From the NCBI GenBank assembly GCA_948567375.1, contig OX419758.1:11475001-11539000 (forward strand): a stretch of DNA of 64,000 nucleotides, written 5' to 3'. The notes under the pieces were generated by a model. The model saw only the letters and a program-made list of their open reading frames with translations. It was not told the origin of the DNA and searched no databases. Position 1 is the first letter of the stretch. Each line of letters starts with the position of its first letter. The translations under genes were made by a program, and so were the position numbers. This stretch comes from Lunularia cruciata (lineage: Eukaryota > Streptophyta > Marchantiopsida > Lunulariales > Lunulariaceae). Shown piece after piece: positions 1 through 64,000 of this stretch.

Positions 1-3000
1 TTCAATTTTGTACTCTATTTGTTCAATTGAGTTCCCTTTTCAGTATCACAAAAATGCCCAGCTCTGCCAAGAATATTGCACCAGCGATGATCTGTGTTAT
101 TGGTAACTAAAAGAGGAGCTGGATACGCATGCTCATACATCAGTACTACTGATATTCCGAGACACGCATGGCATGGCAAGACTTGTCATATCCTCTTGGA
201 ATTCGGATGTTCGCCGTACTTCACAAGTAGTTGATGATAAGTCAGCTGCCAAGATTTTCATTGGAGAAAGTATTTCCAGCTGTCCAGTTCTTGCGCTTGT
301 ACGATTAATTTGTTGGAAACCACATTCCACATGTGAACGAGTTTAGCGTCAAATAAGAAGAAGAAGAAGGTGTGACGATAGGGAGGAAGTGCTAGCCTAT
401 TAATATTCGTAGTGTGGGTGTACTGAAAAAACAATTACTAGAAGTCAAGAGCTGCCTCCCCAGACTTCGAAAAGTGGGAAAGGCGGAGGGCGATCTTGAC
501 CTGGATCTATCGCACGGGTCATCTCCTTTCTTTCCATTGATGGATTTAGAAGGAGAGGCATGACAGTGCCAAAATTTTGACGAAAGTAGGTTTGAAGTCT
601 GGACCCTCATGGAATGTCCTTCACCAGGAGCTGAAGGACGTATCTACTTCTGTTAAGTAGTGTTCCATCCATTCTAGAGAACATTGCTGGGAAAATGTCC
701 CCTAATCATTGACAGAAGTGGAACTCCGAGGAAAAGAAGATGAAATCACTGACTCTTCGCCTGTGAGAGAAAAGAATCTACCGTAACCTAAAACCAAAAG
801 TTCAGCATCGAAGGAGAACACGAAGGGAGGAAGGAGAAAGTAGGTCATGGAGGGCATCATGAGGTAGGGAGGGGAGCAGGGGCAGAGCACAGTTGCAAGA
901 AAAAAGTACTCGAGCTTGAGGAATTGGGAAGAGCGAAAATTGTGAAACGATATGCAAAAGGTGTAGTTACTGTAGTGTGAGTAGGCATTCCAGAAAGTGA
1001 CTTTGTACTTAGGATCGGCTAAAGAAGCCAAGACACTGCAGATTGCATATCCCTGGTTAAGAGATTGTAAGATTTGAACTTCTCAATCAAGCCAACGCTA
1101 TATGATTGTTGGAGGTGGAAGACAAATCAGAGAAAAGACTGACGGACAAGGAATTCATATTGTTCTTATGTAATCAACTTATGTGCCTACTGGAAAAACA
1201 AAGATGTGCATCGTAAGCATGATGAGCGGTGAAACCGACTAGGCCCGTATTCGAGATGCCACAACAGGTAGTTGTAAGATCCGCGGCCAGCAAGCCTGCC
1301 GAGACCTGGAACTCTGCGCAAAAGTATTTAACGAACTTTAATTTGATAAATCCAAATTTTCTTTGCGAAAAAAGGCAGCCATCACAACAAACAGAACATC
1401 TTTGTCTCGTAATCCCCCTTCTGTTTGTTAGAAAGATTCAGAAGTAAACACGACCTAGACTTTTTCCCTGTACTACGACAGAAAGATAAATGGAGGCGAC
1501 ATAGTAAATCCATTTCCAGGCTCGCAGAGCTGCCGAAGCAGAAGGTGTCAAGAAGAGAACGAAGCTTATCCGAACAACGTGAAATCATACATGCATGGTT
1601 CGTTTGGCAAAAGGCTGACGCATTGGTTACGTATCTTAGAAGAAGATCCAGTTGAACAAGAACTTCGTACGAAACAAAAAGATCCCTCACAAATAAGCAC
1701 GTTTGGATCGAAGAAAGTTGAGGAATTCGACCGGGCTGGTCTGTTTCTACACAGAAGGCAGCTGGCACTTTGGGGTTGGGAGAAGAGAGGTCGGATGGAG
1801 AAGAAGATGATTGTTTTACGATGCATTGGAGCAAGATGGGGTGAGGCTAGGCTTCAGAAGAGTGTCGGACAAGTGGCAGGCTATCCTACGGATTCCAACG
1901 GATAGCTGTGGAGAGTGAGAGCCCAACTAAGTGTAATTATGAGTAGGATGAGCTCGCCTACAGCGGCGATGCCTCCGAGATCGCCGAAGAAATTTTCAGC
2001 AACTGACTGACTGCGAGGTTGAGAATGAAACATGCAACCCAGAAAAAGAATCACGTGTGTGTGAGGAGAGCGTGGTGAGGTGCAAGGGAATTAGACGGGA
2101 GGAATAAGCCTTTCATTGATGGAAGCGCCAATTGATTAAACCTGCTGTTTCGCCGCAGTGAGCTATGACTCACATTGAGCGCGGGAAGGCACACCCACTT
2201 AACAACAGATACTGGCGAACTCAGAAATTACTTGCACTTTAGGAGACCAAGGTTCAGTTGCATCAGGTGCCTTGAGGAGCTCACAAGGCCCCAGGTCAAC
2301 GCGTGTTGCAGGGTCGATACATGTTCCCAAATTGGGCAAGCGACCCTTTACCAGGGCACGAGAACAAGGCAGAGAGGTCGAAAGATTTTTCTAAGTGTGT
2401 GGAGCAAATGCTTGATGATAGTCTTTTCCTTGCTCTTGCAGCCACTAATTGCTGAAACCACTGTAAAAGCAGTCTAAGACAGCGCAAGAAAATGCTGGCG
2501 CTTCGTTTCCCAAGCAAACGGGACCGTCGGTGCGTGGCTGATCTGTTCTTCGGTGGCTTGGCTCGTATACCGGTGAACGGACACAAGGCTCACCTTCCAT
2601 TGCTCTTACTCTTAAACCGCTTTATAAGCCAGCCGCTAGGTATAGGATGCTCTGCTGCCAGTGTGGTGGGACTAGCTTCATAACTACTGTGACTATGTTG
2701 GTGTGTAAATGTTAGTCAGTCCCTGTACTCCACTTCCGTCCCTACTACCCATTCAAGACGTGGGGACGGACGCCGCTTCGCTCAAAATTTGAAGGTAGGG
2801 TCAGCCAAACCCCCGAAATGAAGAGAGCCGAAACAGGAGAAGAAGAAGTAGAACTAGAAGCAGGAGGGAAGCTGTTGTGCTTTACGATTACATTACTTGT
2901 CCGAACAGACGAACGAGAGCAACTCCACTCAAAAAGAGAAAAACGATACAATCAGGAAAGGGACTATTCACGACAGTAGGAGTTAATTGCGGGAACAAGC

Positions 3001-4150
3001 CACGTGAAGTGATCGAAGCAGTAGACGTTTGTAAATGTCATGCTCCGTAGCTCTGGTGGCTACGAAACAGAATGGAAGTCCTGTAGAGATGCGTAGCTTC
3101 AGTGGCAGTTTCCTAGAATATGCAATTGAGGAGAGGAGACTGCGATCTTGATTTGAATAACGTGCGATTTGACATAATCTCTTCGTCCTGTTTCCGGCTG
3201 TATGTCTTGACAATTGGCAACTCAGAAGACCAAACGCACCATAAGTGTCCTCTTGAATACCATCTCCTTGTACGCATGCATCTCCAGTCAAATCACCGTA
3301 GCCTGGCTCATCCCCCATGCATGGAGCCTCCTGCCGTTCTGTGCTACCTCAGTGCTCCCTGGTCTGAACATTCCTTTCCTTACCTTCTGAGCGGATCATA
3401 CGTGTCCTGGCGATTTCAACATTCTTCTGGTAGAAGAGAAGAGCGAGTCTCTTGGCAAATACTAGAAACATCGTATTTACCAGACCTACTAGACGTGGTA
3501 TTTTACACGCAGTTCTTTGAAACAGTTACAAATCACGTACTGCCAAATGAAGCGCACGCAGTGTTAACTTGGTACGCCTACTTTCTTAGCATCAATCAGC
3601 ACATCCATCTCCTGGACGAGATTGTGCTGTCAAATACTGTGACGTTTCTATGATCGTGATGGGTCTGATACTCAAGGTCTCTCCACTCTTCCCTCTCTAA
3701 AGCCCAAGATATTTGGCAAGGACCAGGAATCCTCCGCCCTCTTCTTCTACCTCGGGGTCCACTGCTGGTTACCCTTAGCGCGAGCAATTGCTTTCAACAT
3801 TATCAGTTCTGGAGACGTCAATGATGATGCCAAGTACCCGACGAGACCAGGGCTCGCTCAACCCGTATCCTGTGTTATGTACGGAATATTCACCCGTACA
3901 AAAAGGTTCCCTGGCTCAGGTAGGCAGTAGAGGCGACCTTCTTCAAAATGGTGGATGTAACGATCACGTTAAAGCAGACAGCGCGAGAACTATCGTCTGT
4001 ACTGCTGCCAATACGTCACGAGAACCATGTCCGCTCATACGGGAAGTAGGATAGAACACTGAAGAGACGCTCATACAACCAACTTCCACGAGGACACCGG
4101 TTGAGAAATATACAACGATCAAACGACACGAGGAACTGGATTGTATAACT
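1..4150. other. Intergenic stretch, no supportable gene
   Basis: Open frames of up to about 177 codons occur on both strands (for example 3120-3653 plus and 1382-1834 minus). They overlap each other, show no family motif I recognise, and have no convincing splice structure. CpG dinucleotides are frequent compared with the repeat blocks further right, so this is probably low-copy DNA. I see no transposon signature in it. Confidence 0.5.
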
Positions 4151-4154
4151 TACA

Positions 4155-4160
4155 TTTATT
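4155..4160 (-). terminator. Candidate poly(A) signal of CKX
   Basis: On the minus strand the hexamer AATAAA lies about 280 nt downstream of the CKX stop codon, in an AT-rich tract. Plant polyadenylation signals are loose, so this is only a candidate. If used, the 3' UTR would contain both the GA and the CT microsatellites. Confidence 0.35.
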
Positions 4161-4300
4161 TCTTGTAAATTACAGAATAAGGTAGATAGCAGTCATGTTG
4201 ACTCCATGTCTTGAGGACGAGCGCACAACCGTGCTAAAGAATGTGGTATTTTTCTAACTAAATCTACCAAAATTAGTTTTGTACTCTTTGTCAAAGAGGG

Positions 4301-4316
4301 AGAGAGAGAGAGAGAG
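4301..4316. repeat. (AG)8 microsatellite
   Basis: A run of eight AG dinucleotides on the plus strand. It lies in the presumed CKX 3' UTR, where it would read (CT)8 in the mRNA and is complementary to the longer run at 4387-4428. Confidence 0.9.
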
Positions 4317-4384
4317 AAAGCAGATACGAAGAGATATGGTAGGTGGTTGCTAACATATCTCCTCACCTAGTTAAGTTTACAAGT

Positions 4385-4386
<2 letters not shown>

Positions 4387-4428
<42 letters not shown>
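4387..4428. repeat. (TC)21 microsatellite
   Basis: An uninterrupted 42-nt TC run on the plus strand, starting 13 bases beyond the CKX stop codon. In CKX mRNA it would be (GA)21, followed about 70 nt later by the complementary (CT)8 tract. Confidence 0.95.
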
Positions 4429-4430
<2 letters not shown>

Positions 4431-4440
4431 GTGGTGGTAG

Positions 4441-7038
4441 TCACCTGTAAGATAAAGGAGCGGGAACCCCCCCCCGGGCAAAAATGTTCTGACTAGGAGT
4501 TAACATCACTTTGGGGTCGAACTTCATTTTGTTGAGGACAAACTCGTTCCATTTATCACCAAAGTGAGTCTGCCACTCTAAAAGTGTGTTGTGCTTCGGT
4601 AGGTATTGCTTGCATCCTATGCTTTCACAATAATTCCAAAACACACTGTTTCTGTCCAACAGTGTCTGCAAATTAGGGCCCATCGAAGGCACGACCGACT
4701 GAAGAAAGGCGACAAGAAAGAACGCGCTCTCATCAGGTGTCACTGCAGACATTCGGGAATCCCACCTGCACGCCGGACAGGAAGTTACCCAGTGGTTAGT
4801 TCCTCCAACTTCGCAGCATACTTCATCACCACATGCCCAGTTGCACAGCGAACTATTTCTGGAGTAAGCTGATCAGTCAGTGCAATATTAAACAAGCATC
4901 CGCAGCCGCTAAAACCGTGCTAAGAAATATTTCCAAGAAAATCCACGGTATTATCGAAGCAATTATCAGATTCCACCTATGCTCATTTCAGGATAGCTAC
5001 TCTCAACTTGAAGTTCTACATGTCATTGATGGGAAGAACTTTCTTACTTCTCTTTGTTGAATGGGTACACGATGATCGGGCCATTTATGGTGTCTGGATC
5101 CAGACTCCGTAGAACTGTGCCCTCAAACTCCATCATTTTACTTGCAGGCACTAACATGTTTATCCATGGATGCTGCACTTCCCACTCGCCTAGCGATCTG
5201 AGGATCAACTCGGTGGTGTGCACACGTTCCAGAAACTCCAAATACGATGTATCGTGCGAAAATACTTGCGTCGGGATGCATTCTAATTCTGAATGTCCCA
5301 TCATCTGGCGCACTTTCTGTACAGGGAGAAATCATTAAGACAAGTTAGTAACAGACATCATTTATCATATCATCAGACAACAGGAATCACGTCTCTCATG
5401 AACCACATCAGGCATCTCCAACATTCATGTCATATAATCCTCAAGTCGACGTTCATGCCAACAACAGATACCAACGTTGGCGCATGTGAAGGATGCTGGT
5501 GATCAAATAGCTTAATTACCGTGTGAAGGGAAGACGCTGGCTCCGTGTTGTTGTCGTAGTTCTTGCCGAGCTCGATGTAGTAGAGTACTGACGTGGTATC
5601 ATTATCGGGCATCAAGGCCTTGTTGACACTCTGGCCCTCAAAGGGTACAGAGTTATAACCAAATTGGGGGCTCGCGGTGTTGGCGACGACAAATCCTTCG
5701 ACGTAGTCAAACTCATTCGAGCTATTTGCCTGAGAGATGAGACGTAGCTGGTCACGGTGAAAAGAAGTGAAGTCGGAATAGATAGCACGAACCCAGTGCA
5801 CCTGTAATCATGAGTTTTCGGTGGTCAATTTCGCTGGAACTTATGATATTGAGATAGCGTTGACGTTTCAACCCCAGGACCACAGAAAAGCGACAAGACC
5901 AACTTCATTTTTTCGTCTTATCGTGGAGGTTTCTCCGTCCGAAGCAGAAAAATTGCCAGTCAAAGAGATTGTGATAATCGACTATAGCCTTGATCTTCAC
6001 AAAACTCAAAAGATCAATCACAACTGGTCACCACAACTTACGTTCTTCGGAACAAGCTGCAAGTTGATTCGGGCCTTAACGATGATGCCGAATTGGCCTA
6101 ATCCGCCAAGAACTGCGAAGAAGAGGTCTGGTTGCACATCTTTGGAGCAAGTAATCAACTCTCCTAAACCTTCACAAGCGCACACGTGGATCAGATTCCA
6201 CTAGTCTCAAATCCACAAACTTCGTAGCACGAGACGTTCCATCAAACCCACGGGATTGGTAGACGTGGATGTTAGGTGAGTAAGAATCTCGTCTCAACAT
6301 TTTCCTTCTCCAATTGCGCGTAGTATATTGATGAAACAGAAAACATCACGAGAAACCAAATCGAGTCTGATCGAGTTGAAAGTTGTGTGTACGGGAATTT
6401 CGAGGAAGAATGAACTTACCAGTGACTACTTCCAATTGAAGGACATTGCTGATCTGTGGACCCCAGCGGAAAGATTGCCCACTGATACCAGCATTCGAGA
6501 GAGTTCCACCGACACTGAGATGTAGGTAATCTGTAAAGGACCTTGGAGAGACACCCTCTTTCATACATTCCTGCAGCACATCGATCCACAATTCGCCAGC
6601 GGTGGCCTCGACATACATTTCGCGAACATTCACGTATATTCCTCTGAAAGATGACATTTCGACAACAACTCCCTTGTGGACTTGTGACTGTCCGTTGATC
6701 GAATGGCCCGGCCCCTTCGCTGCGATTGATAAATTGGAACTTGAAGCGTATACAGCTCGAACAACGCTGACAATGTCGTCTTTTGAACCAGGGTGTAGAA
6801 CTGCTGCAGGAGCAAGGGTTCGAATTTGTCCAAAGTCTTTAGAAGCTGCACTGGTTTCAAAAAAGGTGAGGTATCCATCCAAGCTGATAGCGGACAACGA
6901 GTTGCATTCTCTCTGGGCAAGAGAACAACTATTTGCCAAGTCCACGGTGCTGAATGCTGGTGCAATAACGCAGCTAAATCCCAGCAGCATGACTGCTGTG
7001 AGTAATTCTATCCGCTGCAAAACACGGCTCTGATCCAT
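4441..7038 (-). CDS. CKX: Cytokinin dehydrogenase (cytokinin oxidase), five exons
   Basis: This FAD enzyme irreversibly cleaves the N6 side chain of cytokinins such as isopentenyladenine and zeatin. Exons in reading order are 7038-6420, 6169-6042, 5801-5520, 5316-5048 and 4765-4441. Every intron is GT-AG and the phases join to about 540 codons, the usual CKX length. The ATG at 7038 is chosen because it opens a hydrophobic signal peptide (residues about 1-30); the frame extends upstream only to a TTG. The FAD domain has the covalent flavin site GHS (His about 112, within GPGHSINGQ), then SVGGTLSNAGISGQ and GGLGQFGII. The cytokinin-binding half follows with HWVRAIYSDF, FDYVEGFV, GPIIVYPFN and SAVTPDE, and the C terminus has KQYLP, HFGDKW and FDPK. 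A signal peptide implies an ER or apoplastic location. No break was found. It is the only intact gene in the window. Confidence 0.95.
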
Positions 7039-7206
7039 GTTGGCAGAATTTGGAGCTTGAGATTCGAATTCTTTGATCCTCAATCAGATTAGAGCTATTG
7101 AACCCCTCCTCTCTTTCTCTCTCCTTGCCTTCTTGATAAAATTTCTGTCGTGATCAGAGCTTCAGTTTGCGTAGTTTCAGTCGGTCTCTGCGTCGCCCCA
7201 GTCTCA

Positions 7207-7214
7207 AATATATT
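7207..7214 (-). promoter_or_regulatory. Candidate TATA box of CKX
   Basis: An AATATATT tract on the minus strand lies about 170 nt upstream of the CKX ATG. The leader between them is GA-rich (TC-rich on the plus strand near 7105-7130). A second candidate, TTTAAATA, lies near 7619-7627. The choice between them is inference from spacing only. Confidence 0.35.
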
Positions 7215-8694
7215 TCCAAATTGCCATGTTCGTCCGTTTAAATCACGAGATCACTATGCGGCGCGTGTGAGGAGGCTCTAGATGCAAGGAAGGAAGGAAG
7301 GAGTTACGACGACAGTAGTAGTTTAGTTGCAGAACCCACTGCTGCTACTTAATTCTAGAGTGAACTGCAAAAGAAGGAAGGAAAACGTAAAGAAAGAGGG
7401 GACTTCTTTCCTTTCCTTTGGCTAAAGCAACTCAGCGCAAACGCACTTTCCATCCACAAGAGCAGCACCACCGAGGAGACGCGAGAAAGAAACGCAAGTT
7501 TCTCTTCTTTCAAACCCGAGAAACAAGGAAAGAAGGACTGACTCTAAAGAAGGCTGGCCCGCTCGCGCCTGCTCTTACACTGCTCTTCCCTGTCTGGGAG
7601 ATGAGAGGGTCATAGCGGTATTTAAAGCTTACGATACCCTTAGTAAAGGCGGCGGTAACTGTGCCCACTCATCCAAAACTGACGCCAAACTATCCCAAAC
7701 TTAACTGCAGTTGAACTCCCGTCGTCGACGGGAGCATGGTATCTCCCAGACACGCAGGTCCAAATCCGTCAGTGTGGATCTCTCACAGTCACCATCACCT
7801 CCTGTAACCAGCGAACTAACGCACGCCGTCACCGTCGAAGTGCGTCAATCCATCTGCACTGTTCCCGGGAACCGGAACGCATTGCCGACCTCTTAAAGCA
7901 TAACTAACCGGCAGAGACTAGACGGCCGATATCCCCCGGCCGCGAGGCTCGGGCGAGGCGCGGCGGGCCCAAGCGTGCCAACGTCGTGTCCGATCCCAGA
8001 GAGCGGAAGGTCCGGAGCCGTGTCTTGCAGAATGTTGTGCTTCCAGCCTCCACATGTCAAACCCACGTACGTCCTATGGGAGGTAAATCTCCCAACTATT
8101 TTCAAACCGGCGCCGGCCGCCAACCTTTTGCACTTTACCGACTACTGTGCGGCGGCGCCTGAATCACAAGACTGGAATAAGTCCAAAACCCTATCCCTCC
8201 TGGACAGAACCTTCTGATGCAACTCTCGGTATCCTCTTCTACCGTTCTCTCACCGTCACGTAAACTCCCATGTACATTCGGGTTGAAGGCGTACCATCAC
8301 GAACCTAACCTATTTTATTCGGTGCTATCCATGTACAACACTTCACCCTCTTGATCCACCGGATCCTCCGGACATACCTGCTCTTTGGCCCGTGCGGTCT
8401 GTGTTCTTCGCCTCAAGTTTATCCATCCTTGTTTAAGTACTGTAACTATCATCTAGACTCGTCCGGTGATTTGGCACTTCGATTGTTGGATGAAGTTCCA
8501 TCTTCCACCCGTTTGTTAATGCACTGTTTGCTTCTAGCCTCTCAATTGTGTAAATTCCGAGGAAGAGATGGGACTTCGCCAAAACACACGTCTTCCAACG
8601 TGCATACCAACTTAATATCTATATCAGAACAAAGCTTAACTATAATTCGTCCCTCCGAAACACCTTTTTCATCTCACGAATTGTTGATATCATA

Positions 8695-8749
8695 TCAAAT
8701 TGACACCGAATAAGGCGTCAAATTGACGCCTTCTTCGCTGTCAATTTGA
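8695..8749. repeat. Near-perfect 27-bp foldback with 1-nt centre
   Basis: The arms 8695-8721 and 8723-8749 are reverse complements at 25 of 27 positions around a single central A at 8722. The innermost 10 bp (AAGGCGTCAA / TTGACGCCTT) are perfect. The loop is too short for a normal microRNA precursor. A palindromic transposon remnant or structured DNA is more likely. A diverged echo of the right arm occurs near 10977-11005. Confidence 0.85.
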
Positions 8750-9238
8750 ATTGCTTCGTTTGCAATTCCAAACAACTTTGCCATTGTTCATTGTCAATTC
8801 ATCAATATTAAGTGGGTCCTAACAAAGAAGAAGACATTAGCTGCGTGGAAAAGGAAGTATCCAGTGACTACTATTTACATGCCCTGTAAACACTATCGCA
8901 AACATAAAGTCACTAACGCGGAGTACTCATATGCCATACTACGGGCAACAGGAGTCAAGAACAATGGAAATTACTTTTAAGTTCAGCTAATTCGGATCAC
9001 ATGGAAAATGGTTAGATAAGATTTTTATCCGAGGCTCGCTGCAGTGATATTTAGAATACTTTTCTACGGAAAGAAGCTGCTTCCAACCATTCGGACTTGA
9101 CATATGGACATGTTGGACTCATATGAAAATTTAAATGACCTGTCGGAAAGTAGACTGTAATTGCTCTCGTCTGGCGAAGTTCTTGTATGTTGTAGAGACC
9201 TGTTGTGGTAAATTGTAAAAATAAAATGATCCTATGAG

Positions 9239-9800
9239 ATGTCAAATGAAATACATCTCGACGAATTTAGATCTCATCCACTATATCCAAATTGGTGTGC
9301 ATGCGTAGTACGGATCTTAATTTCATCTGGTAGCCTTAAGTGGTCTTTTCCCTCTCAGATTTCATATGTTCTCCATCCTTCCCGGTATCCTTCTTCTTTA
9401 CTACGCTTCCAAGCAGGATTTAAAGCAGCTGCTTTCTGTAATAAAGCTGAATGTTGGCCCAAGAAAATGAGATTCCTTGTACACACATATATTTGGAATC
9501 CGGATTGGAGACCCTGTCATCTGCCGAAGCTTTAACGTATTGGTTGGAACCTGTTTAGGTAGTTATGCTTCAAGATGTCACATCCATTTCATATTAAAGT
9601 GGGCGAATCTACATCTAATTCTATCTATCTATATCGGCCTGCATGCATAGTAGCGATCATAATTTTATTTGTGGCGTTGAAGAGGTCTATTCCCGATCAC
9701 AACTTTCAAATCTCCATCCCTCCCCGTATCTTTCTGTTGTACTACGCTTTTACATATGCATGAGAGGAGATGCTTTTGGTCTGAAAATCGAACATTATAT
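9239..9800. repeat. Two diverged direct repeats
   Basis: The segment from about 9290 to 9415 (GCATGCGTAGTA ... TACTACGCTT) resembles the segment from about 9638 to 9755 (GCATGCATAGTAG ... GTACTACGCTT) in order and spacing, with many substitutions. A third weak echo is near 10840 (CAAATTGGTGTACATTC). The origin is unknown and no coding content is recognised. Confidence 0.45.
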
Positions 9801-12800
9801 ATGAGATTTCTCTCTGAATCTGGCTTGGGGGAGCTCTTCTTCCCTTAGTTCCCTCGTCGCTTCTTCATTCGCGGAAGCTCTTGTAGAGACCAGTTTTGCC
9901 AGAGGGAAAAAAAGAGAAAAAAGAAAAGAAAAGTTCTGCCAGAGGAGCAAGCACAACGTGACGAAATTGGGTATACTTTCCCATGATAAACTTTCAAAGT
10001 TGAAACCCGACCTCGCGCGTTGCTTCCTAATTGGACTATGGCTACTGAAAGGTAATCTCCAAAACGTATTATTTACACAAACAAGAAATCAGTATCGATT
10101 ACTATAGCATTCTGTCTGTTTGAGCAACAGACTCCGAGACGAAATATACTCACAGGAACAAGGACCTATTATTACGTCGTTCTGGTCTTCAGTGGTAGTT
10201 ACGGTACAAATCACACGTTTTAAATTCTACATCCTTTTTCGCCACTTTCTATTGTGCTACATGGAGATGATCCTCGGTAGGCGATTTGAATATTTACTTC
10301 AGACATGAGACTTACTGGTGCCACATATCTTTTGGAATCTGGTTCCGAGGAGTTCTCATCAGCCGTTCTCTTCATCTGGAGAATCGGAAAGTGCGCGACC
10401 GGGAAATGATGGAATCAACTGTCAATTCAAATTTATCAGGGTCAAACTATATCAGATCAGATCTACCGAATTGGCTACAGGCAGAGGACCAATGACAACT
10501 TCACGAGCAGTGGAGATGTCATTTCTGGATCACATAGATACTGTAGACTGCAAGTGTGTACCAGTACGTAGATATTCTGGTAGAACTCATAACTTCCCGC
10601 TATGCAGTACACATTCACCTATGTGGAGTCGAGCTTCTTTCAGTACTATAAGAGATTGAGACTAGGATCTGAGAATGATATTCCTCCAAAATTATTCAGT
10701 GTTCCCGATTTTGGATTGCGGACTCTTCATCTCCCGAGCTTTTGTATGTATTGCAGAGGCCTGTATATGAAGGGCCACCTGCGAAAACTGATGATAGCAA
10801 GTGCCAGCTCAACTGGCAAACTATATCTAATCCAATCTATGCAAATTGGTGTACATTCTTCAGGAGCACCGGTTTTACCACATTCTTTTATGCTGGACCT
10901 ATCGGTAGGAGTATGAGCATCAGCTTCAATGGCAATCCTGGGTTGTGATTCCAGTACGGTACATAACTTCCAGCGCATGTCAATTTAGACGCCTTCTACG
11001 TCTACAATAGAACATGACCCTTGGGTACGATGCATGCACACCACTTTGAAATGATGAAATCAGATATGGATTTCCGATAATATATGGGAATACATGTCAC
11101 TTCCTCCATGGCTGTTTTCAACCTGCCCGTTTGATTCATAAAAGAACTAGCGTTAGATGTTATTTTCTCTAAGATATTGTATGCTTCCTGTCTACTTGGT
11201 GTACTACAGCAACCTCATTGTGTGCATCTTGAACTGATCGTCACCGTACAACGCAATGAAAACGGCTAATCACATATAATTCAAATGGGATAACGATGGA
11301 TTGGAACATTGCGTAGCAGATTCGTGAAGGTGGGATTAGCAATCACGTAAGTTCAATATTTTCTGTATTAGTACCGTTATTGTAGCTAAGCTTTAGAAGC
11401 TTTAGACAATCGCTTTTAACCTTTACACATTCACAGCTACGGTGTTATTGATGTCCAGAGTAGATTCTCTGAGGACAGTATAGCCTTTGTGCTTTATCCG
11501 GGTAAACTCGCCTCGGTAGACCATAGTACGAAATATGGCATGAAAAACCAGCAATTGTGTGAAAGGCGATAGTAGCTTTATAAGACTTCAAAAACAGAAA
11601 ATCCAGTGGAGCATATCTACACTACAAAACTACACCGAATCATTAAAAAGCTGTTCATCGGACTTTCAATGATACAATGTGGTTGTGCATATTTTATATA
11701 CGATTGACTCAGATGAGGTATGCAATGATTCTAGACCAAATCTGTTTTACTGAAATCGCACTAGGTATAAAACATTTGACATGAAAATCCGTTATGAAAT
11801 TTACGCATTTAAAGCTTAGGAAATGTACATTTTCTTTCATGTTTTAAGCGATGGTCAGCAACCAATGTCATTGAATTATTGTTTACATCTCTAAAGGTTG
11901 CACCTATCCACTGAGATCTTTCTGGAGAGACTTCCCCAAACACGAGATTTGTATCATGATATATCAATTTTCATTCACAGGTATGAAACTACCATTTTTT
12001 TTATCATTCTGTTGAATATGCTGGGCATCCAGGCCTCCCGTATTCAACATCCCCAGCACTACCGTACAGCCAAGCCTATTCGCTCGCGAAGGTGAGCGAA
12101 TTCAAACTGTAGCATGTTTTGACCATTCACTCACTCAAGACATGAGTGAACATACCCTTTCATTCATGCCATTTAACATGGCTATATGCGATTATCACCA
12201 AGAATGATTGAAGTTGCAAGATGAGTGAATCAACTCGTGTATATGAATTATAGATCTTCACTCATTGCACTTTGACTAGATTTGCTCACAACAAGATCCT
12301 AAGTATATCACAAGTGAAATGAGAGAAAAGCCTACCTCATAGAACACAAGAAGGATGGGAAGACCCATCAAGCCATACGAGGGAGAGACAAAAGAGGTAG
12401 AATGGTGCTAGGCCCCAATAGTATTGATATGAGAAATCTTCCCTACCGCACCTAAGATATCCGAGCTATGCAAGTCATAAGGTCTACAAACTACTAGAGC
12501 ATCCAAAGAAGCATCACCTAGAGTAATTTGCTCTCTTATAGATTGCACCAGCCAATGCTCTTAGTAGAGCACTGGACACACGCTGTCTAAAGTATGCTAC
12601 AAAGTATGAGAGTGAGAGTGGTAACCCCCAGCATCTAATATGATAAACTCTCATGCACTCCTTGACAAATGTGTCAAACGCCATGTCCATCACTCCATAT
12701 AACTCCACGGCTAGGGGAACAAAGAGGTGACTTTGTTGCATACCCATATACTTGGAGATCTTGCGTGCTGCTGCACTGCTTGTCTCCCATCAAGGAGGAT

Positions 12801-13052
12801 GAGTAATCACTCCTACCAAAACTGCATCACGTGTAGGGTCCGTAACCACAACATCCGCCATTGCCACCTGATCATCTCAAACCAAGTATAAGTCTGCTTT
12901 AACACCTGTTGTCTGCAAAGAATATAAATTCTCCCTCCAAGCAAGGTATCCACTCTCTCGTGCCATAGCAGACTCTATATCCTTGATGGCATCATGGGTA
13001 GCTATCCTTTATCCTCCATAAGGACACTGTGTCATCTATATTGGTATTTCAT

Positions 13053-13861
13053 CTAGTGTAGAACCAAAAGTGAGTAATGAAGTGAGTAAGTGAGTAAGTG
13101 AGTAATGAAGATGCAAACGGGTGGACCAAACCTAGGCGGAACCTCATCACTGTAGAGAAAGTGTTGGTGCAAGTCGGAATGCCCTAATGCACAGCAAGCT
13201 AGAATCCAAGAGCCTGCACCTTTGCTAAGAGCAAGAGTAAAGATGTGTTCTAGTGGCCAAGGAATGGAAAAGTCAACTAAGAGAGAATATAGCATAGGCT
13301 CACATTGTAGCTCCATCAAGGAAGACTACAAACCTTTGGTCCAATCTGATGATAGTGCAGAAAAGGATGGAAGGTCCTCACATGCCCATGGAGATAGACC
13401 ATCTCTTGTTGCCGCAATAAGACTTGGAGAGAAAAGGATCCTTCCTCCACCTTGGTCACATAAGTCTCCAAAACTAGCCCATCAGCAACCAAAAAATGGG
13501 AGGAAAGTAGGGGTGTTGACAAAGTCCAGCTACACAAAAATGCTATAGGTGCAATCTCCTCCATAGATAATAAGCCTACCCTTCTGCACAAGATTGGTAG
13601 AGATGTCTATCCATGTGCCAAATCCTCCATCGCAAACGCAAAATTCCATGGTCCAATGATATCACCAAAGACTCCCATGATCTTCTTATCAAAAGCTCTC
13701 AAATGTGATAAGAAAGTCACGGAAGAGGGAACCGTACAAAGAAGGTAAGTTGGTTGACAGGTGTGACTAGAGGAGCATATACCAAAAGCAACCTGTGGAT
13801 CTCCTAGTAGGGGAAGGTCATCCACATGAAGAATATCCTCTACAAGGGCAGCGTGTGACAA
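13053..13861 (-). pseudogene. LINE C-terminal region, broken in several frames
   Basis: Three adjacent frames (13861-13607, 13591-13316, 13319-13053) continue downstream of the reverse transcriptase. Segments such as DDLPLLGDPQVAF, AFDKKIMGVFGDI, GLLSMEEIAPIAFL and AGSWILACC match, in the same order, the frames at 51794-52650 in LINE copy 2. Stops and frameshifts separate them. In copy 2 the region ends in a CxCx9Hx3C zinc-binding pattern, which is disrupted here. Confidence 0.75.
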
Positions 13862-14369
13862 AATCCTCGGATCCTATTGGCACTCCAAGGATACGTAGTC
13901 CATCTATAGATGTGACACATCCCTCTTGAAGCTCAAGGTGGGAAGGGATACCTGAAGGGGACCATGCTTTGCACTCTAACACCTTGACTCTGAAGCCTAC
14001 AAGATGTAGCTCAATAGTCAAGTGATCAAAGGCCTGCCTAATTTGATCTATGGGGCACACAATGTGTGTATCATTAGTTAAGGAGTGAAATACACAACCA
14101 AGCATGGCCAAAGTAGTAGATAGTAGAGCTCTAAAGTGAGCTATGGCAAAAAAAGGTCCCCCTAAAGGATCTCCATGTTGTATATCAACAATTGACTCCA
14201 AGACGGTGACTCCCTCTTGCGACCACCCATTCGGGTAGTAAAGGGAAGTAGGAGAGCCATAGAACAAGCGCACAAAAAGAATGAGACTTGCCAAGTATCC
14301 ATGGGCCTCCCTAAGCTCTCTAAAGATGGATGCCCAAGAGATGCTATTAAAAGTGTTCTCAACATCCAT
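13818..14369 (-). pseudogene. LINE reverse transcriptase fragment
   Basis: A 183-codon open frame matches the palm and fingers of non-LTR reverse transcriptase. It has a DVENTFNSISW segment (catalytic motif A), QHGDPLGGPFFA (motif B), LTNDTHIV where LINEs of this type normally carry an LADD-like core (motif C), and GLRILGVPIGS (following motif). The Ala-to-Asn change next to the catalytic Asp, together with loss of the flanking frame, indicates a dead copy. It is the longest preserved block of LINE copy 1. Confidence 0.85.
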
Positions 14370-15345
14370 CTATAGGACAATCCACTATGGATGGATATTT
14401 AGTAGTGCCTTGATGCCTAAAGAAATACCTTTGCAACCTCCAATTGTAGCTACTCTAAATTGATGTGCATTGTGGTGCTCTCGGAAGTAAGATCAATGTT
14501 GAAAGACAATGGTGCGGCTAACCAATCGCAAAAAGATCTCTCCAATAGCAATTAGTTTAATGCACCTTGTGCACTTTTCCATTGCAAGAAGTCAACTAGC
14601 CTCTAACACCCAACTAACTAACATAGGAATATCTCCCTTGCTATTGCTATAGCTACCTGAAATAGATTGGTAAATCCACTAAAAGGATCATTGACATGAA
14701 AGCAATCTCTAAGATGCTTATATACCATCCTTGATAAGCCTCTTGAGGAGAGGCGAGGGGCAAGGCACATTGCTTGTGCAAAAAGTGACCTATCAAGACA
14801 TAGAAGATGCTCAAGCTTATAATCTAAGACCTCTCTAATGGTACTCCCTCTCCTACCATAGGATGTATTAACCATAGGGAAGAGATAGTCTCACTAACCA
14901 TAGACAAAGAGTGTAGCATTCATGCTATTGTACTAAACTCTCTAGCCTGACCCAATATCCTACACCATTGTAATCAAGTGGACTCTATGGTATCATGTAG
15001 TAGAATCTCTATCTCCTAAAACGTGTAGCTCTAATCAACTCCTCTTGTAGGCCAGCCCAATCTTCAACTTGGAATCGAAAAAATCTAGCAACCACTTCTC
15101 TATGCCCTACACATCCTCCTCTAGCATAGTGGAGGCACCGTCAAGGGAGTAAGAGGAATAAGAACCATGCTAACTCGTCCAAGGGATCATGTGCCAAACA
15201 ATCCAGTGGTAGGCAAAAAGCCTATCTAGACTCATCATGGAGTGTATGGGGTAGCCTATGGAATAGATGTGGACATGGAAAACTAATCTCAAATATAACA
15301 CACTTGAGATGCTAACCACTCCCACGACTCGATCGATATCCTAGA

Positions 15346-18300
15346 ACAATCAACAAAGGTATAGAGGAAGCATGCGTCACTGCTGATGATCTGGTCATTT
15401 CTCTCACATAAGCATCCCAAGTGGTCAAATCATAGTTCTTGTGCATCCTTCACACATGGGTCTTTACCTTTGCAAGGTAAAACATCGATGGTACACTAAG
15501 CATGGTGTATCCTAAGATGCTCTAGGTGACCCTGCATGTGGAAGTGTAGCCATGGCTAGCACAAGAATAACAATCATAACACATGATACTCCACTCCATA
15601 TCGCCCCGTACTTGCACAACCACACATCCCAACTCACATGAGTAAATACAATCTCTCCCATCCCGAAAAATTATAAATTCTCATAACTTTCAATTTCCAT
15701 CTCAAAAATTTTCAAACTAATTTCCCATGGAACTCAATCATGAAAATAAAGAGATTAGAAATGAAAATTGCCAACCCATCAATCTCAAAGTAAAGTAGTC
15801 ACTCTAAACCCTACAAGTAGTTATAACTTTCTACTCAATTCTCCATTGCGTTTGATCTAGGTACCAATGAATCCAAAATTGAAAAACAAACAGAATCTTC
15901 TATTCACACTTGTGAGGTATGCAAATGAGCTCTCTAAAACTGTAAAATATCCTTGTCTCTTTTCTCACTCGGCCAGTCCCTCTCCTCTCCTCCCCAAATA
16001 TAAAGGTAGTGATTTGGTGAGCGAAATTCACAAAGCGCGAATTGACTGGTCAGTACAGTAAACTATGGAACGTTCAATTGCCAAGGACGATGCTTACCAT
16101 CACATTGCCAAATTTTGAAAAGCTCTTCCTAGAGTTGGCATGACTACATGCAAATGTGAAAAGAAACAACGCTATGAGTCAGATCACAATGTCTTTTCTT
16201 GCTAATTTACAGCTTTCGTGCTGGGCGGTACTGCTTATGATACATGTATGCACTACGTTTACGTCTTCTCGAAAAGTCTATTCTTACCGGCGAGGAGGAT
16301 GAATTCTACATGTTCGCAATAGAAAGGAGGAGCTAAGAGGAGGCGTTTGGTAAACATCTGATGTACCTGGCTGACATGACATGTCCATACGTAAGAAGAT
16401 AAGGGGATTGCATAAACATATTACAAGGACTTGGCTGGAGATTCAAAGTTCGCTGTCATAACAAAGGTAGGGACAATGTAGACAAGATACTACTCATTGG
16501 GCTAGCCTAAGAGTTGCCTGACATGCAGGAAAGAAAATATGAGAGAAATTGATTGTGGAAGTTGGAGAACTTCCATTTTTTATGCCACTTGACTTTTTTC
16601 TTCCCATAATGACAAGCAAAACAAACACAATGATGAGACATAATAGGTTTTACCTACAAGGTGGGCTACCGTGGCTTGGGGAAAAATGAACCTGTTTATA
16701 CACAACCTTACTTTACATGGCATTCGTGACATATTTATATGTGAGATTTCAAAGATTCCACCTTACATGTCAGAAAAGCTCATGAAACTACAACGAACAA
16801 CCAGAAAATGCTTTGAAGTCTATGACAAACGAATAATTGTGAGAAGAAAGAAAAGGAGAAAAGAGAGGACTCACATGGTAAAGCGCTTCAAATGTTAATG
16901 AATTTTCGAGTAGTTTTCCGGACGATCGGAAGAGGGACCCCGGTGGCTATTGAATTACTGTATCTAGTCATATGCATCTGGACAAGAAAAATGAGAGGAT
17001 TGAAAACTTCATCCAGTAGAATGGGAAGCGATGACTTCTGCCTGGAGCAAGTAATGATGTGAGCCTGGATTACTTAGTTCAGTTCTTGCATGTTACTTCG
17101 TGTCCTGGCACGAAGCAAAATAGAGCGTTGTGCGCCAAAGAAAAGAGGCTGGTGAGGCTGATTTCCAGTCAGAATGATACGCGATTGATTATATGCACAT
17201 GAGGAGTCCATAAGGAGATTCTCTCCACTTAGCTGACGATGAAGAAATCCTGCTCTGCTCGACGAAGGAAAAGAAGAGAACAGCATGGTTGCAGAAATTA
17301 TGGTTCTGATTGTCTTGGGAAACTTGATATGAGTAGAGCTTACGACTGGGTTGATCCAGGACTGGATTGTCACATGAAACGAATGCCTAACTAATAAAGA
17401 GCAGGATGCTTTTGAGGGTGTAAATCAAGTGTTGTGTTATGATATAGGAGAAGATACTCGACGTCTGACGTAAGCTGTTAAAATAGTACACATGTCTATG
17501 AGAATCTGAAGAATATAAAATAGAAAATTTTCACATGGAATGTAATAAGTATATGTAAGAGAACAACTATCATGTTCTTTGTTAAAGCTACACTAGTGGA
17601 GGAGAAAATATTCTCTCCGTGACTGAAGCTGCAATCAAACGTAATAAGCTTTCCACTTGAGTATCAGATGAGAATAAGTCGAAACAAAACACATGGAATG
17701 TAATAACTGAAATCAGACTCAACGCCCCTTGATGAAATGTCCTCCCTTCCTGCTGCTATCAGGCCAAGAACAAGACCATGACAGAGGATAAGGTTAGGAG
17801 AGTTTTGAATGCCCATTCACATAAGAATGATGAAGGTATCACTTATGCTTCCACGTCGGATTTAAGGTTTCAGATCTCGCTGCTTCACCTGATGGATTCA
17901 CGCACTTTGATACTTACTGACATCTTGGAGAACTAGCTGGACGGATGTAGAGTTGATAAGTATACTTAGAAACTATCGGATGTGATGCTTGGAAATTGAG
18001 AAATTTTGACGACATACCTTATCCCCCCTGCTGTAGATTTTCATGGAGTTATATCATGAGTTGGTGATATTGAAAATTATAGAAAATTATATAAAGTAAA
18101 TGTGCGTGTATTCTTGAATGCGATTGCCTTTCTTTCTCTTCTAGAAAGAAGATTTAAAGGAGGCACATCTTTGAAAAGTTGCACTTTGTTTTGTATCTTT
18201 AAAACAACGGAATCATTACTAGTGGAAAGAGAAGAGGGAGAGAGAGATCGTTATATTTATCCGTGAGGAAAAAGATGAACTACAGTAGAGATATCCATGA

Positions 18301-20380
18301 GAGCCAAAATCAAGATGTGTATATGGGTGAAAAATGTGGGCAAAATATTTGACAGCTTAACTTTTTTTTCTAAAAGATTGCAGATTTTTTCTATTTTGAT
18401 TTTCTCGAAAGTGGAATATCACCCTTCATCTTCCGCATAGGATTAGGGTGACAAGAATAGACGGAATCGAGGGGAATGAGAAAATCCAAAGTCTCTCAAG
18501 AAAGGACTAATGGAAGGAAAGTAGTTCCAAATTATCCGGGTATAGCGTATGCTTTAATTTTGACATCGATAAGTGGTTGATCCTGAATGAACAATTAGGT
18601 TCCAGAATGGAGGGAGAGTACCTCCAGAGTCTCCCACGTATCGTCTTGATTTGAGTTCCCACAAGTGATTTGTTATCTGAATCCTCGAAGAAGAAGTGAG
18701 GATGTATAATGGAAAGGAAAAGGCGACCACATAGAACACATGAGGATGAGAAGACCCCATGGAATGGAATGGAAAGAAAGAGAACATCTTATATAATGGA
18801 ACATCTTATTCTGCCGATCTTGGTACTTGGTACTTGACGTCATTGGCAGCGAGACTAGTTATTTGCAAGAATCATCACTCTCTATAAAAAATTGAAAGAG
18901 CAAAGCCAAGTAGCTGGTAAAGAATGAATTTTCATGACTAAATTTCAGAATATTTTATAGATGATCCTAGAAATTCCTAGAACATAGTAAAGATTATATT
19001 AAAAATATGCCTAGAGATTATACAAATATTAGCTAGAAATTACTTTAAATTCATAGTTTAATATGTGACTTTTGTAGACCTAAGGTTGATTACTTAGGCT
19101 ATAAAGTAAGTGCAAAAGAAATTTAAGTACTGAATGACTAGATAGACGTAATATAGAAAGAGGAATAAATATGTAGATCAAACACAATTGAAGATTTTTC
19201 ATGAATCACAACATTCTATAGAACATAGAAGTGATCCGGAAAGTGCACTGAATATGTAAATTGAACTCAATTGAAGAGTTTTCTATGGTTCATAAGATTC
19301 TTTTGAATATTTGTCAAATCTTATGCTAGGCTTGCACAAGCCTTAACAGCCCTCTTAAGCAATGGACAATATGGGACATGAGGGACAATACAAGGGCTTT
19401 CCTTCTAAAGCATGAAAGATGCATTATTAAATGTACTTATCCTCAAGTGGTAGCATTGGAGTGAGCCTATCAACTTGATATAGATGCATTTGAATCAAAA
19501 TTGGCGGAGTCCTTTAACAAGAATAAGAGATGAATGGCACTTAGTTGCTTTTTTCTCTTGAAGGTTACTTTAATTGGAGTAGAATTACCACACAACCAAG
19601 GAGGAGTTGCCAAAAGTATTGGTTACCAAGCATTCAAAGCATACTTTGGAGATAAGAAGTTTGTAGTTTAGACAAACCATTAACCTTTGATATATTTGGG
19701 TACACAAACAAAACTAAATGCGCAAAAAATCTGATGGACTGAGTGGTGCAAAAACTTCAACATGAAGTTTTTGTATGTAAGAGAACAAGAAACTTCCATA
19801 TACCTTGACTTACATACCAAGAGTAAATAGCATCAATAAAGTGAAGACTCATTTTGTATGGTAGAGGATACGAGCGCAAGTAGCAAAAGAGGGAGAGAAA
19901 TGATTAATTTGCATTGTAGTCTAACCAAAAACATTGGCTTGATTTTCAAGGAAGGAAGAATTTGAATCCCAAAATATCCAAATTTATGTATGGTAGTATT
20001 AAGTGAATATCATGACTCAATCCTTGTGGATCATATGGAATCAAGAAGACTCTAGAACCCTAAAATTAGATGTACTTTTGGCCATTAAATTTATGATATG
20101 CAGTAGCAATGTATGTGAAGATTAGTCAACAAAATAAACCTAAAAATCAAAACATTGCATGTTTATGCAACCTCTATTTATCTCTCATGAAAATAAACAA
20201 GTAAACAACTATGGGCTTAATCTATGAATTACCTTGTACATTCATTGGCTTTGATTCCATATTTATCTTAGTAAATAAAATAATTAAGATAATAAGAGTG
20301 CTAACCTTTTCTTTAACCACCAAATGACTGAAGGACTACAAGAGGTATGACCTATAAATTAGGAAGTTCTACAATGTGCT
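15346..20380. other. AT-rich stretch without a supportable gene
   Basis: Short unrelated open frames only (for example 16671-16898 plus, rich in Lys and Arg, and 17074-17373 minus). No motif was recognised. The only repeat I can name is the LINE-tail relic near 18690-18780. CpG becomes rare from about 18.8 kb rightward, where the sequence grades into the coiled-coil repeat family. Confidence 0.4.
18690..18785 (-). repeat. LINE 3'-tail relic
   Basis: On the minus strand this stretch reads a GGGTCTTCTCATCC ... TGTGTTCTATG ... GTCGCC series. It matches the 3' tail of LINE copies 1 and 2 (12340-12400 minus, 53170-53230 plus) and relics near 56090 and 56800. No coding part is attached. Confidence 0.6.
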
Positions 20381-23300
20381 GCACTTTTTGGGGAACATTC
20401 ATGCATTCATAGATGACAGAGTAGAACTCCTTTGTTATTTTGGTGACATTTATTTACATTACATTTAGCATTTGTACTTTTCTCATCTAAATAGGAAACA
20501 TGGTTTTTTCACCTAAAACCTACAAGAAAATCCAAGAGGCCATTCTTAGTGCATTATTGTGAAAAAATGGTCCATATACTACAAGATCAAAGTAATCTAG
20601 AGCAAATTCTAGGGGTTCTTGATTTGGAAATGGGAGTTGAGCAACTACACCATCATTTATAAGATGAAAAGAGGAGAGAGAACTATAGGAGGATTGAGAG
20701 GAAATCCCTAAAAATGGATGGAAGAGCGTTGGTAGATGGTATTTGGCCCAAATGCGGGGGTTGTAGGAGTAGTGACCCTTGATACAAGATTTGTTGAAAG
20801 GAACTAATTAAGGAGATAAAGGCCACATTCAATGACAAGAGGTCAAAGAAGATCAGGTGGAGGATGTCTTGCTACAAAGACCTAGTAAGAAGAGCCATAA
20901 AAGAGGTAGTTATGAAATTATGCAAGCCCAAAAAAACAACCTACTAAAAATTTGGCTTGTGAAAACTTATTCTATTGCCAAGCTAGACCCACCATTTTCC
21001 ATTCAATTTTACATGGGAACTAACTTATTGACCAAAGAAGAAAGGAATGTATTCTTGACTCACTTCCATTCTACCCATTATTTTGAAGATCAGTCCTAAG
21101 GATGGATGCTTATCAAGAAATATCAAGATGTTGATGCCAAGTTTTGCAGAAACTAGACCCTTTGTGCTAATGGACAAGGAGCTTGCTGGCCCCAAGATCA
21201 CCAAGAGAAAGAAGAGTACTCCAAAGAAGCAACCCAATTCCACAAGGAAGTTTAGGTCCAACATCCAAGTGGTAGGTGTATCCTCATCAAAGGGAGAAAT
21301 AAAATATATAAATGAGGATAATCAAGACAAAGACAAAGAAGGAAAAAGGTCTTTTGTCCTACAAGCATCAACATCCACTTTGGAAGAGAGAGGAAAGGAG
21401 GAGCTACGGGAAGATGCATAATCATCTCCAAATTTGGAAAACCAAGAATTGGAGTAATGCCATACAAGACCAAAGGAAGAGATGCAATAGATGGCTACAC
21501 CAATAGAGCAAGTGCCAATCAGCCCCATTTGAGAAGAAGGAGAGCAAGCCAAGGAATAAGATTGCATCAAGTGCTTGACAAACAAGGAACTTTGGCCCAA
21601 AATGCAAGATGCCAAAGTTTTGCAATTTGAGCATGATCAAATTACCAACCTTGTTGAAGAAGAAGAAGTAGATTACGAGGCAAATGTTGTAAATCCTACA
21701 CGATTAGTGCTTACTGAACTTGGGGAAGGATTGATGCACTCAGAACCAATGCTTGTAAAAGAAAGTGCTCATTTTGTCATTCACTCAATAGGAGCGGCAC
21801 TATAATTTATGGAGATCTTATTGCCCTAGTACCAAGCCAAATTTCCTAACACTGTACATAATACCACAATCATCTTAAACATGCACAAATAAGTATATGC
21901 TAGGAAGGCCAAGGATGATCGTGTCAAAGAAGAGGTAACCAAGGTAAGAGACTTGTGAAAGGAAGAGGCCAAAAGGTGAATGCCTTGATGTAGGAGAATT
22001 ATGACATCAAGAAGTGGGGTACCACCATGGAAGAAAATTGTGATCATAAGGCCAAAGAGAACTAGAAATTGCAAGGAGAGGTAAGTGCACTCCAACTTGA
22101 GCATAAGCAAAGGTAGTTAGACTATGAAGGCTAATTGCACAAGAAGGATGAAGACCTAGACAACACTCACAATGAGCTAGAGGATGCACAAGACAAGACT
22201 GGGACCTTGGAGGTACAAATGCATAAATATCAAAAGGAAGTAGTACTTCAACTACAACACATGGCTACCGAGTTGAAGAAAGAATTTTCCACGCAAGCAA
22301 AGAGTATCCAATGCAAGGGGCACTACAAGCTAAGTGGGGTACTCAAACACAACAAATGGAGGATGAGAGAAGCAAAAGATATTGCAATAGCTAGTGGAAG
22401 CCATGAATTTCTTCACCTATAAGCTAAAGGAAGTAGTGCAACTACAAGCACTGTACAAAAAACAACATGAGCTATAGAGATTGGAGTGCTAAGTCTATGT
22501 GGAGGAGAAGGTAAATCTCTTGTCCTTATGACTAAAGGAGCACTCCAAAATAAAGTTTAAAAAAACATGCAAATATTATTGTAAGAAATAGATAAGTACA
22601 AAGAATTGAAAAAGAAAACTATTTAGATACCTTAGAGTTGAACATAGTCTGTCACCACTAACAATTCAGGCCCAAGGCATTTTATTGATAGGAAGTTCTT
22701 TGTAGATGTAGGCACTCCAAGTAGTACATCAGCATTGCCATTTTGAATTGTATATAGAGTGCACTTTGAATTGTTCAGGCCTTTAGAGTATGTGTTCAAA
22801 GGTTGTAGTTTAAATTTAGATTAGGTGAAGACATAACACCTTCCTTGATATGCACATAATCAACCTATAGGTCATTAGGATAAGATAAGGTTAGGACCTT
22901 AATTACATAATAGCTTAGGATTTTCATGAGATCCACTTGTGCTCCTAACCCCTTTGGCTCTAGGCCAAAAAGATACTTAAGGCTTAGGTCAAAAAGCACC
23001 CCTTTTTGTTTTACCATACTTCAATTACTATAGAGACTACTTTTTGTTTTTTGGAAAATGAGTCTTTAGTTAGTCTTTAGTCTGAGTTGTTGAATGTTTG
23101 TGTAGAGTAGAAGTGAGGAATTTCATAGTAAGGTCACAAGTGCTTGAGTACAGAGTTGGTAGTTGCCCTTGATCAAGTGTGATCCTTGATGGACCTAAAG
23201 GAGTGAACCTATGCATTGAGTTGATTGGGATACTCATAGCATGAGAAGTACTACAAAATCAATAAGCCAAGGCATCCAACCAAAATCAAGTGAAATATGC

Positions 23301-23520
23301 ATCTGCAAAGACTGCATCTTTGGGATGGAGTGGCACTCATAGTGAAGCAAACCATCACTTTCAAGAATCCATTGGTTTACATTTGTAGAAAAAGTGATTT
23401 GGATTTTCCTTTTCTATAGTGCATCATAGGAGGTGACACTACTCTCTTAAGGGAGTGATTTATGCCCAAGAGGTTAAATAAGATATAGTAAAAAAATTGT
23501 GATATTGTGACTCTTTTCTT
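20380..23520 (+). repeat. Degenerate coiled-coil repeat family, copy 1
   Basis: This segment shares its order of blocks with 25540-28060 and 39550-41970. It starts with a charged N-terminal block, then an FYMGTNLL-like block, then a Lys/Glu-rich coiled-coil block. An untranslated tail follows with TAGTGxxxCATAG ... GCCCAAGAGGTTAAA near 23411-23515. The arrangement suggests a dispersed element with one long ORF, but no reverse transcriptase, transposase or clear terminal repeat is visible. Confidence 0.5.
20857..22422 (+). pseudogene. Broken ORF of unknown coiled-coil protein
   Basis: Collinear frames (20857-21099, 21083-21421, 21575-21805, 22135-22422) are separated by stops and frameshifts. 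The first holds FSIQFYMGTNLLTKEERNV, which recurs as FYLGLNLLTWE near 39690 and FYMGFNFLSEDES near 26160. The last is heptad-like and rich in Glu, Lys and Gln (DEDLDNTHNELEDAQ). I do not recognise the family; a Gag-like or structural protein of a repeat element is possible. Confidence 0.45.
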
Positions 23521-24465
23521 TATTCTTAGTCATTTTCAACTAGTATTCTTACCGTTCATGCTATTAGTACGTTGACATTGGGTTGTCATTTTCCTTTATT
23601 TATTTTGGTAGAATGTAGGTATTTTCATGTGAGCATGTTTAATCTATTTATTTTACTTTGGTGCTTTTAAGAAAAAAATAATGTTCATATGATTCTTTTC
23701 TCAGTATGGCTCCAAGATTATAATCTTGTCAACTTAACAAAATCCTTTGATTCTAATAAGACAAAGCTTAATTGATAATTTCAAAGTTATTGACTCACTT
23801 GAGATTACTCAAATGAAACTTTAGTACTTTATTTGTGAAGGATTATCCATGAGTATATTAAACAAAGTCATGATGTCTAAATCTATAATATAGATATGAA
23901 AGAATCAAAAGCACTCACCATGGTCCAAAAATAATTTAATGAAAATAATTACAAGAGAAAAACTTATTCAATATCCTACTACCTTATTGAGGAGACAAAT
24001 GACATCAAAATAAACATCAATAAGTTATAGCATCCAATCAAGAAAACCAATTAAAATATTAAATACTAAAACTTGTGGAACATAAAAAAGGTAGTGTAAT
24101 GATAAAGGATTTTTTCTTTAGCTGCATGATTTTTTTTTGGATATTATAACCATGAAGGTGTTTGCCTCTCAAAAAATATGTAAAAAGTTAAATAGATATA
24201 TGAAGAGTAGAATAAATATGAGGATCCAAGAAAATAGATCACTATGATAACCCAATATCAACCAAAAAGTGATAGTATGGTAAGTAATATATTGTTTTCT
24301 CAAGGATACATGTCAAAAATGACTAAAATTGAAGAGAAGTATCACAATCTTGCAATTTTTTTATTGTATTTTACCTCATAATTGTTTATCATATATTTCC
24401 TATTAGATAAGAATCACTCCTAAAAGAGAGTAGTTTCATCCCATGTGGCACACTATAACAAATAG
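23411..24465. repeat. Inverted pair of repeat-family tails
   Basis: The tail at 23411-23515 (plus) reappears in opposite orientation at about 24321-24465. Both contain a TAGTGTGCCA-like start, an ACTCTCTTTTAGGAGTG-like core and an A-rich end. This shows two copies of the same family lying tail to tail. Similar tails occur at 27932-28060 and about 41860-41970. Confidence 0.6.
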
Positions 24466-25539
24466 AATTAGAGTAATCACTTTTAATACACATAAATTCC
24501 AAATCATTCCAAAGGGGAATGATTAACTCAACCCAACCCCTCAATACAAAGACATCAACTTCAAAGGTTGTGTACTACCTTCCTGGAAGGCACAACCCCA
24601 AAGGCTTCTTCAAATTAGCAATTAGTCTTTGCTTTTGTGCCCTATGGTACTTTCTACATTACAACTCATTTATGATTGGTCAAGGCATTACTTTACTTCT
24701 TCATAACCTCAAGGATCACACACCCCAATTAAGTACAAATATTTTCCTACACTCAAATACTTATGCTCCTAGTACAAATTTCTTCACTCCTACTTAATGA
24801 ATATAATCCCCAACACTTAGAATTAAGGCAATAATGACAAAGAGCTCTTGTCTTTCTCGTTGAATTGTGATTAAAGGAATGAAAGAATATTTACACTTAG
24901 GCCATTGCCTTTCATACTCTATTTACACTAAGCCAAATATATGTAATGGTTGACGTATTCCAAAGATCTTCTTTGGTCATCCTCATTATACATTTATGAT
25001 GCACATAATTTTGCAAAAGTTGCAATTTTCTTTCACTTTACTTCTTTTTTATGGAAGAAGAGCAAGTTATTTTCATGTTTAGGGGGGAACCTTCTTTTGT
25101 GTGATTCCTCAAAGTTCATGTGTATACTTGTTTGGATGCAAAGAAACATCACAAAAGACATGTTCAAGTAAAAAGAAGTCAACCTTGAAGAAGGGATCCT
25201 TCTTCAAACTTGACTTCTTTGTACAAACCTGACTTTTGGATAAAAAGAATCTTTTGAATCAAAGATTGTAGGCCAATTTGAATGATGTTGCTAGTAGGAC
25301 AAAGAATTGGTGCAAAGAATTTGTGCTAGTTGGAGTGTCCTCATGTGTGGATAGTGATAGCTCACCTATTGAGGACCGCAACTCAAGAGTCCTTGACTAT
25401 AAAACCAAATAACAGCTAAGTAGTTTACAATTTTATAAGTATCTTTTTGGAGTAATTTTTCCAAAGAGCCTTTTAATTAGTCCTTTGCTTTGTAGTTTTT
25501 AGTCTCTTCACAGCCAAAGTGCACTTAATAGCAATATGG

Positions 25540-28269
25540 CAAGAGAAATAAAACCATGAGGAATATTGTTGAGGTAATCCTTCAATACTCAAGAATTGAC
25601 AAATGAACAATGAGAGCTAAGAGTGATCTACTCCAAAGCAAGCACTTGATGTTTTTGCTCTAGAATTGACAATTGGGTTCACACGCACTCATTCAAGAGA
25701 TGTAGAGGAGAGATGAGAAAGAAATTAGGGATCTTCATAGAAATCCTTACAATTGGAGAGAAGAGCATTAGAGAATGGTGCTAGGGGAGATTTAGGTCCT
25801 CCAAGAGTGATGATAAAGGACAATAAATTTGAGAAGACAAAAATAAAGTTAATATAACCATCAAGAATTGTGAAGAAGATGTCAAAGAGTAATAGCTAGA
25901 AATTTCATACTAACAAGGACCTTGCTCATAGATACCTCATTCACTCTATTATGAGCCTATTTTGCCCAAAGCAAACCATGTATTTGACAATCAACCAAGT
26001 AATATTTACACTTAAGGACACTTAGGTCAACAATTCTTAAGAGTAGAACTTGTCAATTAAGTGTACATGCTCTATTTGGGGGCCCCGCTCCATGATCAAA
26101 GAACTCAATGAGGATAAAGAAGCTATCTATCTTGCTTCATTTGCAATTTACTTCTATATGGGGTTCAATTTTTTAAGTGAAGACGAGAGTATGCAATTTG
26201 GCACACATTTCATGTATGAGTAGTATCTCTTGGCCTAACCTGAAGGACACTCCATGATCAAGAACCATCAAGATGCAAATGCAAAGTTTTTGGATCCAAG
26301 AGAGTTTGTGGAGGTGAGGGAAGTGGTAGTGATAGCCACTTGCAAGAAGAAGAACTTACCTTCTACAAGTGAAGCTCTAGAGAAGAAGCTAAAGAGAGCA
26401 AGGACAAATCCTCATGTGGTCAAGATTTCTTTGGATGAAGAGGAAGTTGAAGATGAAGAAACCAAAGAAGGCAAAAAGACAACATAGTAGAAGAAGAGCT
26501 TACTCTACAATGAACCAAGCCAATTTTGGAGGAAGAAGTACATTATCATGCAAATGGAGAGTCAGCTCCTCAAGAAGAGGTTCTACTTGAAGTAGAGAAA
26601 GTTGTTGTCTAAAAACAAGAAGATCTTTGATCCAAAGAACCTACAAGTACAACTCAAGTGGAATCAAGTGATAAAGTTTAGGTTTAAGATCAGGTGGATG
26701 TGGAAGGCAAGGCAAGGGAGACTTCACCTAGAGCTTGCTAAAAGAAGAAGAACAAAGTTTCTTCACTAAAGTAGTTTTGGCACTATTTGTAGTAGATAAA
26801 TCAAAATTCATAGTGAATTTGGTAGAACCCACTCTTAGGTTCCTATGGATGATTCTCCCTCAATATAGAAGAATGGTATGATGAAGAGAATCTACAATAG
26901 ATAAACTTACAAAGGCCAAGATTCATAATTAAGCTGTTGGCTCAAACTCTTAATGAGCATGTATAGGTAGTTCCCAAGTTAGCGAGGATATCCTTGAAGC
27001 TAAGGGAATATAAATTTGAAGCTTCAAGAAACCTTTGATATTGTAGTACTAGAAATTATAGACTACAACAAGAGAATTTAAAGTCTCCTTAGAAAGGCTA
27101 TAGGTGGAGGTAGTTCTTTGCAATAGAGTAGTACAAAGAATCCTTCATTGAATGAAGATTCTTTGCACTTGTACATATCTTCTTAGTCGTATAATCCTTG
27201 GATTAGGAGTCCAAAGAGAACTAAATAGATTTTCTTTGAAGAGAATTAAAAAATTCCCAAGACACATGTTAGTGATTTGATAGTGTACTGATTAGTAGAT
27301 TAAGTTAAGACAAGATAGTAAAAAATTCTAGAGTCTCGATGTAGAGTCCAAATGCAAGGAGTGAAATTTTGATAGATCGTTGCACTTCCTCAGCCATCAG
27401 ATTTCTTAAAGATATTTAAGGCTTTCTATCACTATAAATATTCCTTCAATCCATGTAAGAGAATACAATGAAAGAGCCAAAAGCTCTTTCTCACTTATAT
27501 TGAATTTTGAGTATTTGCAATGAGTCTGAAGTGAGTAGTGGTGAGGAACTTTGTAGTAGGAACACAAGAAGCTGAGTATGTGTGATCACTAGTACTTGAG
27601 GCTAGGATCTAGGATCCTTGGTAGTTTTGAAGGAATGGGGCAAGGGATTGATGAGTCTTAACTCAGCTCACAATTATAGGGCTGTACCATCACCCTAGTA
27701 TCATACACAGAGGAACATTTTATGAAAAGCGCTGTCCAGTTATAGTGTTGAAAGAATCATGGAATCAAAAGGTAATAATTTTCCATCAATGCAAAGGTTC
27801 TTTGAATTTGTGCCTTCTAAGAAGAGTAGAAAACATTTTTTGGAGTTGTAATTTCATAATTGAAGTAGCCTCTTTAGAGTGATTAAATCATCACATTTAG
27901 GAAAGTTGGAACTTAGCTTACATGAAAGTATCTTTGGATTTTCTTTTTGTTGTAGTGTGCCATAGTTGGTGACATTTATCTCTTTTAGGCGTGGTTCTTG
28001 CCCAAGAGGTTAAACAAGAAACAACAAAGAACTACATTAGTGATACTTCTCTTCAAATATATCTATTTCCAAACCATATCTCCATGGGAACAACTTGTTT
28101 CTTACTAATATATTGCAAAGCGTATGACACTAGGTTGTCACAATATTGAGAATACTATCTTGTCTTATCCTATCTACTTGCCTATAAGTTAATTAGGCAT
28201 TTTACACATGCTAATGAAAGTATCTATTCTTCCCCAAAGAAAACTTAAAAAATTGAGTTCTTTGGACTT
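25540..28269 (+). repeat. Degenerate coiled-coil repeat family, copy 2
   Basis: The same block order as 20380-23520: an N-terminal block near 25690-25880, an FYMGFNFLSEDES-type block near 26150-26200, a charged block 26254-26487, and an untranslated tail ending 27932-28060. The methyltransferase-gypsy element was inserted just downstream, after position 28274. Stops and frameshifts are frequent throughout. Confidence 0.5.
26254..26487 (+). pseudogene. Fragment of coiled-coil repeat-family ORF
   Basis: A 77-codon frame, rich in Lys and Glu (for example LDEEEVEDEETKEGKKTT). It lies directly after the broken FYMGFNFLSEDES block and corresponds in position to 21100-21400 of copy 1. The function is unknown; it is too decayed to call a gene. 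Confidence 0.4.
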
Positions 28270-28274
28270 ACTAC
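28270..28274. repeat. Left target-site duplication ACTAC
   Basis: ACTAC directly precedes the TGTCAC start of repeat X1 and recurs at 38128-38132 directly after repeat Y2. If the element is taken to end in GACA, the duplication is 4 bp (CTAC); both readings fit. Four- or five-base duplications are normal for Ty3/gypsy integrases. Confidence 0.75.
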
Positions 28275-28502
28275 TGTCACGCCATTTGTAGTTCCGCATC
28301 TAGATGCTCGGACACTGGAGTTCCAGTGATAGTAGTTAGAGTTATTCTAGCAATTTCTCAGAGACTACTTTCCGACGGTTAGATTTTGTGTTCGGGGTAC
28401 TGACTTCACGGTGGGGCCCACCATCACTTTGCACCGTTTGCACCGTCGAGTGTGCCATCAGCGGGACCGTTAGGGTTTCAGTGCTAGCTCAAGTCCAGGG
28501 GG

Positions 28503-28510
28503 TATAGTTT
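28503..28510 (+). promoter_or_regulatory. TATA-like box of the methyltransferase-gypsy element
   Basis: TATAGTTT lies 28 bases before TCACTTCTCTGATGT (28531-28545). That is the expected distance if the transcript starts at that tract. The same spacing is kept in X2 and, as TATACTTT, in the truncated copy near 60903. Confidence 0.55.
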
Positions 28511-28530
28511 TGAAGTGAGCTCCAAAGAGC

Positions 28531-28545
28531 TCACTTCTCTGATGT
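28531..28545 (+). promoter_or_regulatory. Predicted transcript 5' end and self-primer
   Basis: TCACTTCTCTGATGT is the exact reverse complement of 28659-28673, which begins at the last base of X1. In the Tf1 family of yeast Ty3/gypsy elements, the first bases of the transcript fold back and prime reverse transcription at a site next to the LTR. The geometry here is the same. X2 and the truncated copy each differ at one base of this tract. Confidence 0.6.
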
Positions 28546-28659
28546 TTGAGTGGGTGTGGCTTGACTGTAATCAGTGCACAGTTGTTGGTAATTTATAGAG
28601 TGACAAATCAAGTACTGATTTGAGTTGAGTTGAGTTGAGAGTGGTAAGCAATCTGATTA

Positions 28660-28673
28660 CATCAGAGAAGTGA
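28660..28673 (+). promoter_or_regulatory. Putative self-priming primer-binding site
   Basis: CATCAGAGAAGTGA starts at the first base after X1 and is conserved in the truncated copy (61095-61108). It does not match the usual initiator-Met tRNA site beyond an ATCAGAG core. It does match, in reverse complement, the predicted transcript start at 28531-28545. Location and conservation point to the primer-binding site. Confidence 0.6.
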
Positions 28674-30151
28674 AGTCAGGGGGAAATTGGGTGCAAGAAC
28701 TATGAGTGTTGGTGGTATCTCCAAGCTAGGTGGATCGTTGGTAGCTCGATTCAAGTTTTGTGTTTCCCTAGTGTGTAGAAGATCAATCGATTGATGCAGA
28801 TTTGGCAATTAGGCGGACGGTGTGTGGAAGCGTTGGCCAAATTTCGAGCAAAGAAGAAGCAATTTTTGAGTAGTGTTGTGATTTTGAGCTCAAGAGGTGA
28901 AGGCAAGACCAATTTGCTGCAAGTTGGGCTCAGAAAGTCAAATTGAAGGTGGAGTTGGGAAGCATTTCTCATGAAATTGTGATTTGGAAAAACCCATTTT
29001 GTCAATTTGGCTTGAGTGGAAAGTTAGCGGGGGATTTGGCGGACAACCATCTTTAGGGTTTACGTCAGATTTTACGTCAGATTTTAGCCAAAATTGGAGG
29101 AGTTTTCACTGTTTGGCCAGATTTGGAGGACTTTTGCTAGTTTGGAGGACTTTCACAGATTTGGAGAAGTTTTGCCAATTGTGGAGGAGGTTCAAAGTGG
29201 CAACAAGATTTGCTAGTTTCAAGGACTTTCGCAGATTTGGAGAAGTTTTGCCAATTGTGGAGGAGGTTCGAAGTGGCAACAATAAAGGCCTCATTTGGGC
29301 ATTTAGAGGCTTCGAGGCATAGGGCTGTGGGCTACGAAGGCCTAGAAGGGCCAGCAAGCCAGCTAGTTTAGAGTAGATCTTGGTCATTGGTTGGCAAAAT
29401 CTGCCTTTCCTGCTAGATTGTGCGCAACAGGGTTTGACCCCTAGATCTCTTGTTCCTAGACTGGTGCCCTAGCCAACTGGTGCACCCTCACTTGTTGTCA
29501 TAGTGACTGTGCCACTATTATCTATACACATGTAGCTTTGGCTAAAAGAGGCAGTTTGATCCCATTCTTGGTGATCCTGGTAGCTTAGGACTTAGATACG
29601 AACTGCTCTTATGTCAAATGCCAAATGGTGGCAAAGTCAATCCCGTGTTGTGTTATGAGATGGAGGGTTTTTGTTTAGATTTCTTGTGATTGGATCCACT
29701 CCATTCTTTACTTCCTATTTGTGCACCACGTTTGTGTGAGGTGCCCTAATTTTTGAGCGTTGGTGCTCTGGTGTGCTCTCGGAGGTGAGGCTGGAGTGAT
29801 GACCAGTCAGACTACCTTTGTTTCTCTCCGGTGAGGCAGGAAGTGATGACTTGCAGACCGTGAGAGTGCGTGTTATGATGGCAGGTTACAGGTTGCCCTT
29901 CCCCTAGTGTAGTTATCTCGGTTAGAGTTACATTAGTGGGTGGTGCTTAGTTGGTATTGGCACTTGGTGGTGTTGGCACTTGGTGGGGTACTTGCGGTTG
30001 CGACTTGCGGTAGCAGTTGGTGGTTTGGGTTTGCTATTGTGGTTACTTTGTCACAACGGAGTTCTTTGTAGATTCTCAAAGAGTTAGCCCTGCAGTACGC
30101 AGTGGGTTTACTCGGAGTGGTGCTTGGTATCAGCCTATATCTCAAGTCCCA
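28674..30151 (+). other. Long leader of the methyltransferase-gypsy element
   Basis: About 1.5 kb between the primer site and the first Gag ATG. It contains no conserved protein and is collinear with 61109-62455 in the truncated copy. It includes a 76-bp tandem duplication at 29161-29282 and purine-rich GGAGGA repeats. The copy at 60.7 kb has its own different tandem duplication in the same place. Confidence 0.6.
29161..29282 (+). repeat. 76-bp tandem duplication in the leader
   Basis: The unit starting TTGGAGAAGTTTTGCCAATT at 29161 restarts at 29237. The second unit is partial and differs at single bases (for example TTCAAAGTGG against TTCGAAGTGG). It is a recent local duplication within the untranslated leader. 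Confidence 0.85.
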
Positions 30152-31805
30152 ATGAGGGAGGAGATTGACTCTGAGTTGGAGTTCGACACAAGAGCTGATT
30201 CAATTGAGAGTGCACTTGGTGTGTCCGCACCGTTGTTGTGGGACATGGACAAGATTTATGGGGCCTCCAAAGGCCCTAGGCGTTACTTTGGTACAGTGGG
30301 TACCATTGAGTTGGATGACTTCATCCAAGAGTTTGATAGTTGGTGTGATCTGCAGCAAATGCGGAACCCGACTTTGTTCACACCCTTCATGGCATGGAGG
30401 GGGTTGTTTCAGCATCTGGAGGGTCCGCCGATGGATGACTACCATGAGTTGGTCTCAACACTATGTCTCCATCATTTCAGGCTTGGTGGCTAGGAGTAGA
30501 TCGGCTGTACCCACGAGTTCTAGCTCGAGTAGTGTTGGTGGAGCTAGTGGAGGTGCACTAGCTAGAGATAGTGCTACTACGAGTGGAGGAACCGCTGCAG
30601 GAGGTGGTGTGGTACCGGGGTTTAACCCCATGGTGGAGTTCTTTCTATGTTTGAGGCAGAACTACCAGGGAGTGCGGACTGACAAGCTGAGGAGCTTGCA
30701 GGAGTTCCAGCGGAAGGCTGGAGAGAGCCTACGCAAGGCATACACTCGCATGAGTCGGCTGATCAGTTTCACTCAGGGAGTTACTGAGGCCCAGGCAGTC
30801 CAGTTTTGGTATGGGATACTGAACATGGAGTTGCGACGTAGAGTTTGTCATGCTAGGTTGTTGCAGGCTACTTCGCCCACTTTGGCAGTAGTCTTTGGTT
30901 TGGCTGAGCGTATTGAGCTCAACATGGTGGAGGAGAAAGTGGTGACATCTGGATTTGGTAAGGAGACCTCATCCACGGCTGTGACTTCTTCTAGAGTGCA
31001 GCAGAGTGCACCACGCCCAGTTGGTTTTCAAGGACAGGGTGGACAGCCCAGATCCTATAGAGCAAGTGGAGGGCCTAGTGGAGTTAGACCCTTCCCCTCA
31101 TTTTTGAGTCAACAGCAGCCAGTGAGTGGTGGTGTTGCTTGTTGGACTTGTGGTGGACCTCACCATAGGAGAGAGTGTACTCAGGGCAGCGGACCTGATA
31201 CCTCTGGTGCATCACAGCCAACACAAGGGCAGTGTGAGCATTGCCACAAATTTGGTCACACTAGTGACCGGTGTTTTGACCTACACTTGGAGTTACAGAG
31301 TGGTAGGGCTGCTATGGCAGGTAGTAGAGGAGCTCCAATTCATGGAGGACGAGGTGGTAGAGGTGGTAGGAGAGGATCTACACCTAGTAGGGGTGCAATA
31401 CCTGCCCTTACTTCTGACACAACTATGGCTACTCGGATTGAGCAGTTGGAGCAGAGATTGGCTAGTATGGCTATTGTTCAGAGGAGATCAGATTCAGGTG
31501 CTGAGGCTTCCACCTCATATGCTAGTGATAGAGATGCTTTGGACTTCATGTGCGGAGTAGCACAGGTGGGTGCATCTGCAACAGTGACTAGGAGTGCAGT
31601 ACGTGCTCCAAAGCCTAGAGGAGCATCAGTGGAGTTGGACTCACAAAGAGGAGAGGTTGGGAGACAGGTCAAACTTCCCCAGTCCTTCACGCTATCTGAG
31701 GCATTGCAGACGACATCCATGGTTCCTAAACATCCCAATGCAAGTGTGGTAGGTGTTGATGGAGTATATGATGGACTACCTGCTAGTCAGCCACCTACTA
31801 CTACA
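30152..31805 (+). pseudogene. Gag of the methyltransferase-gypsy element
   Basis: The structural protein forming the particle and binding RNA. The frame opens at ATG 30152 (MREEIDSELEFD) and runs to about 30450. There a 44-bp deletion, visible against the truncated copy, shifts the frame; Gag then continues to a TAG at 31806. It has a capsid-like core (LRSLQEFQRKAGESLRKAY), two zinc knuckles at 31140-31178 (CWTCGGPHHRREC) and 31233-31274 (CEHCHKFGHTSDRC), then a Gly/Arg-rich basic stretch and a short coiled-coil-like segment (IEQLEQRLASM). The knuckles and basic tail would bind nucleic acid. The copy is dead because of the frameshift. Confidence 0.85.
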
Positions 31806-31823
31806 TAGACTGAGTCTAGCAAG

Positions 31824-32792
31824 ATGTTGGGGGTGGCTCAGCTGATTATGCGGCATCCTTTATTTTCAGCCAATGACATGTTTACATTGGGAGTTGACCC
31901 AGCCCCAGTATTCCGGTTGGCTGCAACGTTGTGTGAGAGTAAGGATGGTGCAGTTCCTACTACTAGAGTAGAGGTGGTTGGTAGTGGAGCTGACTTGGTT
32001 GAGGAGCATGGGATCTGTTCAGCGACCAGTGGTTTATGGCAGGCAATAGCGGCTAGACTGGAGGAGTTGCCAGCTAGACCGGCCTTTGAGAGAGCACGGT
32101 TTACACCTGGTGTTGTCCTATTGGATAACCAAAGGGGGATTTTTCATTTGGTGGGACCTTCAAGGAAGGTCTATATACCATAGAGAGTCTTGTTAGACTC
32201 TAGTGCGCAGCCCCTTATGTTGGGGAAGGCTGCAGTTGTCGGTCTGGAGTTACAGAAGACCGATGTGGAGAGGTGTCCATTTCAGATCCAGACATCTCTA
32301 GGTGGTGGTTCGACACAGTACATCACACGTGGAGAGCTTGTTGTCCAGGTTCAGCCTGGTCATCCGACTGATAGCTCGGTGGTGAGAGCTCAGGCTATTG
32401 CGATGATAGCTCAATCATATGATGTGCTAGTTGGGGGATCAATGTTATACCCCATGGGTTTCAACATTGACTATTGGGAGGAGATAGCCTCTAATAGACC
32501 TGGTTGGCAGTCTGGTGAGGGACGGGTATGTCGCCTACCAGTATGCTTTAGTAGTGGCAGTCTTGGCTCACTACAGTCCGGGACCATGGCAACATCAGTT
32601 TTAGCTTTCAGCGATGCAGTTACTTGGCCTGGTGACTTGTTGGAGGTGAACGCCCATGCAGAGGATACTCCAGTACCAGAGGAGATCACTTGGCTTTGGA
32701 GTATGAGTGGGATTGTTCCATCCACCTTGGATGTTCCATTGTGGAGTTCAGAGGAAGCATTGCAGCAACATGCAGATCAGTTGGTGCAGTAG
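31824..32792 (+). pseudogene. Retroviral-type aspartic protease region
   Basis: It lies in the same frame as the end of Gag, broken by TAG stops at about 32181 and 32790. The active-site region reads VLLDSSAQPLMLGKAAVVGL (Asp codon 32197-32199). The usual Asp-Ser/Thr-Gly triad is Asp-Ser-Ser here, which probably kills activity. The second half has YDVLVGGSMLYPMGF, matching the conserved hydrophobic loop. The enzyme would process the polyprotein. The last part (about 32500-32790) is an uncharacterised linker toward the methyltransferase. Confidence 0.75.
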
Positions 32793-32906
32793 GCTTGGAG
32801 TGGAGCCTTCGTACCATCAAGAGATGAGTGTGAGGATGAGCCTCCAGAGGCGATTGCTTTGACACATCTGGATACCACACTCATTGCTTGGCAGTATCCA
32901 GTAGAG

Positions 32907-33900
32907 GGGATATGCCTATTGGAATTGTTTGGTGGGATCAGCACTGGACTAGCTGTGGTGTTACAGGCGGGTATACAAGTATAGAGGTACTTATATGTAG
33001 AGAGAGATGAGACTGCTAGGCAAGTCTCTCTACATCATGTGGCACACTTGGCCTATCAATATCCATAGTTATTATCAATGTCAGCGGTCAGAGGTTACCA
33101 GAAGGCCCTACCAGGAGATATTTCCTTACTAGGGGCGCATGACCTAGAGAGACATGGGCCTATTCACTTGGTGATTTCTGGATGGCCATGTGAGGAACAT
33201 ACACGTGCTGGTAGAGGATTGGGTCTTCAGGATCCTTGTTCTGGTGTGTTTTGCGAGATGTTACGGATATTACAACATCTCCAGGTTCATCAGTCCGTTT
33301 CTCCAGCTTACCTTTTGGAGAACATTCCTTTGATGGGTGATTCTCGCACTAGAGTGGTGGCAAGTACACATCAAGTCCATTCTTGGATGAGACCTGCTAT
33401 ATTTTTAGATGCAGCCAGAGTGGGATCACAGGCTCATCGTCTTTGTCTTTGGTGGACAAACCTCTTACCCAGAGGGGTTCTACAGTGCGCTTATGATGGG
33501 ATTCAACAACTTGACCACATCCTTGTTGATGATATCTTGGATGTTGGGCATCAGTCTCAGACAGTGGTAGTGGCTGATAGGTCACCTATGGCACTGGTGC
33601 ACCTAGTTGGACAGCCTAGAGCCGCATTTCCCACACTCATGAGTTTCCCAAGCTCTCATGCTTTTCAAGAGGGAGGACTTGGACTTGTTTGGGACTCACA
33701 GTTACAGAAGTTGGTGGAGCCCAACGCTAATGAGAGAGAGCGGGTGATGGGTTTTCGCATTGGTATTACCACTGTTCCAATAGTGTTAGAGGCATCTAGG
33801 CGTCAGGTGTTAGGATAGGCTATGGACCTGAATTGTTTGACATGGATTGTGAGCCTTGGCTTGGCAGAGCAGCATAGGATGCGCTTGATAGGCATCACCA
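32907..33900 (+). pseudogene. C5 cytosine DNA methyltransferase domain (DNMT3-like)
   Basis: A cytosine-C5 methyltransferase transfers a methyl group from S-adenosylmethionine to DNA. All core motifs occur in canonical order. Motif I (SAM binding) is LELFGGISTGLAVVL at about 32919-32963. Motif II is YVERDETA. Motif IV, with the catalytic Pro-Cys, is GWPCEEHTRAGRGLG (Cys codon 33189-33191). Motif VI is LLENIPLMG (Glu at 33318). A motif VIII-like AHRLCLWWTN and a motif IX/X-like ERERVMGFRIG follow. The I-to-X order excludes the permuted arrangement of plant DRM enzymes; DNMT3 affinity is my reading of the motifs. TAG stops at about 32982, 33066 and 33816 interrupt it. It lies in frame between protease and reverse transcriptase, so it was part of the polyprotein. 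Confidence 0.85.
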
Positions 33901-33968
33901 CTCGGACACTTGTGAGCCCTGTGCCTATTGAGACAATTCAGGCACATGCTGGGGGTGATGGACCGAGT

Positions 33969-34064
33969 GGACATGGTATTCTTGGGACACATCCAATAGC
34001 TACTAGGGAGAGTGGTCTACTTGGAGTCCATCCAAGTGAGCGTGGGGTACTTGGATTACACCCT
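33969..34064 (+). repeat. Three short protein repeats in the MTase-RT linker
   Basis: The linker between methyltransferase and reverse transcriptase contains three spaced copies of a Gly-x-Leu-Gly-x-His-Pro motif (GILGTHP, GLLGVHP, GVLGLHP), each about 12-13 residues apart. The role is unknown; a flexible linker or protein-binding array is possible. Confidence 0.7.
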
Positions 34065-34235
34065 TGGTCCACATGGGACGCAGCTAGAGGACGTGTGGAG
34101 CTTGCAGCCAGAGTGGAGGGAGTTTTTCACACAGAGGTTGGGACCTCTAGTGGTTGGGAGCATGACACTATTGCTCCTAAGGGCCTAGTGTAGCAGTCAG
34201 TCAGTACGTCTTCCACTCCTACTATAGTTACAGAG

Positions 34236-35113
34236 GATACTTGGGAGCCAGATCTTGGACCCAAGCTTACTAGAGAGGAAAGACGGAGGGATTGGAGGTT
34301 CTTGAGGAGTCACATGAGTTGTTTTGCCTTTAGTTTGAAGGATTTGGGTGCTCTGAAGGGACCTAGTATACGGATTGAGCTGACTAGCAACACACCAGTT
34401 TTTCGACGTCCTTATTGATATAGTGATATGGAGAGGACATTGATTCAGAGCCGGAGTAGTGACCTTTTTGAGGCTGGTTTGGTGGAGATTTCACATGTAG
34501 AGTATGCATCAACGACAGTGATGCCAGCCAAGAAGGATACGCATGGCAACTATACAAAAAGGCGGATGTGTGGAGATTACCGTCCTATCAACCGACAAAC
34601 CAGGGCTGATTGGTATGCCATGCCTACACCAAAGGAGATTTTTGATGCAATTGGGCATGCAAAGGCTTTAGTACTTTGGATCTTCAAGTGGGATATCATC
34701 AGTTGCCGATCAGGGAAGAGGATAAGTCCAAGACAACATTTTGGGCTATTGATCCTCACGGCAAGGATGTGTTATATCAGTGGAGGTTCTTACCATTTGG
34801 GTTAAAGAACGCTCCTGCTGAGTTCCAGAGGGTCATGGATAGGATCCTATCGGGATTGGATTTTGCTCGATGCTATATTGATGACATTTTGGTTTATAGC
34901 ACTATTGTGGAGGAGCATGAGAGACAATTGTTGGAGGTGTTTGAGAGGTTGAGATCTCATGGACTCAAATTACATCTTGGGAAGTGTAGGTTCTTCCACA
35001 AGCAGGTTGAGTATTTGGGTCACACTATCTACCCCGGAGGACTTGGTGTTCAGCAGACCAAGGTAGAGGCTATTGCACGTATTCCTCGGCCTACGGATGT
35101 GAGTAGAGTGTGA
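34236..35113 (+). pseudogene. Ty3/gypsy reverse transcriptase
   Basis: The RNA-directed DNA polymerase of the element. The fingers hold TREERRRDWRFL, then VEYASTTVMPAKKD and MCGDYRPINRQT. A frameshift near 34665 separates these from LDLQVGYHQLPIREEDKSKT, then FLPFGLKNAPAEFQRVMDRI and the catalytic YIDDILVYS (34874-34900), then GHTIYPGG. A TGA at 34416 falls where an Arg is expected, and another TGA follows at 35111. It is contiguous with the RNase H. The catalytic core is intact within its own frame, but the polyprotein is broken. Confidence 0.9.
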
Positions 35114-35125
35114 GCATTCCTTGGG

Positions 35126-35660
35126 TTGGCGAACTTCTATTGCCGCTATGCTAGAGGATTTAGTGCCATTGCCAAGGCCTTGACGAAGCTGACCAAGCTT
35201 ACACATGAATGGTGTTGGAGAGATGAGCAAGAGAGAGCTTTTGTAGAGCTCAAGGAGAGGTTGACATCTGCTCCTATTTTGAGGAGACCGATCAGGGGAC
35301 GACCATTTCAAGTTCACACTGATTGGAGTATGTTGGGGCTTGGAGCGGTGCTCACCCAACATAATGATGAGGAGAAGGAGTTTGTGGTGGCCTATGCTAG
35401 TCGCTCAAACAATTCAGCGGAGGCAAAGTATAGTTCATATGAGGGAGAGTGCTTGGCAGCAGTTTGGGCAATAGCTCATTTCCGATGTTACCTATTTGGT
35501 AACTCCTTCACTCTCATCACTGATCATCAGCCGCTGAAGTAGTTGATGGAGTCCGACAAGCTTTCAGGGAAGCTTGCGTGATGGGCTCTGATTTTACAGG
35601 AGTATGATTTCACGGTTGTTCACAGACCTGGAGTGGTGAACCGTGATGCAGATGGGTGAG
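35126..35660 (+). pseudogene. RNase H domain of the methyltransferase-gypsy element
   Basis: It follows the reverse transcriptase after one TGA. FLGLANFYCRYARGFS is the connection; FQVHTDWSMLGLGAVL, YEGECLAAVWAI and LITDHQPLK supply the catalytic Asp, Glu and Asp. It degrades the RNA template during cDNA synthesis. A TAG directly after LITDHQPLK, where the family has Trp, and a TGA soon after, where Arg is expected, are typical of this copy's decay. Confidence 0.85.
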
Positions 35661-35875
35661 TAGAAACCCATGTCCCACCCAGCAGGATCAGACCGGAGCA
35701 CATTGGCATGGTGAGACAGATGAGGAGATGGTGCCGGGTTGGCATGCATCGATGTATATTTGCAAAGGCTTTGGTGGTATCTCTCTCAGTGCATACATGA
35801 GGAGTTATTGAGGTCACAGATCCAGAGAGTGAAGATATTGGTACAGTTTAGCAAGACATTCATGATGATATCTTA

Positions 35876-36990
35876 GTGATGGACTATCTTTGCACTGGTG
35901 TTGTGGGTGGCACAGTTGGCGCTAAGGAGAGAGACCGTGTTCTTCAGCAAGCCAGACGGTTCAGATTGGAGGGTAGACACCTTTTGCGTGTATGGGAGGA
36001 TGGTAGAGTGCGAGTAGTACCACTTCCATCACAGAGACCACAGTTGGTCCATCATGCTCATGAGGAGTTAGGACATTTTGGAGTAAAGTGTACGTATAGC
36101 TTACTCCAGAGTCATTATTGGTGGCGCGGTATGCAGACCAAGGTACAACATTTTATTGCCAGATGTGTGGTTTGTGACCGAGTCAGAGCATCATTCAATG
36201 CTCATATGCCACAGTTACACCCATTACCTATCATGGGATTGGGTTACCGTTGGAGTTTGGACTTCACCGGACGTTTACCGCTGACTGTGAGACATCATTG
36301 GTACGTTTTGGTGATGGTGGAGCACTTCTCCAAGTGGATTGAGTTGGTGGCACTTCCTAACAAGTCTAGTGAAGGGACAACTTACTTGTTCCTGGATCAA
36401 TTTCTTAGTCATTTTGGTGCACCAGCTGAGGTTTTGACTGATCATGGTACAAAGTTCTTGGGGGAGTTTCAGGTCTTGTGTGACAAGGCTTTGATTGATC
36501 ATCGTACTACATCCCGAGATCACCCTAAGGCAGATGGCTTAGCAGAGAGAGTGGTTCAGACGGTGAAGAAAGGATTGCAAAAGTATGGTTTTCAGAGAGG
36601 CCACTTGGGAGATTGGGATCTCTAGTTACCTTGGTTGGCCATGGGCTATCGGTTCAGCCGGCAAGCCTCCTTAGCATCCTTCTCTCCATGCTTTCTACTC
36701 TATGGACGAGATCCAGATTTACCTGCAGCCATTTGTCAAGATGCTACTGTAGTTTTGGACTTGGATGACCCCGATGTATGGATGAGCGCATGTTCTCAGC
36801 GGGCAGAGATCTTTCGGAGAGTGATGCCGATGGCCTTTGAGAACTTGGCAATTGCTCAGCATAGAGATAATTTACGCTATGCTACCATTCGAGGAGGAGG
36901 TTATAGACCCTCGATCCGTTGATTTCATCCAGGCGACTATGTATATCTACAGCAAACAGCACCGACGACACTTGATGTTTCGATAGGCCG
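35876..36990 (+). pseudogene. DDE integrase of the methyltransferase-gypsy element
   Basis: It inserts the cDNA into the genome. The zinc-binding HHCC domain is HHAHEELGHFG ... CVVCDR. The catalytic core has Asp in WSLDFTGRLP (36260-36262), Asp in LTDHGTKFLG (36440-36442) and Glu in GLAERVVQTVKKG (36545-36547), so all three acidic residues are kept. A TAG at about 36624 and a TGA at about 36920 interrupt the C-terminal part. A basic, GPY/F-like module follows (about 36998-37130: VHEVLPSGVLVLEGRDGVVW). Its clear DDE type separates the element from tyrosine-recombinase DIRS/Ngaro elements, despite the similar repeat layout. Confidence 0.9.
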
Positions 36991-36997
36991 CACTATC

Positions 36998-37297
36998 TTG
37001 AGAGTGCATGAGGTTTTGCCATCTGGAGTCCTTGTGTTAGAAGGACGTGATGGTGTTGTTTGGAAGGATCATGTGCGCAATTGTGCGCTATGCCACCTCC
37101 CAAACATTGATGGTACTATGGACCCAAGCTTGGCACTTGTACGTGCAAGCTTGAGGTGTATGTTATGTGGCTCTTCTGGTGGAGCTGCTACTATGTTAGT
37201 GTGTGATAGCTGTTCGAGAGGATGGCATATGACATGTATGACTCCTCCCCTCACGGTAGTTCCTCAAGGACAGTGGTTATGTCCTAGATGTACTTGA
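36998..37297 (+). CDS. Integrase C-terminal module fused to a PHD finger
   Basis: This open frame ends the polyprotein at the TGA 37295-37297. Residues coded at 37157-37294 form a complete Cys4-His-Cys3 PHD finger: CMLC, then CDSC, GWHMTC, and GQWLCPRC with the family's conserved Trp before the last Cys pair. PHD fingers read the histone H3 tail, usually its Lys4 methylation state. In chromoviruses a chromodomain sits at this position and steers integration to methylated H3K9. A targeting role here is inference by analogy. This end of the polyprotein is uninterrupted, although upstream parts are broken. Confidence 0.88.
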   Translation: MRVHEVLPSGVLVLEGRDGVVWKDHVRNCALCHLPNIDGTMDPSLALVRASLRCMLCGSSGGAATMLVCDSCSRGWHMTCMTPPLTVVPQGQWLCPRCT

Positions 37298-37453
37298 CTT
37301 ATAGCTAGTTCATTCTTTATATGGTATGGATTGCAGACAAGCGACTAACGATGGGGCTCCATAGCACCCGGCCTCTTGATCTTTGCCCATTAGAGGGTAT
37401 ACCATATACTTAGAGTAGATGGCTATTTGGAGTTAGAGGGAACTAACCGCCAG

Positions 37454-37465
37454 CTAGGGGGGCGA
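37454..37465 (+). promoter_or_regulatory. Polypurine tract
   Basis: CTAGGGGGGCGA lies directly before TTGTGGCAC, the start of repeat Y1. Plus-strand DNA synthesis of LTR elements starts at such a tract and defines the left edge of the LTR. By this criterion the LTR begins with Y, not X. Confidence 0.7.
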
Positions 37466-37570
37466 TTGTGGCACTTTAGAGTCTATGTATGACTTATATG
37501 TGAGTTGTGTTTCTATAGTGTATGATGTTGACAGCGATGTATGTTGTGTAGCGATGTATATACGCATGAC
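37466..37570 (+). repeat. Terminal repeat Y1
   Basis: 105 bp from TTGTGGCAC to CGCATGAC, repeated as Y2 at 38023-38127 with about five substitutions. It lies directly after the polypurine tract and before X2. No copy precedes X1. Confidence 0.9.
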
Positions 37571-37577
37571 AGCTGTC
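37568..37577. promoter_or_regulatory. Palindromic Y1/X2 junction
   Basis: GACAGCTGTC is a perfect palindrome spanning the end of Y and the start of X. It reads as ...GACA, two bases, TGTC..., the form expected of two element ends joined head to tail. The integrated element begins TGTC and ends GAC(A), so the integrase seems to recognise exactly these ends. Confidence 0.65.
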
Positions 37578-38022
37578 ACGCCATTTGTAGTTCCGCATCT
37601 AGATGCTCGGACATTGGAGTTCCAGTGATAGTAGTTAGAGTTATTCTAGCAGATTCTTAGAGACTACTTTCCAACGGTTACATTTTGTGTTTGGGGTACT
37701 GACTTTACAATGGGGCCTACCGTCACTTTGCACCGTTTGCACCATCAAGTGTGCCATCAGCGGGACCGTTAGGGTTTCAGTGCTAGCTCGAGTCCAAGGG
37801 GTATAGTTTTGAATTGAGCTCCAGAGAGCTCACTTCTTTGATGTTGAGCCTTCGAGTTCCTGGCTATGGTGGACAGAGTCCAAGGAGCATCACCTGGATT
37901 CTCTAGGCTTGAGTGGGTGTGGCTTGACTATAATCAGTGCCCAGTTGTTGGCAGTTCATAGAGTGACAGATCAAGTACTGATCTGAGTTGAGTTGAGTTG
38001 AGAGTGGTAAGCAATCTGATTA
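37574..38022 (+). repeat. Terminal repeat X2
   Basis: 449 bp, the right-hand copy of X1. It keeps a 64-bp segment missing from X1, and the truncated copy at 60.7 kb also has that segment, so X1 suffered a deletion. It is followed directly by Y2 rather than by flanking DNA. Confidence 0.9.
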
Positions 38023-38127
38023 TTGTGGCACTTTAGAGTCTATGTATGACTTATGTGTGAGTTGTGTTTTTATAGTGTATGATGTTGATAGCGATGTATG
38101 TTGTGTAGTGATGTATATACGCACGAC
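38023..38127 (+). repeat. Terminal repeat Y2
   Basis: 105 bp, the second copy of Y. It joins X2 at GATTA/TTGTGG and ends at CGCACGAC, where similarity to Y1 stops (after one further shared A) and the ACTAC target duplication begins. Its position outside X2 makes the element end X2-Y2. Confidence 0.9.
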
Positions 38128-38132
38128 ACTAC
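38128..38132. repeat. Right target-site duplication ACTAC
   Basis: Identical to 28270-28274 and immediately outside Y2. It shows that the whole X1-to-Y2 unit integrated as one piece. Confidence 0.75.
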
Positions 38133-38208
38133 TCCAAGTGGTGTACAACTACAAAGTACTTCATACTACTTCTTACTCCAAAGATCGTATAACTTTGAAG
38201 AATTTCCT

Positions 38209-39060
38209 TCATTGAAGTGACTTTTGCCTAATGTTTCTATGACAAAGAACTACCTTTGCCTTTAGAAGTCCTAAAGAGTAGTTCAATTTTCCCTTATACC
38301 TAGCTATCTCTAAAAGATACGTATCACAAATATTGTTAAACTTCCTATTTATAAGCTCCCTAAACCTAATAGCCAATTGGTCCATTACTTCTTCTTCATA
38401 GGTCTTCCCTTCTAACTTTTGGAGTTGCAATTTATATTAATGTATCTTGGCTTTTTTTGCTCTCCCTTGTCCTACTTCTTCCAACATCCCTACAAAGTGA
38501 TCGTGTGCCTCTTCTAGCTGCTTGATGGCCTTTTGCTTCTCCTCCTCCAAGTGCTCATTCCAAATCTCTGCTTCTTTCTTCATCTCCTCCTGCATTTGTG
38601 GCTGATCATATTCTCTCTCTTCTCTTTCCTTTTTAATCCATTGGCCAAGTGCTCCAATTGGATTTCCACCTCCTTCAAGTACTTGGGACATTTTCACTTT
38701 TAGAGTCACTACTTGGGTCTTTATGGTTTCTAGCTTGCCTAGATTACTAACCAGTTCTTCATTTTGAGCTTTAAGTTGGTCTTTGTACGTGAGCTACTTC
38801 TTATTTTGTTCTAGCCAAAGCAATGTTAGTTCTCCTTGCAGCTTCTTGATGTCATCTTCATATTGGTTATGATCTATTGCAAGGGAAATATTTTGTCATT
38901 TTACCTCATGATTTTTTGCACAAGGTCATTCATCTTCCTTCTCTTTATTTGATAAGTCTTCCTTTGCATTCCAAGTATAGATTACCTTGTGAAGGTTCAA
39001 ATTGTCAACGGTCAAACCTTTTGAGAATGTTGTTGTAGTTTCAAGTGTATTTGTGCACTT
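38209..39060 (-). pseudogene. Broken coiled-coil ORF of the repeat family
   Basis: Minus-strand frames at 38709-38437 and 38430-38209, with broken continuations upstream to about 39060, are rich in Glu, Lys and Gln (EEMKKEAEIWNEHLEEEKQKAIKQ, split here for description, around 38520-38600). They predict long coiled coils. The composition resembles the C-terminal parts of the frames at 22135-22422 and 40700-41270. Stops separate the pieces. The protein family is unknown. Confidence 0.4.
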
Positions 39061-39549
39061 CAGTGAGAGTGTTGGAAGGTTGAGTGCAATTAGTAGCCAA
39101 AATGCCTAAGAAAGCAAGCAGACCTAAGTCAATGGACTGGCACATTTGAAGTCCATAGGTTGAAAAGTGGGAAATGGAAACTAGACGTGCAAAACTAGTC
39201 AAAATGCAATTGGCATTCTAGCTCTAGAATTGGGAAGTGAGTTTTTGCTAGATTCTGCACAAGATAATTGATGGTGGAATGGATGGAAGTTAGAACCAAC
39301 AAGGGAATCTACCTGCATTGGGTTTGCAAGACTGGGTAATGGTCTTGGGACCTTAAGTTGGGAATTCAAGGGAGCTAACATTTGATTACAAATTTGGACC
39401 AAAAGATGAGAAAAATGATATTAAGGCTAAATTGTGTAGAAGAACAATCAAGAAATGGATACAAAGTAGGATCATATCAAAGACTCTATTAAACACAACA
39501 GTGTTAATTCCTTCATACATCTAATTAAACCAAGTGAACCACTTAGATT

Positions 39550-41970
39550 TTTGTTACAAGAGCAATATTTTTTGATAGGATACTCCAAGAGGCAAGTATG
39601 AATTGGGGTAAAATCTTTCATACTTATGTGAGGAAGACAGTAAGAGATTTAGACAAGGACTATGGACCTCATTATATTATCTAGTTTGCAATGCATTTTT
39701 ACCTTGGGCTGAATCTGTTGACATGGGAAAAGAGATAGAAGTTTCTTAGTCATTTTTATTCACAAGATGTTCTTTATGAAGATCAAGACAATGTTGCCTT
39801 CATGAAGCAACTCTAGGAGGGAAATGAGATGTTTAGGTTTTCTGGAGAGTTTTTCAAGGTAGAATATAGGTTACAAAGGAGAAAGTTAAACTTGCTCTAT
39901 CTACTCAAAGTAAACACATCTCAATCCATCTTGCTAATTGACCAAGAAAAGACCCTATAAAACCTATTGATCTATTGTTGGATGGTGGAGCAATTGGTAG
40001 TCCTCAGGAGAAAATATAGAAGATATTATATAGATGAGGATGAGTTGACTTTGCATGCTTTGGGGTTCAAAGACTGATTATGATGATGACAACAAAGATG
40101 AAGACATTGTGCAATTTGTACCTATAGCCACCACACTCTTTATTGAGGCTGAGGTTCAAATGGAGGGAAATTGTGAAGATTAAAACCAATGTCTAGAAGG
40201 AAATCTGGCATTGCACAATGAACCCATGTTCACATCTGTCCCAAGTATACTTGTAAGTCATGTGGGTCCAAGTAATACTTTGATAGGATGGGTTTTAGCG
40301 GCTAATGGTAGCAAGGGACTAATGTAGATGGTCTTAAGTTCATCACTGGTGCTCTATATTCACTAATCAGTTATTTAAAGGCTTTGTTGTCAATGTCCAA
40401 AAGTGATTATCTGGGAGTGAGTGATTATACTTTGTTGGTCAAGGCAATGCATGCTAATGAGTCCATATTGAAAGGGAAATTTGCTAGTAAGCAGAGTGAA
40501 TTCAAATAGATGCAACCTTCGAGGGTTGTAGATCAAGTGTATGCTGAGGTGGTGGAATGTGAAGGGGTAGAAAAGAGAAAAGAGAAAAGAGTTGACTCAA
40601 ATATCCATGGTGGTAAAAATGCAAACCAAATAGACCAGACAACTCCAAGATGAGTTGATGACCTTGCAAGCAATGAGTTTACAAAAGTAGAGCAAGCAAG
40701 AGAAGGAACTCCTTAAGCAGAGTGAAGAGGGAACACAACTTTAGGCTGAACATTATGCATAACTCAAGCCCAAAGCAGTGGAGATCTCTTTGGTGACACT
40801 TCAAAAAGACCTCACTGCCAAAATTACTCAATTGCAAAACCTATTGAATGAAGCCAAGAAGACCAAACACATTAAGATATAGTAATTGAGCCTATAAATT
40901 TGGGAGAGAAGGTGTCTTGTGAAAAAAGGTTGCAGGGAAAGAAGTTAGAGGAACAAATCCTTCAATTTCAAGCAATGATGTCTACTCATATAGAAAGAGT
41001 AATGACTGAAGCCCAATTGCATGAACTCAAGTTACATGTCCAATAGACAAAAATTAAGACAGCTCAAGGCAAGGATATGCATCTACTATTGGTGATGCTT
41101 TGAAATCAATGTGATAGAAAGATGCAAGAGGTTTGTGATAGTTTGTGTCTAGATATTACTATGATGCAAAGTGACATTAGAAAGCTTCTTATTTTACTTA
41201 AACCTCAAGTAGCTTTGGAATGTGAACCCAAAAGTGATGTCATAGCCATAGGAGAAGATAAGACAATTAGGGAAGAAGTAGCATAGTCAAGTGTTTCAGT
41301 AGTAATGTGGTAGATTAGAGTATTGGCTCAAGTAGTAGTTATTTTGCAGTTTTGTAACTCCCAAGTGTTCTGGTTACTTAGAGTGAACATTTGATGTGAT
41401 TTGTGTTCAATTGGAGCAAAAGGTGAATAAAGTGAACGAGTCTAGCACTCTTTGTCATTTTTCTTAGTCATTTTCCTTAATTTGCAAGTGTGGATTCTAC
41501 AACTTTGTGTGTAATGTGTTTGATGAATCTTCACTGTGAAGTGCAAAGTATTTGGTGTGTTTAATACTGAGCATTCCTTGGCTATGTGTGTTTTATCCTT
41601 AGTCAAAACTTCCAAAGCAATACCTTGACAGATCTTGAGGGAACTATAGTTTGGACAGCAATCAGCATTTGAAGCTAAGTGTGTAGAGTTTACAATGAGG
41701 AAAATTTGGGAGAAATGCATGCCTTTTAGGAAAGGTAGAACATGGTTTCAAGCAATATTATTTCCTAGTGAAGTAGATACCTTTGTATTAAGCTGAAACA
41801 TCACAATCAAGACCAGTTTTGATTTAGAGTTATTGAGACTATGATTTTTGAGTTCTTATTTCTACTATATGCCTTCTTGGTGTTCTTGTACTCTTGGGAG
41901 TGGTTTCTACCCAAGAATTGAAAGATGTGATAGTAAAGAGTTACATCGGCCACTTTTACTTTGTATTTAA
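39550..41970 (+). pseudogene. Degenerate coiled-coil repeat-family ORF, copy 3
   Basis: It reads through many TAG and some other stops. The N-terminal block has FYLGLNLLTWEKR and FLSHFYSQDVLYEDQD (about 39690-39790), closely matching FYMGTNLLTKEERNVFLTHF near 21010. Leu/Lys/Glu-rich coiled-coil segments follow to about 41290, then an untranslated tail resembling those at 23411 and 27932. No enzymatic motif is seen. With the copies at 20.4 and 25.5 kb it defines a dispersed family of unknown origin. Confidence 0.45.
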
Positions 41971-44740
41971 CTATTTCTAACCAATATCCTCATGAGAACA
42001 TGATAACTTGCAGTTTTATTACAATTTTATAACCTATTGGTTTTTTTAAGTACTATCTTTAGGAAATGCATCATGACTTAAATATAAGTACAAATATTTT
42101 TACATAAAAGATTAGTTTCAAATTATAAATATTAAAGTAAAATGTTCTTGAAGTTGTAGATAAGGATACTCAAGGAGATGGTGAAATTTTGATTGACTAT
42201 AGAGAAGAAATCTCAGCATATATTTGTAAAGTCTAAAGTGTAAATGAAAATAGACTTATGAAATGCAAACCTCAACTTCAACTAATGCAATTGATGCAAA
42301 AGACTTTCTATATTATCTTAATATTTCCATTCATGTCAATGAGGAAGTAGAAGTCAAACCTAGGTTTTACATTATAGAAGTTTAATAGCATTTTTCTGCA
42401 AGGTATTAGTGGGTATAGATATGTATGATGTATGGACATTTACCTCAACAAACATTTTTGATGATAAATGTTCATTTTCTCAATCAAATTTATATTTTAC
42501 TAGAGATTTGGTTGATACTGTCTTTCTTACAACTTCAACTAATACAATTGATGCAAAAGGCTTTCAATATAAATGTTTTATTTCCCATTTATGTCAACAA
42601 GGAAGTATAAAAGGATAGTCAAACCTAAATTTGACAATGTAGAAGGAAGTTTAATAGAGGTTTTTTACAAGGTATTTTTGCAAATAGACGGGTTTGAAAA
42701 AATATGAAACTTACCTTGACAAAAAAATTTGATGCTAAATGTTCATTTTCTAACTACAAAATGCTAAATGTTCATTTTTAAAGCAAATTTATGTTTTGCT
42801 AGAAATTTGGTTAATACTCTATTTCTTACATAAGTAGTTTTATATGATTTATGGGATGCAAACCTTGGAGAGTATTATTGAAGTAACTTTTGCAAAAAAT
42901 GGATAAATTAATCCTATGATAGATTGACTTCTCCCACATTTTCTTCCTAACTCCATTGTAATATATGGATTAGAATGTACTTGAAAGAAAGTACAAACTG
43001 ATTATTTTATGACCTTTTTAAAGCATACCACCAGAATTGAAATTTGGAAGGTGAAGTAATTATGAAATTAATCGATTTTTGGATGTTCATTGAAAAAGAA
43101 AGTCCCATTTTTTTACTAATACTTGAAAATATGTATTTTTCAAATTTAGCCATAACCATAAAGACTTATAATTTTGGAGAAATCAAGAAAGGTTCTTGGA
43201 TATTGATTTTGTTCCTATTATCTATGACATGTTGTTAAGTTTAGCAGCCTAGAAAACTATATTTTCAAACTTATTGTACCTTGATTCACCTCTTCAGAAG
43301 GTGATAAACTCTATGAATTCAACTTGTTTTTAGAATCATTTGTTTTAAGGTTGGGCTAAGACTGGCGGGAATGTGATCTTCCTCTTGTTGCTAGACAAGT
43401 CTTTATTATGTATTACAAAGAATGAAGGGAAGAGAAAGCAGTTTCAAGTTACTTGATTACAAGTTGCTCTACAATAATCACAACAAGCAATATTCAGATA
43501 TTAAAGTTTTGGTTTTCTTTTTAAATTTAAAAGTGAATGTCCTCACTCTTCCCTTCTTTGAGTTTGAGTGTACAATTTATACTTATGTAACAAGAAGCAT
43601 ATTCTTTATCCTTAATTATTATGGTAAAAGAAAGTATCATGTTTTGTTATAATTCAAGTTACTAGATTGGAAGTTTTACTAGCAAATAATAACCAACCAC
43701 TTCAATTTACAAAATCTAAATATTATAGACCTGTACTGATAATCTCTAGCCTAAACTCTACTTTACTTGTTATGTTTTGCTCCCAATGTTCTTCAACTTG
43801 GGTGCGTATATCTGAATGGCTCATTTGCCCAAATTTTGACATGAAAATAATTACCTTCAATGTAATTACAAAGTGGGTCAATACATATCAATCTCTTATG
43901 CATCATTAAGACTCTTTTGCCATTCTCCTAATGTCCCAATCAACCTTTACTTCATACCAAGAGTGCATATTGTTACAAATTTTTGTTAGCTCTAAACGTA
44001 GATGGAATATTTCTGGTTTTTAGTTGATCAAAAACTTGTTCATGATAGTGGATTAAAACCTAAACCTAGACAAAGAGTATTTTTATTGTTGGAGCTATCA
44101 AAATCCAAGAAAAAATAAAACCTTAACCCCCAAGGTCCAATACTTATTGCACCTTCATAGTAATTTATGTAAATTATAAATGACTTACTATTTAAATCCA
44201 TTCAACTTACTATTTAGATGACATCAATATCATTGCAAACAATCCAATCATCTCTTCATGCTTCTTGCTTGTTCACTTAATTGCCATTTTAAGATCATCA
44301 CTTGCTTCAAGCTTCATCCTAATAATGAGTTCAATCACGCTTTGTACATTGAACATTTTCCTCAAATGGAAAAGATAATGTTTTCAAAGAAATCATTTGC
44401 CAAAACCATAGACATGGATAATACAAGTTTCATATTTGCAATTTAGAAACTCAATCTAGTCTCATTTCATGAATCTACTACACATAACTTTACAACTTAG
44501 CAAAAACCTTTCTAAAATCTTTTGAGTATAAGATAGTTAGTAACTAGAGCATGAGTGCTAATCCACAGTATTGAAATATAAATATATATTTCAATACTTC
44601 CATTATAAATATAAAATAATCTATCTATGCTTAAAAAATACCTATGGCTATATATTAATTAAATACAATTTATATTTATATTACCTTAATGAAAGAAGAT
44701 GAAGTACTAATAAAGACATTGACTATTCTAAGAATACAAA
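41971..44740. other. AT-rich stretch without a supportable gene
   Basis: Very AT-rich and almost without CpG. Short open frames only, none with recognisable motifs. It contains a duplicated segment at 42270-42840 and a run of TATAAATAT repeats near 44575-44610. Confidence 0.5.
42270..42840. repeat. Tandem duplication, period about 257 bp
   Basis: AACTTCAACTAATGCAATTG near 42275 recurs near 42532, and the motif AAATGTTCATTTTCT at about 42465 recurs near 42738. The block is present about 2.2 times with many substitutions. No coding content is seen. Confidence 0.7.
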
Positions 44741-46268
44741 TCAAGTCGTGAGAGTGGTTAGCTTCTCATGCTAATTGCATTTTGGGGTTATTTGAGACTA
44801 GTTTTCTATATCCATGTTTACGCTATAGGCTACTCCATACACTCCATGATGAGGCTAGATAGGCTTTTTGCCTACCACTTGATTGTTTGGCATGTGATCC
44901 CTTGGACGAGTTAGCATGGTTCCTATTCCTCTCACTCCCTCGATGGTGTCTTTATTATGCTAGAGGGGGACATGCAGAGCATAGAGAGGTTGCTGCTAGA
45001 TTTTTTCAATTCTGAGCAAGGGGTTAGTTTGCCCTTCTAAAGGAGTTTTTTAGGGTTGCACATTTTAGGAGAAAATTTTCAAATAGGATACCATAGACTC
45101 CACTTGATTACAATGGTGGAGGACATTGGGTCAAGCAAGAGAGTTTAGTAGAGCAGAACGAGCACTACACCCTTTGTCTATGGCTAGTACTCCTGATGAG
45201 AATATGTTTTCCCTACACTCACTACATCATATGGCAGGAGAGGGATTACCACTAGAGGTCTTAGATTATTAGTTTGAGTAGTCTTTATGTCTTGATAGGT
45301 CACTTTTTGCACAAGCATTGTGCATTGCCCCTTGCTTTCCTCAAGAGGCTTGTTTATGAACATCTTAGAGATTGCTCTCAAGTAGATGATCCTTTTAGTG
45401 GTTTTACCTAATTGTTTTAGGTGGCTATGGTAGTAGCAAGAGGAGACATTCCTATGTCTATTGGTCGGGTGTTAGGTGCTAGTCAACTTCACAATGGAGA
45501 AGGACTATAGGGAGCATAAGACCAATTGCTATTGGAGAGATCTTTTTGTGTTTGGTCAGTCGCACCATTGTCCTTTAGCATCATTCTCACTTCCAACAAC
45601 ACCTTAGTCCACATCGATTTGGAGTTGCCACACATAAAGGGTGTGAGGCTATATCTCTAGGCATCAGGGCACTCCTAGATATCCATCTAGAGTGGATCAT
45701 CCTACGGGTGGATGTTGAGAATGCTTTTAATAGTAGCTCACAAGTATCTATCTTTGGATAGCTTAAGGAAGTTGGTGGATCTTTGGTGAGTCTTGTTCCT
45801 TTTGTGCGGTCTTTTTATTGCTCTCTTGCTTCCCTTTACTACCAACACGGTTGTTCATAGGAGGGATTCATTGTCTTGGAGTCAATTGATGGTATACATT
45901 AGGAAGATCCTTTTGGGGGACCCTTATTTGCCATGACTCACTTTAGAGCTCTCTTATCTACTACTTTGGCCATGCCAAGTTGTGTATTTTCCTCCTCAAT
46001 AGATGATACACACATCATGGGCCTTGTAGATCAGATTAGGTAGAACTTTGACCACTTGACTACTGAGCTACATCTAGTGGGCTTGAGAGTCAAGATGTCA
46101 TAGTGCAGGGCATGGTCCCCTTTAGGTATCTCTCCCCACCTTGAGCTTCTAGAGGGGTGTATCACATCTATAGATGGAGTTTGTGTTCCAAGAGTACCAA
46201 TAGGATCCAATGATTTTGTCACATGCTTCTTAGATGCTGTCCTTGCATAAGATGTTCTCCATGTGGAT
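44741..46268 (+). mobile_element. LINE copy 2, 5' part
   Basis: Collinear with LINE copy 1 (minus strand, 15345 to about 13830). It includes GGCTACTCCATACACTCCATGATGAG-type sequence near 44828 and the reverse-transcriptase region around 45640-46230, all broken by stops. It is interrupted at 46268 by the chromodomain gypsy element and resumes at 51794. Confidence 0.8.
46264..46268. repeat. Left target-site duplication TGGAT
   Basis: TGGAT precedes the 5' LTR and recurs at 51789-51793 after the 3' LTR. Joining the flanks at one copy restores the sequence found uninterrupted in LINE copy 1 (complement of about 13820-13826). Confidence 0.95.
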
Positions 46269-46620
46269 TGTAACAATATGGAGTTTAGCGACAAAGTTAG
46301 TCCGACTCACGAAGTAGCACATAAGACAATTAGCCTAGAATATTCCAAAAGTATCTAGGAAGCTTCTTGGGAAGCTTCCCGGCTAGCTTAGCTTGCACTT
46401 CAAGTAAGGAGCTTCTAGAAGCTTCCAACTAGCTTAGCTTGCATGCCAAGTAGGCGGCTTCTAGAAGGAAGCTTCTTGAGAAGCTTCTCAAGGGCCTTGT
46501 ATGATACCTATAAATACCAAATCTAAAGCTCATGCTAGGCATTCGGAGTTTTCCCTCATTCAAGTGTCCCAATGTGAGTTTCCATTCTCCTATTTCTCTC
46601 CTCGGATTTGGTCTTTTACA
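46269..46620 (+). repeat. 5' LTR of the chromovirus
   Basis: 352 bp, beginning TGTAACAATATGG and ending TCTTTTACA. It carries TATAAATA at 46509-46516 as the probable promoter. The middle has palindromic GAAGCTTCTTGAGAAGCTTC-type units. The 3' LTR has more of these. Confidence 0.93.
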
Positions 46621-46621
46621 T

Positions 46622-46633
46622 TGGTATCAAAGG
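46622..46633 (+). promoter_or_regulatory. Primer-binding site (initiator Met tRNA type)
   Basis: TGGTATCAAAGG follows the 5' LTR after one base. It matches the common plant primer site TGGTATCAGAGC, complementary to the 3' end of initiator methionine tRNA, at most positions. Confidence 0.85.
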
Positions 46634-46891
46634 GCGGTTTGGGATGGATGGAATTTATGGACCACCAAATCCACTTCCACCAAACCATTGGGATTTTTGC
46701 GTCCAAATACTACCCAAGCATTGTTTCACACAATTCATCACCTCGCACTTTGGACAAGATTTTCTACATATGATCACCATATCTGAGGAACTCTTGGTGC
46801 TTCCGATTGTAACTTATGGAGAACGGTGGACGTGCTATTTCTATGTGTTAATAAATTAGATAGATTCAGAATGGTGTGATAGAGTAGCAAC

Positions 46892-47840
46892 CATGGCGGC
46901 AGTACCCAATGTTATCCTTGCTATGTAGCAACAAATTGAGCACCTTACTCGATTGTTGGATGAACAAGATCTTTGATGACAAGAGCAGGCAGAGAGTACT
47001 AATTTGAGAAGGAGAAGATCGGATCAAATTCCCTAAACCCAAGGTATTTGAAGGCAAGAATCTTTTGGGTGTAGTGGAGAATTTTGTGTTTGATTGTGAA
47101 TGTTATTTTGAAGCTACCAATCTACAAGATGAGCAAAAACAGATTCTCTTGGCTTCTAGCCAATTGGATGGAGTAGTAAAGCTATGGTGGAGATTTCAAG
47201 TAGAGCAAGCGGAACAACCAAGTGTTGCAGCAATATTGACATGGGCAGAATTCAAGTGCGCAATAATTAGTTGGTTCTAAGCTATAAATACCACACAAGC
47301 TACACGAGATAAGTTGGCAGGGTTGAAACAGATTGGCTCTATAAGAAGTTATATCACGCATTTCCAAAACGCCATCATGCAAATTCCAGATATATTGGAA
47401 GGTGAAGCTCTGGATCAATTTGTGAGGGGCTTGAAGGTGAGAACCAAATTAGAGGTAACCATGCAAGAGCCACAACACATGGAAGAAGCTATGCGGTTGG
47501 CCAAATGCTTTGATTCCTTGGTGGCAACAACTTGGTCTTGACCTTGACCTTCACAGAGCCTACCAATACACAAGTGGAGGAGCCAATATCCATGGAGATT
47601 GATGCCATTCAACGAAGACCACTTGGCATAGCAAATAGAGAGAAACTGCGACAAAATGGTAGTTGTTTTACTGTCACCAATTGGGGCATCACATTGCTGA
47701 ATGTCCACTCAAGAATGGATGACCTTGACAAGTTGCCCAAGTGGAGGTCGTGGAGTGGAATGATCAGGGAAATGAGGAATCCTAGTAGGAGATTTCCAGC
47801 CACCTATTGGGAGCTTGATTAGTTCCAATGGGATTGAAGG
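46892..47840 (+). pseudogene. Gag of the chromovirus
   Basis: Broken into frames including 47065-47280, 47314-47541 and 47532-47822. The capsid-like core has VKLWWRFQVEQAE and LKQIGSIRSYITHFQNA. The zinc knuckle region near 47660-47705 is split by a frameshift: its first Cys is in one frame and the Gly-His ... Cys part in another. Start and end are approximate. Confidence 0.75.
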
Positions 47841-47889
47841 CTTGACCTTTGCAAGTTTGCTTCACTTGCAAGGTATGATATCTAATTAG

Positions 47890-48240
47890 GGTTGTAGGAT
47901 TTTGGTTGATTTTGGAAGTTTAGAGAATTGCATGTCTATGCAAGTAACAAAGGAATTAGGTATTCCTATCAAACCAGTGATTGGAAGTAGTTTGATGATG
48001 GCGGATGGTAGAAAGGGTTCTGCATTTCGCACCTTGCATCCTGTTACCTTCAAGATTGGGAAGGAGTATTTGGAGTGTATGAGGTTTGTAGTGGCACCTC
48101 TATACTATGATATCATTTTGGGTCTACCTTGGCTTGAATGTCATAATGTTCAATTTGATTGGACTCGATGCCAAATTCAAGTACAACACCAAGGTAGGAA
48201 TTTCCGATTAGGTTGTCTGGCACCTCTGAGTAAGACACCT
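47890..48240 (+). pseudogene. Aspartic protease of the chromovirus
   Basis: VDFGSLENCMSMQVTKEL carries the active-site region, with Asp-Phe-Gly in place of Asp-Ser/Thr-Gly. It is followed by YYDIILGLPWLECHN, the conserved second half of gypsy proteases. It lies within an open frame (47902-48450) that continues into the 20-residue repeats. Confidence 0.75.
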
Positions 48241-48250
48241 AAGAATAGTC

Positions 48251-48430
48251 AGTCCCAAGATGGGAAGTTTATCAACAAGGTAGCCATAGAGCAAACCTTG
48301 AAGGAAGTGGAGTCCCAAGATGGGAAGTTTGCCAAGAAGGCAACCATAGAGAAAGCTTGGAAGAGAGGTGAGTCCATAGAAGGGAAGATTGTTAGTAAAG
48401 CAGCCATAGAGCAAACTTTGGAGGAAAATA
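48251..48430 (+). repeat. Three tandem 60-bp units encoding 20-residue repeats
   Basis: Units at 48251-48310, 48311-48370 and 48371-48430 are exactly 60 bp each and stay in frame. They encode SQDGKF(I/A)(N/K)K-type starts followed by AIEQTLKE-like helices. They lie in the linker between protease and reverse transcriptase. Confidence 0.93.
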
Positions 48431-48477
48431 AGTCTAGATTTGCGGTGTAGATCAAGCCAATTGCACAAGAAAAATCT

Positions 48478-49263
48478 GTGGAGGACCAAGAGCCTCATCA
48501 AGCAATGGTTGATCGAATAGTTAAGGAGTTTACGGACATGTTTCAAGATGATCTGCCAAAGGGATTACCTTCCAATCGAGGTATGCCCTTCAAGATTGAG
48601 TTATTGCCAAGGAGTTGGAGGAGTTGCAAACAACACTTACAGAGTTGTTGGAGAAGGACTTCATATGACATAGTACCTCTCCTTGGGGAGCACCGCTACT
48701 ATTTGTTCCAAAGAAGGATGGAGGACTTCATTACTGTATTGATTATCGTGGGCTCAATAAGCAAACCGTGAAGAATGCATATTCCTTGCCTCGGATTGAT
48801 GACTTGCTTGATCAACTTAGTAGAGCATGCTTCTTTTCCAAGTTGGATCTTTGCAACGGCTATTGGCAAATTTCCACTGAGAGAGAGGATGTGCAAAAGA
48901 TTGCCTTTTGTACAAGGTATGGGCATTTTGAGTAGAGAGTTCTACCTTTTGGACTCACTAATGCTCTTGTAGTCTTCATGGATCAGATGCATTGGGTGTT
49001 GGATGGACTATTGGATCGGTCCATGGTGGTGTTCTCGGATGATATCTTAATTTATAGTAAGACAGAGGCAGAACTCGTGAATCATATGCGATAAGTCCTA
49101 AGACGACTATGATAATGGAAATTTTACTGCAAGAAGTCAAAGTGTGCCTTTTGGCAGAAGAAGGTTACCTTCTTGGGTCATAAGATCTCATCAGAGGAGA
49201 TCAAGATAGAAGAAGAGAAGATCACGGCCAATACTGATTGGCCTACCCCAAAGGATGCTACAT
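48478..49263 (+). pseudogene. Reverse transcriptase of the chromovirus
   Basis: A frameshift near 48610 precedes the core. After it come [53 protein letters not shown], the catalytic FSDDILIYS (about 49032) and FLGHKISSE. Stops occur at about 48660, 48930, 49090 and 49110. The identity is clear from order and catalytic Asp-Asp. Confidence 0.88.
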
Positions 49264-49283
49264 AAGTCCGAGCATTCAATGGA

Positions 49284-49832
49284 TTGGCCAATTTTTACCA
49301 ATGGTTCATCTATTACTATGCTCATGTGGCTGCACCATTGACTGACCTCTTGGGAAAGAACTTGAGCTTCCAGTGGACCACCAAGCATGAAGAAGCATTC
49401 CAGAAGTTAAAGCATATGGTGTCTTCAAGACCCATTCTTCAACCATATGATCCTCAACTACCTTGTGTGGTTGATTTTGATGCTTCTAACTTTGCAATTG
49501 GAGCCGTGTTGCAACAAGAATTCCCAAATGGACTCCATTCCATTGCCTTTGTGTCTCGCAGACTCAATACGGCTGAACGAAACTACTCTGCTCAAGATCG
49601 AGAACAACTTGCAATGGTATATGCCACCAAGGTATGGAGGCATTACCTCTTGGGGAAACAAGTGATCATGCAAACTGATCACAAACCATTGTTGCAGACC
49701 TTACACTTGGAACACATGAAGAGTCAACATCATCGATGGGAGGAACAACTCCAATTGTATGACATAAACTTGAGTACAAACCAGGTTGGTTCCATATCAT
49801 CCCTGATGCTTTATCACGATGACCTGATTTGA
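49284..49832 (+). pseudogene. RNase H of the chromovirus
   Basis: A 182-codon frame with VVDFDASNFAIGAVLQQ, YSAQDREQLAMVYA and MQTDHKPLLQT. The first catalytic Asp is in DFDAS and the last in QTDHKP. It begins at the RT-RNase H connection (GLANFYQWFIYYYAHVAAPL) and is uninterrupted within the frame. Confidence 0.88.
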
Positions 49833-49874
49833 AGTCTCTTCCTCTCATCATAGCGGCAATTTCAACGGTGTTAG

Positions 49875-51113
49875 TTGACTCCAAGGTCCAAACACAAGTT
49901 TCAATCAGCTCTACACCAAGATCCCTTCTTCCAAATGGTACATGGTTGCCTTACGGCATGCAATAAGGAGTACAACACCTTCTCCATCAAGGATGGCCTT
50001 TTATTCCATGAGGACCGGATCTATATTCCAGCTAAAGGTGATCTTTCACTTGTGCACCTTCAAGAAGCCCATGATTTACCCATCACAGGTCACATGGGTA
50101 TAGACAAGACCTTGAGTACCCTCCAACGTCAATGGTGGTGGCCCAACATGACACAAGATGTTCAAGAATTAGTTCGATCATGTGAGATCTGCCAACGTAA
50201 CAAGGCCAACAACCAAAAGCCGAGTGGACTACTTCAACCACTTGCTATTCCATCCACTTGCTGGGAGCATATGAGCTTGGATCTCATCACATCCCTGCCA
50301 AAGACAAAAGAAGGACACACCGCAATTGTGGTGTTTGTGGATAAGCTTAGTAAGCAAATCTACTTGGCACCAACCTATGATACGGTGGATACTCCAACCT
50401 TAGCGCAAATCTACTTTGACAATATCTTCAAGCATCATGCAATACTCATCTCCGACCGTGATCCTCAATTTACCGAGAAGTTTTGGCAAGCACTCTTCCA
50501 GATACTCGGCACAAAGCTTGCTTTGTCCACGGCCTATCATCCTCAAAATGATGGACAAACCAAACGTGCAAATCGTACATTGGAGGATATGTTGCGTGCT
50601 TTTGTCAATGTCCACCATACCAATTGGGATGAATGTCTTGCAGCTGTAGAATTTGCCTACAACAATTCCAAACAAGCAAGCACTGGATTTTCTCCTTTCT
50701 TTCTCAATTTTGGCCAAGATCCGCTTGTTCTAGATTCTCTTCTTGATCCCCCTCCATCTCAGGTTCCTCATACTTCCACATTCTTGACCACTATATCCCA
50801 ATCTCTCCAACAAGCCAAGTCTCACCTCCTTATTACTCAGAATTGCCAAAAACAATATGTGGACCATCATCGTCATGATCTCACCTTTGAAATTGGTGAT
50901 AAAGTCATGCTATCCTCTAGTAACCTCCCTCTCCTAATTGATACCCAAGTTTGTAAACTTGCCCCTAATTGGATAGGACCCTTTGATATCACCCAAATTG
51001 TCTCTCTTGTTGCTTATCGACTTGCCTTGCCTTGTCTCATGCGTATCCATCTTGTCTTTCATGTTTCCAAGTTGAAACCCTTTGTTCCTAACCCCTCTTC
51101 CTTTTCCTTTTGA
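49875..51113 (+). pseudogene. DDE integrase of the chromovirus, catalytic Glu replaced
   Basis: A 412-codon open frame, the longest in this element. The HHCC zinc domain runs HDLPITGHMGID ... CEICQRN. The core has Asp in SLDLITSLP and Asp in ISDRDPQFTEKF. The third acidic residue, Glu in the GQTERxNRTLE context of gypsy integrases, reads Lys in GQTKRANRTLE near 50556-50588. That single change should abolish strand transfer although the frame is open. A GPY/F-like segment (IGPFDITQIVSLVAYRLALP) follows near the end. Confidence 0.92.
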
Positions 51114-51116
51114 GTC

Positions 51117-51310
51117 CAACCGCCCCCTCTTCATGTCCCTATCAATGATCATGAGGATTACGAAGTTGATCGTATCCTTGCGCGTCGCCATATTCAACGA
51201 GACCGTTGCCAACATACCAAGTACAAGGTCCTTTGGAAAGGGTATCCCCTTCATGATGCCACATAGGAACCTCTTTCTCACCTCCTAAATGCACAAATGG
51301 CCATCTAAGA
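51117..51310 (+). pseudogene. Chromodomain of the chromovirus integrase
   Basis: After the integrase stop the frame continues with YEVDRILARRHIQR and KYKVLWKGYPLHDAT, then a TAG where chromodomains have Trp, then EPLSHLLNA. Chromodomains of chromoviruses bind methylated H3K9 and bias insertion toward heterochromatin. The aromatic and WKGY core identifies it. Confidence 0.85.
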
Positions 51311-51350
51311 ATTTGAAGCTTCACTGGCGATGAGGATGTCACCAACTAGC

Positions 51351-51362
51351 GGCGGGGGAATA
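51351..51362 (+). promoter_or_regulatory. Polypurine tract of the chromovirus
   Basis: GGCGGGGGAATA lies directly before the 3' LTR, at the expected site for plus-strand priming. Confidence 0.8.
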
Positions 51363-51788
51363 TATAACAATATGGAGTTTAATGACAAAGTTAGTCAGGC
51401 TCACGAAGTAGCACATAAGACAAATTAGCCTAGAATATTCCAAAAGTATCTAGGAAGCTTCTTGGGAAGCTTCCCGGCTAGCTTAGCTTGCACCTCAAGT
51501 AAGGAGCTTCTAGAAAGAAGCTTCTAGAAGCTTCCAACTAGCTTAGCTTGCACGCTTAGCTTGCGGCTTCAAGAAGGAAGCTTCTTGAGAAGCTTCCTAG
51601 TTAACTTGGCTTGCACTCTAAGAAAGCGGCTTGAGGAAGCTTCTTGAGAAGCTTTTGAAGGGCCTTGTATGCTACCTATAAATACCAAAGCAAAAGCTCA
51701 CGCTAGGCATTTGGAGTTTTCCCTCATACAAGTGTCCCAATGTGAGTTTCCATTCTCCTATTTCTCTCCTCGGATTTGGTCTTTTACA
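51363..51788 (+). repeat. 3' LTR of the chromovirus
   Basis: 426 bp, beginning TATAACAATATGG (TG altered to TA) and ending TCTTTTACA. It has TATAAATA at 51677-51684. It is 74 bp longer than the 5' LTR because of extra GAAGCTTC-type units at about 51505-51655. Confidence 0.93.
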
Positions 51789-51793
51789 TGGAT

Positions 51794-53240
51794 GACCTTC
51801 CACTACTAGGAGATCCATAAGTGGCATTTGTTATACTCTCCTCTAGTATTGCTTGTCTACCAACTTACATCCTCCACACAATTCCCCCCTCCTTGTCCTT
51901 CCTATCACATTGGAGAGCCTTTGACAAGAGGATTATGGGAGTCTTTGGTGATATTATTGGACCAAGGACATTTGAGTGTGTGATAGGGATTTTGGCACAT
52001 AGGTAGATGGCTCTACCAATCTTATGTGGAGGGGTTGGCTTGCTATCTATGGAGGAGATGGCACATATAGCATTTTTGGGTAGTTGGACTTGCTTAATAC
52101 TCCTACTTTCATCTCATTTTGTGGTTGTTGATAGGCCGGTTTTGGAGTCTTATGTGATAGAGGTGGAGGAGGCCTCCTTGCTCTCCAGATGTTATTGCAA
52201 CAGATGAGAGAGATAGTCTATCCCCACGGGCATGCAAGGACTTTCCATCTTTTGCTTCACTATCATCAGATTGGACTAGAGGTTTACAATCTTCCTTGAT
52301 AGAGCAACAAAGTCAACATTTGCTACATTCTCACTTAGTTAACTTGTCCATTCCTTGTGCTACTAGAGCACGTGTTTGCTCTTGCTCCGGCAAGGATGCA
52401 GGCTCTTGAATCTTAGCTCAACCGTGCATTAGGGTATTCCAACTCACACCAGGTACTTTCTCTATAGTGATGAGGTTGTGCCTAGGTTTGGTCCACCCAT
52501 ATGCATCTTCATTACTCACTTGTGAGTGTGGTTCTACACTAGATGCAACAGCGGTGCATATGACATGGTGTCCTTTTGGAGGACATAGGATAGCTACCCA
52601 TGATGCTATTAGGGACATAGTGTTTGCTATAGCACGAGCATACAACACATGTCAAGGCAAAATTATACTTGGTTTGAGATGATCAAGTGACAATAGTGGA
52701 TATCGTGACTCTTTGCCTGATATAGTTTGGGAGGGAGTGATTACGCATCCCCTAGATGGGCAGCAAGTGCAGCAATAGCTTGCAAGGTCTCCAAGTATAG
52801 GGTTATGCAGTGAAGTCACCTCTTTGTTCCTCTAGCCTTGGGGTTATATGGAGTGATGGACACGATGATCTACACATTTTGTTAGGGAGTGTGTGAGAGC
52901 TCATCATGTTAGGCGCCAAGCGTACAACTCTCACTCTCATACTTTGTAGTATATTTTAGACAACGTGTGTCCATTGCTCTATAGAGGGTAGTGGCTGGTG
53001 CAATCCATAGGAGAACAATCAGAATAGGTGATGCTTCTTCAGATGCTCCAGTTGTTTGTAAACCGTACAACTTGCATAGCTTGGATATCTTAGGTGCAGT
53101 AGTGTAGTTTCTCATATAGACTCTATTGGGGCTTAGCTCCATTTTATCTATTTTGTCTCACCCATGTATGGCTTGATGGGGTCTTCCCCTCCTTTATGTT
53201 TTCTACGCGATCTCCCCTTTATCCCCCAATAAAGACATTG
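51794..53240 (+). mobile_element. LINE copy 2, 3' part
   Basis: It continues LINE copy 2 after the nested gypsy. Frames 51821-52006 and 52007-52207 (AFDKRIMGVFGDI, GLLSMEEMAHIAFLGS) match copy 1. Frame 52467-52682 ends in a zinc-binding pattern CECGSTLDATAVHMTWC (CxCx9Hx3C), followed by GGHRIATHDAIRD, typical of the C terminus in this LINE type. The tail near 53170-53230 carries the shared GGGTCTTCCC ... TTCTACGCG motif. Confidence 0.82.
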
Positions 53241-53458
53241 ATTAATGTTCTTACTAGGGCCCGAGGTTCATTACTCATCACTTATGTGACCCAGTTTATA
53301 TCCTTGTCCAATTCTAAGCTAATTTCTGGAGTATAAAGTAGCTAAGATATAAACCCTACAATAGACAATGAATATGATTCATTTCCACCATGGTTAAGTT
53401 TAACCTACCGTCTCATTCTATTGTTCAATACTACGGTACATGGTAGGGGCCGGGCCGG

Positions 53459-53490
53459 GTTACATGATGGCGCGGTTTCCATCATGTAAC
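53459..53490. repeat. Perfect 12-bp stem with 8-nt loop
   Basis: GTTACATGATGG (53459-53470) and CCATCATGTAAC (53479-53490) are exact reverse complements around CGCGGTTT. The surroundings are GC-rich (GGGGCCGGGCCGGG just upstream). It could be a structured transcript or a foldback remnant. Confidence 0.85.
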
Positions 53491-56070
53491 GTGCGCCTGC
53501 CGTTCACGTCGTGTAGTGATTCAAAGTTGTGATCTATAGAGCAGTCTCCTTGCTCAATGTGCTGCGAAAGTTGGAGCAGCAGACGTGAGGGAAGATGAGA
53601 CTGACAGTGTGCCTCTGTTCTTGAAATTACAGCACTCAATGATCAAAATGGGATCTTCAAAACCTGATTATCCTCCTGATCCAAGGTCAAGGATAGGCTC
53701 GAAATCATCGGAATTGCCGGATGTCCTGTCCTCACGAGCCATCGGATTCAAGTAAGATCATATATCGAAACTCGTGTAAAGAAATAAGCTACAGCGTCGA
53801 CTTTAGCAGTGAGTTGGCCTGTCTTCTAACAAACTCCGATGCCGTAGAATAGCATATCCGAAATACTCTAATTTGGTTATTATGTATTGAGAAACACCTC
53901 GCTGAAGAAGACCCCATCGGTGAGGAAGTGGATAGAGGGATCCACTCTGACTTAGAAGCTGAGAGCTTGTTCTCATGTGAATTTTCGTGTGCAGTGGCAG
54001 TTAAGGCATGTTTGCTTACTCTTCATAAGTAATGGTAGCATACTCGATATTTGATCATGTGAGTCAGTGTGTCGTACAATCTCGAAGTTTAGAAAGCCCA
54101 TATTACAGTACTAGAGGTGTCGACTGATGAAGAAGCAGGGATACCAGCAGTTGTCGAGGAGAATATGTCTCCTGATTGCGTTGGATGGAGAGCTTCATGT
54201 GCTCATAGTCCGTGGTGCTCGATGATGAACTGTAGGAAGAAAGGGGAAAAAGTTTTGTCGCTGCTATGATGAACTTGACATTCCTTGTTCATTTATCCAC
54301 CTTGGGATTATGGACTTCACGTGTATATCTGCTAGCTGCAGATAAAATAGATCAAGGATAATTTACGGGCTTGCAGTTACCAGTGTATCCTGCAACGCTT
54401 TCAACAACTAGTCCCCGTTAGTTTTCTTCTCACTCTTACCGTCGTTCATATGAAATTCTCATAGTTTCGAGTCCATAATATTGGTCTCCTCTACTCCTTA
54501 AGTGAATTTCAAGATGCTAATACCGTACCTCTGTCTCGTGAAACCTCCTACAATAATCGGATCCACTAGCTATTTCAGTAGCTGCGACGGACTTTCGAAA
54601 AATCTCTGATGTTGTAAATGCTCCATCCGTCTGGCGATAAGACTTCTTCCATTACTTGAATAAATCCCGGCAAGCTAGTGGTAATCTACGCTTTGCATGA
54701 CATGTTCTTCGTTTATCGACCTAGCAACTCTTCGTACAGTACTTGGCTTCAGTTTTTGACTCCAGGGGTAACGCCTCAATTTGCCTTCAAACTCTAGTAC
54801 GGAATCCTAAACAAATGAGAGTAAGTGTTTTCATCCTGTGGACAAGTGCAGTAAGTTTCGTTTCCCCGTGAAACTATGGAAGATCTACTCTACGTACTAG
54901 TGAGTGATATCAATGAAGGGAGGAAGATTCTCTACACAGTGAGGTACATACCTGATTTCTCTATCATTGAACTCTGGAGTGTACAGGTATCCGTGAAAGC
55001 CGACCGGGGGATCTATGGTCGTAAGAGCTCTGGACGTGAAGGTGATCATCTGCACATTTCTCCATGCCATATTATGCTGACAGGATTCCTTGCGCAGCGA
55101 TAGTCAAGTTCTTGTATGCTCACATGCCGAAATATGAGAAAATTTATATAATTAAAGCAATATAACGGAGAGAAAATAGAGCTCGTATTGTGCAGTAGAT
55201 CACCTCTACGCATAGTCTTTGTCTGCTTAGGAAAGTGATGAACCAGTGAGAAGTAGATACTCTACAGGATTGGGAGGAATACTTGCAACATCGATGAAGT
55301 ACAGGCACATGCTTCTCTCATGTGAACGAACTTTGCTGGATTATCATCCGAAGGGAAGGTAAAAGAAAGACTCCAAAAGTCATTGACATAACTTTTATTC
55401 ACTGCTAGGGGAGGAGAAGCTCAGCTGTGTGCTGCCCTGATCTTTGTCTCTTCAACGAACACTAAAGGAGTACAGTTAAATAGTCCCATGGTCCCCATTG
55501 GAATAGCACAGTACAATGGTCCAGACTCCATTGTCCAGCAATCGACACTCGTTCTTTGTGGTAGTCGTAGACTCAGCGTCCAGGCTCTGTGGTGGACCAA
55601 TCCCTCCAACCGCATATTATATAGCATTCTGCGCGACTTAGGCTCGGTTTCCTTGGGTGCAAAAACGGCCCTCAATGAATCTGATTTGGTAAGTGGCATG
55701 GTTAAATTCTAAGGGGTCAATCGCACTTCCGCCTCACTAGCGGAGGCGAGAAGACCCATCCTCAACCTCAGTTTTAATATTTGTATGTTCTCTTTTTTGT
55801 CTGACGTTCTTCCTTGATTTTCTCATGTATTTAAATACGATTATCTTTAGTAATACTTAGGAATCTCCGCATTTCTATCCTCGAATGCAACCAGAAAAGC
55901 TCAACTCCACTAGAGTTCCCTTTCACTAAACGCCACTCAAACCATGAATTCTATTCCTGGATATTGTTTTCCCACTGCAATAAACAAGACGAAACTCAGT
56001 GAGGCAGGATACGAGGCTAGAGAAGCAGAAGACTAAATTTTCTCCCTTTTTCCTCATTTTACGTCTTAGG

Positions 56071-56150
56071 TTTTATCCTTGTTCGGTTTGATGGGTCTTC
56101 CCATCCTTCTTGTCATGCTATGTGCCTATGTGGGTTAGGTTTCTTTAAAA
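56071..56150 (+). repeat. LINE 3'-tail relic
   Basis: TTGATGGGTCTTCCCATCC followed by TTCTTGT and a CTATG motif matches the LINE copy 1 tail almost base for base, with no upstream LINE coding part. Confidence 0.65.
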
Positions 56151-56794
56151 GAGAGTTTCTTCTTCGCTGACCAACGTTGACGGTGGTAAGAACAGGAGAC
56201 GGCAACAGCCGGAGAGTGAGGGAGATGCCGATCAGTGGCGGGGCGAGCCGCAGCAGAGGAGGAGGGTAAGGAGCTCGTGGCTAGGGTCTAAGGCCACGTT
56301 TGTTATCTCTACCATAGCCACCACCACGTCGTCTTCTGTCCGTCCCACAGGTCAGCTCTTGTCTTTCTCTCCGTCGTCGTCGGCTCTCACTCCCTCCATT
56401 TCGATATCCCACCTGCCGACCAAATTCAACAAAAGTTACGAAATTATATCGATCTTTAAAGATCCACGGTGGAAGATGTCATTGGAACGAGCTACGCAAC
56501 ATCTGATCGTCGCTTTGGTATCTCTCTCACCAGATTCGTGCATGAGGTGTAATTCGACGTCCTCCGACCAAGACCACCTGGTACGCCTCTAAGTGCCCAA
56601 GGATAAACCTTTTCTTCTTTCACTAAAGAACTTGATATCACGTCATACTCCTTCCTCCATTCATTCTTTCTACCAAGCCAGTTACCGGCACAACCGAAAT
56701 ATTTGGGCTCTTTCATTTGTCTCGTGCACGGATCATAAATTCACAATATCAGGCGACCTACATCACAACAGTCAATCTTGACCACATTCTGTGT

Positions 56795-56850
56795 GTATAC
56801 TACTTTATCCTTCGTGTGTTCTACGCGGTCGCCTTTTTACCTTTATCCTC
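56795..56850 (+). repeat. LINE 3'-tail relic, second
   Basis: TTATCCTTCGTGTGTTCTAC then GCGGTCGCC and a TTTTTACCTTTATCC tail match the end of the LINE-tail motif seen near 53190, 56100 and 18710 (minus). Confidence 0.6.
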
Positions 56851-57540
56851 TGTGCGTAAACCATGTCCATATTATTACAACTGAACACTCCTTTCTTCTC
56901 GTGGTAAACCAGTCACCAATCTGTGTCATGAAGAATTCCACTACTCAGTCATTTAAGCCCAGTAAACAATTGTAATTCCCTTGTTATGCTGAAAGCTTTT
57001 TTTTATAACTGAATTTCCACTCTTTGTCCAGCCACTCGTTTTGACTTGAAGCCATTAATCACCAGCGCAGTACATTAGGGGCTTCAAAAGTAGTATTGAC
57101 TGATATCCACCGGATATATAGCAAACTTTGGAACTATTTTTAATGAATTTCTAATGGGATGAAGGGATAATAATTGAACCCTCTAAATGGTGCACCGGAT
57201 ATCTAGTTCAAGATGCATTTATTTATAAAAATAAGGTAAGAATTTATGGATGTTTAGGTGTACCATAATAAAATAAATGTTAATCAAAAAAGGTGAAGTG
57301 GTTTATTGATGGGGTTGCCACATTTTTTGGAGTGTGATTCTTGAGATTTTATAGGGTGATTCTTGAGATTTTTTGGCAGATACCTACTTGCTCCAAAACA
57401 TGTTGCCTTCTCCCAACTATTGATTAGAATTCACCATCAGTGTAGATTTCATCTTTGTGTGCCAATACTCCTGATGCATGTCAGTAAACTAAGTAGTGTG
57501 TTTAGTTTCTAAATGGTGTGGTGATTCTTTTAAATAGATT

Positions 57541-59050
57541 TCTGCAGCAAGGGAGATCATGATTTATGGAAAATTATCCTCGCCACCTGGTGACAACTAA
57601 CAAATTGATTGAGTGTCAAAAACAATTTATTCCAGAAGGGCAACAAATTCTATACAATGGGAGATGAAGTACCTGTTTGCATGGCAGGCTCACATTTGGA
57701 TTCAGAACCAAGACCTTTAGACTCACATTTTGATTTGCAACCAATACAATCATTATGGAAGTTTGAAGAAGTGTTGAGGATGGTGTCTTCCATGCCGAGC
57801 AAAACAAAAGAGGACAAATGGTTTTGCATGGTAACTCACCACTATGGCTAAATTTTGGATTATTTGGAAGACCCCAACATTTTGCATAAATTCATAGTGG
57901 GAATTGCAAAAAGCACGTTAAAAAATCCATTGCTTTTTAGTTTAATGGCCACATTTTTGGTTTGGCAAGAGCAAGGATTTACTACTTCTATGACAGGTGA
58001 TAAATTGTACAAGAAATGGTTGAGGTATATGAAATCATACATAAAGCTCAGGAGTTGAAAAACATGTCTACTAGAGAAGAAATCGCTGAAAAGGAATATG
58101 AAAAAGGGTATAGAACTATAGATGACATATTGAATGGAATGTGCACACATTTTACTAGAATGGAAGCCATATTCAGGAATAGATCCAACATTACTCCACT
58201 TGCTATGGTAAGTTTGGGAAATTTTAATTTATGCAAAGTTGGTGCTGAGGAGGTTATTGAATACAAAAAAACCATCTTGATAGGCTCTCAATTCCCATCT
58301 CCTCCAAAGGTGTTGCTCCTTGACTCTTGCCCCTAGTTTGACCCAAACACCTAAGTGGTGGAAAGTTTAGCTACTATTTACATGGAGGGTTTGGAGAATG
58401 GAATCCAAGCCAATACACCCAAAGAGTCACAATTTGTTGCACCAATTGAAGATTCACCTTTCATTACACCACATCTACTAGCTTCTACAAGGGATGGTTT
58501 AGATAGAAGTTGCTTTCCTCAATAAAGAAGGAGAATGTGACACAAAGAGGAGAAAAGGTAGAACATCCGTAGATAAGGTATCCAAAATATCACCAAGTAT
58601 GTCATTGTCTCAAGATTTAGCAAAAATCACCATGTTGAAGGTGGACACTATAGATTCTAGGGAGAAGTAACGATTGGCTAAACTAGAAGCCACTAACATG
58701 AGGAAAAAAGAGAAAACATTGATGGAAATGGAAGCTTAGCATGTTAGATTAGAGACAAAGAAGCTTAAAGTCAAGATTGAGAAGAAATTGAGTGCTGATA
58801 AAAGGAATGTTAGGGCAAATAGACACAGGTTCAATGAGATGAGTCAAGAGTTAAAGCACACTCATGAAATCAAAATGAGTCTCTTGCAAGGAGAAAAATC
58901 TTATTAGGAACTAAGTCAATATTTCAAAGTTCTAACTCAAGAAATCAAGCCTTTTGTTGTATGTTACAATCCCGGGCCAAAACATCTTGTTCCCAATTCA
59001 TACTCTATTGATAGCAAATATGATACCACCATGGAAGGTACTTCCGTATA
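57541..59050 (+). pseudogene. Unknown protein with C-terminal coiled coil, broken
   Basis: Frames 57609-57851 and 57855-58058 are in one register, separated by a single TAA. A frameshift near 58015 leads to 58016-58336 and then to interrupted coiled-coil sequence up to about 58900 (for example KLKVKIEKKLSADKRNV). The first part has hydrophobic patches (NPLLFSLMATFLVWQEQGF). I recognise no family. The architecture of a globular N-terminus plus coiled coil resembles the other repeat-family ORFs, but no direct sequence match was seen. Confidence 0.45.
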
Positions 59051-59915
59051 ACCAAAGTATGTTTATAATGAAAGATGATGTTTGATGACTTTTTCATCTA
59101 ATGTGTAATGATTGCTGATAAGTATATTGTGCTTAAGTGTATAAGATTTGAAATTTTTGTAAGTGCTAGAGATTGCTAGAACAAGGACCCTTATCAAAAG
59201 TCCAAAAAGCCACTCTATAAATTTGAATAAATTAGCCACTTGGAGATGCCCATTGGAGCCCAAAAGAGCATCACACTCTTGACTAAACCCTGACTACCCT
59301 AATCAATCCTAAAAATGGCACTCATTGATACCCGCTCATCAAGAGATGCTTATTGTTCATAAGCGCCAATCAGCACCCAAGCATGGTGCATAAATTTCAT
59401 GTGTTTTAATGTATCCACATTTATGTCATATGAGGTATTAGAGTGATTCAAAGTGAAAATGGAAATAAATATAGAATCAGAACTATGATACATATCACAT
59501 GATATGAGGTATGAAAGTGAGGAAAAATGAGAATGGAAAAAAACGTATAATCATAAATATGATACATATCATTGTGTATAAATGTGTAGTTTCTAAGGCT
59601 AGACACTACGTTGGAGGAGAAGAAAGTGAAAAAAACAAAAAAGATGCAACATGGACTCTATGGGCAATTGCATCCTCAAGTCTACGTTGGTATACATCAT
59701 GTTGAATCCTAAATGGACCCAATGACCACCAAAGGCACCACCCACTCTCATCCAAAAGATGCTTGATATCCAAGTCCAAGTGAGCCAACGTCCTCTCTCT
59801 CCATCTCATAGCTAGTTAAGGTCAGATGCATCTCCTCCTTTGAAGTAAGAGTATTATCTCACTCACAAAAGAGTCTCTCTCTCAAACAACAATCTATCAT
59901 GCTTCTCTAAGTTGT
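59051..59915. other. AT-rich stretch, nothing recognised
   Basis: No supportable ORF or RNA. A short internal repetition (GAATGG/GAAAATGG AAATAAATATAG-like and ATGATACATATCA) occurs near 59450-59580. Confidence 0.4.
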
Positions 59916-60190
59916 CCAATCTACTTTCATATTCAAGAATTAATCTCTCTTGTCCCTTTACACTCTCCAATCTACTCTCATGCTCAAGCACTAATCTCTC
60001 TTTCTCCTTTATGCCCTCCAATCTACTCTCATAATCAAGCACTTATCTCTCTTGCTCCTTTATGCTCTCCAATCTACTCTCGCTCTCAAGCACTAATCTC
60101 TCCCACTCCTCTAAACACTCCAACCTATTCTCATACTAAAGCACTAATTTCTCTCTCCTCTAAAGTCTAAAGTCTACTCTCCTGCTCAAC
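59916..60190 (-). repeat. Tandem 51-bp repeats encoding 17-residue coiled-coil units
   Basis: CCAATCTACT recurs at 59916, 59967, 60018, 60069 and, slightly altered, 60120 (period exactly 51) and about 60169. On the minus strand each unit reads 17 residues of the form IKEKERLVLEHESRLEG with heptad-like Leu and Glu. One or more units carry stops. It is probably the remnant of a coiled-coil ORF of the same general kind as at 38209-38709. Confidence 0.85.
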
Positions 60191-60693
60191 AACAAGTCTC
60201 TCTTGCCCTTAGACTTGGACACAATAATCTAATACACGCTTTATGTCAATAGGACAAAAGGGTGGAGGGGCTCTTGTGTGCAAGGGTGGAGGTGCACTCT
60301 CTAGGAATAGAGAAGGGTATGAAGAAGGAGAAGGAGCCATCTCAAAGGATGAAGATGTACAAGGAACTCTTTCAAGATAACTATCACTCCTTGATCTCAC
60401 TACTAGTATGGATGTGTCTCAACACAAATCTATTGAACACTTATTCACAATAGGTAATATATAGCCATCTATCAGGTAAAATTCATTATCAATTAAGTAA
60501 TACAAAAGTTGATTAATTAAGGCATGTTAAATTAACTCATTTAGTAAATCCAATAATAGTATATAAATACATTGTATGCTTTCTAATAAAGAAAAACATA
60601 CAAAATATGCCAAAACTCAATACACCAAAACTATCTAATCAATCACTTGCCATCCTCATGCTCTCCATCCTCATCATCATCACCATCTCCATG

Positions 60694-61094
60694 TGTAAAA
60701 TTTCATGCCATTTATAGCATTGCATCTAGATTTCTTGGACATTGGAGTAGTAGTGTGGGTAGTTAGAGGTATTTTGGCAATTACTCATAGACTACTTGTT
60801 GATGGTCAGATTTCATGTTAAGGGTATTGACTAGATGGTGGGGCCCATTGTCATCCATTGACGGGACCGCTAGGATTGGAGACCTAAGTTGAGATCAAGG
60901 GGTATACTTTTGAAGTGCAGCTCCAGAGAGCTCACTTCTCTAATGTTGAGCATTTGTGTTATTGGCTATGATGGACAAAGGCCGGTGAGCATCACCTCGA
61001 GTCTCTCAGCTAGAGTGGGTGTTGACAGATTATTGAGTGATAGATCAAGTACTTATTTGATTGAATGTGATTCAAGTTGTGAAAAAACTAATTA
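60694..61094 (+). repeat. Diverged repeat X of the truncated copy
   Basis: It aligns with X1/X2 from TTTCATGCCATTTATAG (TGTCACGCCATTTGTAG in X1) to the ATTA end. It keeps the segment deleted from X1. It also keeps a TATACTTT box and TCACTTCTCTAATGT, one base different from the self-primer of copy 1. Confidence 0.85.
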
Positions 61095-61499
61095 CATCAG
61101 AGAAGTGAAGTCAAAAGGACATCGTGTGTAGGAACCAAGGGTGTTGGTGGTATCTCCAAGCCTTGCTGATTGTTGAGAACTTGACCATTGTTTAAATTTT
61201 CCTTGAGAGCAATTGTGTGTAGAAGCTTTTTTGAATTGATGTAAATTTGGCAAATGAGGCAAACAATGTGTGGAAGCATTGGCCAAATTTCACTAAGAAG
61301 AGAGTCAATTCAAGCAGTGGTGTTTCTTTTGAGCTCAAGAGGTGAAAGCAAGACCAATTTGGTGCAAATTGAGTTGGAAGAGCAAAAGTGAAGGTGGAGT
61401 TGGGAACACATTCCCACAAATTAGAGACTTGAAGATCTCAATATTTCATTTTCACTTGAATGTAGACTTAGCGGAGGTTTTGGTTGTCAACCAACTTTA

Positions 61500-61720
61500 G
61501 GGATTTACATCAGATTTTGGTTCAAGTTGGAAGAGCTTGGCTAGATTTAGAGGAGATTTGCCAAATTTAGAGGTAGTTCAAAGTGGAAAGAAGAAAGGCC
61601 TCATTTTGCTGAATTTCATTAGATTTTGGTTCAAGTTTATGTCTGATTTTGGATCAAGTTGGAGGAGATTTGCCAGATTTGGAGACGGTTCAAAGTGGCA
61701 AGAAGAAAGGACTCATTTGG
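61500..61720 (+). repeat. Internal duplication in the leader of the truncated copy
   Basis: The GGAGATTTGCCA ... GGTTCAAAGTGGCAAGAAGAAAGG block near 61640-61710 repeats a similar block near 61545-61600. The corresponding leader of copy 1 has a different 76-bp duplication, so the region is prone to tandem change. Confidence 0.6.
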
Positions 61721-62455
61721 CATTTAGAGGCTTAGAGCTCTGGGCTATAAGAGGCTATGAAGGCTAGAAGGGCCAGCAAGCCAACTTGATGACTTGAGGC
61801 TAACTAGTTTAGAGTAGTTTTTGGTCATTGTTTCCACTTATATCTATATACTTGTAGCTTTGGCTAGCAGAGATAGTTTGATCCCATTCTTGATGATCTT
61901 AGTAGCTTAGGAAGTAAATAACTCTTATTATGTCAAATGCCAAATGGTGGTAGAGTCAATCCGGTGTTGAATCATGAGATGGAGGGCTTTGGTTTAGATT
62001 TCTTGTGATTGGATCTCCTTTATTCTCTATTTCTAATTTGTGCACCATGTTTATGTGAGGTGCCTTAACTTTAAGCGTTGGTGCTTTGCTCATGGTAATG
62101 AGGCTAGAGTGATGACAAATTAGCCTACTTATGTTTCTCTTTGATAAGGAAAGAAGTGATGACTTGTACATTGTGAGAGTGTGTGTTATGATGGTAGGTT
62201 ACAAGTTGTCCTTTCCCCTAGTGTAGTTGTTGTAGTGTGAGATACATTAGAGGGTGATATTTGGTTGGTGATGTTGGCACTTGGTGGTGATTTTTGGTGG
62301 AGTACTTGTGGTGGTTGCGGTTGCGATTGCGGTTTGCAGTTTCTAGTTACTTGCTCATAACGGAGTTCTTGGGGATTTTGGAGGAAATAGCATTGCAGTA
62401 TGCAGTGGGTTTACCCAGAGTTGCACTCGATATTGACTTATATCTCAAGTCCTAG

Positions 62456-63042
62456 TGAGGGAGGAGATTGACTCTAAATTGGAGTTGGAGTTTGACACAA
62501 GAGCTGATTAAGTTGAGAGTGCACCTGGTGTGTCTGCACTAGTGTTGTGGGACATCAACAAGATTTATGGGGCCTCCAAAGGCCCCAAGTGTTACTTTGG
62601 TACAATGTGTACCATTGAGTTAGATCACTTCCTCCTTGAGTTTGATAGTTGGTGTGATCTATAGCAAATATGGACGTAATATTATTCACACCCTTCATGG
62701 CATAGAAAGGGCTATTTCAGCAGTTGGGTGCTCCACCAATGGATGATTACCATGAGTTCAGGAGAGCTCACTTGGAGAAGATTGAGCTATGGAGACAATA
62801 TTGGTCTTTGAACTATATCTCCATCACTTCAAACTTGGTTTCTAGGGGTAGATCAGCAATACCCACAAGTTCTAGCTCTAGTAGTGTTGGTGGAGCTAGT
62901 GGAGGTGCACTAACTGGAGATATTGCTACTACAAGTAGAGGTATCACCACAAGAGGTGGTGTAGTACCGAGGATTAACCCCATGGTGGAGTTCTTTTGGT
63001 GTTTGAGGTAGACCTACCAAAGAGTGTGGATTGACAAGCTGA
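62456..63042 (+). pseudogene. Partial gag of the truncated copy
   Basis: It matches the N-terminal Gag of copy 1 (EEIDSKLELEFDTRAD-like, IYGASKGPK, then PPMDDYHE and SSSSSVGGASGGAL). It retains 44 bp, just after the MDDYHE codons (about 62759-62803), that copy 1 has lost, so its frame is continuous across that point. It has its own stops (for example TAG near 62663 and 63009) and is cut off at 63042. Confidence 0.75.
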
Positions 63043-64000
63043 TGTAATACTTTGAGGACTAGAGAACTTTTCAAGAGAGATACAAGAGAGAAAATATAGA
63101 TTTCACACTCAATTCTCTAATGCTCCAAAGGAGCACCTTCTCTTTATTATACAACAAAGAGGATCTCATCAAAGGAAGCTCCACCCTTGGATCAGATACA
63201 AGGATTGGTGACTTGTCAGCAAGCTCCATCCATGGATTAGTTGTTTGGATGGTTGACATGTTATTTCTTGTCCTTTCTAGTTGGACAACTGGGTTTGACC
63301 AAAAGGAATCTTAGGGAATCTTTTTGTAGGAAGCTCAAAATTGTATGGGTAAGGTACCATTGGAAAGCTCTCAACAAGACAAATCATGGGCGGGAAGGCA
63401 AGCATTATTCCCTTGAGGAAACCAAATACTTCCATTTTTGAGGCATAATTCATTAGTTTAGGCCTCCAAAAATAGCATTAAAGTTTAGGTTATTTTTGGC
63501 TTATGTCCTATTAGTAGAAGTGCTCATTTGATGATACCTCTATCTGATTTATGTTCTCCATCATTTGTAACATCCTTCTAGATGTCCTCACCCCAAGTTT
63601 CACCTCTAGATCATATGCCTAGCTATTGATTATAAAGTTTCCAAGCATGTTTCAATTTTTAGCCTATTAGTAAAAGTACTCTTTTGATGATACCTCTAGC
63701 TTATCTACTTAGTCCCTCATGTATAACATCCTTATAGATGTTACCAAACCAAATTTCATCTCTAGATCATCTTTCTAGCTATTGGTATTACAAACCTCCC
63801 TCCTTTTAAGATGCAACGTCCTTGTTCCAAGCTATTGCTCAAAGGATTTCATTAACACTAGTGCAAGTTGGCTGTTGGTTCTCATGTTTCCTCATCCAAG
63901 GAGTAACCTTTCCAATGTACCAAGTATTCCACATGTGGATGGTGAGTACTCTGGATGCACTTCTGGAGAATGCGTTTGACTTTATATTCCTTTGTGTTAT
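63043..64000 (+). other. Possible start of another LTR element, or unclassified repeat
   Basis: The truncated gypsy copy stops exactly where TGTAATACTTTGAGGAC begins. A TG start and a leader with TCTCTTTATTATACAAC resemble LTR edges, but no coding domain is visible before the window ends. The segment 63495-63800 contains a 156-bp tandem duplication. Identity is uncertain. Confidence 0.3.
63495..63800. repeat. 156-bp tandem duplication
   Basis: CCTATTAGTAGAAGTGCTC at 63507 recurs as CCTATTAGTAAAAGTACTC at 63663. GATGATACCTCTA, AACATCCTT and TCTAGATCAT follow in the same order in both units, with moderate divergence. Confidence 0.85.

What the first reader, a model, noticed from the sequence alone, without database searches (positions are those of the whole stretch)
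32907..37297. One gypsy polyprotein joins a DNA methyltransferase and a PHD finger
Seen: motifs I, II, IV (Pro-Cys), VI, VIII and IX/X of a C5 cytosine methyltransferase lie in frame between protease and reverse transcriptase, and a complete Cys4-His-Cys3 PHD finger ends the integrase. Known: methyltransferases have entered retrotransposons in charophytes and dinoflagellates; chromoviruses carry chromodomains, not PHD fingers. Inference: the element could methylate its own DNA and read histone H3 tails when choosing a site, i.e. a mobile writer-plus-reader system.
Basis: partly seen in the sequence, partly recalled or inferred. Interest (0 to 1): 0.95.

Follow-up and report, generated by a model that had tools for sequence, protein, structure and literature searches.

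The report
Plant jumping gene carrying DNA methyltransferase
A common retrotransposon in a plant genome, probably a liverwort's, carries its own DNA-marking enzyme and a finger that may read histones, so a jumping gene may bring its own tools for handling host chromatin.

Summary
The window copy (28275-38128) is decayed, but all 150 scored genomic hits to its methyltransferase are at least 86% identical. Of 20 copies picked by reverse transcriptase, 20 keep the methyltransferase and 18 the PHD finger. The methyltransferase folds like DNMT3 (AlphaFold pLDDT 96; the 50 Foldseek hits listed are all DNMT3 entries).

"One polyprotein" needs correction. Gag, protease and methyltransferase form a 1428-codon frame; RT, RNase H, integrase and PHD a 1037-codon frame. 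A conserved UAG separates them (35 of 35 readable sites), followed by CAG-YYA in 34, the tobamovirus readthrough context. So the methyltransferase is probably made at Gag level and joined to the PHD only by readthrough.

Repeats are split (A-coding-B-A-B), as stated for KnitGypsy-Dnmt3 of Klebsormidium, yet insertions have a DDE integrase and 4-bp target duplications (12 of 15).

Relatives occur in Marchantia, Riccia, Calypogeia, Sphagnum and Closterium; some predicted proteins hold both domains without a stop. Known kind, new variant. Methylation, histone binding and readthrough are untested.

The parts
28271..28274 (+). left copy of the 4-bp target site duplication (ctac)
   Evidence: read; equals 38129-38132
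28275..28659 (+). repeat A1 (left end of the element, starts TGTCACG)
   Evidence: A at the left end in 18 of 20 sampled copies
28660..28680 (+). primer-binding-like stretch just after A1; no tRNA primer identified
   Evidence: after A1 in 18 of 18 sampled copies, with single or few changes in 4
30014..31805 (+). Gag with two zinc knuckles (two frames in this decayed copy)
   Evidence: one frame in two other copies; knuckles read by eye, no Pfam hit
32184..32450 (+). retropepsin-like protease (LLDSSAQPLMLG here, DSGAQP in relatives); extent approximate
   Evidence: by eye; PF13650 at the same place in relative P0092
32907..34190 (+). DNMT3-like C5 cytosine methyltransferase and C-terminal linker, last part of ORF1
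   Evidence: on sister copies
34191..34199 (+). conserved in-frame UAG followed by CAG UCA (UAG CAR YYA context)
   Evidence: context described in PMC2754532 (passage)
34194..35660 (+). reverse transcriptase and RNase H (frame change near 34650 in this copy)
   Evidence: on a sister copy
35852..37100 (+). DDE integrase: H2C2, rve core and C-terminal tail
   Evidence: on a sister copy
37157..37294 (+). PHD finger ending ORF2; stop at 37295-37297
   Evidence: on a sister copy
37455..37464 (+). polypurine-like tract (TAGGGGGGCG) before B1
   Evidence: before B1 in all 17 sampled copies in which both B repeats were found
37466..37571 (+). repeat B1 (start uncertain by one base)
37572..37573 (+). 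2-nt spacer GC at the B1/A2 junction (GACA-GC-TGTC, palindromic)
   Evidence: intact in 13 of 17 sampled copies
37574..38022 (+). repeat A2
38023..38128 (+). repeat B2 (right end of the element, ends ACGCACGACA)
38129..38132 (+). right copy of the target site duplication (ctac)

Best explanation
It is a Ty3/gypsy-type retrotransposon family of a bryophyte, probably a liverwort, that captured a DNMT3-like methyltransferase and carries a PHD finger at the end of its integrase. Shown by sequence: order Gag-protease-methyltransferase / RT-RNase H-integrase-PHD; the two halves share a frame and are split by a conserved UAG-CAR-YYA; the repeats are A-coding-B-A-B with 4-bp target duplications. Inferred: most ribosomes stop at the UAG, so the methyltransferase is made with Gag and packaged in quantity, while a minor readthrough product supplies RT, integrase and PHD. 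The packaged enzyme methylates new cDNA before integration. The PHD on the integrase holds the complex on the H3 tail, more likely with unmodified K4 than K4me3 judging by its nearest solved relatives, and biases the target site.
Against: No activity, binding or readthrough data. In the 2018 yeast assay the Klebsormidium Gypsy enzyme gave no detectable methylation, called inconclusive there. ORF2 could be expressed in other ways than readthrough. Selection on the methyltransferase within this genome is weak: N/S of shared versus single variants 1.31 versus 1.88 in 32 copies, p = 0.28; 0.55 versus 2.08 in 13 copies, p = 0.025. RNA after the UAG of one copy folds no better than shuffles (z +0.54). 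C/T differences between repeats fall in CG and CHG (5.0% and 2.6%, CHH 0.35%), which host enzymes could cause alone. Relative P0021 has Phe for the catalytic Cys, and relatives P0027, P0028 and P0055, which are partial, gave no Pfam methylase hit. P0067 holds both domains with no stop, so Gag-level expression is not universal.
Confidence: 0.55

Rival explanations
1. The methyltransferase acts on RNA, or works as a nucleic-acid-binding part of Gag (packaging, annealing), and DNA methylation is not its role.
For: It sits directly behind Gag and protease in one frame. RNA methylation was proposed for the LINE-borne enzymes in PMC5890265 (discussion read).
Against: The fold ranks with DNMT3, and by sequence the tRNA methyltransferase DNMT2 chains are far weaker (0.007 or worse against 6e-12 for DNMT3A). 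The catalytic Cys is kept in 59 of 59 readable relatives, which binding alone would not demand.
Confidence: 0.2
2. The element methylates itself or its surroundings to lower its own expression and harm, so that copies persist quietly; the PHD is a general chromatin anchor with no site choice.
For: Differences between repeats sit mostly at CG and CHG sites, the mark of lasting methylation. PMC5890265 names slower retrotransposition as one option (discussion read).
Against: Host enzymes suffice for such marks, and CHG is not the context I recall for DNMT3. The family is abundant and young: A1 and A2 differ at 3-17 of about 448 sites in 15 copies.
Confidence: 0.15
3. The PHD finger serves integrase folding or multimer contacts and does not read histones.
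For: No binding data. A PHD is also annotated towards the C-terminus of one Ginger1 transposase, for which the passages I saw give no function (PMC2836005).
Against: All eight zinc ligands are present and the closest solved chains are PHDs of chromatin proteins. The tail persists in 7 predicted proteins at 48-78% identity.
Confidence: 0.25
4. Ordinary decayed retrotransposon with chance motif matches.
For: The window copy has many stops and a frame change; its methylase hit is below the Pfam cut-off.
Against: 20 of 20 RT-picked copies and many relatives carry the domain, and the model is of high confidence.
Confidence: 0.01

Closest known systems
KnitGypsy-Dnmt3 of Klebsormidium nitens (de Mendoza et al. 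2018, PMC5890265; section 9 and discussion read, other passages found by term)
   Same: Gypsy element with an unrearranged DNMT3-type domain, and repeats that the figure legend calls the same as those of a DIRS element (A-coding-B-A-B).
   Different: There the domain is said to be in the Pol ORF; here it closes the Gag-protease ORF ahead of a conserved UAG. 'PHD' does not occur in that paper's main text (supplements not seen). The host here is a land plant.
SymbioDIRS-Dnmt3 and SymbioLINE-Dnmt of dinoflagellates (PMC5890265, passages)
   Same: Retrotransposons with cytosine methyltransferases; the DIRS ones are active on CG in yeast.
   Different: DIRS elements use a tyrosine recombinase and LINEs have no integrase; here a DDE integrase with 4-bp target duplications.
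Chromoviruses (Ty3/gypsy with chromodomain; recalled, titles seen)
   Same: A chromatin-reader domain on the C-terminus of a Gypsy integrase.
   Different: PHD finger in that place; Pfam found no chromodomain in the open ORF2 of copy L022.
Ginger1-9_HM DNA transposon (PMC2836005, passages)
   Same: Gypsy-type integrase with a PHD finger towards the C-terminus.
   Different: A DNA transposon of Hydra that also has Ulp1; no RT or methyltransferase (as I understand the class).
Type I (tobamovirus) stop-codon readthrough (PMC2754532, passages)
   Same: UAG followed by CAR YYA.
   Different: Here in a retrotransposon, after a methyltransferase; readthrough not measured.
Arthropod retrotransposons with a methyl-CpG binding domain (de Mendoza et al. 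2019; seen only as a reference-list entry)
   Same: An epigenetic domain captured by a retrotransposon family.
   Different: A reader of DNA methylation there; a writer of it plus a histone-type reader here.

Membership tests
Ty3/gypsy LTR retrotransposon | order RT-RNase H-integrase with H2C2 and DDE core | tested here: met
   Pfam on the open ORF2 of copy L022
Ty3/gypsy LTR retrotransposon | the same direct LTR at both ends | tested here: not met
   left end has A only, right end B-A-B
DNMT3 | unpermuted motif order with catalytic Pro-Cys and motif VI Glu; DNMT3 fold | tested here: met
DNMT3 | de novo DNA methylation activity | not testable with these tools
   needs an assay
DNMT3 | phylogenetic placement against DNMT1/2/3, CMT and DRM | not tested
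   no full reference set at hand; only similarity and fold ranking used
PHD finger | Cys4-His-Cys3 ligands and PF00628 above cut-off | tested here: met
   44.9 bits in the window copy, cut-off 24; 42.7 in L022
PHD finger | binding of a histone tail | not testable with these tools
   needs peptide binding
KnitGypsy-Dnmt3 kind | Gypsy with DNMT3 and A-coding-B-A-B repeats | tested here: met
   definition
KnitGypsy-Dnmt3 kind | DNMT3 inside the Pol ORF | tested here: not met
   it ends ORF1, before the conserved UAG
DIRS-type retrotransposon | tyrosine recombinase and no target site duplication (recalled) | tested here: not met
   rve DDE integrase; 4-bp duplications perfect in 12 of 15 copies with both ends
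Chromovirus | chromodomain on the integrase C-terminus | tested here: not met
   Pfam finds PHD there and no chromodomain
Type I readthrough site | UAG CAR YYA | tested here: met
   34 of 35 readable sites
Type I readthrough site | measurable readthrough | not testable with these tools
   needs a dual reporter

The most novel reading that the evidence does not exclude
A retroelement lineage as old as the moss-liverwort split, if inherited vertically, makes its DNA methyltransferase a particle protein at Gag level, methylates its cDNA inside the particle, and integrates that pre-marked DNA from a circle or tandem junction through a DDE integrase whose PHD finger reads H3. The junction step follows from the repeats: a polypurine-like tract lies before B1 and a primer-like site follows A1, so copying should give B-A-coding-B-A, yet all 15 sampled insertions with both ends are A-coding-B-A-B, 12 with perfect target duplications. 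The B1/A2 junction GACA-GC-TGTC would be two abutted integrase ends and A2/B2 a joined cDNA end.
Probability: 0.25. Interest if true: 0.93.

Novelty: new variant of a known kind. Interest (0 to 1): 0.77.

Why it matters
Methyltransferases in retrotransposons were reported from algae with unclear roles (PMC5890265). Here an abundant, young family in a land plant ties one to Gag rather than Pol, pairs it with a histone-type reader on the integrase, and has relatives in liverworts, mosses and Closterium. Relatives lie in Marchantia polymorpha (Mp_4g09160, Mp_7g09570), a tractable model, so whether a transposon pre-methylates its own DNA, and whether a reader steers its integration, become testable. 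The split repeats with target duplications also raise the question how a DDE integrase finds its ends.

Tried and rejected
Chance motifs: rejected by family data. Methyltransferase as part of the Pol ORF: rejected for this family by the conserved UAG and the 1428 and 1037 frames. Frame lengths are the tool's; stops inside a match are read through and listed apart, so I give rows without such stops separately. RNA structure after the UAG: none unusual in the one copy folded. Selection within the genome: methyltransferase p = 0.28 in 32 copies and 0.025 in 13; protease and linker 0.027 (17 copies); RT-RNase H 0.059, integrase 0.0026, integrase tail with PHD 0.16 (13 copies); PHD alone too few variants. 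Shared variants at CG sites may be recurrent, so I do not lean on this. Rows dropped there: methyltransferase set without L002, L009, L016 (same copies as L021-L023), L011, L013, L018, L031, L034; 13-copy sets without L023, L028, L031, L034, L035, L038, L040; protease set without L011, L013, L018.

First AlphaFold job (22 sequences, 431 residues) was poor, pLDDT 45.7; the second, with 60 sequences and 328 residues, gave 96. Viral-contig scan with P0001: no match. Continuation of the second, older copy beyond the window (L061, L062): no A, B, methyltransferase, RT, integrase or PHD match at 1e-5. No tree against DNMT1/2/3, CMT and DRM was made; FastTree was run on 60 relatives only, midpoint rooted, supports not displayed. 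In one search my column window for motif I was misplaced and is not used.

A2/B2 junction: 13 of 17 sampled copies share one form, L038 has a changed base, L028 and L037 one extra A, and L033 a filler that includes about 380 bp of inverted internal sequence. Of 20 further copies 14 could be read and all share the common form. So the junction is precise far more often than not, which neither proves nor excludes end joining. The two RT-picked copies without a PHD match were tested on a 146-base piece at the expected distance only, and the methyltransferase on a 301-base piece.

In print: 10 searches; in their listings, and in the sections and passages I opened, I saw no report of a PHD finger on a Gypsy retrotransposon integrase or of DNMT3 Gypsy elements in bryophytes. 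Most listed papers were not opened, and subscription papers are mostly not held.
Full report
What was checked. Reading the + strand in three frames shows Gag with two zinc knuckles, a protease, methyltransferase motifs, RT, RNase H, integrase and PHD in that order. Pfam gives PHD 1.2e-11, RVT_1 3.5e-29, H2C2 5.2e-17, rve 5.6e-13 and DNA_methylase 9.3e-4, the last below its cut-off. The window copy is decayed: 16 stops listed, the terminal one included, and a change of frame near 34.65 kb.

The family. The genome that holds the window has 565.8 Mb in 74 contigs. The methyltransferase piece gave 11,383 first-look candidates; 150 were scored, all with E below 1e-140, at 86-89% amino-acid identity apart from the window itself. 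I took every seventh row (20 copies) as a 6-kb and a 2-kb piece each. 17 of 20 keep methyltransferase, RT, integrase, PHD, B, A, B in order; L023, L031 and L035 are truncated or interrupted. To avoid choosing by the methyltransferase, I then picked 20 copies, about every seventh row, from the RT list: 20 match the methyltransferase, 18 the PHD, 18 both. That list again holds only the best 150 of 33,939 candidates, so older sister families are not covered.

Frames and the stop. In frame with the methyltransferase, a TAG stands 1122 bases after the start of the query piece (34191 in the window). It is there in 35 of 35 readable sites of 37 distinct copies (two have no readable site), followed by CAGCCA in 32, CAGTCA in 2 and CAGCCG in 1. 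Other stops recur in at most a few copies. UAG followed by CAR YYA is described as essential for readthrough in tobacco mosaic virus (PMC2754532, passage). Two copies read open from Gag through protease to the methyltransferase. A 1428-aa frame recurs in 9 of 150 rows, 7 without a stop inside the match; a 1037-aa frame recurs in 11 of 150, all without. With relative P0067 as query, a length of 2466 codons, equal to 1428 + 1 + 1037, recurs at 8 of 31 scored loci with inside stops read through, and all 31 hold at least one TAG in the first segment. So the methyltransferase closes the Gag-protease ORF. If the UAG is leaky in the usual way, the enzyme is made at Gag level and RT, integrase and PHD at a fraction of it; this is inference.

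The PHD. All eight ligands are present, and the best solved chains are CHD4, PHF12, KMT2D, MLL3, KDM5 lid, DPF3 and KDM5B. I recall several of these as readers of H3 with unmodified K4, and by eye see no aromatic cage for K4me3. Binding was not tested.

Relatives. The methyltransferase piece has 61 hits and a second search 57. Named sources are Marchantia polymorpha and paleacea, Riccia sorocarpa, Calypogeia fissa, Sphagnum troendelagicum, tenellum, jensenii and fallax, and Closterium sp. NIES-54; many others have no named organism. P0070 (Mp_4g09160, 1278 aa) and P0092 (1437 aa) read Gag, protease, methyltransferase and then end, as ORF1 does here (Pfam methylase in both, protease in P0092). 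Several others of 1228-1435 aa list PF00145 alone. The PHD tail search gave 7 proteins. P0067 holds methyltransferase, RT, RNase H, integrase and PHD with no stop. P0064 (RT to PHD) and P0084 (methyltransferase) both list a contig of 6232 bp, which suggests neighbouring ORFs. P0116 has RNase H, methyltransferase, integrase, PHD, so the domain sits elsewhere; P0110, P0112 and P0117 have methyltransferase, integrase and PHD; Closterium P0118 has methyltransferase, RT, RNase H and integrase with no PHD hit. The association is thus widespread and the order has changed.

The repeats. The element runs A1-coding-B1-A2-B2. A is the left end in 18 of 20 copies, and none of these has a B in the same direction in the piece upstream. 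15 copies have both ends; 12 have a perfect 4-bp target duplication (L022, L030 and L033 do not), and so has the window copy. The ends are TGTCAC and ACGACA. A G-rich tract precedes B1 in all 17 copies with both B repeats; CATCAGAGAAGTGAAGTC follows A1 in 18 of 18, with changes in L022, L029, L033 and L039; no tRNA was matched to it. Copying by the standard route would yield B-A-coding-B-A; inserted copies are A-coding-B-A-B. A circle or tandem of that product, opened at a B/A junction, would give what is seen. The B1/A2 junction reads GACA-GC-TGTC in 13 of 17; L022, L030 and L036 have a changed base and L034 a break there. Two copies have one extra base at A2/B2 and one a filler with about 380 bp of inverted internal sequence exactly there, but 14 of 14 readable further copies are uniform. 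The same layout is stated for KnitGypsy-Dnmt3, whose authors likened it to DIRS (PMC5890265).

Age and marks. A1 and A2 differ at 3 to 17 of about 448 sites in 15 copies; 112 transitions and 14 transversions in all. C/T differences fall on 56 of 1116 CG, 41 of 1557 CHG and 14 of 4043 CHH positions, direction not polarised. This is the pattern of lasting CG and CHG methylation; it does not say whose enzyme made it. Selection on the methyltransferase within the genome is inconclusive.

Host. A cytokinin dehydrogenase-like exon lies at 6346-7083 (my reading), and the nearest named relatives are bryophyte. The contigs on which matches fall include eight of 60-85 Mb that make up about 558 of 566 Mb. 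This would suit a liverwort with eight large autosomes; it is inference.

Verdict. It is a new variant of the DNMT3-Gypsy kind known from Klebsormidium. What the enzyme and the finger do is not shown.

Noticed in passing
window 60703-63042: A second, older copy (about 75-85% identical in DNA) starts with repeat A and Gag; the DNA beyond the window has no match to the later domains at 1e-5.
   Followed up: partly
window 47902-51113: Another Gypsy-like element with protease, RT/RNase H and integrase by eye; not searched for extra domains.
   Followed up: no
window 12340-15295 and 44789-53205: Long inverted similar stretches (about 80%) that suggest two copies of a further repeat family, with an RT-like ORF by eye at 13818-14369.
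   Followed up: no
window 6346-7083 (minus): Exon that reads like a cytokinin dehydrogenase, by eye from the translation.
   Followed up: no
L033, between A2 and B2: About 420 bp inserted at the A2/B2 junction, most of it an inverted piece of the element's own RT region; looks like a captured filler.
   Followed up: partly
P0110, P0112, P0116, P0117: Relatives with the methyltransferase before integrase (after RNase H in P0116), and a further unnamed stretch after the PHD in P0110 and P0117.
   Followed up: partly
L001-L040: Stops in mildly decayed copies are mostly TAG or TGA, in line with loss of methylated C in CAG and CGA; not tested formally.
   Followed up: partly
window 42273-42751: Two families of 83-84% alike direct repeats about 260-270 bp apart in AT-rich sequence.
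   Followed up: no
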